This document shows, one piece after another, positions 1 to 64,000 of a DNA stretch of 64,000 nt. Source of the DNA: Watersipora subatra (Eukaryota > Bryozoa > Gymnolaemata > Cheilostomatida > Watersiporidae); assembly GCF_963576615.1 (NCBI RefSeq), contig NC_088708.1:62536672-62600671 (forward strand), given 5' to 3'. The notes beneath the pieces are model-generated. The model saw nothing but the letters and a program-made list of their open reading frames with translations, made no database searches and was not told the origin of the DNA. The position numbers were made by a program, and so were the translations under genes. The stretch's first letter is position 1. The number at the start of each line of letters is the position of its first letter.

Positions 1-3000
1 GATAGATGTCTGCTTCACAATGTGGAGTGCGAGACCGCGTGTGTACATGGTGACAGATTAGCCTGCCGCCAATGTGATACCAGTAAGGAGACCACTCTTT
101 GCCAGAGTAGGTATTTTACACTATTGGAATGTGAAGGTCGTAAGTGGAACAAGTTGTACAGTTTTGTTTGGGCTGATATATGTTGTATTTTCCATTATAT
201 CTTTAACCCTCTGAAGCATCTCAGCAATAAAAACTTAAATATAATATGTTTGTTATGATAAGAAATAACAGGACTCATCCACATGGGGTAGAATTGTCTG
301 TCGAGGATTTAAAATGGAAGTGGTTGGGCATGCACTGTAACAAGCTGAGTACTAACCCTTTTATTAGAAGGCCTTTTTGATTTTTACTTTATTCTTTGCC
401 ATTTGTATAATTCCAACAGATTTTGGTTTTTCATAAACGCACTAAAGTTAGGTCAAGTAGCTACTGTGCTTTTTGACTTTATTTTAAAAGACCACACGCA
501 AACTGAAGATGGCCATATTGTTTGCCTTGGATATAACCCATGTTTATTTGTAAAGTTTAGTATTACACTATAGAGATAGTCTATTCAACCCACCCTCTCT
601 CCGTACTACCTCATGTAATAAATCTCATGATTACTCTTTATAACAGACTCCGGAGAGAAGGGCCACAAATTTCAGAAGTTAGACCTACTAGATGAGGAAA
701 TAGCTAAGCAGTTCAAGGAACTTCTCCAGGCATCGAGTGAGAAACTCGCTGCCATTTTGAAGCTGGACAAGGATATGTGGCGATCCCTTGATGTTGAGGA
801 AGGGGAGTGCGATGATAAGATGGAGCTGGTTGATCAAATTTGTGAAGAGCAGGTAGTCTCTACACCTTTCATTTATACACTTCTATCCACCCCTTTCAAT
901 TCTTTCTTCATCATGTTACCAACACGTTAGTATAAATTTGTGCTATAGCTACTTACCCAGGGTTAGAAGAGCATAAGTGCCATACTGAACTTGAAGGTTT
1001 TCTCCCCTTAATTGCTAACGACATTAATATGGTCCAAGTTTCTGTCGCCAGAGTTAAGTTCTGGAATATCAACAAATCTTACCAACTCACAATACTTTGA
1101 AAATCAAAGTTAAACATTCTTAAACACTGTGTTAAAGTGTCAGCAAGACAATTTGTGGAAAAAACATTTTGCTTTCAGAATATTGGGTCCCTCTGCTGAG
1201 ATCCTAATTACTATCATACATCTACATGTAGCACATATAGTCTATATAAATCTCAAAGTCTGTCCTTTGGTCTGTCCAGCTATAGCTATTAAAATCTAGG
1301 AATAAAAGATCCACTTTGTGCTGGATTAGATCTTGGAACCTCCTGTTCACAAGGCGATAACCTACCGAATTAAGCTACGCGAGATGCAGTGGATTCGTTA
1401 AGCAATGTGAGTCATTATTTCAGTTAAAATACATAAGCACTCTGCGTTACGTTACGCAACATCACTAAAGCTTGCTCTTATTTGTAAGTTTAGCAATACG
1501 CTAAACTCAAGTTAGTCATTGACGATGTGCCAGACTAATGGCAAGTGGGGGGCAACTACATTACCTTTACTGCTATAAGCTGTTTTTTGATACTCGTGCA
1601 ACACCGGGCATTCACCTAGTAGTGTATAAACACTAAAACTAAAAATATATGGAAATGTAAGTATGCATAAAACAAACTATAACTGATCAATTGTCTGTGT
1701 ATAGTCAGGACAGCAATTCCTCATGCAGATAAAGATACAACACTTCCACATTAAATTGAATGCAATTGCTCTCATTTCATGCACATATTGATAAGGCATG
1801 CACATATGATATGTGACATATCTTTATATGCGCAGTATATTCCCAGCTTGGGAAAATTTCCACTTTCAGCTGTTGATACATGTTTGGCTAGTGTTGAATT
1901 CTAGCAATGGCTATCCGATAGTCTGCTAGGCCTGATGTCGGCAGCTGTCAGGGCAACAAGGTTCAGTGGATCTCTGTCAGTACTAGTAACTGTAGTAGTT
2001 TCTCCTATTAGTTTAATGATAGTAGACACTCTGGTTGCCACTAGTTTGATGCACATTATGATATGAAGCTGATGAAAATATCTTGTTGACAGATCGGCTA
2101 AGCTATGTCAGTCAAAGTAACTAGTGCTATTTCTCATAATCGAGTTATTTTTCTGCTTTTTTATGTTTAAAAAAACACAATTCTAATAACATTTAATTTT
2201 TATTTTAGTTTATTAGTATACATTTTTTGAGTTATTTTACTGTTAAAATAGCTTCAAGTAGAACAATAGAATTAACCTCCTTTGTACTACTTACGGAAAA
2301 TGTTTAAAATCCATGATTGAATTATAACTGTTGATTTTAGAAAATTAGGTAAACATTTAAGATAAAGTTGTTTTGTATATGCTCATAGCAACACTAATAA
2401 TCCTAAATTGGATTAGCTGTTCTTTTGAAACAGGTCTGTGTGCTGAACATCATTTAAATAAAGCTGTATGTCTGTGACTTACCGATTGATTATACTACTT
2501 ACTTATTGTCAGGAAGAAACAAATGACACTTGCATTACGCGTACAGGTGATCTGTTATGTTGCTAATCGGCTCGCATAGAATTTAGGTAAAATCTAATAG
2601 CAAATTGTTGGCTTGTGTATGGCAGTTAACTATCTAGTGCACAAACGTCTTAGCTACCTGTCTTACAGCTGCTTGTCAGATTTTAATAGACTACATTCGT
2701 TTCTAACAGATTAAGAAGCTGAGAGATCAGTCCGTGATGCTCAAAGATCATATTAGAGGCTACAAAACGACTTTGGCAGGCCACACTGAGCTCTACAGCT
2801 CCGCATTAATGACCAAGAGAGATCAGCTTGAGGCAGCACGGGTTACAGCACACAAGTGGCTGCAAGACAGTCATGTGACAGTGAAGGTCAAAGAGAGGCG
2901 GAGTGTAGCGGAGGTACTTCGTAGCCAGATCAATGCTGAATTGGGCTGTCGCTATGCCGCTACTCCTGCAGTTGTTGCTAGACATATGTATTTGCTCCTG

Positions 3001-5000
3001 CAGTTAAAGAAGATGATGATAAGACAATGTTACTATTTGTTTGATAGGATTGAATGAAGCTGTGTTACGCATGAGGTCTAGCTTGGGCATGCCATCTTAA
3101 AATGAGGAAGAATATTTTATTACAGAGGTTTTGCCTCATCATAGGTAGCCTAGTAAGCTCAACCATATCATGAATTACCTAGTTGATACACAATGTTCAG
3201 ATTTTAGCTGAAAATGCACCTGCACGCATGCAGATATCTACACTCATATGTATGTGACATGCTTTTTAGCTGGTTGAAGTGAGTCATGAACCCTTGCTTG
3301 ATTTTATATTTTACCATGTTTACTATCGTGAAGTCGTAATATAAATACATAGAACAGCCATCTGACTCACAATTACGTATATTGTACATATTTCAGCGGA
3401 ATTTCAGAAACTCGCAGTTGACATTGTGAATCTGCCGACATCTTTGAAGCCGCTATTGCAGTATACGCTGTCAAACGAGTGCTTGTCAGTGGCTCATACT
3501 AGCAATGGCCACCTGCTGCTGAGTACAAGACGGGGTGCAGCAGATAAAGCGAGGCAGAAAAACTGGATTAGCCAATCATGAAGAACATGTTATGGTCCTC
3601 GCCAAAGACCACGTTCGATATTCACTCTCTCGCAAAGAATCCGTGTATAGAGTCGATTTGTGCCTGCCTGACATGAAGAGTAGGAAGCAATTGTTTTCCT
3701 TCGTGCATGATTCAGATATCACTCCATGCATGGCTGTCTCTGATAAGCATGTCATCGTTACCCAACCCGTCAGGAAACAGTTGAAAATGTTCACATTTGC
3801 CGGTAACAGTGTTAAAAATATAACTATTAATGCTGTTGGATGGACAGTATTTTTTCAACCTGATGGAGATTTGCTTATTTTATGCTCATCAAGCATTTCT
3901 GAGGCTCCAAAACATTTGGTTAAGTATTGTGTGTCAGAGGGTCACCTCTCCTCCGCATGGTGCTGGAGCTGTGAGGAACCTTACAGCTTGGTTGGTGTCT
4001 ACGCAGACAGTGAAGGACTCATTTACACATTTTTCGCTACGAGAAGATGTATCTACATCATTTCTCCTCAAGGTTAGTTTGAGTAAATTTCAATGAGGCC
4101 CACCTCAGTTTTCGAACATCTCAATTAGTGAACGAACTGGAGTTTGAACAAAAAATTTCAGTTTCCTCACTTTAGAGGCTGAACAAAAACTTGATCATGC
4201 TGCGTGGTAGCTTCCTAATTCTTTACTATCATTATCATTAGTATGCAACTGTTGTATGCAGATGTGTGTATTGTCTTTCACAGAATATTTGAATTTTGTT
4301 TCGTAGTGCGTTCTTTTTTATTAGAATAGGGCACAAGTTCACTTCTAATTCTATTTCACACAAAAATCTGAAAAAATGTGGCCAGTATACGGAGTTGTTA
4401 CAGATACAGCAAGATGTTCTATGGCTTGGCCAACCCCGTTGAGTATTTATGATAAATGTGTTGTATATCTAATACCTATTTTTTAATGTAAAGTTTACGG
4501 TGTAAACTAATGTAGAAATGCTTTAAAAGTTGCTTTCCAGTCTTAAATTGCTATTATTGTTGGTAATACGACAAAAAAATTTAAGAATTTGATCAAATTG
4601 CTTTTTGAACAGCTTTCAGGAATGGATTGTTGTCGAAAACGGAGGTCAAACTGTAGTTATACTTGCATTAAATTTAATGAAATATCTTTGCAAAATATTG
4701 TATTTGTTGTCACCGTGTAATGTCTACCTTGTAGCGTACTCTGTTTATTCTTATACATGTTATATGGTAGCAATTGTTCAGGGTCACCGCTAGTCTAAGC
4801 TTCAACTCGTCGTATGAATACTCATCTCTCAATCGCTTCATCTCCTGATGCATTTTACTATCACTAACCTTGTAGGAGTATTGTTAAGAGAACTCACTCA
4901 TAGAGACATGCCAGAGGTGACAGGTCAGATCAGCATCTGGAGGGATGAGTTGTTGGTGCCCAGCCACTCATCTGCTCACCATTTCGAAATTATTCGCTGA
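1..5000 (+). CDS. TRIM/B-box zinc-finger protein, 3' part (5' end outside window)
   Basis: Exons read from splice sites and phase: 1-106, 647-852, 2710-about 2913, 3397 or 3408-4072, 4876-5000 (TGA 4998-5000). The first exon encodes a Cys/His-rich B-box-like finger (C-x-H-GDRL-A-C-x2-C-x8-C), completed at the start of exon 2 by the GHKF histidine. Exons 2 and 3 encode charged, heptad-like coiled coil. Exons 4 and 5 encode about 250 residues that look like a beta-propeller region but match no repeat I can name; the protein ends in FEIIR. This order (B-box, coiled coil, propeller) is that of TRIM-type ubiquitin ligases; a RING would lie upstream of the window. The exon 3 donor is uncertain: GAG|gtactt at 2914 gives phase 0 with acceptor 3408. 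A one-base frameshift at 3532-3535 breaks exon 4, so the gene is either a pseudogene or carries an assembly error. Confidence 0.7.
1318..1392 (-). repeat. tRNA-like sequence, probable SINE head
   Basis: On the minus strand there is a Pol III type A-box-like block (TAGCTTAATTCGG, about 1365-1377) and a B-box-like block (GGTTCCAAGATC, about 1329-1340) at tRNA spacing. The stems do not fold into a clean tRNA, so a tRNA-derived SINE relic inside intron 2 of the TRIM-like gene is more likely than a working tRNA gene. Confidence 0.45.
3532..3535 (+). other. One-base frameshift in a GGGG run of the TRIM-like exon
   Basis: Upstream of this run exon 4 reads open in the frame starting at 3408; downstream the coding-like frame is the one open from 3523 to the splice donor at 4073. 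The upstream frame hits a stop shortly after 3570. Removing one G from the run joins the two frames without other change, which suggests a homopolymer error or a recent pseudogenising indel. Confidence 0.65.
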
Positions 5001-6918
5001 TCATACTTCCTTTCCTTGTTGCATATTTTATTAACACATTGCGTTTGATTCTCTTGTCACAAGCACTGCGGACTTCAACTGTTATTACTGTCAAGCAGTA
5101 AGACTTTTTAGACGGCAGGTTTGTAATGGAGCCTGTCTAATACCCTAAGCATTTATTTCAATTATTTTTGCCACATTCCAGTTGTTGAAAACTGTCTACC
5201 GCGTTATTAATTTGCGTAGAGCCAGTTAGATTATTTTGTGAATGTATTAGTCTGAGCTGTTGCTTTACGCTGCCTCAATAACTGGTGCTGACTTGAAGCT
5301 TATTATATTTTGAAATCTGACTGTATTAGTTTGTTATTTGTGCTGAATTGTGACACCGTATGGTCTTATTGCTAGCTTTATATTAATAGCCATATAAGAA
5401 CTGTTTTATTACTCCATAATTCTTTTATAGTTTTATATTCTTTCTTTACAATACAAAACTCATTACACATGTGTCTCTTTACAGAACATTCCATATCGGT
5501 ATGCTGTATTTTTGGATTCCTGTTTTATACAATATTTGCTGGATATATTTTAAGTTTAATATAGAATTATTACCTTAATAGATTTTGACTGTCTCATCCT
5601 TATTACTTTGCTCTACTGTAACACCTGCTGCTGTGTGACTGTAACTATGGGCAACTGCTGACCATTCAATGGAAGCTCGTTAGATATAGATTATCGATAA
5701 ACAGATGCGTGAGGGATAAGCTTCCATTGAAACATCTAAGATTTGTTGACCACAGGCAATTATTATCACTCGAGTTTGTGAAACATAATATCTGTCTTAC
5801 AACAAAATACAATCATAGAAGCTGAAATGTTGCCATATACTGCAAATGTGTGCACTGCTAGCTGTCAACAACAGTGAGGGACCTACAGGATATTATCTTT
5901 AGAGGCTCCTTTGAATATGATTGGCTGCTGACTCGGCCGTGGAATATTTAAATACTGGAATTCCATTGATTTAGAGATTGGAACTATTGGCACCAACAGC
6001 TAGTCACTAAGTATGATACAGGAAAAATGGTTTGGTGTCAAGAATGCTTTAAAAGAATACCTTTTGCCTAACTAGCCAGTGCGTTGTTGGCTGATGAAAT
6101 GTGGCCGTTACTATACATTGTCAGCCTAATGTCCCTCAGCTGAATGTCTATTCGGCCAATTTTATATTAGGTCAAATGTCCACTAAGCTGACTTTTTGTT
6201 AGGGCAAATGTCTATTAAGCAAAATGTTTATGAAGCCCAATGACCATCAAACCAAATGCCCATTAGGCCCAATGTCCATTAAGCCAAATGTCCATTAGGC
6301 TAAATGGCCATTAGGCTTAATGTCCATTAGGCCCAATGCGTGTCTGCCTTATATCTTTAGGTCCAATGTCTGGATACTGAATAGCTTAGAGCATATAAAG
6401 GAATAATTTTGTCACAGAGCGCTGGGAACAAAATGCCATTTAAAGCAAGTTTAATGCGACCATTATCTTTATATAATACCTAGAGAAAAATAGAAATGAA
6501 TAATGAAAGCAGAGATGGTGAGTAAAAATAATGATTTTAGAACAAACTGGCACCAGTACTCAGCAGATAATTATGATAACCTGCTAAGCTATCACAGCCA
6601 AACATTTAACATTGATGGCCTGAGCATTATAACTGGGGATTATGTGAAACAAGCTAAATGAATGAAATTTCACTTCATTGAGTTAGATTTTCACAAATGG
6701 ACATATAAAAACATGGGCGGCAAAGTAAAATAGTGGTTAGGTACAGACTGCAGATAGCATCAGTTTTAATTCATAATATGGAAGACCCAGACTACCCGTT
6801 GAAGTCCTGGGAGCAATAAGCTGTCGTCTTGACAATAAAAATGATTTTTAGATTATGAAGATTACTTGCTACACAATTCAGCAAGCAGCAACAATGCATA
6901 TATTATGTCAAACAAAGC
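5001..6918. other. Intergenic, convergent gene ends
   Basis: This is the AT-rich spacer between the TRIM-like stop and the SMYD4 stop on the opposite strand. It contains a short hairpin (12-bp arms, 5666-5677 and 5719-5730) and the minisatellite at 6121-6370. I see no coding exon. Confidence 0.6.
6121..6370. repeat. Degenerate ~19-bp minisatellite
   Basis: Repeated variants of AATGTCCATTAGGCC (also AATGTCTATTAAGC and AATGGCCATTAGGC) follow one another about a dozen times with many substitutions. Confidence 0.75.
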
Positions 6919-9900
6919 TTAATGCAATCCATATATTTTTATTTGAGTGCAAAGTAACTCCACTTCTCTGACAAGGTCATGTGAGGGACTGTATTGCTTG
7001 GTAAATATAGATTTTGCTTGCTGAGCATACCTCAAAGCTCTCGGGTATTGCTTAGTGTTACACAGTACTTCTGACAGCTTGTGGTATTCATGGGCTCTTT
7101 CTATGCTCTGCTCTGGATAAACATGCTCTAATATAGATATACTTGACTGCAAGCACTTGGCACAACCTGCCATGTTCCCTGTCAATATATAGAACAGGCT
7201 TCAGCTTCTAGTCAGCAGAATCAGTCTAGTAGTCAGATATAAATGTCAAAAATTGGTTGATAAGACATGCAGCAGATCATAAATTTTATAATTACCTCAC
7301 GGAATGATTGTAACACAGTCGAGACATGTGACAGTGCTAACATTACCAAATAACGGGAAGATTGAAAAAATATTTGACTCTACACCTGGAGTAATTTTCA
7401 GGATATGGGTTGAAATTTCATTGAAACAACAGTTTTGTGAACGAAAGGGAAGAGGCTGGCAAAAAGTCAAATATATAGCAAAAAGTGAAAATTAATAAAA
7501 CATGTATAGTGAGGTTAGTTTAAACTTCACCTAACCAAAGCTTGTTTGAGATATCAAGACCGTTGCCTCTATATCCGCATCAACTATCCTAAACTACCCT
7601 TCACGTGTCTCTTAAGTAAAGCACCAACAAAAACCTCGAATTATCAGTTATAGCTTTATATGCAGTGGAAGCTCTATTTGAGAAAGGCTTCGCATACAAA
7701 ATTTTGAAGTTTAGTTATGACAAGTTACAAAATGTAGTTTCGTAGAAATATTGCTCCAAATAACGGAAGATGTTTTTAAATACGAAACGCACAACAGGCT
7801 GTATGAGCGGATGGGCAGCTCGATTTGAAAGTGACATACCTGAGCTGCTCTGCCATTACCTGACACCTAGCAACTTCCTGCCATCGCATTGGCCTGTTCA
7901 TTTCCTGCGGGTTCGTACAATGCGTTTCACTTAATTTGAGTTGCTAGTAAAATTTAGTGGATGCCTAGCAAGCCAATGTCAAAGGTACACAAACATATCA
8001 TTCGCAAACTTTTTTCATTATTTTTCTGTTATTCCTTCTTTCCATGTGTACTTTTTCAATTTACTATACAGTAATCTAATTCTAACATGTACATGCTACA
8101 GGGTTTTAGCCATTATTTATAAACTATGCAAATATTACGTCTGATTTTTTGGGATCTTAGAATGGATTAGGACAGTTACAGGGTAAAATGTGTTCCTGCT
8201 TACAAAATTTTATCCTTACAAAACGACTTTCGGAACAAATTAATTTTGTAAATAGAGTTTCTACTGGACCAGCTGTCAGTTTTTAGTTACTGTTAACATA
8301 GTTATATATAATGCATTGGTTTTATTATTATAAGTAATATTTACAGAGTTTATCAAAGAGTTACTGCTGGTTTTTGGTTGTGATGGGATATAACCAAATT
8401 ACAGTGTCGGTTTATAAAAAGATTGGCTCCAGCATATGAAGAATTGATATTTATTACAGTCACTGAGTGTCATGAGAACAGACTAGAATACCTTGAGAAG
8501 CAGAAAGCTTTGCTTCAAGATCAAAAGCATTAGCTAGTTCCATGCTATGCTTATGTACCACACCATCTAACATCTCTCTTGCTCTCTGTACTGTTGCTAT
8601 GCCTACAAGGTAAGTACATATCTGACAACAGCCATGCAAATCTCTTACTTTCTGTACTGCTACTATGCCTACAAGGTAAGTACATGTCTGACAACAGCCA
8701 TGCATATCTCTTACTCTCTGTACTGCTGCTATGCCTACAAGGTAAGTACATATCTGACAACAGCCATGCATATCTCTTACTCTCTGTACTGCTACTATGT
8801 CTACAAGGTAAGTATGTGTCTGACAACAGCCATGCATATCTCTTACTCTCTGTACTGTTGCTATGCCTACAAGGTAAGTACATATCTGACAACAGCCATG
8901 CATATCTCTTACTCTCTGTACTGCTACTATGCCTACAAGGTAAGTACATGTCTGACAACAGCCATGCATATCTCTTACTCTCTGCACTGCTGCTATGTCT
9001 ACAAGGTAAATACGTGTCTGATAACAGCTATGCATATCTCTTACTTTCTGTACTGCTGCTATGCCTACAAGGTAAGTACGTGTATGATAACAGCTATGCA
9101 TATCTCTTACTCTCTGTACTGCTACTATGCCTACAAGGTAAGTACGTGTCTGATAACAGCCATGCATATCTCTTACTCTCTGTACTGCTGCTATGCCTAC
9201 AAGATAAGTACGTGTCTGATAACAGCCATGCATATCTCTTACTCTCTGTACTGCTACTATGTCTACAAGGTAAGTACATGTCTGATAACAGCCATGCATA
9301 TCTCTTACTCTCTGTACTGCTACTATGTCTACAAGGTAAGTACATGTCTGATAACAGCTATCCATATGCAAATTAAAAGCAGATTTTTATCAGATATATT
9401 AAGTAGTTACTTAAGATGTACTGATTCTGTAGCAAGCAATCACTTTAAAAATAGAATGAAATCAACAAAACAATTAACAGCAGTACAATGAAACACGTAT
9501 GACAGAGAAGTGTCCAATGGGCTAATTCAGTTTACCTCAAAAAGAAACGTAATACAACACTGAATTTACCAACTTGAGCTGTTCGAAATCGAACACAATC
9601 TGAATGCTCGACCAGTTCCTGTGATAAGGTCTCACCTCTAGCATGTACCGTAATGCACTACAATGCACTACAATGCACTATTTTATCTAAATAGGGTATT
9701 GGTATGCAGAAAATTATGTTATATAACAATTACGCGATCATCCGTGTACAAGAGGTTTTCTACTAAACTAAATATATTATGCTACTGTGACATATAGCTA
9801 ACCTAAATAACTAAAAACGCAATGATTATTATCAACAAAGATGACCACAATATACTTGCCAGAGGTATTCTGCTACCCCTGCGTTCAATCGTCCCAAAGA

Positions 9901-12900
9901 GGTATTCCACTACCACTGCATTCAATCACACCATAGAGGTACTCTTTTACCACTGCATTCAATCATACCATAGAAGTATTCTGCTACCACTGCATGCAAT
10001 TATACCAAAGAGGTATTTCGCTACCACTGCATTCAATAATAGCTTAGAGATATTCTGCCAACACTGCATTCAATCATACTGCAGAGGTTTTTCTGCTACC
10101 GTAGGATTCAATCATACCATAGAGGTATTCTGCTACTACTGCATTCTATAAGACCATAAAAGTATTCTGCTACCACTGCATTCTATTATACCATTGCTCT
10201 CACTATCTTGCACAGAGCAAGCGCAATTGACGGAATAATCCATCTTAACCTAGAACATGGAGATCACGAGTGTACAAAACCCACCTTTATCAGAAGACAT
10301 AACACTGGCATCTTCAAGGAGCTGCCGGGCCTGCATCAGTCTCTTTAACTGGCTTCGAGCATCATAAACCTGCTGGCATACTTCGCATTTAGCTTCCGAT
10401 TCACTGATCAGCAGCGCCCGACCGCTACATTTGACACAACTGAGTGCCTGAAAACAGCAAACTAATGCTTGTAAAATAATGAAAGGAAGTGAAAAAAGGC
10501 CGATGGGAAAGCATTCAGAATAAAACATTCAGACTTAATAAAAGATATTCACTTGAATTACTGCTGGTAGTAAACATCTACCAGCTAAAGATGTATGTAA
10601 TTGTAGCTAGTACAACTAAAGTATATACATGAATCAGTGAAGAACAGGAAGGGTACACAAAATGAGTCATGAATGATTACCAAGACAACTATTATATTCA
10701 CAACTCTACCAAGGAAAGAGAAATCAGGGCAGACCCAGACTGAGATGCAAAAAAGTAGCTAAGTGTAGCAAAGGTTTATTAGTCAGTGTGGTTCCGTTTT
10801 AGCAATTTTGGATCTCATGCTGAGTCAGGATGGCCTAATCCGTGCTGACCAATTATAGTTGCCGACGTTGAGTCATAAACTAAAGTTGTGATTAACTCAT
10901 TGCTTGACGTTTCACTAGCTTTTGTAGAAAGCAGCCAGATTAAATTATTACAGTTAATTATTAAATTGTCAATTTCTTATTGGTAATTGCCATAGGATTA
11001 TTTACTAGAGATTACAGGTCAGTTGCCTATACCATTTTGTTTTAATATACCATGTTATATTATTTCTCGTCACACTTCGGTTGATGTTCAGTACTTTTAC
11101 TTGATATCATACAGTAATTTTTCATATTTTATTGCATTTATAATTATTATGCTCAACAAGTTAGTATGGAATTAGTACTGACAAGTTCTTTTAGGTTTCA
11201 CGGTACTCAATAAAGATCGTGTCCTGCATAATAACCAGTGAAATCACTTCGAGTATAATCCTATGCGTTGAACAAAGTTAAGAGTTTCCAACAAAACTCT
11301 ATACTAAACGTAACATGACGTAAAAAGAACTAGACACAAACAAAAGACCAAATAAGACAAAAACAGCTTCATAGAAGCCAGCTAAAGCTAAATGCGCTAA
11401 AGCTTTCAACAATGAAGCCCTAAAGCAGTCATTGTTAAAAAAGGGCGACAGAAAGAGAGGGACAGTGAAGAATATGCACTGGGTAAAGCAGTCATTGTTA
11501 AAAAAGGGCGACAGAAAGAGAGGGACAGTGAAGAATATGCACTGGGTAAAGAGATGATCGAGAAGTAAAGAGAAGGTGTTTACAATACATCAAGTAGCAA
11601 CCATGGTGGGAGGCGCTGACATCTAAGATCAAGGTTAGAGGATATTTTTCCTCGCCATGGAACGAAAAACTTCAAGTCATGTAATGCATATACTTAACAC
11701 TATATAAAACTAAACAGTGGAGAGGTATTAGGTTATGAGATGTGCAGCCATGAACAAGGAAGTGTTTGCAAAAAATGTTGTTAAATGTGTTCGTAGGCTG
11801 AAAACATGAATCAAGAACAAAGGAAAAAAGATGACAATCAATTTCAGATCTCGCTGCCTAACAGAAAATGTTGAAACTGCTACTACAGTGAGAGACAACT
11901 CCTATGAACTTTTGTATTTTGTACATGAGTCACACAAACAGTGTGCAGTGCACTCTTCAATTAGAAAAATAAACCTGAACTGTAGGGAACTAATCTCATC
12001 ATAGCCAGTCCCGTGAGCGCTTCAACATCACCAGCTCTGTGAGAAGCAGATTGCCGAGTTGAAAAGCCTGACATCAGTCAGACTTTAACAAGCATTTGAA
12101 AAGCTTGAGTTACCACGAACATCCTGCCAAACTGGCAGACACATAACTGCGTCTGCCTGTTAACGCATTTTGGTAAACTGGTAGTTAGCATGAAGCGAAC
12201 CTTCACCTTCAACTGACCTGTAAGTTCACACACACTACACACTGCACACAGGTGCTATTAAAAACCCCTTCCTGAAGGAGCATCGAGTGGAAAAAGTTCT
12301 TGATGCAAAATCCGTCATGGCAAATCACCGTTAAAGGAATTAAGGTCATGGAGGTACACTGCTGCTCTAAGATTGTAACCTAAACGGGTGTATTCTAAAG
12401 ATAGCAGCAATACAACAATTCAATAACTCAACAACAATTCAATAACTCAACAACAATTCAACTTAACAGCGATTAAAACAACTGCTTTATAACAGATTTG
12501 ACATAGTAGGTAGAGTAATCTCACAAATAAAAAAGACAATCATCTCGGCGATGCCAAATTTTTTAGTACTGATTTTCCAGAAACCTTTATCAACAAGTGT
12601 ACGTACTTCTCCACCAAACAACTGTTCAGACTGTTGCGCCTCCAGTACCTAAATCAAACTGAAAACAAGACTGGCAGATGTAAACAGTGCTAGAAGTGAG
12701 ACAAAACCTGATTGAGGCTCTGAATTGCTGACTGCTGTCACGGATAAGGCGTAAGAAGCCTTGCCTACCTTGAGACTGGAGACGCATGACGACTCGTCAA
12801 TACAAGGCTGGCAGTCGCAGTGGAAGTAATACTGGGAGAGTAGAGATTGCTGTCTCTCTTTCCGCTCCATCTTCTGATAGTGTGGACCTGAGAAACACAG

Positions 12901-15900
12901 ACTAAACATGCATTGACATTCCGCTGACGGATATTCTTAACATAACAGCCATAGCGGAGGACAGGAATCAGCATCTATCCCTGAGTGACACATACCATAG
13001 CAATTTAAGACCTCTTCTCCTGCTTTCAAGTCCACACTGTTCTTCACAATAAGTCTTGGGCCTACAAAACTAATGAAGGTTGAAGGATGAGTGTGAGTGA
13101 AGAATTGATTAGAGACTTGCTGAGCTTATGGTAGATACAGAAATTATTCTTACTAGAGACCACTTTGTCAATGGTATACCAAATTCAGATAATATTACCA
13201 TAGATAAGCCTCTGGACAGACAACTCCCATGATTACCCAAGCATGTGCTGGTGGTTCATGATGTACAAAGAACTGAGACAAGGAAATACTAACACGGGCA
13301 TAATGACATCCAGAAATGATGAACACAGACGTTGGAGACATGATCAGACCTACCAGACTACCGTGAGGTAACACTAGACCAAGGTCGCCATAGATGAGCA
13401 GGCCTACCAGATTACTGTGAGATAACACTAGGCCAAGGTCGCCATGGATGAGCAGGCCTACCTGGCTAATATGTTTGGAGCGCAGGAGTGGTTCATAAGG
13501 CTAGCGGTAGGGTAGATAGCACTGGCCAGCTTCTCTTGACGCTGACTCATCACCTTTTCATTAGCTCCCTTCTCCGCTGTCCTCATCGAGTCCACCACAG
13601 TTATAGCATGAGCATTGCAAATAAGTTGCTGCACATGGCGCAACAGTAGAGTGCCTACATAGACTACATCTGGGTGTTCGAGCAAACGAATGTTTGAGGG
13701 GAAGAAGTCTGAGTCCAGGAGACAGAGAAGAAGCAGTAGAGCTGTCTAGTTAAAAAAAACTAGTCTGTGGTAAAAAAATTCAGCACGTAATCTACCATAT
13801 AGGATTTAAGCGTCGATTAATCCTGGGTAAACCAAGTCAAAAGAGAGTTGATCCATTACCTCACTACGTGTATTCAAGGTAATGCTATGGCGAGATGAAC
13901 TCAAAAATTCAGCTCTAAAAACAAACTGCAGGCTTCATGAATGTCAAACTGTAAACAAACCCACCTTTTTGTACTGAAAGAGATCTGCCGGTAGGATATG
14001 TTCCTCGTTGGTCACCAGATTGTAAACAGCATCGTATGATGCAGCGGGAAGATCCTCAGACAACGGTTCTACAGGTGATGAACCGTGGGTGCCTGGATGT
14101 GATGCTTTTCTATGGGCTAGTAAAACAGTAGCAAACATTACTACAAATGGTTTATACAAGGAATATGAGAAATGAAAGTCAGGCATTGCCAAATAAGATT
14201 CCATTAAGATAATGATAACCCAGCTAATGCTAGCCAAAGGACAAGTGTAACAAGAGGGTGAGACCTAATCAAGTAGAAGCCATAGAAGGACATACGTACA
14301 CATGAGAGTGCTGTAACCAGTCGCAGCGATGACTCTGTAAGCCAAGTGTCCAATGCCTGTCTGGTTAAGGAAAACAATACAGAAATCGATCAATTACCGA
14401 CGATCATCATTTCTTTAAATGTCAAACCAGAAATTGCTTATTCATTGGTCTTGCACAGATCCACCAAATAGGGGAGTTGAAGTCTACATATAGGAGCATG
14501 TATATAATGTTCTACCAACACAATAATTAGCCGAACAGATAAATGATTGGCAACAGAAAGAGATAAAAAATGTACTTACATTAACTACAGTGTCTAGCAA
14601 GGAGCACTCAAAGCGATGATACTCTTCATAGGACTTTCGCTGACAGGAAACACCACAGTAACATACCTTGCATTCTCGTCTTGTGCAGCTAGAAAAATAG
14701 GCTAAAGTTAAATAGTGTTGAATATGTACTAGTTGTTGACATTGACCAGTCATTATCTTGTATTTGTATATAGCCGTTTCCAGACTCTTTGTTCATATCA
14801 GCTTACTCATCTGTTATGTAATTCTTACGTAAAAAATCCTTTTACTCTCTTGTCTCACTTATGTAGTAAGTCAGTTGCTGTCTAGCTTTCAAATATACAA
14901 GAATAACAGGTTATGGGCCCAGACAGGCAACCAAAGAAGCTGTACACGAGTTTGATACCAGAACAAAGACGATCGGCTATTATACTGACTGACCAACGAC
15001 TGGTGAACCAGGAGTTAAACAGTTGATATCAGGAACAGTAAAACAAGGACTACTGAACCAGAACTTAGATTGTATCTCTCATTCTACAATGGATAGTGAT
15101 AAATGGACAATAGATAAGTTGGACAGTCAGAACTATCAGACATGGAAGTTTCAGATGAAACACATTTTGCTGGTAAAGGATCTGTACGATATCGTGGATG
15201 GTACTGAGAAAGCACCAGAAGGTTCGGCTGATCAAGCGCTGAAAACTGCTTTTACATCCAGGTATCGTAAGGCTTTCTCAGTAATTGCTCTGTCTGTTAG
15301 TACTGAACTTCTCTACTTGATAACAGATACAGAAGCACCTGATGTAGCATGGAAGCGGCTTCAAAACCACTTTGAACGCAATACACTAGCAAACAAGTTA
15401 TTTCTTAAGAAACAATATTTCAGAACAGTAATGAAGGAGGGTACACCTGTAGAACAGCACTTGAAACACATGAAAGGACTTACAGATAAACTCGCCGCTA
15501 TCGATGCACCAATTTCTGAAGAAGATCAAGTAGTCACGCTCTTAGGCAGCCTTCCAAACAGCTATGCTCATCTTGCAACGGCATTAGAAGCAAGAGTAGA
15601 CAACTTGAGTCTTGAGTTTGCCCAGCAGTCATTGATAAATGAAGAGTTGAAACGTAATGAGCGAAACTCCGATGAATCTAGTTCTGCCGGTGCATCTGAT
15701 TCTGCATTGGTGTCAAGAAAGCAGCCTAGAGCCAGAAAACCTATTATTTGCTACAACTGTAATAAACCTGGGCACAAGTCACCAGAATGCTCAGAGGACA
15801 GACGCCGACCGAACGCGCAGTTAGTAAGTGAATGTAGAAAAACTGTATGTGAAAGTGACAATGACTGTGTAGGCAATGAATTTACATTTATCACTCATCA

Positions 15901-18900
15901 TGGCAACACATTTTCATTGCACAGTAGCTCACTCTGGCTAATTGACTCTGGAGCATCGTGTCATATGTCACCTAACAGGGAAAGTTTTAATAGCTACAAG
16001 AAGCTAGAACGTATAGAAATGGTCAGCCTAGGTGATGGTCGAACAGTTGAAGCTGTGGGAGTTGGTGCTGTGAAAGTGATGCTAAAACTCAATCGTAGAG
16101 TTCAATGTGCGGCTGTATTTTACAATGTACTTCATGTCCCTCAGCTAGCTAGCAATTTGTTTTCAGTTCGAGCTGCCACTAAGAAAGGCTACATTGTTCA
16201 GTTCGGCCATACTCGATGTTGGATTAAAGATGCTACTGGTCGAGTTAGGGCCATGGGATCACTAGCTAATAAGCTGTTCAGTCTAGACTGTGTGCAAACT
16301 AAAACTCAATACGCAAACACTGCTAGCGCAGAGATTTGGCATCAACGTCTAGTACACGTGAATGACTCTGATCTGAAAAAACTGAGCAAAGGAAATATAG
16401 TCTGTGCAACAAGCTTACCTGCAATGAACATTTCCTTCTGTGAAGGCTGTGCTGAAGGGAAAATGACTCGTGAACCCTTCAAACCTGTGGGAGATATCAA
16501 GGCTACCCGTAAGCTAGAACTAGTACATTCCGACGTTTGTACAATGGAAACAGAATCAATTGGAGGTAGCAAATATTTCGTTACTTTTGTAGACGATTTT
16601 TCTAGATGCTGTGCTGTGTATTTTCTTAGAAACAAATCTGAGGTACCTGAGAAGTTGAAAGAGTTTGAAGCATATACAGCCAACCAATCTGGAGAAACCC
16701 TTCAAACACTGAGATCAGATAGAGGTGGTGAATACTTGTCTCAAGAATTTACTGACTACTTGAAATCTAAAGGTATTCATCATGAACTCACATCAGCCTA
16801 CTCACCAGCACAAAATGGTGTTGCTGAGCAAATGAATAGAACTCTGTGTGAAGCAACACGTTCAATGTTGTGCCATGCTAAATTGCCAAAGCAATACTGG
16901 GCTGAGGCCATTTCTACTGCTGCCTACGTTAGAAATCGGCTTCCCACTTCTTCACACAAGAATGATCTCACACCGTATGAGAAGTGGTATGAACGCAAAC
17001 CCAACATAGACAATCTAAGGGTGTTTGGATGTATTGCTTATGCTCATGTTCCAGATCAACTACGACAGAAACTTGACAAGTGCCAGAAGCTAAGGTTAAT
17101 AGGATACAGCAAACAGTCAAAGGCATACCGCCTGCTTGATGAATCGACTGGTAAAGTCACTACTAGGCGAGACATGGTATTTGATGAAACGAACTTTACA
17201 AACACCGTTAAACCTTCATGTGACCAATATACAAAGCAGAAATCTATTGTTGTTGAACATTCAGTAAATGAACAGACAACTCCAAACTTCTCTGGGCAAT
17301 GCATTGGTGAAGGGCAACAGCGACGCTTATCTGCTCGCAAACGTAGACCTCCGGTTCGCTATGGAATTGATGAGTATGTAAGCGAGGCTCAACATGTCAA
17401 AACTATGTGGGAGTGTTGAATATGTACTAGTTGTTGACATTGACCAGTCATTATCTTGTATTTGTATATAGCCGTTTCCAGACTCTTTGTTCATATCGGC
17501 TTACTCATCTGTTATGTAATTCTTATGTAATAATCCTTTTACTCTCTTGTCTCACTTATGTAGTAAGTCAGTTGCTGTCTAGCTTTCAAATATACAAGAA
17601 TAACAAATAGTCTTCCACTGATTATAAGGTACAACAAGACCATGCATTGAAACAGTGAAGACAGTGAGTGGGTTTCGCCATAACAAAAGGAATCCACCTG
17701 CTAGCACTTTCAATAGCGTAATACTTAAGGGGGACTCAATATGTGCAAACCTGTAGGATGGTGTGTTATGATGAAGATAAGAGAAGATTATAAATGTGGG
17801 CACTTACAACAATGGTATCTCATCAAGAGATAACAAGCAATAGTAGCAATGGGTTGGCCAGTAGTCCGGCAGCAGTACAGCAACATAAGGCATCTCACTC
17901 ATGAGCACAGATCCTGCAGAAATGTTCTTCCTTGCCTGAGAGAAATCAAAACTGATTTCGAACCAAAATAAACCTGCACTAGAGTAGGTGATGGAACTGA
18001 CTAGGGCTGCATATTAGCTCTGGGACACGTGGTTCGGCGCAATGTGATGCCATCCTACCAGATGCACTAATGTACCGATGTGCAGTTGTGTGAGTCTAAT
18101 TCGAGTACCTGGATGTAACGGCCTTTGGTCTCAGATACTTTCATTTCAATGCTAGATGAAGCGGAAGGTAGGCCGGCTTTGGGACCCATATGTACCAGGA
18201 TAGGCTTCTCATCAGCTGCGGATTGAATATCTTTAGATGGAAAACTTTCACCCAATTTCTCTAGCATCTGAGTTTCTACAAGTACAATTAAAAAACTGAT
18301 TGCAGATGAATTTCTGTTCAGTTACAGCCAAATCTCTACACGCTTAATTACCTTGCTCTGAAATTAATTTTGTACATTGGGGGCAATTATTACTATAAGA
18401 ATGAAGTATTACATTTAATTTGTTTCGCAAGTCAAAATCTTAACGATAAATACCTCAAGTTACTACATATAGCATCAAAATACATGAGTTATATCAAACT
18501 GAGTCTAAACTAAATGTACAAAAGAAAATTAATGAAGTACTAAGGATAGATATTAAGCCTTTTATTGCTATTTTACCGAAGTTACAAAAATGGAAGAATA
18601 GGAACGACAATACGTAGGTTGGGAGGTAGAAGTTCTACAAGGTGTAACTTATTCTCACTTATGCTAGTTGAAATTTAAACTAGATACGTACTTGTAACTT
18701 ACTTTATATATTTGCTATTTATTTACTATATATACTTTGTATATTTTTACATTTGTGTCTCTATCTTTACCAGCCTATTCCCTTTCACTTAGTAAACTCT
18801 GAGGTTTTAAAATACCGGCACATCCAAATTGAACGTTTTTAATTACTTCGGGTGTCAAATATTTGCTCCAATTTTATATAGTATGTCGGACAATCCTTAA

Positions 18901-21900
18901 GCGAACGCTTGACTGTATTTACCATAGACAGCCTGTTGAATGTGTATCTTAATTTGTTGTGTCTTGCATGAAATTTATTTTAAATTATTTTATATTTTTG
19001 TATATTAGTTCGCATTGGTAAACCCAAGATATCTATAAAATCTACGACTGTCTGTTTTTACAATACTCCTGGTATCGAGCACTATTAGTTTATCACAATG
19101 TGGTTTATCAATATAATATATAAATACAAAACGAATGAATAATATGAAAATAAAATCTAAACTGATTAAAGATAACAGGTAATATTGTCACATTAGAGAC
19201 CATCCAGCAGGTTCCTTAAATGTTGACTTGCAACAAAATTCACATTAGTTATTTGATATCAAAAGTTTCACCATGTTTTACTCTGTTGTGTTGTAGGTGC
19301 CAAATATGTGGGAATGTGATTACAAGCTCTTAAAAGCTCAAAAACAAACAGTTAATTGCAGCCACACGAGACCGCCATAGTTTGGATTCTCTTTCCAAAA
19401 CGGCTCAAATGTGATGTAGTTGTGGGAGATGGTTTTTGTTTACACTTTCACGCAACCTTATTCGTCGAAATATTTTCACAAAGATACTTCACGCGTTCAA
19501 TAAAACCATGTCTATTGTTCTTACGTGTCTGTTTTATCGTCATTGTAATGCTGTCACTTTTAGCACTGATATCTTATAACTCACCGTAAAAATTCATTTA
19601 ATTTTTTAACCTTACCTCGAAGGAGTACATATCATTGTCTGATACTCAAGACGAGCCTGTTGGTCAACTGTGATAATCGAAAAGTGCTGCAAAAATTATT
19701 TGCGAAGTATTGAGTCACATGATCAGATTACGACTTGACGAAGAGATAAAGCCGAAACTGTAAAGTAGCGAGCATCTATATTTGATACGGGGTCTTCGAT
19801 AAAACCCGAAGTGTTTGTCATAAACTAGTACTACGAGAAGTTTTATATTGAGCTTTTTATTGGCCTTTCAATTCACGAAGACAGAACACAGGTGCGTACA
19901 CAGAACATCACGTGACAAGACAATAACCAAACTGTAATGACTACGTCAGAGAAATAAACAGATTCCAATCTATGGCGGCTTTTCGTTTTTGAGCTTTTAA
20001 GAGCTTGTAATCACATTTCCACATATTTGGCACCTAAACACATTAGAGTAAGACATGATGAATCTTTTGATACCAAATAACTGTATTGTGAATTTTGTTG
20101 CAAGTCAACCTTTAAGTATACAGCACAATACAGCAATCCAACGGAGTCCCTTCAAGCATGTCACAGGAGCTGATAATAGCATAATAGATAATCGTAGCGG
20201 TAATTTTATTACACAAATTCCAGTCTTTTAAAAATATCGAATGTAATCAAATTTAAGCAAAATAAGTGAAAAATAACAAAATATTTAGTTGTTGGTCAGT
20301 GTCCCAAAAAAGAATTAGACTATGCACTACACAATCTCACTGCATTAGAGAATCAGCAGAGAGTTAGGCTTTAAGGATAGAATGAGGTAGGCAAAGGATG
20401 TAAGCTAATGTGACTCACTGACCGGCAGGAATGAGAGGTACTGGTCCATCACACAGTTTGGTACACACTGCAATAGAAATGAGCAGATTCAACGGGTGCT
20501 ACTGATGGCTATGATATCAACAGACTGACTCGAATGAACAACTAATATGTAGGCGGCAGAGTTCCTTGCTACAAGACGATACAGTGTGCTATACAACATC
20601 AAGAGCGAATCACGCGAACATTCTTGCAACTTCCTGCAATTGTACTTTAAATGTTTCTATTATATATATATATATATATATATATCTATATGCATCAGCA
20701 GAATCCAAACATCTTAATGTAGATGAGTGACCAAATATATAGGTAGATAGTAAACACCACCGCTCAGTCATAGAGAGCAACCTAATAAATCACTAATAGT
20801 TAATGGTTAGGTTAATCAATGTTGTTATATAAATCTTATTAAAAACCATGTTTAACCAAATTCCCAAGTTTTGATGTAGAACAAACTGGCTAAATGAATA
20901 GCGGTATTACAATAGCAACAGACCAACACTGCAACTAAGGTTCAGCATAAAGACATTGGAATCGTATGGTATGTAAGTAGAACTATACGAGGCTGCCATT
21001 TAGAGTAATTATAGACTACAAAGAGGGTTATGGCAAGATTAACTATCTTTTTTATTTGTGTAAAGAAGGATTGACTAAATGTGCCCATGCATAAGGTAAG
21101 AGACCTAAAAACATGGGAATATTTATAGTGAACACACAAACACCAAAGCTCAACTAATATAGACATATATGTACCATAAAGCATGCGCACATACAGAATA
21201 CACTGCTGCATATGCAATGGTTGAAAATTGACTGGCTGATGGTGATTTGTGATGCATCTATTTAGGCCATAAACTTTTCTGCTCATGTAGGTTGTGGCGA
21301 GCTTGCCCACCCCACCCAAACACTTGTGATCATAGCTGAGCATTGAAAGAACGTGATGGAATCGTTATTATTAAATGGAATTCAACATTGCTGACAGTTT
21401 GGTATTATCTACAGCCTCACCTTGAGTAAATGACATCTTGTCAGAGAGACGGTGGAAGCATTTAGCTTTCCTTAGCAAGAGCCTTTTTGAGAGATCGGGT
21501 GTGGTTGAGGAGAGCAACAGAGCAGAGTTGATATCTCGCAAACACAACTACATGAAAACAAATAAAGGATACATTGTTGCTATAGCCTCAGCAAGTCAAT
21601 TTTATCTGCGAAGGGCAGAGTGTGTTGCTATTGGTGACTCCTGTTAGCCAAGGCAATTATAAAAATGTAAATAGTTCTCATTAGAGCTTCGTAATTTCCA
21701 AAAAATGACAGACAATTTGGTAATGCAAATAGATGATTCATGATATATTATTATGTGAAAAGCTTGGAAGTGCGTGTTAACAATTTCTGTATATTTCAAC
21801 TTGAAAAAAACTGGTTTGTGTTCTTGACAATTAAAAACATTTACTTAATGATTGCTTGTCAGCGTAGAAAGCCATGGAATGAGTTTAGCATAAGTCTAGA

Positions 21901-24019
21901 TGGCCTGTACGTTTTAGTTCCAGCATTGCTCACTCTAAAAACTTGTCCCACTCCGGTGTGAGATAAATAACCATTACACTATCATATCGTTTATACCACT
22001 GGCGAAAACTCATTAAATAATGGCGATTGTCAGTCTACTGTAAAAATTGCCGTACCGTGAAGCTCTAGTTGTCATACATATCTAGATTAACTAGTCTGAC
22101 AGTAACTTATGACTCACAGGCTGCAGGCATGACTTCTATTCTCAATTAATTCAACTGCTTTACTGATTCACCTTCTTCTACTCCAGATGATCATTATTGT
22201 CATTGTAAAAAAACAAACTGGACCAACCCAGAAATCTTGACTGACACTATGGCCGAAAAAGAAACTATTATAAACCACGAATCTCAATTTTCATACAAAG
22301 CACAGCATTGATGTCTCTCAAAGAACAATTATCATATCAAATGAACGTGTATATGACAGCACGTGGTGAGCTGTACTCATCTTCATCTTCCGTTATCACA
22401 AGACATACATCGATGTACTATATGTGAGTCAGGCTTCACAGTATTTAGGCTTTCAATCCCACAACAAAAAACTAGAGACGAGCTAGCAGTATGAAAAGTA
22501 CAACTGGACCTTAGAGTGGAGGTTTTCTTAAAATCACTTACATAGTAATACTTGAGTTCAAACGTAAGGGCAGATCGGTTTCCTAGAGCCAATGAAAGGT
22601 CTTGACTGTCTGTAGAAGCAGCCTGAACACTCTGTAACAGAGTAGACACGCTTCATGAACATTCAGCAAAGACAGTTTGGGCGACAAAAGAATAGCAGAG
22701 ATGGTGAATGATGAAGAAACACATACTAAGGTGTAGAGACGCAAGGCCTTTGATAGATTCTGTTTATTCTTATACAATTCATTGGCTTCCTTTCTGAAGA
22801 CTGCCGAATCACCTACAGCATCAGAAGTTGTCTCAACTTCTCTTTCTTTGATCAAACTCTCACATTCCCTACCAAATGGTAACAAAAGCAATGACACACA
22901 TGTACTTGAATTTAGGAAACGTCATAAAACCATCTGAGACCATCAACAGTAAGCAACAGAAAGCTGAACCCATTTTCCAGCATTTGTGACTTACATGCTT
23001 TAATTTGACAACTTCTTACATTTCTTACATTCAACAGTCATATAAAATTACAATGAACACACTACATGTAAGTTAGTGAAGTACAACTACTAGCTGTTAC
23101 ACACAAAATATGAATGACAGCCAAAGACATAAAAACCCATTCTTCTTTGGAGCTATCGATGCCGCTGATTATGTGGAATATATATTATACAACTTACCAA
23201 CCTTGTCGTTTTTTTCAGTACCTAACCAATTGTTTATTTGTGAATGAGCGAAACCAAAAGTAGAAACTACTTATTCGATTATTGCGCTTGAGCTTATTAT
23301 AGCAAAGAAGTTTTGGCGTAATGTAAAAAACTATGGTCAATACCAGTAAGAATTTTCCACCTTGTGATGGGTTGTACCCAGGTGACTGCGTCATTGGTAA
23401 AGCGTTATCTCCATACAAACAAGATAATTTGTCAAATCAAGAAACACTGATCTTTGCAAATGTATGAAAAAATTGAAATTGTAAAAAATACAAATGTTAT
23501 GACTTTTTTGGAAAAAAATATAAATTAAACCATGATTTGAATCAATCATGTAAATTTATTTGATTTCTTATGTGCCAACTTTACTACAGTGCTACAAGAA
23601 TTATATTTTGAGGTGCTGCATGTAATCACCTTGAGTTATTGAGGTAGAAAGAGACTTAGACCTTGTAAACATAAGACAATTCCTTACTTCCGGGGTTTAG
23701 AATCAAACTGCAGAATAATCTGGTTTCATTTCTTATTTCTATTTTTGAGTTTCTAATTAGATTTGTTGGCTAATGAGCTTCATGTGTAAAATGCATAAAA
23801 TATTACAAATCCCATCAGTGTATTAATGAATGGTTCCAACAGCCTATGCTTTTGACTAAACAACCAAGAAACAGAATATTTTTGCTGCAGCTACGTGCTA
23901 AAGATATGACAACTTTAGCTTGTGGTAGTCTACCGTTCAGTCATATAAAAACAAACAACAATTACTTTATTACAAACCTACTTGAGCACATGTTGGTGAT
24001 TTTTTATGTACTCCTCCAT
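6919..24019 (-). CDS. SMYD4: SET and MYND domain-containing protein 4 (SMYD4), complete
   Basis: Sixteen exons on the minus strand, all with GT-AG borders and matching phases: 24019-23982, 22868-22727, 22631-22542, 21547-21421, 20467-20423, 18275-18109, 17935-17808, 14688-14580, 14360-14300, 14116-13965, 13745-13462, 13069-12996, 12887-12769, 10447-10285, 8602-8492, 7178-6919. They sum to 2070 nt, 689 residues plus TAA; human SMYD4 is somewhat longer (about 800). Order: TPR-like helices (about residues 40-130), N-SET (about 190-225), split MYND finger (about 230-275), SET core with MNHSCAPN (about 435) and NCYGPHY (about 472), post-SET cysteines (CDCQPC, then CVKC and CEVC), C-terminal TPR. 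SMYD4 is a predicted protein-lysine methyltransferase. The ATG at 24019 has G at -3 and +4; an upstream coding exon is not excluded because the N terminus is shorter than in vertebrates. Introns hold several repeats and two transposons. Confidence 0.92.
8492..8602 (-). CDS. SMYD4: SMYD4 exon 15, arising from the end of a 66-bp tandem array
   Basis: The 111-nt exon begins at acceptor TTGTAG|GC (8604-8603) and ends at donor CAAG|gtattc. Phases 1 in and 1 out join exon 14 (SSDK-G) to exon 16 (SASQ-G-NMAG). Its first ~20 nt are shared with every unit of the array that lies upstream in the intron. Confidence 0.85.
8566..9362. repeat. SMYD4: 66-bp tandem array, about 12 units, containing splice-site copies
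   Basis: Unit starts can be followed every 66 bp (8585, 8651, 8717 and so on to 9311). On the minus strand each unit holds the exon 15 acceptor ACTTACCTTGTAG, the first ~20 exon nucleotides, and in most units GAGAGTAAGA, a donor-like sequence. On the plus strand the same bases read CAAGGTAAGT, an ideal 5' splice site. Because 66 is a multiple of three, long open frames appear on both strands; these are not genes. Confidence 0.92.
9852..10190. repeat. 37-bp minisatellite in SMYD4 intron 14
   Basis: About nine degenerate copies of a unit built on CCATAGAGGTATTCTGC and TACCACTGCATTCAAT; consecutive CCATAGA starts at 9931 and 9968 give the 37-bp period. Confidence 0.8.
11421..11546. repeat. Perfect 63-bp direct duplication in SMYD4 intron 13
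   Basis: The segment starting TAAAGCAGTCATTGTTAAAA at 11421 is repeated from 11484 with no difference that I can see, so the duplication is recent. Confidence 0.9.
13351..13463. repeat. 54-bp duplication adjoining the SMYD4 exon 11 donor
   Basis: TACCAG starts at 13351 and 13405, and the related TACCTG at 13459, giving a 54-bp period. Read on the minus strand, each copy carries GGTAGG(C/T)CTG, the same sequence as the real exon 11 donor, so two decoy donors follow the true one. Confidence 0.8.
13462..13745 (-). CDS. SMYD4: SMYD4 exon 11, SET catalytic core
   Basis: This is the largest exon (284 nt, phase 0 in, 2 out). It encodes the GTLLLRH helix region and, at its end, the NHSC-APN motif that binds S-adenosylmethionine in SET enzymes. 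The acceptor is AACTAG at 13748-13746. The correct join to the next exon uses the acceptor CATTAG (exon starts at 13069), giving S-F-V-G before PRLIVK; the nearer TTGTAG acceptor would shift the frame. Confidence 0.88.
14580..14688 (-). CDS. SMYD4: SMYD4 exon 8, second half of MYND zinc finger
   Basis: It encodes CTRRECKVCYCGVSC followed by a QRKSYEEYHRFEC tail, the C-terminal zinc ligands of a MYND finger. The first ligands (HCYYC) are in exon 7 at 17808-17935. The intron between the two halves (14689-17807) is the site of the copia-type insertion. Confidence 0.9.
14716..14908 (+). repeat. Copia left LTR
   Basis: Starts TGTTGAATATG and ends AAGAATAACA. It differs from the right LTR by few bases around the ACGTAAAAAATCC stretch. 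Confidence 0.95.
14909..14922 (+). other. Primer binding site for half-tRNA initiator Met
   Basis: GGTTATGGGCCCAG is complementary to the anticodon stem-loop region of eukaryotic initiator tRNA-Met (CTGGGCCCATAACC), not to a tRNA 3' end. This is the half-tRNA priming known from Drosophila copia. Confidence 0.85.
15089..17419 (+). CDS. Copia gag-protease-integrase polyprotein without reverse transcriptase
   Basis: 776 codons from ATG 15089 (the open frame extends to 15023 without a better ATG). In order: UBN2-type gag (WTIDKLDSQNYQTWK near the start), zinc knuckle CYNCNKPGHKSPEC (about residue 220), aspartic protease LIDSGASCHMS (about 285), GAG-pre-integrase and HHCC region, and integrase core with HSD, VDDFSR, RSDRGGEY and SPAQNGVAE. 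It ends after the RRPPVRYG segment that normally precedes RT. Typical copia polyproteins run to roughly 1400 residues; the whole RT and RNase H portion is absent, and the stop falls in the first bases of the right LTR. No internal stop or frameshift breaks what remains. The element must borrow RT from another copy. Confidence 0.93.
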   Translation: MDSDKWTIDKLDSQNYQTWKFQMKHILLVKDLYDIVDGTEKAPEGSADQALKTAFTSRYRKAFSVIALSVSTELLYLITDTEAPDVAWKRLQNHFERNTLANKLFLKKQYFRTVMKEGTPVEQHLKHMKGLTDKLAAIDAPISEEDQVVTLLGSLPNSYAHLATALEARVDNLSLEFAQQSLINEELKRNERNSDESSSAGASDSALVSRKQPRARKPIICYNCNKPGHKSPECSEDRRRPNAQLVSECRKTVCESDNDCVGNEFTFITHHGNTFSLHSSSLWLIDSGASCHMSPNRESFNSYKKLERIEMVSLGDGRTVEAVGVGAVKVMLKLNRRVQCAAVFYNVLHVPQLASNLFSVRAATKKGYIVQFGHTRCWIKDATGRVRAMGSLANKLFSLDCVQTKTQYANTASAEIWHQRLVHVNDSDLKKLSKGNIVCATSLPAMNISFCEGCAEGKMTREPFKPVGDIKATRKLELVHSDVCTMETESIGGSKYFVTFVDDFSRCCAVYFLRNKSEVPEKLKEFEAYTANQSGETLQTLRSDRGGEYLSQEFTDYLKSKGIHHELTSAYSPAQNGVAEQMNRTLCEATRSMLCHAKLPKQYWAEAISTAAYVRNRLPTSSHKNDLTPYEKWYERKPNIDNLRVFGCIAYAHVPDQLRQKLDKCQKLRLIGYSKQSKAYRLLDESTGKVTTRRDMVFDETNFTNTVKPSCDQYTKQKSIVVEHSVNEQTTPNFSGQCIGEGQQRRLSARKRRPPVRYGIDEYVSEAQHVKTMWEC
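17414..17605 (+). repeat. Copia right LTR
   Basis: 192-bp copy of the left LTR. The polyprotein stop codon (17417-17419) is formed by its first bases, TGTTGA. Confidence 0.95.
19220..20111. mobile_element. Long-TIR, TTAA-flanked non-autonomous DNA element, copy 1
   Basis: The ends are inverted copies of AGGTTGACTTGCAACAAAAT running inward for about 150 bp or more, including TGTGATTACAAGCTCTTAAA and its complement. TTAA flanks both sides (19216-19219, 20112-20115). No transposase is visible. It lies in SMYD4 intron 5. TTAA duplication is typical of piggyBac, but the terminal bases are not the usual CCC, so the superfamily is left open. Confidence 0.85.
20659..20685. repeat. (TA)n microsatellite
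   Basis: Uninterrupted TA dinucleotides in SMYD4 intron 4. Confidence 0.9.
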
Positions 24020-27000
24020 GTCTTTAGTTTCTTTAATAATAGCCGAGCCAGGAGAAATTTATCTACAGAGAGGAAAACAGAGTTAATATACTGAAATAAC
24101 TAAATGTAGTCATACAATAACTACTGAACATCCTAGAGAAGCAACTGGGAGCATAACCATAGCTGTAAAAAGTCTTGAGTAAGAACTCGTGATTATCTTT
24201 CAAGAGCTTGACAATAGCATTTTGTGACTGGCTTTATTCCTATTGTTACAAAAACACACAAAATGCCATGTTCAGATTTCAATTATTCGGAGAAAAGCTT
24301 TAAACAAGGATGATAAAAACAAATAAATGAAACGACAAAAACAATATAATAATGTTGCTAGCAATGTAATAATAAATAGATTGCAAACACTAATACATCT
24401 GGTTCTCTGCTTTAGAATTTATAACTTGATAAACCGAGCATTTGCCTACACATGCCCTAAATACACTATCATCTTCATGTTTATTCCGTTTCCTTTATAC
24501 ACAGCGTGATGGTTGGAAGAAGTTAGATAGAATTATCTGCTTGCAGTTGGTCTTATCAAAATGTCAAGCTGCACCTTTGAATTGCCAGCTGTCTATGCCT
24601 CAACTAGAACGTTACGTAGCAACCTCAGCTAAGAAAGAACGATAAGTAGTCACTATGGTGACAATTTTTTGGAGACTGGATATGCATAAGGTTGACTGCT
24701 GTTTGGGTGAATGTGAACCTTATGAAAATTTATAGCAGTCTCTTTATAGACCAAAAGCATTTTGCATCATGTGACAATGCATTTAGCGACTACAAACAAT
24801 TCCAACATGAGATATTTGGTTGAGATCAGATTTCTGCTGTGGACTTTAAAAAAGTGAAAAAATTCATGAGAACAAAAGGAAGTCATGGATTGCCACTATT
24901 GTTGGCGAAAAAGGGCGTGAAGAGTTGAAGGTGTGGATGAATTGTGCTGAAAAACAAATGCCACTTGTAAGTGCTGTTTGAAAAAAATAATTTGGTTATG
25001 CTGGCTTACAGAAATGATAAAGTGCCTATATATTCTTCATCACAGGATCTGAAAGACTTTATTCTTACAAGGTCCACACCTTCCATTAGGTGGGAAAATA
25101 CCCCTTGCTCGGAGCACAACTTATCTCCCAAAGATAGATGTGTAAAAGCACCTAGTTTGATTAAGATGTAGGCTTCCTATCAGTCCCATGTAAACATATA
25201 CATTTACCTCAATAGTCAAGTTATGCAGAGGGATCCCCCTGTTGAACATGAAATACACCTCAGAGTACACTAGTTGCAAATGTGACCAAGTATGAGATAC
25301 AAAAAATATCAAAAAGCATCTGAGTCGCAGATACACCACAGTTCACGGATGCAGAGAAATTTCAACGTTCTGAAGAGAGTTCTGGGAGTGTCAGAATCAC
25401 CTAGGTTGGTAGCATTAACACCAACATTATCAAACACATGCACATTATTTCATATTCGACAACCAAAGTGAAGCCCACAGAATTGCTGGGGCAAACGTTT
25501 CTTTAACGAAAAAAATTGTGTTTAAATTTGCACTGCTACTATTAGTGCACACTTCCAATGCAAAGAATACATTGGTAAATGTACTTATTGTGTATTTTCA
25601 GATGGTTGTCATCTTGGAAAGTTGTTAATCAGAATCTTTGCAATATCCAAGGTTTAAATGACATCTTTAAAAAGTTAGATTAAATGTAAGCTGTATTAGT
25701 ATGGTGAACTAGGAAAAAACATTTTACAGTCAGCATGACTGTGGCAGCGAGACTCCTTTATTTACAAACTACACGAAGATGAGAAGTCCAATTGAGTCAA
25801 ATACTTCATCAGGGTTTCAATTAAATTTAAAGTTTTATAGCCCTTATTTTTTCTAAATATTGAATTAATATTATGCCTGCTATATTTTATATAAATTTTA
25901 ACACTTAAAATAGCCAGAGAGGATGTGAAGGCATCTTTAAGGCTTTTTAAAATGAATAAAACCAATGTTTGAAAGGTCACACAGTCACAGAGAATGAACA
26001 CATACCAATTCAACAAACACTTTAGGTTGCCCACACCATTTATATAACATGTTTTTTCTCCAAGCTTGAGTATTACAAGTTTACACAAGGTGTTCTGACT
26101 GATGGACTACAAGTGAGTGCCAGTTGCTACAGCATAAGTTTAACATTCTTAGTAGAATCTGCATTGAAACAGTAATACAAGCTGTGACTTTATTTTTTCC
26201 TTGCACCCTAAATATTGGCTTGCACTTATCTACACCCCTTTTTGCCAAAACTGATGTTATCATGTACCAAATATTTTTGCAAAGACATACATTGTTCATG
26301 CGGCATTATAGACACAAACACTAGTGACATCTGCAGTACAGACCTGTGCATACCGTGACTCACAGATACTAAAGTTTTCATTCATGCGCCATGTTTCTCC
26401 ATTCAAGTTTCGTATAAGGACATCGGTCCAGTATACTTGTGACAACTTGGAAAGAATGTATAATGCTAGGAGGCATATGTGAAAGGCTTGATCTTATGAC
26501 GACTGTTGGCTTTTGGATGCCTGATTTGCTGCATGACTTACTCCGAGTATCTTTGTAAGATCTTCATGCTTTGCAGACGCGTACAATTAAAAGTGATTGG
26601 CACGATTTTTGTGCATTACTCAGCGATACTAAAATCTAGTAGTTCCGTATGGCTTCAGTTTGGTTTGTCAAACCAACAATGCTGTTGACAACCAATTAGA
26701 ATATCGTACACTGTCCGGTTACTTCAGTGCGTTGTTATTTATGTGAATAGAAGTGAGCTTTTAAATACTGCTTTCTATGCTTGAAATTTTTAATACATTT
26801 TTTAGTCTTTTATATTTCATTATGCTGGTTGTGAGCTACAATCTACCATTTTACTTAGTATTTAACAAGTAACTGTTGATGGAAAAGTCATGGAAGATTT
26901 CCATGCGGCTTCATCACATTTATACCACAATGGAAATAAACCTTCACTGAAAAACTTCTGATGTCATAGTTGTCGCCTCACGAATCCAATACAACTAGAG

Positions 27001-27145
27001 ATATCATTGCTTCAACTGTCTGATTCATCACAACTTGTGGGATTTTACAAACCTATCTCAAAACTACTGAAATTTGAAATCCCTACTGCATTTATAGTCA
27101 GTAGCTCTGCATTGTCATTTTCTAGCCTTTTCAAGTCAAGCTAAA
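24020..27145. other. Intergenic, no confident gene
   Basis: Contains the presumed SMYD4 5' UTR/promoter side and about 3 kb of AT-rich DNA. A short coding-like stretch around 24830-24960 (reading with KKVKKFMRTKGSHGLP, then frame-shifted) could be a decayed exon or transposon fragment. I see no supported open gene. Confidence 0.4.
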
Positions 27146-27147
27146 TA

Positions 27148-27214
27148 GGCTATCAGCCAAGATATAAAAAGGTGCTTAGTTTTTTGATTTCGTGGGCACC
27201 TTCTTTCAGATGGA
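27148..27214 (+). repeat. Left terminal inverted repeat of the PIN/CXC element
   Basis: Begins GGCTATCAGCCAAG and closes with GCACCTTCTTTCAGATGGA; the middle is diverged from the right copy. Confidence 0.75.
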
Positions 27215-27500
27215 AGATTCCTTCAATTTATACTAATTGAAGTATGTAGATTTCAAATCTGATGAGTGACTCTGGATGTGATTCCCATTTTTTTGTAAAA
27301 CCGAATTTGCATATAAATCGGTAATTGTCTCCACCTAAAATATGAACATATGTGATTTTCAGGGCCGAATAGCAATAAAAATACAATTTATAGCAAAATA
27401 TATATTTACTATCATATCCAAGCCTACAATAGAAACTCTGTACCTGACATGAATAAAACAACTTCACATAACTTCAGACGAATACTGGTATCATTTTGAG

Positions 27501-28906
27501 TTATTCCACATCACTTTCAGCATCACTGTCCTCATTTGCATCTACATCAGATTCTGTGTCTTCAGCATTCTGGCAATCAAGGCAACCACAGAGCTCAGTA
27601 CATGGTAGCTTGGCAGTTTTGCATGCACATTTGTTGCTCATACAGCCAGTTTTCTTGCATTTGCATACAACAGATTGTATCACATTATCTGATGCAAGCA
27701 CCCCACTGTGCCACTTGATAGAATAGTCTGCCTCATCATTCTCAAGAGTCCATCCATGATTTATTGGTGGTGGTGCATCAATGGAAGCTTCAGTTGCAGA
27801 CTTCCATATACTGGCAACATAATTCGCTCTTTTCACGTGTTCTACTAGAGATTCTTTACATGGGGGAAGAGATGAGCTCACACCAGATTTGGCAATAAAT
27901 ACTTTATAGCGTAACCGATTTATGTCCGACCCGTCTTCCTGGCCATACAGTTGACAAGTATAGGCCTCGCAAAGATTGATCACCTCATCTGTGTTGAATA
28001 AATTTCCCAGTGAATTCATGGCCTGCTGGCACTTGGCATCTGTTTTTATGAGTTTGTAGTGTGTTTTTTTTCCCTTGCCAGCAAATGAGGATACTGCATC
28101 ACAGCCCGAAAAAGCGTGAACTCCGATGAGGGCATCCACTACATTATCACCCAGATTTCCTGCCATCTTAGTGACATCCAGCAACCTTCTCTTCTCTCTG
28201 GTCCCAGTTAAGATGGCCCATTGAAACTTGACCTTCCTGCAGTGGAATATTGCCATAACAGCTACGTCCGTATCTGACGATTCTATGATCACAGGCCCAC
28301 CTGCATGAGCTGCATGTAATATAAGACGTGTATCGGCCTCCTCGTGATCAGTGGCTAGGCATCTTACTTCCCCAGCAATAGGTAGTTGGTTTGGTGTAAA
28401 CATCAGACTCACACATGTGGTTTTGGTGGTGGCATACAATGTTAGTGTTGTGTCTCTTGTTAATGATCTCCAATGGCTCACCAGAAACTCCAGCATAGAC
28501 TCTTTGTTTTTTCTAGACCTGAGATAGGAGCGCCAATCTTTTGGCACGTTGACTTCGCTGTTGGTTATGTGCAGGCAGTGTTGATGCTTGATGTCTCCTC
28601 TTCTACTTCTCTCACCACCTTTGATGCTACGCTGGTAGTAGTTGTCGATAACAAAATCAACTCGAGCTGCTTTGTACTTTTTCCCACGAGCTATCAGCAT
28701 GTCTAAAATCACCTCGCCAAGTTTCCCAAAGGTAGCTGGAATAGCATTGGCTGACAGAGCCTGGATCATGGCCATAGCATCAATTATGATTGCATCCACA
28801 ACATCTAAAGTTTCAATAATGCAGTCATTGCAGTCAGCTTCAAGAGCTTGCATTAGTGTTGACTTGTTGGTTTTTGACATTGATCCGTCAGCAGCTGCCA
28901 GTGGCA
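27501..28906 (-). CDS. Last exon: PIN/FEN1-like acidic motifs and C-terminal CXC (Tesmin/TSO1-like) domain
   Basis: 467 codons, open throughout. Motifs: HEEADTRLILHAAHA (about residue 190), IIESSDTDVAVMA (about 210) and VHAFSGCDAVSSFAGKGKK (about 265). The spacing and residues resemble the acidic cluster and GCD-x-GIG-like helix-turn segment of FEN1/XPG-type PIN nucleases. Near the C terminus VCKCKKTGCMSNKCACK and CTELCGCLDC form a cysteine-rich CXC cluster like that of Tesmin/TSO1 DNA-binding proteins, followed by an acidic tail. Nuclease assignment is inference from motifs only. Confidence 0.65.
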
Positions 28907-31900
28907 CTGAAACACTAAAGAGCGGATGTGATAGAATTGATTCTAGATCAATAGGTCTTGATTTGCTGATTATCAGAAGTCTGGCAACCTGTCACTGGCA
29001 TGCATGGCAGCTTTTGCTTGCTGAGAGGTTTTCCTTTTGTTGGGTTGAAGAAAAGTAGAGAGCTTAGATGCCTTAATAGAAGTGAAAAAATCCACTGAGC
29101 CCGTCTGTATTCTTTGTTCCACAAAATCTTTCAATTTTGTCTCACCCACAGTCTGGACGCTCAGGAGATCTTTCAAAACTTTAGCAGGGGCGACATAGCC
29201 AGACATAAGACTGATAAGATCCTTGCCGTCATGCTTAAAAGGATTGATGAATGCCTTGATACTAGTGATCACTTTCTGTATGTCAGATTCATCTTTCTTC
29301 ATCCTGGTAAAAAAATAATAATAAAATTATTCACCCATGATATAATTTCAATTTTTTTTCTTTCTGAATTGGCTCAATGAAGATTCAAAGGCAGATTATT
29401 TCATAAGATTAAAATTCAAATTGATGATTGCAATACAAATTAGGCTCTTGAGCTTTTCGTGGGTGTAGAAACCTAGCGCTTGTTGGTGTGATGTGGCATC
29501 AGAGAGTTGTTAATGTATGCGATTTCGATAATTTGCAAACATGCAACACCAAATATCAATCTTTGGCAGGTAGCGAATCTCAAGGGTGTGTAATTTGCTT
29601 ATGTGAAGTTTACCTCTGCTCTGTGAGTTCTGAATGAACAGTTCCTGAGGTTTGCATGTTCCCCATTCGTTCACATTCACCGGAAATGGCAGCCCTCTCT
29701 GACTGAGTTTGATACCATCGCTGCATTGCATCTAAATGATTTAAGACAGGAACATTATTATCATAATGGCTACATACATGTAGGAGCACAATGTAAATTT
29801 CTAACGAACTATGAGTCCTTGCTTTCAATTTATTTACTGTTTGAACTGTGTACATACATCTGCTTAGATTAAGAAACTAAGAAGCTCAGGTAAAAATACT
29901 GCAGGTGAACAGACAACTACCAACACTTGTATGTTTCCTCCAACCATTTCATAACATTAACATAATTTTACCTTATAGTGATACTTACCCCTTTTTAAAG
30001 TCACTCCCTTCAAGCCACCAGTAGTCTTCGTATCTCTATTCACTGTCTGCTCAATTCCCTGGTCAGCGGATATGCTGCTGAAAGCCAGACAGTCACTACG
30101 CTGGAGTGTCCAAGACCCAGTCTCACAGAGTGCCTGGTATATCTCAGGATGAGTTGCAGGAAGTTGCACCATCTCATGCCAGTATGCTGTCCCATATCTA
30201 TAAGAAAACCAAAAAAAGGAGTAATATAGATCTCATATTTTGTAGCTATCAAATGAAATTGCTGGAACACTTTGTTTCAACTGGGTTCTAGCTATCATAG
30301 TTTCTGCCTGCTGAATGATAAAGCAATAAAAATATGAGTCAAAAGTGAGGGATTAGTCAAATGAAAATTTATATATTTTCAGTTGTAATCATAACCAGAG
30401 CTCCAATTGACAGGTACATGTACCAACCTTGCATAGTTTGGTCGATCAAGTGAGAAGAAGAATGGTAACATCAATCTGAAGGCTTGCACATGTGCATCCC
30501 AGTCTGATTCACGAGTAGCTCTAACAAACATCAAGAGTAACTGAATTGCTTGAATGTATGCATACCAGTAGGCAAACATGGGAGATTCTTGGCTTTTGGT
30601 GGTAACATAGTTTTTAAACAGTTCATAAACTTCAAGTAATTGGGGAGGACAGAAAGCTCGATGGTTACCGTTGATCACTAACTCAGCTAGATCTCTGTAT
30701 GTCTGTGCGGACAGCTCATCTAAGGTTTCACTAAAGCTTTGTAGAAGTAGCCGTGATAGACTCTCGTACATGACCTTGTGGGCACGAATGGAGCGATTGT
30801 AGTTGTGTCCATTTAGTACACTAGGCATAGATCGTTGTGCAACTATGTCTGCCTCGATGAGCACATCCTCTAAGCCTGAAAGTTTGAACATTTTACCAAT
30901 TGCTCCCATGAAAGCCATGCAAGTGTGAAACTCTCCCATTCGAAGGACAAGGCGTTTCTGGTACAGATCATTCTTCCATCTTATTTCCTGGGCTTTGCTG
31001 TAAAGTGCCTGATCAAAGACCACTACCACTGCCGTTAGATCAAAATCACTGGCTTTTTCAATGCACTGGTTTAACACATGGGAAACAGTAGACATGTCAT
31101 TAGGTGGCGCCTCAATGTTCTTCAAATAATGAAGACTTGATTTCTGAAGTAACACATCTGCTTTACACACTACATTCTTTTGATAGCCTGTCCATCCGGG
31201 GAGTAGACTTTTTGACTTTGATTTGGCTATGATGTATTTGAGCTCTTTCAAACACATGGTCATTTTCCTTTTGTTGGTCTGTAGTGATTTCTGCTGCTGT
31301 CCTAGTTACTGGAACACCAACCCGTTTGCCTTGGATGTATGGTTGAAGTACTACTGGATTGCTCCTTAGTGTTCTTTGTCTGCGTGATATACAAGTAGGT
31401 GTGGAATAGGGTAGATCAGTGAATGAGTCTGTGTGTGAGTGCTGCTGAAACATAATGCCATTCATTTGGTGTGTGGTGCCGGCCCCAGAGAGAGTTTCTT
31501 CTGTAAAATCGATATTGTCATATACCAGTATTAGTAGCTTGCCTTTACAGAAAAGTCTCGGAATTTTTACAGGGTTCTCCTCTATATCCTTAGTAATGGC
31601 AGTCTCAGCCCTAGTTACACTGTCGTAACTGACACAGTGTCCTAAGGAATGCAATAGTCTGATAATATCTGAGGATCCTGTTCGGTGTTTCAGTGTCAAG
31701 CCAAGGGCTAATGACTTAGGTGTTTGTGTCCTACCATGACTTTCTAGATGGATTATGTCTTGACATATTGACAGCAATTTTGAGTGAGATGATTGTGTCA
31801 GCTGGTTAAATTCCAAATGATTAGGCAGGTCATTTCTGTCCGATAATCCACATACAGATGACAGAAAGTTGTAGAGGAGAGGGGGGGCTGCTTGTTCTGC

Positions 31901-34380
31901 AGATTCTAGATTTAAATTGAGGCTGCTTGGAGGCCATTGCGGCTTATATATGTGAGATTTTATAGCATCACTTAACTCGAAAGCTCCATACAAGAAATTT
32001 TGCCCAGACATTGCATTGATATTTGCATGGCTTGAGTGTCGAGAGTTTATTCTTAAGCTGGGATCGGTCTCAGATATCGAGGTAGGAATGTCACTTATGC
32101 TGGGATCGGTCTCAGATATGGAGGTAGAAATGTCATTCATGTGAGTGCTATCTAATAAAGATGTCATATTTGGCGGATTGTGACCTATTTCTGATCCAGA
32201 ATCCTCCGCAGAGGAGCTGTCGCTCAGTATTGACTGCACCAAATCACCCATCTTCGCATCTTTAAAGTAGACGATCTCCTTCTCATTGCATCTCTTAGAC
32301 TTTTCAAAAATGAGGTTATCATACTTCTGCACAAGCTTGGATTTGATCTGCCCATTTCTAAAACAGTAAATGTAACTGTAAATGTAACTGTGTGCAAATT
32401 ATTTTCCCCTCCCAAACCCCTATGGCTCTCAGTCATCACTTGATAAACCTGCAACTTTTGAAAAATACACATGAGATAGTCCGAGGCAAGCACACAAAAT
32501 ATCTAAATATCAGCTTACTACTGAATGTAACTGGATATGGACTTCTGGTCTCACCTTGCAAGTTTAGTGTCACTGTACTTATTGAACAGTTTAATGACAT
32601 CCCTAATAGTCATGAACATATTTTCTGACATCAGTCTCTGGTCAATTTCTAAGCAAAATTCTTGAGGCAGCTGATTACTTCCTTCTCTCATATCATGCTG
32701 CTGAGCATCAATGCTAAACAAAGAAAAAGAGAATGTAAGAATTATATTACGATGTCAATAACACATTAAATCATATGATTTGCGAGCTAGTCATATTCAG
32801 TGAACAGTACCACCCTTTAACCCATAATAACAATAAGACCACAACACAGCACAGCCCACCAAATATTTGGATTGTCTCAGGAATGGCACCAAATCACAGT
32901 TCTCTAAATCATTATTTGAAGGGAAATATGGAAACTGATAGATTGTGATTTGTTAGCAGGTTAATGTTATTCACAATCATTGCAAACACACAACTAGTCT
33001 CACACAGTGACATATACTTTACCTGTATGCTTATTTCATGCTAAAAGACAATAATTATCAATTATATTACAACGTAACACCTTATGGTTACCATAGATTC
33101 ATTTTACAAGAAAAGACTTAACAAATGAATGGAATGATACATAAAATCAATACAACATCGTTCAAGTTTTACCAAATTTAAACTTTGTCATGCGCATTTT
33201 ATTGAGCTTGAATAAGTGATGTGAAATCTGCCATACTGTTTTCTTTCAGTAGCGGAGATGTAGGTATAATCTCTGTGGCATTTCTTGTGATAATGCATCT
33301 CTGAAGCAATAGGATCTTTGACAAAGTGCATAAGTATGCGGTTATCTTGCTTCTGTCTTGCTGCATTCTTTAGACCACCTACAGAGCAGAAAGCATATGA
33401 CATGTCTTTGTGTAACAGTAGGCTACAATGTTTTGAATTTATAATCCATGCTATGGGAAAACACAACCTTGCTAAACTTCTGAGTGCAGTCTGTTTTTCA
33501 TGACTATTTCTAATCATAGCCCAAATAACTCACCTGCATGAACAGTTTCAGCTCGCATGAGTTTGTCAAGTACTGTCTTCGATTTTACAGACAAGTATCT
33601 GGTGCGTTTCTCGCAGATCACACATACTTTTTCCAATACAGGCTTACTTGTGGACAGCTTCACATTACTTGCTGATCTTAATGTTTTCTTTGGCGGAGGG
33701 AATACGGAAATGTCTCCTGGGTCATCTGCCACTGACAACTGTGGTAAAAAAGAAAGATAATTTTTCAGACCACATGACAAAACAGGGACATAAAATGCAT
33801 TCACAAGCCAAATCAAACTTACTGGGAGGGTAACCCAATCAGTGCTGGAAAAGTGGATATAATTTTTTATCTCTTTTAATCTAACTTCTCAAGCACTTAA
33901 CTGCAATGAGTTTGTCTGTACTCTGTGTGAAATTGAATGAAAGAGATACACTGAGAACCTGACACACAACATGACAGGATCTCGGCAGGATTGGGTAGTG
34001 CTACTTAAAATTACCTCTGAGTAGTTCCTCTTTGCTTTCTCAAGCTTGCTTTTATTAACTAATTTGGAGTAGCAATTCTTGTGGATAGTTGCTCCAACCA
34101 CCAATAAATCTTCTTCTTTTAGTCTAGCACACACAGTCTTCTCAGGTTCTTTGTTAAGTTCTATCCATTGGTGGACAAAATTATGTAGCACTGAGGCTGA
34201 ATAGTCAGTTAAATTAATTAAGGCACCTTTGGTGCTTTCAAAGTGAGCCACACAAGCCATCACAGACAAACAACACAGACGAATATCGTCATGCTTACAG
34301 TTCTGTAATGTGATAGCTTGTCTCGGCTGACCTGTCCCAGTTATAGAATGAAATCTGATTGGTTAAGAAGAAAAAATTTA
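27501..34380 (-). CDS. Multi-exon uncharacterised metazoan family protein with PIN/FEN-like and CXC motifs, one frameshift
   Basis: Minus-strand exons inferred from splice sites and phase: about 34380-34015, 33738-33534, 33378-about 33238, 32713-32555, 32357-30428, 30197-29989, 29731-29614, 29303-28996, 28906-27501. Recognisable family segments in order: Cys-containing CVICEK, the HYHKKCHRDYT motif, DNIDFTEETLSGAGTTH, RMGEFHTCMAFMGAIGKMF, DRPNYAR, LPATHPEIY, then the nuclease-like and CXC exon. From memory, many closely similar uncharacterised proteins occur as multicopy families in cnidarians, molluscs and brachiopods. The 1930-nt exon switches frame once between about 31263 and 31163, so this copy is probably inactive or has a sequence error. 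The 5' end has no clear ATG. Function is not established. Confidence 0.65.
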
Positions 34381-34528
34381 CCGATAAAAACGATCGTTTT
34401 TGAGAGAAGACAACTCTTTATTCATGAAATTTGTTTCATCAATTTGACATAGACCTGGGAATTATATGTTGAGTCACTCATCAGATTCATAATCAGCACC
34501 CTCAAAATACCCTGTAGGGAAAGTTTCA

Positions 34529-34585
34529 TCCATCTGAAAGAAGGTGCTCACGAACTTGCAAGATAAATTGCCTTGGCTGATAGCC
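34529..34585 (-). repeat. Right terminal inverted repeat of the PIN/CXC element
   Basis: Reverse complement begins GGCTATCAGCCAAGG and closes with GCACCTTCTTTCAGATGGA, matching the left end at both blocks. Confidence 0.75.
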
Positions 34586-34587
34586 TA

Positions 34588-35744
34588 AAAATGCTTCTGT
34601 TCGATCGGCATATTTATTGAACAAAGAATTTATTGCTACCAGTCGTCAAATAGTTTATGCAACTGCCCAATGCTAGGTTGTTATGCCCATGTTATATTCC
34701 AATGTTTGTGAAGGTAGTAATGCCAATGGGTGTCGGTTAAAGTTTGGTGTCCTGTCCTTACAGTAATTCAAGTTACCTCTAATGTTGACATACTATTGGG
34801 TGTGGGCATGAAAAAGCGTAGAGTATTCGTGCACGTTTAAATCAGATTGGGTAAATGAATTTTCTATCATACAAAAACTGAGACCGTTTATGTAAAGTTC
34901 TTTGTTCAATGTAAAATTTTATCTTGCCATTGATGGCCGCTTGTCTATTGTCGCATCGCTGCCAGTCAGGTCATGACCCAATGTGCTTACTGCTTTAATC
35001 ACCTTGTTTTTAAAATAGCTATATACTCCCATATTACTAGAACATTAGTGAACCTTTTACACCGGAACAGCCACCACAGCCACATAGAGTTTATTACTTT
35101 GCCAAACCGCTGACCGTGTCCTCCCAATTGCAATATACTCTGAATCACCATTTTCCTTTTTGTTTTTAGCATAGGTTTTATCTTTCTTGGCATTTTAGTC
35201 TAACACCTCATAGAATGAGGTTGCACAGAATTTTTGTTTCTGTTCACTTACTATATTACTGTTTTTTAATATTCACCCAGAGAGACATACTTATACATAT
35301 TTACTCAGCCACATTTTAACTCTCTCCTGGATAAGGTGATAGAGGTATGTACTCATTATAAATTTGTTTTTATTCAATATTTGACTTTTTAAAAGATTCT
35401 TTAAATATTGTTAAAAACATTTGATGTCATATTGATATTATATGTACTCTTGTTATTATATAGCATTCTTGTTTGCGTTATTTTATCTTTATGTTTCATA
35501 TTATAATTTGTAGTTTTACAAATTAAAACTACAAATTTTAGTGTCTACGTCTATAACAGCAAATAGAATTATCTAACAAATGACACCCGTTCGAAACTCC
35601 ACGTTGTCTCTGGGAGGGCAGTTACAGTTTACAAACTTTCATTTGGTTTTACTTCAATAATTTCAGATGAAATAGCATAGCAGTTTCCAAGGACTTCTAT
35701 TATGATTATTAATTGAAAATGCATGTACTATTATCAAGTATGTA
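34588..35744. other. Intergenic, no gene seen
   Basis: AT-rich. It holds a short palindrome near 35505-35540 (TTGTAGTTTTACAAATTAAA with its complement) and otherwise nothing I can identify. Confidence 0.5.
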
Positions 35745-36357
35745 CAGGGGGTCCTCGGGTTACGACCATCCCGACTTACGCCATTTCGCCGTTACGATGC
35801 GCCACCCCATAAGAATTATAAAAAACATTAAAACGCGTTTCTAACTTACACTGTTTTGCGTTGTAAGAAAAGTAACCAACAGCAAACTAGTTCCTCTCGC
35901 GAAGCGGACGAATACGCTATGAGGCAGAGCTAGTTGAAGACGATGGTGTCACTCTGTTTCAGTGGTACGCCATATTTGTTGTGTCTCGCCGTTCTCTCAC
36001 GTGTTTATTGTTTCTTTTAACTTTTTACCCTTCGTTATGGCTTCAAAACGTAAGTCAGATGCTTGTGATAGTAGTGCATCAAAGAAAAGAAAGGCCATCA
36101 CTATGGAAATAAAAGTAGACATTATTAAGCGCTCCAAAAACGGTGAAACTGCAACGAGCATTGGCCAGTCGCTTTGCTTTAGTTGTTCTACTGTGGCTAC
36201 TATTTTGAGGGAACAAGAGCGCATAGTTGAACAAGTTAAAATATCTGCACTGATGAAATCAACAGTGATAACTAAGCAGCGTAGTTGTTTAATTATGGAA
36301 ATGGAAAGATTATTAGTGTTTTGGTTAGAGGTTCAGTATGTTTTGATGACATTGTAG
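35745..36357 (+). mobile_element. Tigger/pogo-type DNA transposon remnant, 5' end
   Basis: TA followed by CAGGGGGTCCTCGGGTTACG (35745 on) is a typical Tigger terminal repeat. About 290 bp further, an ATG (36037) opens a frame starting MASKRKSDACDSSASKKRKA and continuing with the CENP-B-like helix-turn-helix ITMEIKVDIIKRSKNGETAT. The frame ends at 36357 after about 106 residues, far short of a full transposase, and I find no right terminal repeat. Confidence 0.85.
36037..36357 (+). pseudogene. Truncated Tigger transposase (CENP-B HTH N terminus)
   Basis: 106 codons resembling TIGD1-like transposases up to ERLLVFWLE, after which similarity stops and the frame terminates. The DDE catalytic domain is missing. 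Confidence 0.8.
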
Positions 36358-38320
36358 CTGGAACGATACAAGAGCATGATACTACTCTACCTAGAATACT
36401 TGCAAACGCTAAAGCAGCCAATGTAAACTTGATAGTTCCCGCTGATGCAATAACTGGAGATGCTTTTAGAAGACAGTTTTTTGGATGGTTCTTTTGTCGT
36501 TGGTGTTTGCCCACATAAACCACTTGGGTGCACGGGACCATGTACTTTATAGTGTAGCTACTTTCATTGGCTTCAGCTGTACGAATTTCTCCAAAGTTGA
36601 CTTCAGAATCATAGGCCAATGTGACCAGTAATTGTGGAGAAAACTGCATTGGTATCAGTAAAATATCTCCTCTGGATTAGGTTCGCTGCTTCGTGTGTGT
36701 GTGTGTATGTGTGTGAGAGTGTGAAATTGGCCGCCAAGGGGAAGGACACCATTCCATCAAAACAACATCACCATCTTCTTTAATTGCTATGTGATGGCAT
36801 GATCAAATGTCATGAATTGGAGGCACGGTGGACCAGCGTTCTTTGCAGATCCGTGCTGTTTTAGTAATCACATCTTTTGAGATGTAGAATAAATTTATTG
36901 GTTTCACTGATTTGGAAGTTATTGCTGTTGCAGCTTCCGCATATAACTGCCGATTTTACAACATATCTTTTTTGTACACTGCCATTAGAATCTGTTGTTT
37001 GATGCTTTCCCTCAATACCATCTATTGTACCTTTGCCATGCGATGTAACTTTTGTAACCGTACTTCAAAACACACACTTGGTTGAACGATTACCTCATAA
37101 TTTGACGGCATCACACCAGGTGTGCGCATCAACAGGGTAATCTTGACAAACTCCATGTTCCGAGTTACAAAACATCGGAGATTAATTCCGGTTTTTCATT
37201 TCTGTCATAGAAGCTGGCTTTTCTGACTTGGAATATCCAGCATTGCTTTCATATGCCAGGGTATCAAAGTGAACCCTCAAACAAAGGCAGACATCGTCAT
37301 ATTATTAAAAATGTCTGCACATCACAAATACTTTCACGTGCCTATAAAACAGAAGCTTGCCATATTTTCAGCAAATAGGCGAATTTGGCTAAGGCATAGC
37401 AGCCCAAAATCAAATGATGGATAAGAACAATTCACCTCAGATAGCTTTGGAAGAGCAGACTGAAACTGAATGCACTAAAAATGTGACGCGCGGGACAAAC
37501 TATTCTTTGCTCGACTGAATGGTAAGGAAAAATTGCATTTGCTAGAAAAAAACACCTGGGCTAAAAATCTACTCTTCCATTGATGAAAAAATAAAAGTAA
37601 ATTTATTTCAGAATAAATAGCAAAGTTTGAGAGAAGATGATCTATTGGCCTGCGCATCACACACATACCAGAAAATCTACTTGCATGCCCCATATCATCA
37701 CGAGAGAAAATTTCATTATAAAAATCTTCATGCTTCTGTATGTTTGAGCATTATCGTAATGTTATAATGTTGGAATAGTTTAGTTCACTATTTACTTGTT
37801 TTGTGTGTACTGTGATTCATGGCACAATTCTCTTCCGTTTTTGTAACATGGCTTAATTAACTTACAGTTCAATTCATCTGCTCATTTAAATCCGTATACA
37901 CCCTGTAAAAAATACCTCACTATAATAATCCTACATATGTCTAAACATTTTTACTCATTAATTGACAGAAAATCGTGATTGCAAAAAGGTAGAAAAAATT
38001 GCGTGTGACACTATGCTTGGCCTTGCTCACAAGTAGATTACAAACCCGAACTGAACTTAGATTCTGATGACGCCTCGCGTTTGATGCCCTTCTTCTCTGA
38101 CCGGCCAGTCTCTCTCTTCCTAATAAGCTCTGACTTTTGTTACAAGACCGGTACACTGTACACAGGTAATTGCCTACGATACTAACCATTACAAATCCTA
38201 TATAATATTAATAGTAATATAATAATAATAATAGTTTTCCTAAGCAAAACTAATACCAAGGCCAAAATATCAGTCTTAGATTAAATTGTAAGCGCAATAT
38301 CAACGTCTAACACTTGTTGA
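36358..38320. other. Intergenic, unassigned
   Basis: Open frames of up to 118 codons exist on the minus strand at 36293-36649 but overlap the Tigger remnant and show no known domain. Nothing else is recognisable; further decayed transposon sequence is likely. Confidence 0.4.
36693..36715. repeat. (GT)n microsatellite
   Basis: Alternating GT with one interruption, continuing into GAGAGTGTG. Confidence 0.8.
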
Positions 38321-39729
38321 AGTATCCTCACAAGCAGCTAATAATGACGCATCATTTTGTCAGGGTGAAAATGCTAACGAATTATCCACAATAGTGTGGA
38401 CAACCAGTTCTATAGAAATAAATGCTGAAGGGATAGAGAAACTTATCTATGATCTTAAAAACAATAAGTCACCTGGTTCTGATGGCATTCGTAAATGTGA
38501 ATTGTTAGTTTATCCTGCGTTAACTGCACGGTGCCTTAAATACATATTTCAAGCATCTCTCAACTCCGGAAAATTACCTTCCATGTGGAAATGTGCGATC
38601 ATAACTCCTATTCATAAAAAGGGGCCAAAGGATCTGGCTTCCAACTACAGACCCATATTACTTAAAAGCGTTCCTGGAAAGATGATGGAACATATAGTCC
38701 TACATTATTTAAATAAGAAACTTGACTCTGTACTTTATAACAGACAACATGGCTTTAGGAAAGGACTGTCATGTGAGACACAGTTATGTGCAACGTACCA
38801 TGAACTTGTCAAGGCCACTGAAAACTCAAAAACTATTCATGCAGTGATCCTGGACTTTCAAAAGGCCTCCGATAAAGTTCCACACAAGCTTTTACTCATC
38901 AAACTACGTCAAATCAAAGATTTAGATCCTGCCATTGTTAACTGGATACAGGACTTTCTAACTAACAGATCCCAAAGAGTCGCAATAAAAAACACGCTAT
39001 CAGATGAGCTACCAGTTACATCAGGAGTACCTCAAGGTTCGGTTCTTGGACCAACACTCTTTCTGGTGTATATTAACGACTTACCCCAATGTGTCACCTG
39101 TAATGTGAGCTTATATGCCGATGACACACTACTATACTCCACTGTTAATAATAACCAAGACATAGAGAAATTTCAAACAAACATTGATGCTCTCCACAAA
39201 TGGTCAACTGAAAATATGATGCCATTTAACACCACAAAATGTGAAGTTGTTGTTTTTAATAATAGACTACAACAGCTACCATCTTACACTATTGGAGGAA
39301 ACCTAATCAACTGCGTGCAAGAAATTAAATATCTTGGGGTTACTATACAGTCTGACTTGAAATTTTCAAATCATATAGCCTCTAAAATAGCCTCAGCAAG
39401 TCGAACACTTGGCTCTATTAAATACACCTTACATCAAGCACCTCAACGTGCCAAGCTTCCTGCCTACCTAAGTCTGTGCCGTCCCATATTAGAGTACGCA
39501 GATGTCCTCTGGGACCCTGCAGACAAGGCATCTTGTCACAGACTGGAACTTGTTCAAAACAAGGCTATAAGATTTATCAAAGGAATAAAAGGTCGCCATG
39601 GTGTAACAGAGGGAAGGAATGATTTGGGACTACAGTCTCTTGAACATAGAAGAAAAACCCACAGAATTTCTCTCCTGATGAGAATTCTTTCAAACGAGGA
39701 AAGACAAAATACTATCATCAGCATATGAC
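38321..39729 (+). pseudogene. Non-LTR retrotransposon reverse transcriptase, 5' part, interrupted by gypsy insertion
   Basis: Open from about 38321 to 39728. RT motifs: NNKSPGSDGI, HKKGPKDLASNYRPI, NRQHGFRKGLSCETQL, ILDFQKASDKVPH, SGVPQGSVLGP, LYADDTLLYS, and the thumb region to RRKTHRISLLMRIL. This is a Jockey/CR1-type LINE RT. The endonuclease is missing, so the copy is 5' truncated. The final ~10 codons are out of frame with the tail found beyond the gypsy element, so at least one frameshift is present near 39700-39724. Confidence 0.9.
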
Positions 39730-39797
39730 TGAAGTAAATTCTACTCGACAAGGATAGACAACTCCCAACTCAAGAGCGAGTTCCACAACTTGATGAG

Positions 39798-40206
39798 TCA
39801 ATAAACAGACTTGTGGGTGAGCCGATAAACAGACTCGAGAGTGAGCCGATAAACAGACTCGCGGGTGAGCCGATAAACAGACTCGCGGGTGAGCCGATAA
39901 ACAGACTCGATGGTGAGCCGATAAACAGACTCGATGGTGAGCCGATAAACAGACTCGATGGTGAGCCGATAAACAGACTCGAAGGTGAGCCGATAAACAG
40001 ACTCGATGGTGAGCCGATAAACAGACTCGATGGTGAGCCGATAAACAGACTCGATGGTGAGCCGATAAACAGACTCGATGGTGAGCCGATAAACAGACTC
40101 GATGGTGAGCCGATAAACAGACTCGATGGTGAGCCGATAAACAGACTCGCGGGTGAGCCGATAAACAGACTCGATGGTGAGCCGATAAACAGACTCGATG
40201 GTGACT
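39798..40206. repeat. 24-bp tandem array in left LTR, about 17 units
   Basis: Unit GAGCCGATAAACAGACTCGA(T/A)GGT, 16 clear copies plus one degenerate copy. The period is a multiple of three, so open frames appear on both strands (EPINRLDG in the plus frame). Confidence 0.95.
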
Positions 40207-40850
40207 TCTCTCAATTGTACACCCTAGCAAGCCAAGCGCAATAATTCTTGATGTTCGGTCAATAGCATTTATAGTGAAAGCAGCTATGATACGCTGGCTA
40301 ATATCACAATGCTAAAGGCAGAAACAGTGACAAGAATTTTATACCCTATTTGCTTTTGAAAATCAAACAGAGCTTATTATAAAGAACGCAGTATCTTTAT
40401 TGGTGTTATATCTCTCAGTACCAAGCAGTAACACACCAGCAATGATAAAACTGACAGGTTATATAGCAATTCCAAGAAAAATCTACAGTTGATTGGCTGC
40501 ACAGTAATTAGGTCAACCAATTCCACAATAACATATTTCGAATACAAAAACGATAACATTTGTCTCTAACTAATCACGCAATACGAGTATTAATAATTTT
40601 TAGTGTTTGTATAGTAACATACAAATCTTAGAACAATATGGTAATAAATGATTAACATAAAAGAATTGCTAGTATAACCCATACATATACACTACATTGG
40701 ACAAGTGTTAAGCGTGTGCCTTATAAATGACTATTCACATTTGTCCGAATTGCGACGAACGTAATATAGATCCATTGAGTCAGCAATTTGAAGCTGCCGG
40801 ATTATAGGCTTAGAAAAGACGTCATCAACTCTCTTGCGCATGCTGACTGT

Positions 40851-40859
40851 CTATAAATA
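40851..40859 (+). promoter_or_regulatory. TATA box for antisense LTR transcription (left)
   Basis: CTATAAATA upstream of the zinc-finger ATG, about 25-30 nt before a plausible start site near CACTGATTTACAG. Confidence 0.5.
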
Positions 40860-40899
40860 CGGGTACACACTGATTTACAGTTCATTCGCTTTTACAAGC

Positions 40900-41304
40900 A
40901 TGAAGCACTCGTGCACCTTTTGCGATTTTTCTTGTCACAAGGAGCGTGACCTACAGAGGCACGCTCGTGTACACAGACACCGCTGCTCCTCCTGTGATGA
41001 GGTGTTCACCACTCAGCCTCTCCTGCATGCGCACGTCTCTGCTGAGCACCGGAGAACACAGTCTACCCAGACTGAGTCCCAGAGACCGAGGGCGCGTTCA
41101 CCTCGTCGCCAACACCATCACCGAGGGCAACGCTACCAAAGGCCACGGCAGGACCGAAGGCCGTACTGGAGGCCAGCCCGTGATGCTTGCCCTACTCCAC
41201 GGCATGAAGTGGAGTCCAAGATCGTCCGCCCAACGGTAGACTCCATCGGGGATGATAGTGACCCTCTCGGGCTACTGGACTCACCAGTCAAAATTGACTT
41301 CTGA
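40900..41304 (+). CDS. Antisense C2H2 zinc-finger ORF in the left LTR
   Basis: 134 codons from ATG 40900, opposite to gag-pol. Two C2H2 fingers occur in tandem at the N terminus: C-x2-C-x12-H-x3-H starting CTFCDF, then C-x2-C-x12-H-x4-H starting CSSCDEVF. A basic Arg/Gln/His-rich region (RRQHHHRGQRYQRPRQDRR) follows, then an acidic tail ending SPVKIDF. A TATA box (CTATAAATA, 40851-40859) lies 41 nt before the ATG, with a CRE-like GACGTCAT at 40819-40826. Its 3' end overlaps the opposite-strand pol terminus. The finger spacing argues that it is real coding sequence; expression is unproven. Confidence 0.65.
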   Translation: MKHSCTFCDFSCHKERDLQRHARVHRHRCSSCDEVFTTQPLLHAHVSAEHRRTQSTQTESQRPRARSPRRQHHHRGQRYQRPRQDRRPYWRPARDACPTPRHEVESKIVRPTVDSIGDDSDPLGLLDSPVKIDF

Positions 41305-44300
41305 GTGCCAGTAGTCTCGCCAACCACCTCGGCCCTTCTCAGGGCCACCATTTCTATTTTAAGGGTTTTGTTCTGCGTCAACAATGGCGGAAACTCAGTG
41401 TCGTACTTATCATCCATTTTTTTTTTTATTACACTGTCCCCTCCTAAGACAGAATTCTGCCCCAGAATAGCTGATAGCTTATCATTGTCTGTTTGCATTC
41501 TGTTGAGCCAATAATTTTGTAGATGCATTGGCTTCTTGGTTACCCTAGAAGGTTGCTGCTGTATGTCAGGGTTGGTTGGCTTCACCGACGTTTCCGCGGC
41601 AGGGGGTTCGGGCTCAAAACTAGTTGCTACATCTTCTGCACTTCCTCCAAAGCTTGGTCTGCGGGCCCGAGCATTCTCTCCTGGAGGAGCGCTTGTACCG
41701 GCTTCCTGGTACAGTTTAATCCGGCCTTCGTGCTGTACAGACAATTTTCCATTTCGCTCCATTTCGTACGTTTGATAGGGCAGAGATTTTGTAATGCGGT
41801 AAGGCCCAACATACTTGGGTTGAAGTTTTGTCCCTCTACCTTTTGTCTTAAAGTATGATTTGAGCCAGATTTGATCACCTTTGACAAATTTTGGCTCTTC
41901 TTCACTGTCATCCGTCCGAGGTTTGCATTTTTGATGCTGCCGTAGTTTTATGTATGCGGTCTGCATGTCTTTTTGTAATTGTGCAGCATACTCATCCTCT
42001 GTAAAATCCAACCCGGTTGGGTAGTTGACCAGGAGGTCATGCGGCAGTCGGACATTTCGCCCTAGCATCAATGAGTTGGGCGTCTCTCCAGTGCTTCGAT
42101 GTGGCGTAGCCCGTATGATCCGCATGATTTGGGGCACTAGGCGATCCCATTCCTGGTGTTCTGACTCGGCCAGCATAGCCCTCAAGGAATTTCCCAGTGT
42201 CCGGTTCAATCTTTCCACTATCGAATTTCCCTGGGGATGATAGGGAGCGCAACGGGTTTTCTTGCAGTTCCATAATTCACAGCAGGCCCTAAATAGAGCT
42301 GACTCAAACTGTGCTCCTTGGTCCGTGTGTATTGTTTCAGGGATCCCAAAGTAGCTAAACACTCGCTCATCTAGAACCTTAGCTACTGTTGAGGCCTGCC
42401 CATCACGGATTGGAATGGCGTCGTACCATCTGGTGAAATGATCTGCGAGGACTAAAATCTGGGTGCTACCGTCGGTAGTCTCTGGCAGGGGCCCACATAA
42501 ATCTACCACAATAACCTGCCATGGTCTTCCGGCCCCCAGCTTGTTTTGGGGGTCAGAGTGTCGGTGGCGTGCTGGTTTTGCTTTCTGACAAGCAACACAT
42601 CCATTCACCCACTTCCTGACATAACTCGTCATGCCAGGCCAAAACCAATTCTGGCGGATTATGGCCAGGGTCTTATTAAAACCAAGATGGGCAGATTGGT
42701 GCGCGGTCTGTGTTACCTCTGCTTGTTTAACACGGGGACATATCACCCTTGAGACTCGTCTACTTTGATAAGGCAACTCTACGTGCAGCACACCAGATTC
42801 ATCTAATTTTAGGTGCTCCCATAATTTAACTAGCTTTTCTGCCTGCCATCCCAGGTACCGGTCTGAAGGGGGTTTCTGTTCCCGGACCCCATGATACACA
42901 TCGCCAATGTGCTCATCCAACTCCTGAGCCTTGGCCAAATCAATTTGCTGTCCCGCTAGATGAGTGGATACTGCATCAATGCGTACTGGCTGCATTTGGG
43001 ATGCTTCGGGAACAAGGTAGCGTTGGCATTGCTTGCAATCTTGGCAGATCTGCCGACTTAGTCCGTCTGCATTATTATGTTTCAGCCCCTTGCGGTGCTT
43101 CAAGGTAAATTCGAATTCCGAGAGTACCTCGAACCATCGGGCTAGCTGACCTGTCGGCGTTGAAGCTCGCAGTAACCATGGCAAGCTGGCATGGTCAGTG
43201 CGTATCTCAAACCTCCGTCCATATAGTTGCGGACGGAAATGTTTTAGGGCCTTCACAATAGCCAATAGCTCCAGCCGCGTCACACAATAGTTCGCTTCTT
43301 CCGGTGAGTGCATCTTAGAATAGTATGCAATTACTCTCTCTTGACCATCTTGTTCTTGTGCCAGGACCGCTTCAGAAGCCACTTGGCTTGCGTCCGTATC
43401 TAGAATGAATGGTTTCGAGTAGTCTGGATAGGCCAGCACCGGCGCAGTTGTCAGATGATTCTTGAGAGTCTGAAAGGCATGCTGACACTTGTTGTCCCAG
43501 CAAAATTCTGCTCGGGTAGAACACAACTGGCTGAGTGGTCGAGATAGCTCTGCATAATTTGCAATGAACCTGCGGTAATACCCACAAGTGCCCAGAAAGG
43601 CCCTGACATCAGACTTATGCTTGGGCAAGGGCCATTCGCTAACAGCTTCAATTTTGGTCGCATCGGTTTCCACCCCATCAGCGCTCACCACATGCCCCAG
43701 GTAATGTACCCTCTCCCCGAAAAGCGTGCATTTAGATGGCTTCAGCTTTAATCCGGCAGCCTGGAGCCTGTGAAAGACCTCTTCTAAGCGTTCTAGGTGA
43801 GTGTCAAAATCGGCAGAGAACACAATTATGTCATCTAGGTAGATCAACAGTGTGCGCCAATGCAAGCCCCGTAGAACTGTTTCCATTAATCGTTCGAATG
43901 TAGATGGTGCTGAGGTAAGGCCGAAAGGAAGAACTTGCCACTCCCAAAGACCGGATCTAGTAGTAAAAGCGGCAGCTTCCTTGGCAGAACTTTCTAGCTC
44001 CACTTGCCAATAGCCACTGGCAAGATCTAGAGTACTGAACCACTTGCTACCACCCAAGGCATCCAAGCTATCATCAATTCTAGGGAGAGGGTATGCATCC
44101 TTGGTGGTGAGTTCGTTCAGCTTACGGTAGTCCACACAGAAGCGCCAGCTGCCGTCTTTCTTTTTCACCAACACAACTGGGGAGCTCCAAGCGCCATGGC
44201 CCTCCTTGACTAAGCCATGTTCCTTGAGCTCTTGCACTTGCTTTTCTATTTCTGCCTCTTGAACCGGGCCATGCCGATAAGGCCTTTGTTTGATGGGTCG

Positions 44301-45238
44301 TGCATCTCTAACCAAAGGAATGGTATGCTGGACAACAGCTGTCCTTCCAAGATCATACTTGCCTGTACTGAAAATTGACTGATTTTTCTGCAATAACCCC
44401 ATTGCCCTTTTTACTTGGTTATCGTCCAACCTATGGCACCATTGTTGAAAAGCATTCTCAAGGTCTTCCGGAAGCGCTCCATTGGTCGGCCCCATGCTTG
44501 GGTTATCTTCCACCGCCCCAACTATGGAACAGCTTGCGACGACCTGTCCCGATTTCAGCTCAATTTCCGCATCTGAATAGTTCATCATGCGTATACAGAC
44601 ATCTTGATTTTTCGGTTGATGTATGGATGAGGCCACTACTAGCCCTGGCAGCCCACCAGTGTGCTCTATACACGCTGCCCCATGCCTCCAAACGCGATTC
44701 AACCTAGCTTGAACGAGCTTCTCACTACGGGGTGGAATGGATGTAGTGTATTTGGCCTGGACCTTGACCTGCAAGGGCTCTCCGTTGGCAGCGCAGCAAT
44801 CGATCTTCTGTCCTTGGCAGACCAGCTGATTGTTCTTGAAATCAATCTGGCAGTTAAAGTTCTTGAAGAAGTCAAAACCCAGCAGGATATGGTTATCTAT
44901 TTCGGCAATGATGAAGTTCGTTACAAATACTTCATTGCCCAACTTCAATGTGACTTTTGTTGTCCCTTCCAATGGAATTCGTTGGCCATCTGCAAGCACA
45001 CCCTGGCCTTCAACAGGTAGGGGGTGGGTGAAGGAAGACGGAGGTAGCTGTTGTAGGACTCTTTTAGGAATTATGGAACGGGAACAACCACTATCGAGAA
45101 GAAGCGTAAATTTTGTCTTTCCTACCTGAGCCCGAACATAATACGATGTGGCCTCGGAAGGTTGACAGAAACTAACTAGTGTGTCACCCCTTAGGTTTGG
45201 TTCAGCTTGTCCGGGGCCTATGACTGCTGAACTGATTC
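41133..45238 (-). CDS. pol: Gypsy pol: protease, RT, RNase H, integrase
   Basis: The open minus-strand frame is entered from gag by a -1 shift at 45245-45239. Protease LLLDSGCSRSI lies at about 45100. RT has KKKDGSWRFCVDYRKLN, LDLASGYWQ and LIYLDDIIVFS; RNase H has FILDTDAS; the integrase HHCC finger is followed by VVDLCGP, HTDQGAQFES and YHPQGNSIVERLNRTL (D, D, E). There is no chromodomain that I can see. The frame continues through the polypurine tract into the LTR and stops at 41133, so the last ~100 residues are LTR-encoded and may be an incidental extension. No internal stop. Confidence 0.93.
41434..41446 (-). other. Polypurine tract
   Basis: In sense, TAGGAGGGGACAG directly precedes the 3' LTR. 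Confidence 0.8.
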
Positions 45239-46159
45239 GTTTCCCGCCTTCTTTTGTCTGCAGTCACGAGAAATATGTCCTAAACCCTGGCAATTGTAGC
45301 AGCGTATGTCCTTGGTGGTTCGAGGCCTCCGGTTAGCCGCCAGTCCATTTAACAGCTCTCGCTGAGAGGTTGCCAACTGTCTTTGTGATTCCACCAATTT
45401 CTGGGTTAGTTCCATTTGCATGGAAGCAAATTTATCCAGCATTTCCTTTTGAGAGTTGCGAAACTCTTCAGCCTGCAGCTCTATTTGCTTCTTTAGGTCT
45501 TGGACGTCCTCTGTCTCTAACCGGTGGATCCCTACATCGGCAGTTGTCATTGAGCGATATTTATGGATGATATCGACTGCCTCTGCGAGAGAACTTGGTG
45601 GTGACAACCGTAATGTCCATGCCAATTGTGGCATTGTTGACACTGCACACAGAACTTCCTGTTTCGCTTGTTGATCCTGTTGATCAGTCGTTAAATTTGG
45701 GTACGCCTTTTTCACCAATGTCATTACTTTTTCCCCAAATTTATGAACGCTTTCTTTAGGTTTTAACTTCAACCCCCGCAAAAGAGTATTTGCCATATCT
45801 GTAGTGAGTCCATACTGCGATTGTAGCTTATCGTACACTTCCTCACATGAGTCGCCATTAGTTCCCATTGTAGCAGGGCCCTTTAGGGATAGCCGAAGAC
45901 GTAGCTTCTTCTCAGCATCACTCCATCTATTATGTTTAGCAATGGCTTCATAGCTAGTGATGAATGTGTCTACATCTTCTGTTCCATCAAATGTGGGTGC
46001 GGGGATTGGATGATGTGGTGGGACAGCTGCCTTCATGTGTGGCCGCCCTATTTCTTCCTCATCACCACTGTAATGGTCATGACACCCCCGTTCCATTTCT
46101 AGCCTCTCTTTCTCTAACCTTTCCTTTTCTAACCTCTGTCGTCGAGTGCGTGTAGGCAT
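45218..46159 (-). CDS. gag: Gypsy gag with CCHC zinc knuckle
   Basis: 313 codons from ATG 46159. A basic/acidic N terminus (repeated RLEKE) is followed by a capsid-like region (APTFDGTEDVDTFITSYE onward), a long coiled coil (about residues 215-270) and a single CCHC knuckle CYNCQGLGHISRDC. It ends at TAG 45218, 21 nt after the slippery heptamer. Confidence 0.92.
   Translation of the reverse strand: MPTRTRRQRLEKERLEKERLEMERGCHDHYSGDEEEIGRPHMKAAVPPHHPIPAPTFDGTEDVDTFITSYEAIAKHNRWSDAEKKLRLRLSLKGPATMGTNGDSCEEVYDKLQSQYGLTTDMANTLLRGLKLKPKESVHKFGEKVMTLVKKAYPNLTTDQQDQQAKQEVLCAVSTMPQLAWTLRLSPPSSLAEAVDIIHKYRSMTTADVGIHRLETEDVQDLKKQIELQAEEFRNSQKEMLDKFASMQMELTQKLVESQRQLATSQRELLNGLAANRRPRTTKDIRCYNCQGLGHISRDCRQKKAGNESVQQS
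45239..45245 (-). promoter_or_regulatory. Putative -1 ribosomal frameshift site GGGAAAC
   Basis: In the gag frame the heptamer reads G GGA AAC, a canonical X-XXY-YYZ slippery sequence. The pol frame is exactly -1 to gag and open across this point. I did not identify the downstream pseudoknot. Confidence 0.75.
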
Positions 46160-46191
46160 TCTGGGTTCGTCTAGATTGCTCTAGCAGAAAT

Positions 46192-46209
46192 ATCCCACCG
46201 CTGCCACCA
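46192..46209 (-). other. Primer binding site, tRNA-Leu
   Basis: In sense, TGGTGGCAGCGGTGGGAT begins two bases inside the 5' LTR end and is complementary over 18 nt to the 3' end of metazoan tRNA-Leu (ATCCCACCGCTGCCACCA). Confidence 0.85.
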
Positions 46210-46278
46210 GTGAAGTAAATTCTACTCGACAAGGATAGACAACTCCCAACTCAAGAGCGAGTTCCACAACTTGATGAG

Positions 46279-46687
46279 TCAATAAACAGACTTGTGGGTG
46301 AGCCGATAAACAGACTCGAGAGTGAGCCGATAAACAGACTCGCGGGTGAGCCGATAAACAGACTCGCGGGTGAGCCGATAAACAGACTCGATGGTGAGCC
46401 GATAAACAGACTCGATGGTGAGCCGATAAACAGACTCGATGGTGAGCCGATAAACAGACTCGAAGGTGAGCCGATAAACAGACTCGATGGTGAGCCGATA
46501 AACAGACTCGATGGTGAGCCGATAAACAGACTCGATGGTGAGCCGATAAACAGACTCGATGGTGAGCCGATAAACAGACTCGATGGTGAGCCGATAAACA
46601 GACTCGATGGTGAGCCGATAAACAGACTCGCGGGTGAGCCGATAAACAGACTCGATGGTGAGCCGATAAACAGACTCGATGGTGACT
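46279..46687. repeat. 24-bp tandem array in right LTR
   Basis: Copy-for-copy the same array as in the left LTR, with the same order of variant units, as expected if both LTRs were copied from one template. Confidence 0.95.
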
Positions 46688-47331
46688 TCTCTCAATTGTA
46701 CACCCTAGCAAGCCAAGCGCAATAATTCTTGATGTTCGGTCAATAGCATTTATAGTGAAAGCAGCTATGATACGCTGGCTAATATCACAATGCTAAAGGC
46801 AGAAACAGTGACAAGAATTTTATACCCTATTTGCTTTTGAAAATCAAACAGAGCTTATTATAAAGAACGCAGTATCTTTATTGGTGTTATATCTCTCAGT
46901 ACCAAGCAGTAACACACCAGCAATGATAAAACTGACAGGTTATATAGCAATTCCAAGAAAAATCTACAGTTGATTGGCTGCACAGTAATTAGGTCAACCA
47001 ATTCCACAATAACATATTTCGAATACAAAAACGATAACATTTGTCTCTAACTAATCACGCAATACGAGTATTAATAATTTTTAGTGTTTGTATAGTAACA
47101 TACAAATCTTAGAACAATATGGTAATAAATGATTAACATAAAAGAATTGCTAGTATAACCCATACATATACACTACATTGGACAAGTGTTAAGCGTGTGC
47201 CTTATAAATGACTATTCACATTTGTCCGAATTGCGACGAACGTAATATAGATCCATTGAGTCAGCAATTTGAAGCTGCCGGATTATAGGCTTAGAAAAGA
47301 CGTCATCAACTCTCTTGCGCATGCTGACTGT

Positions 47332-47340
47332 CTATAAATA
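47332..47340 (+). promoter_or_regulatory. TATA box for antisense LTR transcription (right)
   Basis: Same CTATAAATA in the right LTR. Confidence 0.5.
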
Positions 47341-47380
47341 CGGGTACACACTGATTTACAGTTCATTCGCTTTTACAAGC

Positions 47381-47785
47381 ATGAAGCACTCGTGCACCTT
47401 TTGCGATTTTTCTTGTCACAAGGAGCGTGACCTACAGAGGCACGCTCGTGTACACAGACACCGCTGCTCCTCCTGTGATGAGGTGTTCACCACTCAGCCT
47501 CTCCTGCATGCGCACGTCTCTGCTGAGCACCGGAGAACACAGTCTACCCAGACTGAGTCCCAGAGACCGAGGGTGCGTTCACCTCGTCGCCAACACCATC
47601 ACCGAGGGCAACGCTACCAAAGGCCACGGCAGGACCGAAGGCCGTACTGGAGGCCAGCCCGTGATGCTTGCCCTACTCCACGGCATGAAGTGGAGTCCAA
47701 GATCGTCCGCCCAACGGTAGACTCCATCGGGGATGATAGTGACCCTCTCGGGCTACTGGACTCACCAGTCAAAATTGACTTCTGA
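47381..47785 (+). CDS. Antisense C2H2 zinc-finger ORF in the right LTR
   Basis: Second copy of the 134-codon ORF with its TATA box at 47332-47340. It differs from the left copy by one residue (RVRS instead of RARS). Here the antisense promoter sits in the 5' LTR, so a transcript would run out of the element toward 48000. Confidence 0.65.
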   Translation: MKHSCTFCDFSCHKERDLQRHARVHRHRCSSCDEVFTTQPLLHAHVSAEHRRTQSTQTESQRPRVRSPRRQHHHRGQRYQRPRQDRRPYWRPARDACPTPRHEVESKIVRPTVDSIGDDSDPLGLLDSPVKIDF

Positions 47786-47914
47786 GTGCCAGTAGTCTCG
47801 CCAACCACCTCGGCCCTTCTCAGGGCCACCATTTCTATTTTAAGGGTTTTGTTCTGCGTCAACAATGGCGGAAACTCAGTGTCGTACTTATCATCCATTT
47901 TTTTTTTTATTACA

Positions 47915-48063
47915 TGACGAAATAACAAACAATAGAACTTTAACTACAATGCACACAAGATCTGCGGAGAGAAGAGAACCTGCCTTTATATATGCCTCTA
48001 AACAGTTGTACTACAACAGCTTTCTACCCAGAAGTATCCGAGACCTAAAAATAGGGCAGTAAT
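47915..48063 (+). pseudogene. Non-LTR retrotransposon C-terminal tail, continuation beyond the gypsy element
   Basis: Joined in sense to 39729, this reads AYDEITNNR, then RSAERREPAFIYASKQ, then YYNSFLPRSIRDLK and TAA at 48061-48063, the usual end of LINE RT proteins. The TGAC at 47915-47918 repeats the TGAC at 39726-39729. Confidence 0.85.
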
Positions 48064-49440
48064 CTCATGATGCCCAAATCCTAAAATAAATGATTTCAAA
48101 TAAATGTTGTAATTAAAACAGCTAAATGCTGGAATATTGATAGTGCATAAAGTATTCATAACCAAATCTATCAACAATGAGGCACTCAAAACCCTTATAC
48201 CACTAGGTAGTTTTTTAGAGTGTTCTAAATTATCTGAGGTAAGATCTGAGGTAAGATCACAAATTTGAGTACAGTTTAGACAAGCTCTCGACCTGTTTAA
48301 AAGCTAGACAATTAATGAAAACTTGCTCAATGAACGTTATTAATAAAAATGAGTGTCGTAATCCTCCTACTCGTGACTTACATGTACATTTATACCGTAA
48401 GTGTTTACTGGTATATAGACTATGTTTTGGAGTGATTCAACACTCACAGACGGGATGTGGTTTCGCCAAACCATGCGACTATCAAACAGAAACCATCTTT
48501 CAGTAATTTGAACCAATAAGCGAAGCTCATCGGTTTCGCCTACATACCTTGACCTCGACATTTTCAGTAATCGTCAGTTTACAGTGGTAAAATCATTGCC
48601 TTATACGTCGATTTAAATAACGCCAACTCCTAAAGTTGGTTTCTTTTCTATTTACACATCACGTTAGACTACGCGTCATAAATATGTGCGGCCATCGTGT
48701 TATAATCAGTTTAAAACGGCAGAAGCACAAAAACTCCGTCTATCGCATTAAACAGATGGTCTCCTGTAGAACCAGTAATATTCACATTTTGTCTACGGTT
48801 ATTTCGCCTAGCAAACATCTACTGCTTGTTTTTTATATAATTAATATACAACATATACTTTATCATTGTTATATGCTTATTTAACGAACACGTTTTTCTT
48901 ATGTGCTCATACAATCTGTAGCCTTTTACTTAGGTTTCTTCTGTGTTTTACGAATCTGCCTTTGTTTGCATTTTTGTCGGTAGGTTTTTTAAAGCTTTTT
49001 GGGCAAAGATGTTGTTTGATAAATTTAGTACAATGATTATTGTCTAGCGCTTTTAAAGTTATGGCTGTGTAAGTACCTTAACGGTTTAACAAAGTCAGTG
49101 GTCTAATTGGCTGGCAATATAATCAGGGAGCCTCAATATCACAGCTTCCTACTGTAACGGTGAAGTTCAAACAGAGTCGAGTTGTTGGCACAATAATAAG
49201 AGGTTGGGAGAGGGCTATAATGTTTGAATGATGCTGAGAGCTAATGCTACCAATAATCATGATCAGAAAACTAAGTCTACAAAAAGGAGCAAATGAATGT
49301 AATTTTTTGCTACGTGTTTGGATAAAACTAATTATTAAATGTAAAATTATAATTGTGGTTTTTTGTATTTTATAGAAGCTTTCAATTGGAGCGTTACAAT
49401 TGTTTTATGTTGACGCCCTGTCCGTCTGTAACCCAAAAAG
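48064..49440. other. LINE 3' end and nucleobindin upstream region
   Basis: AT-rich, with several AATAAA-like motifs just after the LINE stop (about 48086-48105). I see no exon; it should include the nucleobindin promoter and 5' UTR. Confidence 0.5.
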
Positions 49441-52400
49441 ATGTATAAAGTAGCACTAGTTTGTGCGACCTTTTTGGTTGTGTCACTTGGTGCACCCGTC
49501 AATCCTGGACCTAACATCCCAGAGGTTAAAGAAGGCACAGACCCAATGGGGGTGAGCATAGTTTTAGCATATGGTTGGGTATTCACTGAATTGTGTCCAC
49601 CTGTGACTGTGATCATATTTGTGGCTCCACTGATTGTTATTATTTATTGGAAGTTGCAATTCATATTTTTTACTTTATCTGATTTTAAAAGTACATTAGT
49701 ATACATACAGAACTTACATCAACCTTTTTATTTGACTTAGGTAGCCATATTGTCTTTATTTTGTCACTAGAATTTGTTACTGTATGTTTGTATACTGTTT
49801 TCGTGTTGACAGGAGAATTTCATGTCATTAGAATATAAGAAGTATTTGGAGGAAGTAGTACAACTGCTTGAATCGGATGAAGCATTTAAAAACGAATTAG
49901 AGAAAATGGAAGCTGATAAAGACAATGTATGTTGCTCTCTTGTGCACTAGTGTGACAAATTGCCTTCTTTATCGCAGGATTCTAATCTTCTCGTCCTAAA
50001 ATACAGAGAATACCTCAATCAGACTATTTATATCCTTGAAGAAGATCAACAGTTTCGTCGTCTTGTTTCAAATATTACTGAAGAGGATGTGAAGGTCTAA
50101 ATTCATGTTGCTTATAGTCACACGGCGGGGGAATTGCTCTCTGTTGCCTTTGCATGCATTCTGGAATAACCCTACACTTCTTGACAGCTGCCAACAATAT
50201 ACATCTAACTCCGTCATGTCTTGTCTAACACATTTGTTCATTTGCCACGTTTTTAATTCAAGAACTATTGCATTGCTGGGTGGTTAGGTCAAGAATGCAA
50301 TCTCTGTGATCTGTTCTGTATAACTTGGCTTCTGTATAACGTGCAGATGGCTTCCCTAGAATCAACCAAGGATAGGTTAACTACCTCGTAGTCAATGACC
50401 AGCCATCAATTGGTGTGGGGCCCGTTTTAAAGCACTCGAGTTCATTACTGATCTCTCATGTAGCATTCCTTGCATTAGCCCTGGCTTTCAAACGTATTGG
50501 CTATGGCTTTTTGACTCAAAGAGAGCTTCATCGAGAGAAGTGCACGGTCAATGCAAGGACCAATCAAGCATTTTCTTTAGTCCTGACCGAGATCTAAAGT
50601 TCTTATGTTATCAACCACTGAAGATGCTTGTAGGAATTATTGTATTACATGAAGTACAAAGTTTTAGATAAATGTTGAACTCGGTAGACTTTCTAAACCC
50701 CAAGTCAGAGGTAGTCGTGCTGATTGCAGACTGGACAGATCGCTCATTACCTTCAGTTTGCCAACAAAAACACTCGAACTAAGCTTGATGAATTGAAAAG
50801 GATGGAAGTTCGGAGACTCCGAGACCTTCACAAGAAGTTAACACAAGAGGCCGCTAGTGAGTGCATTAATTGTTCTCCAGGTTTTTCTGCTGCATGCTTG
50901 ATGTTACTAATAGTTGGCTAAATCAGGTGGATGTCATAAAACCCGAATAGCCATAGAGGCTGCTGTAGTCTCTTTCATTTAGAAAACTTCCTGATGATTC
51001 ATGACCTTGCAAATGAGTGCTGATAGTTTCATGTCTGGTTACATTTTATTTCTCTTACATTTTAAAGATGAAATAAGGGCTGGCAACAGACATCCACAAG
51101 GTATAATAGTATGTGATCCTAACACCTTGCTCGCTTTGTCCTTTGCATCACAGGGTGTGGTATGCGTATGCTGAGGCGCATGGCTTGCTCATTCTGTCTA
51201 TATACGATTGTTTACTCCTTTAGGATATTTCTATTGTTTCTCCTTTTATGAAATCCATATTTATATATTTATACCCATAAAATGCTGTTTTTACATTTTC
51301 CTATAAGTTTGCTTTTCTGTTAAATTTTTGTGGTTATATAATGTTTTTATGTGTGCGTAACATTGTTTATTTTCACTGGTACATTCCAAGTAGGTTCTCC
51401 TCTAGCTATAGTTCTATCCACTTTTCTTATAACAAAAATTACTATGTTTTGCTACACTAACTACTGATGCAGCTTGTTTACTAACTAATGATCCAGCTTG
51501 TTGGTTGGCTGAGCTCAAGGTCACATGGGAAATGTTAAGTTGCATGATAAATCATTACTTTGATTTCTCCACTTCCACATTACATTATCCACTTCCACAT
51601 ATTAGTCCTTCATACAATGCTCTAAGCCTTTTCTTGCTCTACCAGCATGTTATGACATATTCATGCCTTGGATCATGCTATCAACAGCATAGTTCACATA
51701 CTGCACAAACGGCAGCTTATGTCTCATGGAGCTTGTGATTTCCTTATAGATCTTCCCAATGTTGACACGGCTCACATTGACCATGAGAATCCTCACACAT
51801 TTGAAATTGAGGATTTGAAAAAGCTTATCAAAAAGGTAAGTGTTGTTGGTCATCAGGCCAACTGGAGGCGGTATTGATACTTTGTACTGACTGGTAGCAA
51901 CAGCATGTGTCCTTTCTAGCATTGCGTCATATTTTTAAATATCAAAATAGGGTTGCTGTTAGATACCTTCTTCCAATAATTTCTATAATTGTATGAGTAA
52001 TCTGTAGTGCAAAGTCACCTGTTCTCTCCCATAATTTATCATTGTACAAGAGCTGATATTTCGGCTTGTTGAGCTCATCATGTTTATGACTGCTCTGCTT
52101 CATTTACTGATTGTTAACCCGTTTTTCTAGCTGTGTCAATGTCACATCCGCGCCCTGGCATATGCTAAAGTTAACTATGAACTATCAGAATTTAAGCCTT
52201 AACTAAACCTGCTTGCTGAATTAAATGAGCAGAGATTGTGTACGGGAACTGTGTTTATATTGCAAGTTCAGCACAGCGTAAGGTCTTCTTACACTCTGAT
52301 TGGAATATTACTACATGAATTCATAAGCTGTAATAGCCACCTTGTTTAAAAGCAAGACCTACTGCCTTGTTCAATACCTTCCTGGTTCAACACCTACTAC

Positions 52401-55400
52401 CTTGTTCGAATCATATAACTCGTCAAAGAAGAGCTATGCTAGCATCCTTGATGTGACTAGCTTTGAACAGACAATTTCTTGTTTGGTTTACACACAAACT
52501 ATGTGATGCCCAAGAATACATTCTATTTAATAGCAACTAGATTCATCACACCATTCATTGCGATGATTCTGATAATATTTAGGTACGTCGATGTGCATTC
52601 ACTAGCTCTATTCTTCAGCAATATATCTATTGCTTTTGTTTGTTTTACTTATTCCTCAAATAATATATTTGGTCCGAATATGGCAAGGATGTAATGGAGC
52701 TTCATGAGAGAACAATTCCATAGATTGTTACTTCATACAAGCTATTGCTCTGGCATTATATTCTAATTTGGACAATGGAGACAATAGTTTTATTGCCTAA
52801 ACTGGGTAGTTATTTATAAACATTTATTAGAAAGCCATAATAAATAAACTCCATTGTTGCTCAGACAACGGATGACCTCAGCGATGTGGACAAAAAGCGT
52901 AAAGAGGAGTTCAAAAAGTATGAGATGAACAAGGAGCATGAGTATCGGGAGCAGCTCAAGCACGCTGCCGATCAGGAAGCCGCCGACCAACTGAAGAAGG
53001 AGCATGAAGAGAAACTGAAACGACACAAGGACCATCCCAAGATGCATCATCCGGTAAGTCAGCCTTTGATCTTTTAGGTTGTACAATCTCTAACTATGCT
53101 GGGCTGTAATACAACATGATCCATCAACATTTTGCTACTGAGGCTAACTGAGAGTATCATTAAACATGAACAGCAGGTTCATAGTGTTAACCATGGACTA
53201 GCTTTCTGTGGGCAAGGTCTCATCACCATCTAACTATTTGACAAGAAAAGCATGGTTATTTAATATCTCTTCTAACAGCCCCTGTAATTAATAATGTGTT
53301 CATGATTGTTATTGAATTTAGAATTGGAATCGTGGATAAAAGTCTTGTATAAAACTCACCATGTAAACTGGAAATCAACCTTGGTATTCCTGCTGTTTGC
53401 AATATATATTCATTATTGACTGATATGCTATAGAAGGTTACTCACTACGTTTGAGTAGGATAAAGCTATCTCCTGTAATCTGCATGACAAGTACTCAAAC
53501 TTTATTTCTGTTTTGTATTGAGAACTAGCGGTTGAAGAGTTAGCGGCTGAGACCAACAGACTTAGCTTGAACAGGGTTGAAAATACCTGTGTAATAGAGT
53601 TGTATTGTTCATTACTGTCTAGCAGGCAGGGTCTGTGATTAATACTTGTCAAAGGTGACATGTTCAGGGCTTCCTTAAGACAACTCAATTTGCAGATGAT
53701 GTAATTGTTATTAGTTAACATATTATTCAAATTCAGGTGATTTTAAAAACATTAATCAGATATGAAGCATATATGCAAAAACAATTGCATGGATTATATG
53801 GTGAATATTGGTTACAAATAATAAGGATTGTGGGCAGGCGTTTTATCTCATGAAGGTAGGAAAGTTATATCTCTCGTGAATCTGAAAACATGGCATGATT
53901 TTGCATTACATGGATTAAAAGTTTCAGCTCTTAATAACTCTTTCTTTCCAATTTGTGAAATTGTCTGGTTATAACTGGCAGTGTTGACAATTTCTAGTTC
54001 TGTCTAGTTTGTACCATGAAACAATTGATTGGGAGAGCTAATAACGAAAGTATTAACAAATATATAAACAAACCACAAATTGGTCAACTTACAGTTCTGA
54101 TTTATACATGAACACCATAAGTGTGTTAGGTATGTTTACTGTTTGTCAGAAGATTACTGTAATTGCCTGTAAACTCCTCTCATCATATGTTATGTTACAG
54201 TTAGCTTTTACTATTAATATTAAAGGTTGACTCGCAACAAAATTCACATTACAGTTATTTGATATCAAAATGTTCACCATGTCTTTCTCTGCTTTGTTGT
54301 AGGTGCAAAATATGTGGAAATGTGATTACAAGCTCTTAAAAGCTCAAAAATGAATAGTTAATTGCAGCCATCACTAAAACGCTGTAGGTTGGAATCTCTT
54401 TATTTTGATGACATGCTCAACTTGACTTGGCTATTGTCTTGACACGTGATGTTATAACGTGAAATAAAAGGCTTATAAAGGGCTCAATATAAAACGTCTC
54501 GTAGCAATAGTTTATGGCAAACACTTCAGGTTCTATCGGAAAGCCCTTATCAAATATAGACGCTCGCTACTTTCCAGTTTTGTTTCAGCTTGGTCTAATC
54601 ATCTAGTCGTAATCTGATCATGTGACCCATACTTCCTGCCAAATGGCGTGCACAGTTTCTGCAGCATTTTTCGACTATCACAGGTGACCAACAGGCTCCT
54701 CATGTTTATCAGAGGATGATATGCACTCTTTCGAGCAAAGGTTAAAAAATTAAATTAATTTTTAGGCTAGGTTTTAAGGTATTAGTGCTCAATGTGACAG
54801 CATTACAATGAGGATGAAATAGACGCATAAGAACAATAGACATGGTTTTTTGAATGCGTGAAGTATATTTGTGAAAATATTTTGATGGATCAGGCTGCAT
54901 GAAAGTGCAAACAGAAGCACATCGTGTTCAATTACGTCCCATTTGAGCCGTTTTGGAGAGGGATTCCAATCTACAGCGTTTTCATGATGGCTGCGATTAA
55001 CTGTTCGTTTTTGAGCTTTTAAGAGCTTGTAATCACATTCCCACATATTTGGCACCTACAACACAGCAGAGAAAGACATGGTGAACCTTTTGATACCAAA
55101 TGACTGTAATGTGGATTTTGTTGCAAGTCAACCTTTAATCTGCGTTAGTCTCCTCCTCACTTCTCTTTTCTGTTCAGTTGGTGTCTCTCTGCATTCTGGC
55201 ACTCGCTTTAATTTCTTGTTAATTTCTATCCAATGGAAAGAGGTGGTGCTCAAGAACCTTAATGCTCCTGCTATATTTCCTGTCTGCTGTGAACTGTTAA
55301 TTTGGTAGGATCAACCGCCAGGATGTGTTGCTCAGCTGCAGTTGTTACCTGTAAACCGCTTACCCTCCTTCTAGACTCATCTCTGTCACTTATCTCCATC

Positions 55401-58400
55401 ATTCCTTTCTCTGATGCCTACCTGCTCCTTGATGCCTACCTGCTCCTTGATGCCTACCTGCTCCTTGATGCCTACCTGCTCCTTGATGCCTACCTGCTCC
55501 TTGATGCCTATCTGCCAGGGTTTTCTCCTTAACATCTTCCTTAACATTTTAATGGTCACCAACTCTTGAAAAATGTTGCTACAACTTGAAATTGTCTTTA
55601 AATATAACAATCATTGCAGAGTTCAAAGTTTTTAGGGGGCATGCTTTGGTACAATAAGGTCAACGGTAGGTGCGTCAGCTAGTACCTATTGCTCACCATA
55701 GACTACTCCTGATGAATTACCTGATGGATAACATGGAAACTATCAAAACAGTTATTAAAAATTATTAAAGAGCTATTTTACTAATTCAAAATTACTAGGA
55801 AACAAATGATTGGCTATCTCTGCAATGCCAATTGTTAAGAGCTTGTATTCCAAAAGTTAGTGAAATCATGTCAGTTCTAACTTCCAACATATCCAGCTAA
55901 CTAAGCCACTTTAAGCTATTCCACTTGGCTTACTCCTTAAACATCTGCTATCAGGGAAACAAAGCACAGCTGCAGGAGGTCTGGGAGGAAGAGGATGACC
56001 TTGATCCTGAACAGTTTGACCCTAAAGTCTTCTTTGGTTTGCATGGTGAGAATCCTGCTTCTTGTCCATCCGAGTCTGCTCTCTCTTCCGGTGAAGGTGC
56101 TTTGTATTTGATGCTAGCTCTTTTCCTTTGTTGTTAATGGTTGTCCGGTGTCCAGCTGTAACATTCTTAAATTCTTCTGCTAGGTGATAGTTGGATAATT
56201 CCTTGTTCGTAATTTGTATGAAAACTTTCTTATAATTTAAGGAGTAGAGAACTTTGTGGCGTCTAGGCTGAAGGCAGTAGTGTGGTTGCTTCTTGTTTCA
56301 CCTCGCTCATGGTCGCTTCATTGGAAGTTGCTAAGAAGGTGTTTGTGTTGGCCTTAAGGGTTCTTGAAGCCATGGGATAGGCTGAGTTTGCAGCCCATTG
56401 TTGAGTTTTGCATGGAACATCTCTCAGCTCATCTCTAGGCCAATCTATCACCACTTCAGCTCAACCTCTTTTCGCACACCTCTGCATGCAGTCTCTTAAT
56501 ATTGGTTCTTCTTTCTTGTCATTCCATTCCATACGATCTCTTTAATCTTACTTTTCTTTCCGACTAATTCTGTGGACTAAGGTACCATGTTAATAAGAGC
56601 TAGAGTAATGCTCTCATTGCAGTCAGAGTTTATCGGGATAATCGGTGTTAGTTGTGGGTGGATTAGCTGCTCTGCTAGTAATACTTGTCCATTGCACTTA
56701 GGCTAACAAAGAACAGCTAGAAGAGGTTTGGGAAGAAGAAGATCATCTGAGCCCAGATGAGTTTGATCCTAAGGCTTTCTTTATGATTCACGGTAGGTCA
56801 GGAGCTCAGTTTATGCACCCGGCTATTCTTCTCATATCATTTCTGCTGGTTGCTCACTAACTGCTATTCGCTAGAGCTTTCTGACGAGCTATTGTGTAGA
56901 TTATCTACCCTTGATCACGCATTACAATCTCAGAGTTTCAAGTGTGTAAATGCATGCTTGTGAATTGATTTTCACACTAAGATCCCCTTTGCTGTCTACA
57001 GACAGACATGGAGCTTTATTGGTTTAAATAACTGTTTGTAATGAGAGTTATATAATGTAAACATGCTTGATTTCAGTTGATCTGTATTTTCTCAACTCTG
57101 AAAACAGTGATCGTCTTAATTTTCAATACTTTCACTTCCATCTACAGTCGATGCATTTTACCTACTCCTAGATTTATCTGCTCTTGTATTGCAGTCTAAT
57201 ATTTATACTTTTGTCCAACCAGGCCTTGGCTGTTGTTTAAACTACCTATGTATATAATCTGCTTGTCTCTGCCAGTGTTATATGTATATTTACCTTGGTA
57301 TTCTTTTAGTGAACTAGTAGTTAGCCTGTTAGTGCTACATGTATAGTAGTGACAGTCTAATCAGCATTTGCCTTTTTAACATCTGAATTGGGGAGAAAAC
57401 AAAGGATTTACACTGTTTCATTGATTCACCTTTGTATCACATCGCACATTCTTATTGCCTTGTTTCCTTCCTATAGATATTGATGGTGATGGATACTTGA
57501 GCACACCAGAAATAGAAGCTCTTTTTCAATTGGAGGTATGATTTGTTTCACGGGCTGCAACTTGTATCATGCGCATTCACAATATGGTTCTTATGTTTTG
57601 ATTCATACCACCATACTGGTAACATCTGTTTCCCTATCGACAATACTGAAGTAGTGTGTATCTCTATCTACAATACTGAAGTAGTGTCTGTCTCTATCTA
57701 CAATACTGGTGTAGTGTGTGTCTCTATATACAATACTGAAGTAGTGTGTATCTCTATCTACAATACTGAAGTAGTGTGTCTCTATCTACAATACTGGTGT
57801 AGTGGTTTCTCTCTCTACAATACTGGTGTAGTGTGTGTCTCTATCAACAATACTGGTGTAGTGTGTGTCTCTATCTACAATACTGAAGTAGTGTGTGTCT
57901 CTATCTACAATACTGAAGTAGTGTCTGTATCTATCTACAATACTGGTGTAGTGTGTATCTCTATCTACAATACTGAAGTAGTGTGTCTCTATCTACAATA
58001 CTGGTGTAGTGGTTTCTCTCTCTACAATACTGGTGTAGTGTGTGTCTCTATCAACAATAGTGGTGTAGTGTGTATCTCTATCTACAATACTGAAGTAGTG
58101 TCTGTCTTTATCTACAATACTGGTGTAGTGTGTATCTCTATCTACAATACTGAAGTAGTGTGTCTCTATCTACAATACTGGTGTAGTGGTTTCTCTCTCT
58201 ACAATACTGGTGTAGTGTGTGTCTCTATCAACAATACTGGTGTAGTGTGTGTCTCTATCTACAATACTGAAGTAGTGTGTATCTCTATCTACAATACTGA
58301 AGTAGTGTGTCTCTATCTACAATACTGGTGTAGTGTGTATCTCTATCTACAATACTGAAGTAGTGTGTGTCTCTATCTACAATACTGGTGTAGTGGTTTT

Positions 58401-61400
58401 TCTCTCTACAATACTGGTGTAGTTTGTGTCTCTATCAACAATACTGGTGTAGTGTGTGTCTCTATATACAATACTGAAGTAGTGTGTCTCTCTATATACA
58501 ATACTGAAGTAGTGTGTCTTTCTATATACAATACTGAAGTAGTGTGTCTTTCTATATACAATACTGAAGTAGTGTGTGTCTCTATCTACAATACTGAAGT
58601 AGTGTGTCTCTATCTACGATACTGAAGTAGTGTGTCTCTATCTACAATACTGGTGTAGTGTGTTTCTCTATCTACAATACTGAAGTAGTGTGTTTCTCTC
58701 CCTACAATACTGGTGTAGTGTGTGTCTCTATCAACAATACTGGTGCAGTGTGTGTCTCTATCTACAATACTGAAGTAGTGTGTGTCTTTATCTACAATAC
58801 TGGTGTAGTGTGTGTCTCTATCTACAATACTGAAGTAGTGTGTGTCTCTCTCTACAATACTGAAGTAGTGTGTCTTTCTATATACAATACTGAAGTAGTG
58901 TGTGTCTCTATCTACAATACTGAAGTAGTGTGTGTCTCTATCTACAATACTGAAGTAGTGTGTTTGTCTCTCTACAATACTGGTGTAGTGTGTGTCTCTA
59001 TATACAATACTGAAGTAGTGTGTGTCTCTATCTACAATACTGAAGTAGTGTGTGTCTCTATCTACGATACTGAAGTAGTGTGTGTCTCTATCTACAATAC
59101 TGAAGTAGTGTGTGTCTCTCTCTACAATACTGAAGTAGTGTGTCTCTATATACAATACTGAAGTAGTGTGTGTCTCTATATACAATACTGAAATAGTTTG
59201 TGTCTCTCTCTACAATACTGGTGTAGTGTGTCTCTCTCTATCTACAATACTGGTGTAGTGTGTTTCTCTATCTACAATACTGGTGTAGTGTGTGTCTCTA
59301 TCTACAATACTGAAGTAGCGTATGTCTCTATCTACAATACTGAAGTAGTGTGTGTCTCTATCTACAATACTGAAGTAGTGTGTGTCTCTATATACAATAC
59401 TGAAATAGTTTGTGTCTCTCTCTACAATACTGGTGTAGTGTGTCTCTCTATCTACAATACTGAAGTAGTGTGTCTCTCTCTACAATACTGAAGTAGTGGG
59501 TCTCTATATACAATACTGAAGTAGTGTGTCTCTATATACAATACTGAAGTAGTGTGTCTCTATATACAATACTGAAGTAGTGTGTCTCTATATACAATAC
59601 TGAAGTAGTGTGTGTCTCTATCTACAATACTGAAGTAGTGTGTGTCTCTATATACAATACTGAAGTAGTTTGTGTCTCTCTCTACAATACTGGTGTAGTG
59701 TGTCTCTCCATCTACAATACTGGTGTAGTGTGTTTCTCTATCTACAATACTGGTGTAGTGTGTTTCTCTATCTACAATACTGAAGTAGTGTGTCTCTCCA
59801 TATACAATACTGAAGTAGTGTGTCTCTCTATCTACAATACTGGTGTAGTGTGTGTCTCTATATACAATACTGAAGTAGTGTGTGTCTCTATATACAATAC
59901 TGAAGTAGTGTGTGTCTCTATCTACAATACTGAAGTAGTGTGTGTCTCTATATACAATACTGGTGTAGCGTGTGTCTCTATATACAATACTGGTGTAGCG
60001 TGTGTCTCTATCTACGATACTGAAGTAGTGTGTGTCTCTACGATACTGAAGTAGTGTGTGTCTCTATCTACAATACTGAAGTAGTGTGTGTCTCTACGAT
60101 ACTGAAGTAGTGTGTGTCTCTATCTACAATACTGAAGTAGTGTGTGTCTCTACGATACTGAAGTAGTGTGTGTCTCTATCTACAATACTGAAGTAGTGTG
60201 TGTCTCTACGATACTGAAGTAGTGTGTGTCTCTATCTACAATACTGAAGTAGTGTGTGTCTCTCTCTACAATACTGAAGTAGTGTCTGTCTCTATCTACA
60301 ATACTGAAGTAGTGTGTCTCTATATACAATACTGAAGTAGTGTCTCTCTATATACAGTACTGAAGTAGTGTGTCTTTCTATATACAATACTGAAGTAGTG
60401 TGTCTCTATATACAATACTGAAGTAGTGTCTCTCTATATACAATACTGAAGTAGTGTGTCTTTCTATATACAATACTGAAGTAGTGTGTCTCTCTATCTA
60501 CAATACTGGTGTAGTGTGTGTCTCTATCTACGATACTGAAGTAATGTGTGTCTCTCTCTACAATACTGAAGTAGTGTCTGTCTCTATCTACAATACTGAA
60601 GTAGTGTGTCTCTATATACAATACTGAAGTAGTGTCTCTCTATATACAATACTGAAGTAGTGTGTCTTTCTATATACAATACTGAAGTAGTGTGTCTCTC
60701 TATCTACAATACTGGTGTAGTGTGTGTCTCTATCTACAATACTGAAGTAGTGTGTGTCTCTATATACAATACTGAAGTAGTGTGTGTCTCTATCGACAAT
60801 ACTGAAGTAGTGTGTCTCTCTATCTACAATGCTGAAGTAGTGTCACCCTATATACAATACTGAAGTAGTGTGTCTCTCTATATACAATACTGAAGTAGTG
60901 TCTGTCTCTATCTACAATACTGAAGTAGTGTGTGTCTCTATCTACGATACTGAAGGAGTGTGTGTCTCTCTCTACAATACTGAAGTAGTGTCTCCCTATA
61001 TACTATACTGAAGTAGTGTGTCTCTCTATATACAATACTGAAGTAGTGTCTGTCTCTATCTACAATACTGAAGTAGTGTGTGTCTCTATCTACGATACTG
61101 AAGGAGTGTGTGTCTCTATCTATAATACTGAAGTAATGTGTGTTTTTATCTACAATACTGAAGTAGTGTGTCTCTCTATCTACAATGCTGAAGTAGTGTG
61201 TGTCTTTATATACGATACTGAAGTAGTGTGTGTCTCTATATACAATACTGAAATAGTTTGTGTCTCTCTCTACAATACTGGTGTAGTGTGTCTCTCTATC
61301 TAAAATACTGGTGTAGTGTGTTTCTCTATCTACAATACTGAAGTAGTGTCTGTCTCTATCTACAATACTCAAGTAGTGTGTGTCTCTATCTACAATACTG

Positions 61401-63969
61401 AAGTAGTGTGTGTCTCTATCTACAATACTGAAGTAGTGTGTGTCTCTATCTATAATACTGAAGTAGTGTGTGTCTCTATCTACAATACTGGTGTAGTGTG
61501 TGTCTCTATATACAATACTGAAGTAGTGTGTGTCTCTATTTACGATACTGAAGTAGTGTGTGTCTCTATCTACAATACTGGTGTAGTGTGTATCTCTTTA
61601 TATACAATCCTGGGGTAGCATGCATACATCTGTCTGCCTCTCTAAAGGTGTCCTGTAGAGTTCATGACCAGCTGCTCACAAGTATCTATTTGCAACTTTA
61701 CTAAATCCTTAGGATATGTATAGTAAGACATTGGTTATAAACCATATCAAGTTAGTTTAATGTCAATAGTCTGTCCAACTTTCAATCAGTTTTTGCACCC
61801 TTTTCATATTTCTGCTTCGGCTAGTTGCTCCTTTTTAGTGTGAGTCACTAGAGCTCTAATGCAGCGGTACTGTGGTGGAGGTAAATGTAGAATTCCTATA
61901 TGATGCTGTGTCAATGCTGGCATTTGCTCTTGTCTCACAGCTCGACAAGGTCTACAACTCGACTAACCCAGATGATGATATGGTAGAGAGAGATGAGGAG
62001 ATGAATAGGATGAGAGAGCATGTTTTTGGAGAGATCGATACTGACCGAGATGGCTTTGTTTCCCTCGCCGAATTTATAGAGTCGACCAAGTCTGAAGACT
62101 TCGACAATGATGATGCCTGGGGGGTGAGAGGAATCACATCAAATGTCTCCGCTGTTCTATATATTGTGGGGACTTGTATGATTATTATGTGACAATTAGA
62201 GCGACGCATAGCTAGTCAAAGTTGGCAAACACATGGCTTGTAAAGAGACCAAAATTATGAAAACAATATACGGAGTATAGCAGTTGTGCCATATGTGACA
62301 CACGTGTATCTGATAGCGAAAATGATTCTCATGATGGTTTATAAGTACTTATAAAATACATTCTGGTTTAGTAACACTAATTATTAGTACTACTTTTAAT
62401 TAGTAGTAAAGTTTCAGATCAATTAGTCATTTACTATTGACCAATTGACAATATTCATAAGAGCTTTAGCAACAATAGTGCTGTTTCACTTGAAATGGTC
62501 AACACTAGTAATCTAGTAGCGATGCATATATTGAACAGAAGTAATAAGAGAGAGATACTATACAATCATACTCCATACCCCTACTTTACATACAGGGGCT
62601 GAGTAGCGAGGAGGACTACGACAGCTCGGAGTTCGATGAGTATGAGAAGGCTCTAGCAGAGCAAGAACGGCTCCTTCAACAAAAGCACAATGTGAGTATC
62701 ACAGGCTATTATTCTTCTATCGCTACTTTAGCTGGGCAGACTTCCTTAGGTTTAGTAGGTTAACTAACATCCAAAATTAGCGAGAAGTTTTGTCATTTTG
62801 TTGTGCTGCTAATATTAATGTCATCTCTAAGTTAGCTAGTCAATTGTATATTATTTACTCAGTTAGAGGATGTTGTCTTAGTCTCTTTTAGTATATTCGC
62901 TTCAACCCTAATATTTATTTTAACTGTATGTTTGTTCATCTGCTTACTACAAAGCAAGTTTGTGAATACTTCAGTTTTTCTTTGATTGAGCATGTTTGTA
63001 TCTCAGCATGTCAGCAATTCGGTACAGAGTCGAGTGATTGAGCGTGTTTGTATCTCAACATGTCAGCAATTCGGTACAGAGTCGAGTGATTGAGCGTGTT
63101 TGTATCTCAACATGTCAGCGATTCGGTACAGAGTCGAGTTGAGTGTTTCATCAGGTATTATCAATATTGCTCTAAAGAGTTGTGTTTATTATTACATTAT
63201 AACTAGTATAACAAAAAGGTTATCTCGCACTAGGTCAATAGCATCAGGTATATAGCATCAGGGATATAGCATCAGGTATTAATAGCATCAGGTATTAATA
63301 GCATCAGGTCAATGGCATCAGGTATATAGTATCAGGCATATAGTATCAGGTGTATAGCATCAGGGATATAGCGTCAGGTGTATAGCATCAGGTATTAATA
63401 ACATCAGGTGTATAGCATCAGGTATTAATAGCATCAGGTATTAATAGCATCAGGTATTAATAACATCAGGTATTAATAGCATCATGTCTTAATAGCATCA
63501 GGTATATAGCATCAGGGATATAGCATCAGGTATATAGCATCAGGTATTAATAACATCAGGTATATAGCATCAGGTATATAGGGTCAGGTATATAGCATCA
63601 GGTCTATAGCGAGTTTTGCTGTGTTTTTTAACATTATTAATAGTCCTCTTCTCCATCAGATTCAATGATTGAAGCAAGCATACCTTCATAAACAATTAGC
63701 TATACAGTCAGATTGTATTAAACAATAATTATAATATTTCACAGTAAATCAGCTAGACACGCAACATCCTTCTCTATCAGTAGGATTGTCTATCTATATT
63801 AGTCCTAAGAGCTTGTTTACTGATGAACATTGCAAATGGATGCAAAAAATCTAAAATGTGTTCAAGACCTTTTTGTGGGCAAATAATATCCAATAATAGG
63901 TGCCACTCCTAAATATTTACATATCCACTCGCTGTTTTCCAATATTGCAGCAAACCACTCCTCACCAAG
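49441..63969 (+). CDS. NUCB: Nucleobindin (NUCB1/NUCB2-like), 3' end outside window
   Basis: Exons: 49441-49551, 49813-49926, 49978-50094, 50730-50856, 51750-51835, 52865-53053, 55955-56045 or 56702-56792, 57477-57535, 61941-62123, 62596-62691, 63951-63969, then off the edge. A signal peptide starts at ATG 49441 (MYKVALVCATFLVVSLGAP). Next come the N-terminal helical region that corresponds to nesfatin, the TRTKLDELKRMEVRRLRDL block, a charged coiled coil (EEFKKYEMNKEHE), the EVWEEED-DL-DP-FDPK block, EF-hand DIDGDGYLSTPE, EF-hand DTDRDGFVSLAE, and the start of the leucine-zipper-like tail (EYEKALAEQERLL). Family members are Ca2+-binding proteins of the secretory pathway and Golgi. All phases join. 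Two exon pairs are duplicated. Confidence 0.93.
49813..49926 (+). CDS. NUCB: Nucleobindin exon 2 (duplicate a of the nesfatin-type helix)
   Basis: 38 codons, phase 0 on both sides, containing LEYKKYLEEVVQLLESDEAF. This is the counterpart of the YYDEYLKQVIDVLE segment that occurs once in vertebrate nucleobindins. Donor AAT|gtatgt. Confidence 0.88.
49978..50094 (+). CDS. NUCB: Nucleobindin exon 3 (duplicate b of the same helix)
   Basis: 39 codons, phase 0 on both sides, with LKYREYLNQTIYILEEDQQF aligned to exon 2. Only 51 nt separate the two exons. The donor AAG|gtctaa is weaker than that of exon 2. Confidence 0.85.
54234..55134. mobile_element. Long-TIR, TTAA-flanked non-autonomous DNA element, copy 2
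   Basis: Same family as 19220-20111: ends AGGTTGACTCGCAACAAAAT and its complement, TTAA on both sides (54230-54233, 55135-55138), and the same inner TGTGATTACAAGCTCTTAAA arms. Its unique middle is in the opposite orientation to copy 1. It lies in nucleobindin intron 6. Confidence 0.85.
55413..55516. repeat. 18-bp tandem repeat, about six units
   Basis: TGATGCCTACCTGCTCCT repeated head to tail in nucleobindin intron 6, nearly perfect. Confidence 0.92.
55955..56045 (+). CDS. NUCB: Nucleobindin exon 7a (alternative)
   Basis: 91 nt, phase 0 in and 1 out; starts GNKAQLQEVWEEEDDLDPEQ and ends FFGLH before the first EF-hand. Confidence 0.88.
56702..56792 (+). CDS. NUCB: Nucleobindin exon 7b (alternative)
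   Basis: 91 nt with the same phases; starts ANKEQLEEVWEEEDHLSPDE and ends FFMIH. Joining 7a to 7b would shift the frame, so one transcript can use only one of them. Confidence 0.88.
57477..57535 (+). CDS. NUCB: Nucleobindin exon 8, EF-hand 1
   Basis: Loop DIDGDGYLSTPE with all canonical ligand positions; completed by the G carried from exon 7a or 7b. Confidence 0.9.
57628..61618. repeat. ~4-kb minisatellite of 30-bp units (28-bp variants) in nucleobindin intron 8
   Basis: Roughly 130 units of a sequence built from TCTCTATCTACAATACTG and AAGTAGTGTGTG, with two main variant classes (CTGAAGTAG and CTGGTGTAG) plus TATATA/TATCTA variants. Open frames in this array are consequences of the 30-bp period. 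Confidence 0.95.
61941..62123 (+). CDS. NUCB: Nucleobindin exon 9, EF-hand 2
   Basis: 61 codons starting LDKVYNSTNPDDDMVERDEE, the acidic linker, with EF-hand loop DTDRDGFVSLAE and the conserved FDNDDAW end. Confidence 0.92.
62987..63140. repeat. 52-bp tandem repeat, three units
   Basis: Unit containing CATGTCAGCAATTCGGTACA repeated three times with very few differences in nucleobindin intron 10. Confidence 0.9.
63226..63610. repeat. Short-unit minisatellite (AGCATCAGGTATATA / AGCATCAGGTATTAAT)
   Basis: About 25 copies of 14-16-bp units with two interspersed variants in nucleobindin intron 10. Confidence 0.92.
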
Positions 63970-64000
63970 GTATAACTTATATTATAGTGTCTGCCTTTGT

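Follow-up and report, generated by a model that had tools for sequence, protein, structure and literature searches.

The window, by which we mean the whole 64-kb stretch of DNA analysed, contains a 7.44-kb unit whose inverted ends enclose a single gene of eight predicted exons on the minus strand. Its features are as follows, with the evidence for each.

27143..27145, no strand: left 3-bp target-site duplication, AAA (3-bp duplications in 6/6 copies examined)
27146..27161, plus: outer terminal inverted repeat (TIR), left, TAGGCTATCAGCCAAG, complementary at 16/16 positions to 34572-34587
27189..27300, plus: inner inverted repeat block, left, pairing over 112 nt with 34443-34554 at 71%
27501..29303, minus: exon 8, with linker, XPG/FEN1-like nuclease and CXC domain (frames, homology, Pfam, structure prediction)
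27564..27668, minus: Tesmin/TSO1-like CXC domain, residues 442-476 (Pfam TCR; lin-54 homolog chain)
27765..28868, minus: nuclease fold predicted as XPG/FEN1-like, covering residues 42-409 in the frame 27501-28991 (homology and predicted structure)
29614..29731, minus: exon 7 (GT-AG candidates; homology to P0159)
29989..30197, minus: exon 6, with the DQxIEQTxNRDxKT motif (homology and GT-AG candidates)
30428..32357, minus: exon 5, putative DDE-type RNase H-like transposase domain (homology, GT-AG candidates, structure prediction)
32555..32713, minus: putative exon 4 (GT-AG candidates)
33237..33378, minus: exon 3, with HYHKKCHRDYT, in an N-terminal region that is putatively zinc-binding (weak donor; matches P0178 and P0171)
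33534..33738, minus: putative exon 2, with a CVIC motif (two acceptor candidates)
34015..34260, minus: putative exon 1, from a putative ATG (reading frame and donor candidate)
34443..34554, minus: inner inverted repeat block, right, pairing with 27189-27300
34572..34587, minus: outer TIR, right, complement of the left tip (right-end genome search)
34588..34590, no strand: right 3-bp target-site duplication, AAA (flank comparison)

The inverted ends claimed in the original prediction are thus present in both the tips and the inner block. The spliced gene that it proposed is likewise supported, as a predicted exon model, by GT-AG candidates at all seven introns of the minus strand (splice-site scan) and by protein homology to separate exons. 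A protein named as Patella caerulea (P0159) spans exons 5 to 8 in order, and a fish protein (P0178) matches exons 3, 5 and 6 in order. Exon coordinates are approximate, with one splice candidate chosen from several at the edges of exons 2, 5 and 6. A single frameshift near 31163-31263 had also been proposed. The reading frame of exon 5 is indeed disrupted there, near 31163-31305, and the copy is damaged; the count of one was too low, as the frame of exon 8 is also disrupted, near 28973-28991. With at least two such disruptions, no full-length protein can be made from the window copy.

Copies of the unit were sought in its own assembly (784 Mb, 239 contigs), and their number and common start show that the inverted ends are no chance pairing. 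The left 115 bases gave at least 40 genomic matches, the window included (40 of 47 candidates scored), with alignments starting at query base 1 in 39 of the 40 and at base 2 in the other. The right 188 bases gave 25 matches, seven of them weak and to left ends via the inner repeat. Among nine other copies fetched, three are whole units (L009, 98.4% identity; L011, 99.0%; L013, 96.6%), two retain both ends around an internal deletion (L012, L015), and four comprise the left end and inner parts, with no right end within the fetched stretch (L010, L014, L016, L017). Whether homology ends at the TIRs had been named as a check on mobility, and in all three whole units the match is confined to bases 1-7442 and then stops. 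Both large exons are open in L011 (672- and 633-codon frames); L009 has an intact frame in the first of them and a disrupted one in the second. A 323-bp MITE-like derivative (L027:501-823) is built from the two ends of the element (132 and 183 bp).

Contig C6 holds 22 of the 40 left-end matches within 18 Mb (48-66 Mb). In all five copies fetched from it (L018-L022), the internal deletion has the same joint, and the identity of L020 to L021, 98.8% over 5 kb, extends beyond the element. This cluster appears to be an amplified chromosome segment carrying a deleted copy. On this reading, its copies do not represent independent insertions, and a match that continues beyond the TIR in C6 is not evidence against mobility.

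Directly outside the TAG...CTA ends, a 3-bp direct repeat is found in six of six two-ended copies examined in the window element's family (family A). The set comprises the window, L009, L011, L012, L013 and L015, with the triplets AAA, AAT, CAT, GTG, TGT and TTA among them, and leaves out the two-ended L023, L025 and L027. TA, noted in the original prediction at both ends, is present there, but it is part of the terminus, and the duplicated target is the 3 bp outside it. TA was accordingly rejected as the target duplication, a conclusion to which the empty sites also lead, as they lack the extra TA expected from it.

For the empty-site search, which had been suggested as a second check, the flanks of these six copies were joined with one copy of the duplication and run against their own genome, giving 36 matches, 12 of which are the flanks themselves. 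The L015 junction is spanned by eight matches (five at 90-93% and three at 68-69%) and that of L013 by 15 (87-90%). The window junction has one spanning match at 70-71%, too weak to be counted as proof of an empty site, and the joined flanks of L009, L011 and L012 had no spanning match in this genome. Eight sites were fetched, and four for L015 and three for L013 run uninterrupted over the junction at 90-95%; at one (L030), the 3 bp differ at one base. Empty sites were thus found for two other copies, and because multiple matches span their junctions, L013 and L015 inserted in dispersed repeats. Their empty sites (L028-L034) carry AGGTC or GGTC directly after the duplicated 3 bp, a motif that may be due to chance since the other four copies lack it. 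Given the number of left-end matches and the near-identical units, each with its own duplication, the proposed mobile, multicopy element is supported: the unit in the window is a damaged member of a DNA transposon family that has many copies and is of the cut-and-paste type.

The firmest domain assignment in the protein lies in exon 8. Structure prediction gives an XPG/FEN1-like fold with seven conserved acidic, metal-binding positions (D71, D116, E218, D220, D240, D242 and D298); two of the motifs were aligned to EXO1, and the remaining positions were placed by motif order and recall. This agrees with the PIN/FEN1-like fold of the original prediction, as does the CXC domain that it had named, which matches Pfam TCR at E=1e-5 and 26.2 bits, above the gathering cut-off of 23.5. 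The same region matches a lin-54 homolog chain (5fd3_A, E=2.5e-5), and Pfam TCR is found at E<=0.01 in 20 of 53 aligned sequences. Compared with the FEN1, EXO1, XPG and XRN nucleases, the predicted nuclease fold here sits in a transposase polypeptide and is followed by a CXC domain.

It had been further claimed that the nuclease takes the place of a DDE enzyme. This is not supported, as exon 5 probably encodes a DDE-type transposase domain, although that assignment is less firm than that of the XPG-like fold. The first catalytic-type aspartate lies in LVYDNIDF and the second in VVFDQALY, and both are nearly invariant in the alignment of relatives; 63 proteins, itself included, match P0119, a protein of the exon-5 region. 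When the domain model was compared with known structures, the top 12 matches, of moderate Z, were all to DDE transposases or integrases. Foldseek gave no match for the model at E<=0.001, the profile matched no solved chain by sequence, and NCBIfam gave nothing above its cut-offs. The best structural matches are the P-element and hAT (Hermes) transposases, from which the domain differs in that its profile has no sequence match to any solved chain. The P-element and hAT superfamilies make 8-bp duplications. DUF6589 (Pfam PF20231) has a weak match (E 5.3e-6) to the latter half of the DDE region and is found at E<=0.01 in 8 of 47 relatives; at 25.8 bits, below the curated gathering cut-off of 27, it was rejected as the identity of the domain, and our literature search found no paper on DUF6589.

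The last catalytic glutamate may lie in the exon 6 motif DQxIEQTxNRDxKT. The core of this motif, DQxIEQTxN, follows the RxNYAR motif by about 50 residues in 19 of the 24 sequences that reach far enough, a count that includes families B and C (below) several times; judged by this pattern, it is missing in P0052, P0074, P0087, P0189 and L038. The alternative candidate is E375 of P0119 (GLED..IE), with 46 E and one D in 47 sequences. The adjoining D371 is present in 47/47 there but is not conserved in family B or C.

Related elements are abundant in the same genome. The C-terminal frame found at least 89 genomic matches in a protein search (86 of 1,882 candidates scored) and the exon-5 frame at least 129 (128 of 235 scored). 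Homology searches took in only proteins between 0.55 and 1.75 times as long as the query, which placed most complete relatives, at about 1,300 residues, outside their range. Ten loci were fetched for families B, C and D, and family E is represented by L046 only. The five members of family B (L038, L039, L040, L042, L043) lie on five contigs and share 98.4-99.3% identity along some 6.75 kb; their ends read TAGTAG...CTACTA, and 5/5 have a 3-bp duplication. L038 and L039 each hold a single open frame of 1,307 codons, and that of L038 can be aligned with the family A protein in each of its two halves and in the CXC domain. With near-identical copies, clean duplications and two open frames, family B may have moved recently. 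In family C (L036 and L041, with L037 a segmental duplicate of L036), the ends read TAGTGG...CCACTA, and both independent insertions show a 3-bp duplication. Family D (L044, L045) carries frames of 641 and 635 codons enclosed by inverted repeats that are 1.0-1.4 kb long. Family E (L046:767-7311) is a distant relative, with 26% identity over the exon-5 query, 422-nt TIRs at 95%, TAGT...ACTA ends and, in this one copy, aaa on both sides, compatible with a 3-bp duplication; no CXC domain was seen in the listed frames of L046. A tree of the DDE region separates families A, B/C, D and E, with E on a long branch whose placement is unsure. In related families, the DDE, XPG-like and CXC parts occur in one open frame.

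The X in AcademX denotes an XPG-type nuclease, and the group was reportedly defined by Kojima in 2020. AcademX and AcademH belong to one superfamily, Academ (PMC10045372), which is listed among the DDD/E-transposase superfamilies (PMC9587614). Target duplications are 3 or 4 bp long in AcademX and 9 or 10 bp long in AcademH, lengths that have been tied, as a suggestion only, to the AcademX nuclease versus the AcademH helicase (PMC10045372); an excerpt elsewhere names a RecQ helicase in Academ (PMC3627910). In the present element, we find a predicted nuclease fold with conserved acidic residues, a DDE fold predicted at moderate Z without Foldseek support, and 3-bp duplications in 6/6 copies of family A, as in 5/5 of B and 2/2 independent insertions of C. 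AcademH belongs to the same superfamily as AcademX but has a helicase and 9-10-bp duplications, whereas no helicase was listed when seven frames from the window copy were compared with Pfam. We therefore place the element, with a probability of about 0.83 and with AcademX compared by description only, as a new family of AcademX-kind cut-and-paste DNA transposon encoding one spliced protein with two predicted nuclease domains.

The original prediction had called the element a candidate undescribed one. This is not supported, because the passages on AcademX already attribute a nuclease and 3-4-bp duplications to a group within a DDE superfamily. The CXC domain, TAG...CTA ends and eight exons are features of the present element, and neither the CXC domain nor such ends are mentioned in those passages; among the titles and abstract openings retrieved, none combined XPG, flap endonuclease, PIN or CXC with a transposase. 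A separate, unnamed superfamily that shares the domain content of AcademX without being related to it would account for these features, and for a host range that we see as wider than the bivalve-centred picture in the published excerpts. We consider it unlikely, as a nuclease together with short duplications in a DDE superfamily is the very contrast that the excerpts draw for AcademX. Still less probable is movement by the PIN/FEN1-like nuclease alone, with exon 5 as a non-catalytic accessory domain; it draws on the firmer assignment of the XPG-like part, but must contend with the many relatives of exon 5, its near-invariant aspartates and its DDE structural matches. Moreover, 3 bp is a usual duplication length for strand transfer by DDE enzymes, and XPG nucleases are not known to join strands. 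A domesticated host gene that happens to lie between two miniature inverted repeats would explain why a spliced gene fills the whole unit, but is refuted by three whole units elsewhere, 96.6-99.0% identical from TIR to TIR and each with its own 3-bp duplication, and by the empty sites for two copies.

For the AcademX-kind element, we tentatively propose a self-contained two-nuclease transposase, in which the DDE domain would join the transferred strand and an active FEN1/XPG-type domain might cut the other strand or branches. The zinc-binding parts (the N-terminal Cys/His region and the CXC domain) would bind the transposon ends, and the DDE domain would cut the transferred strand and join it to the target at positions staggered by 3 bp. 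The domain of XPG type could cut or trim the other (5') strand or branched joints, and gaps would be filled by host repair. A similar division of labour exists in Tn7 between TnsA, a nuclease of another fold, and the DDE enzyme TnsB, a pair named in an excerpt of PMC3627910. TnsA is a separate, type II restriction-like protein, and the likeness is one of work, not of membership. If the proposal is true, a repair-enzyme fold became a working part of transposition. The role of the XPG-type nuclease can be tested because family B offers near-identical copies, two of them open. The named animal relatives are annotated as uncharacterized, hypothetical or unnamed proteins, which can now be assigned to a transposon.

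Elsewhere in the window, 39721-47782 looks like an LTR retrotransposon, judged from its frames and repeats only: a 1,376-codon frame (41136-45263, minus strand) is flanked by direct copies of the same frames, and a 17-copy 24-bp repeat is also duplicated on either side. An 808-codon frame on the plus strand (14993-17416) resembles a Copia-type retroelement, judged from a motif. Finally, 57627-61597 is a 4-kb tandem array of about 134 copies of a 30-bp unit, in which long stretches are open on both strands.
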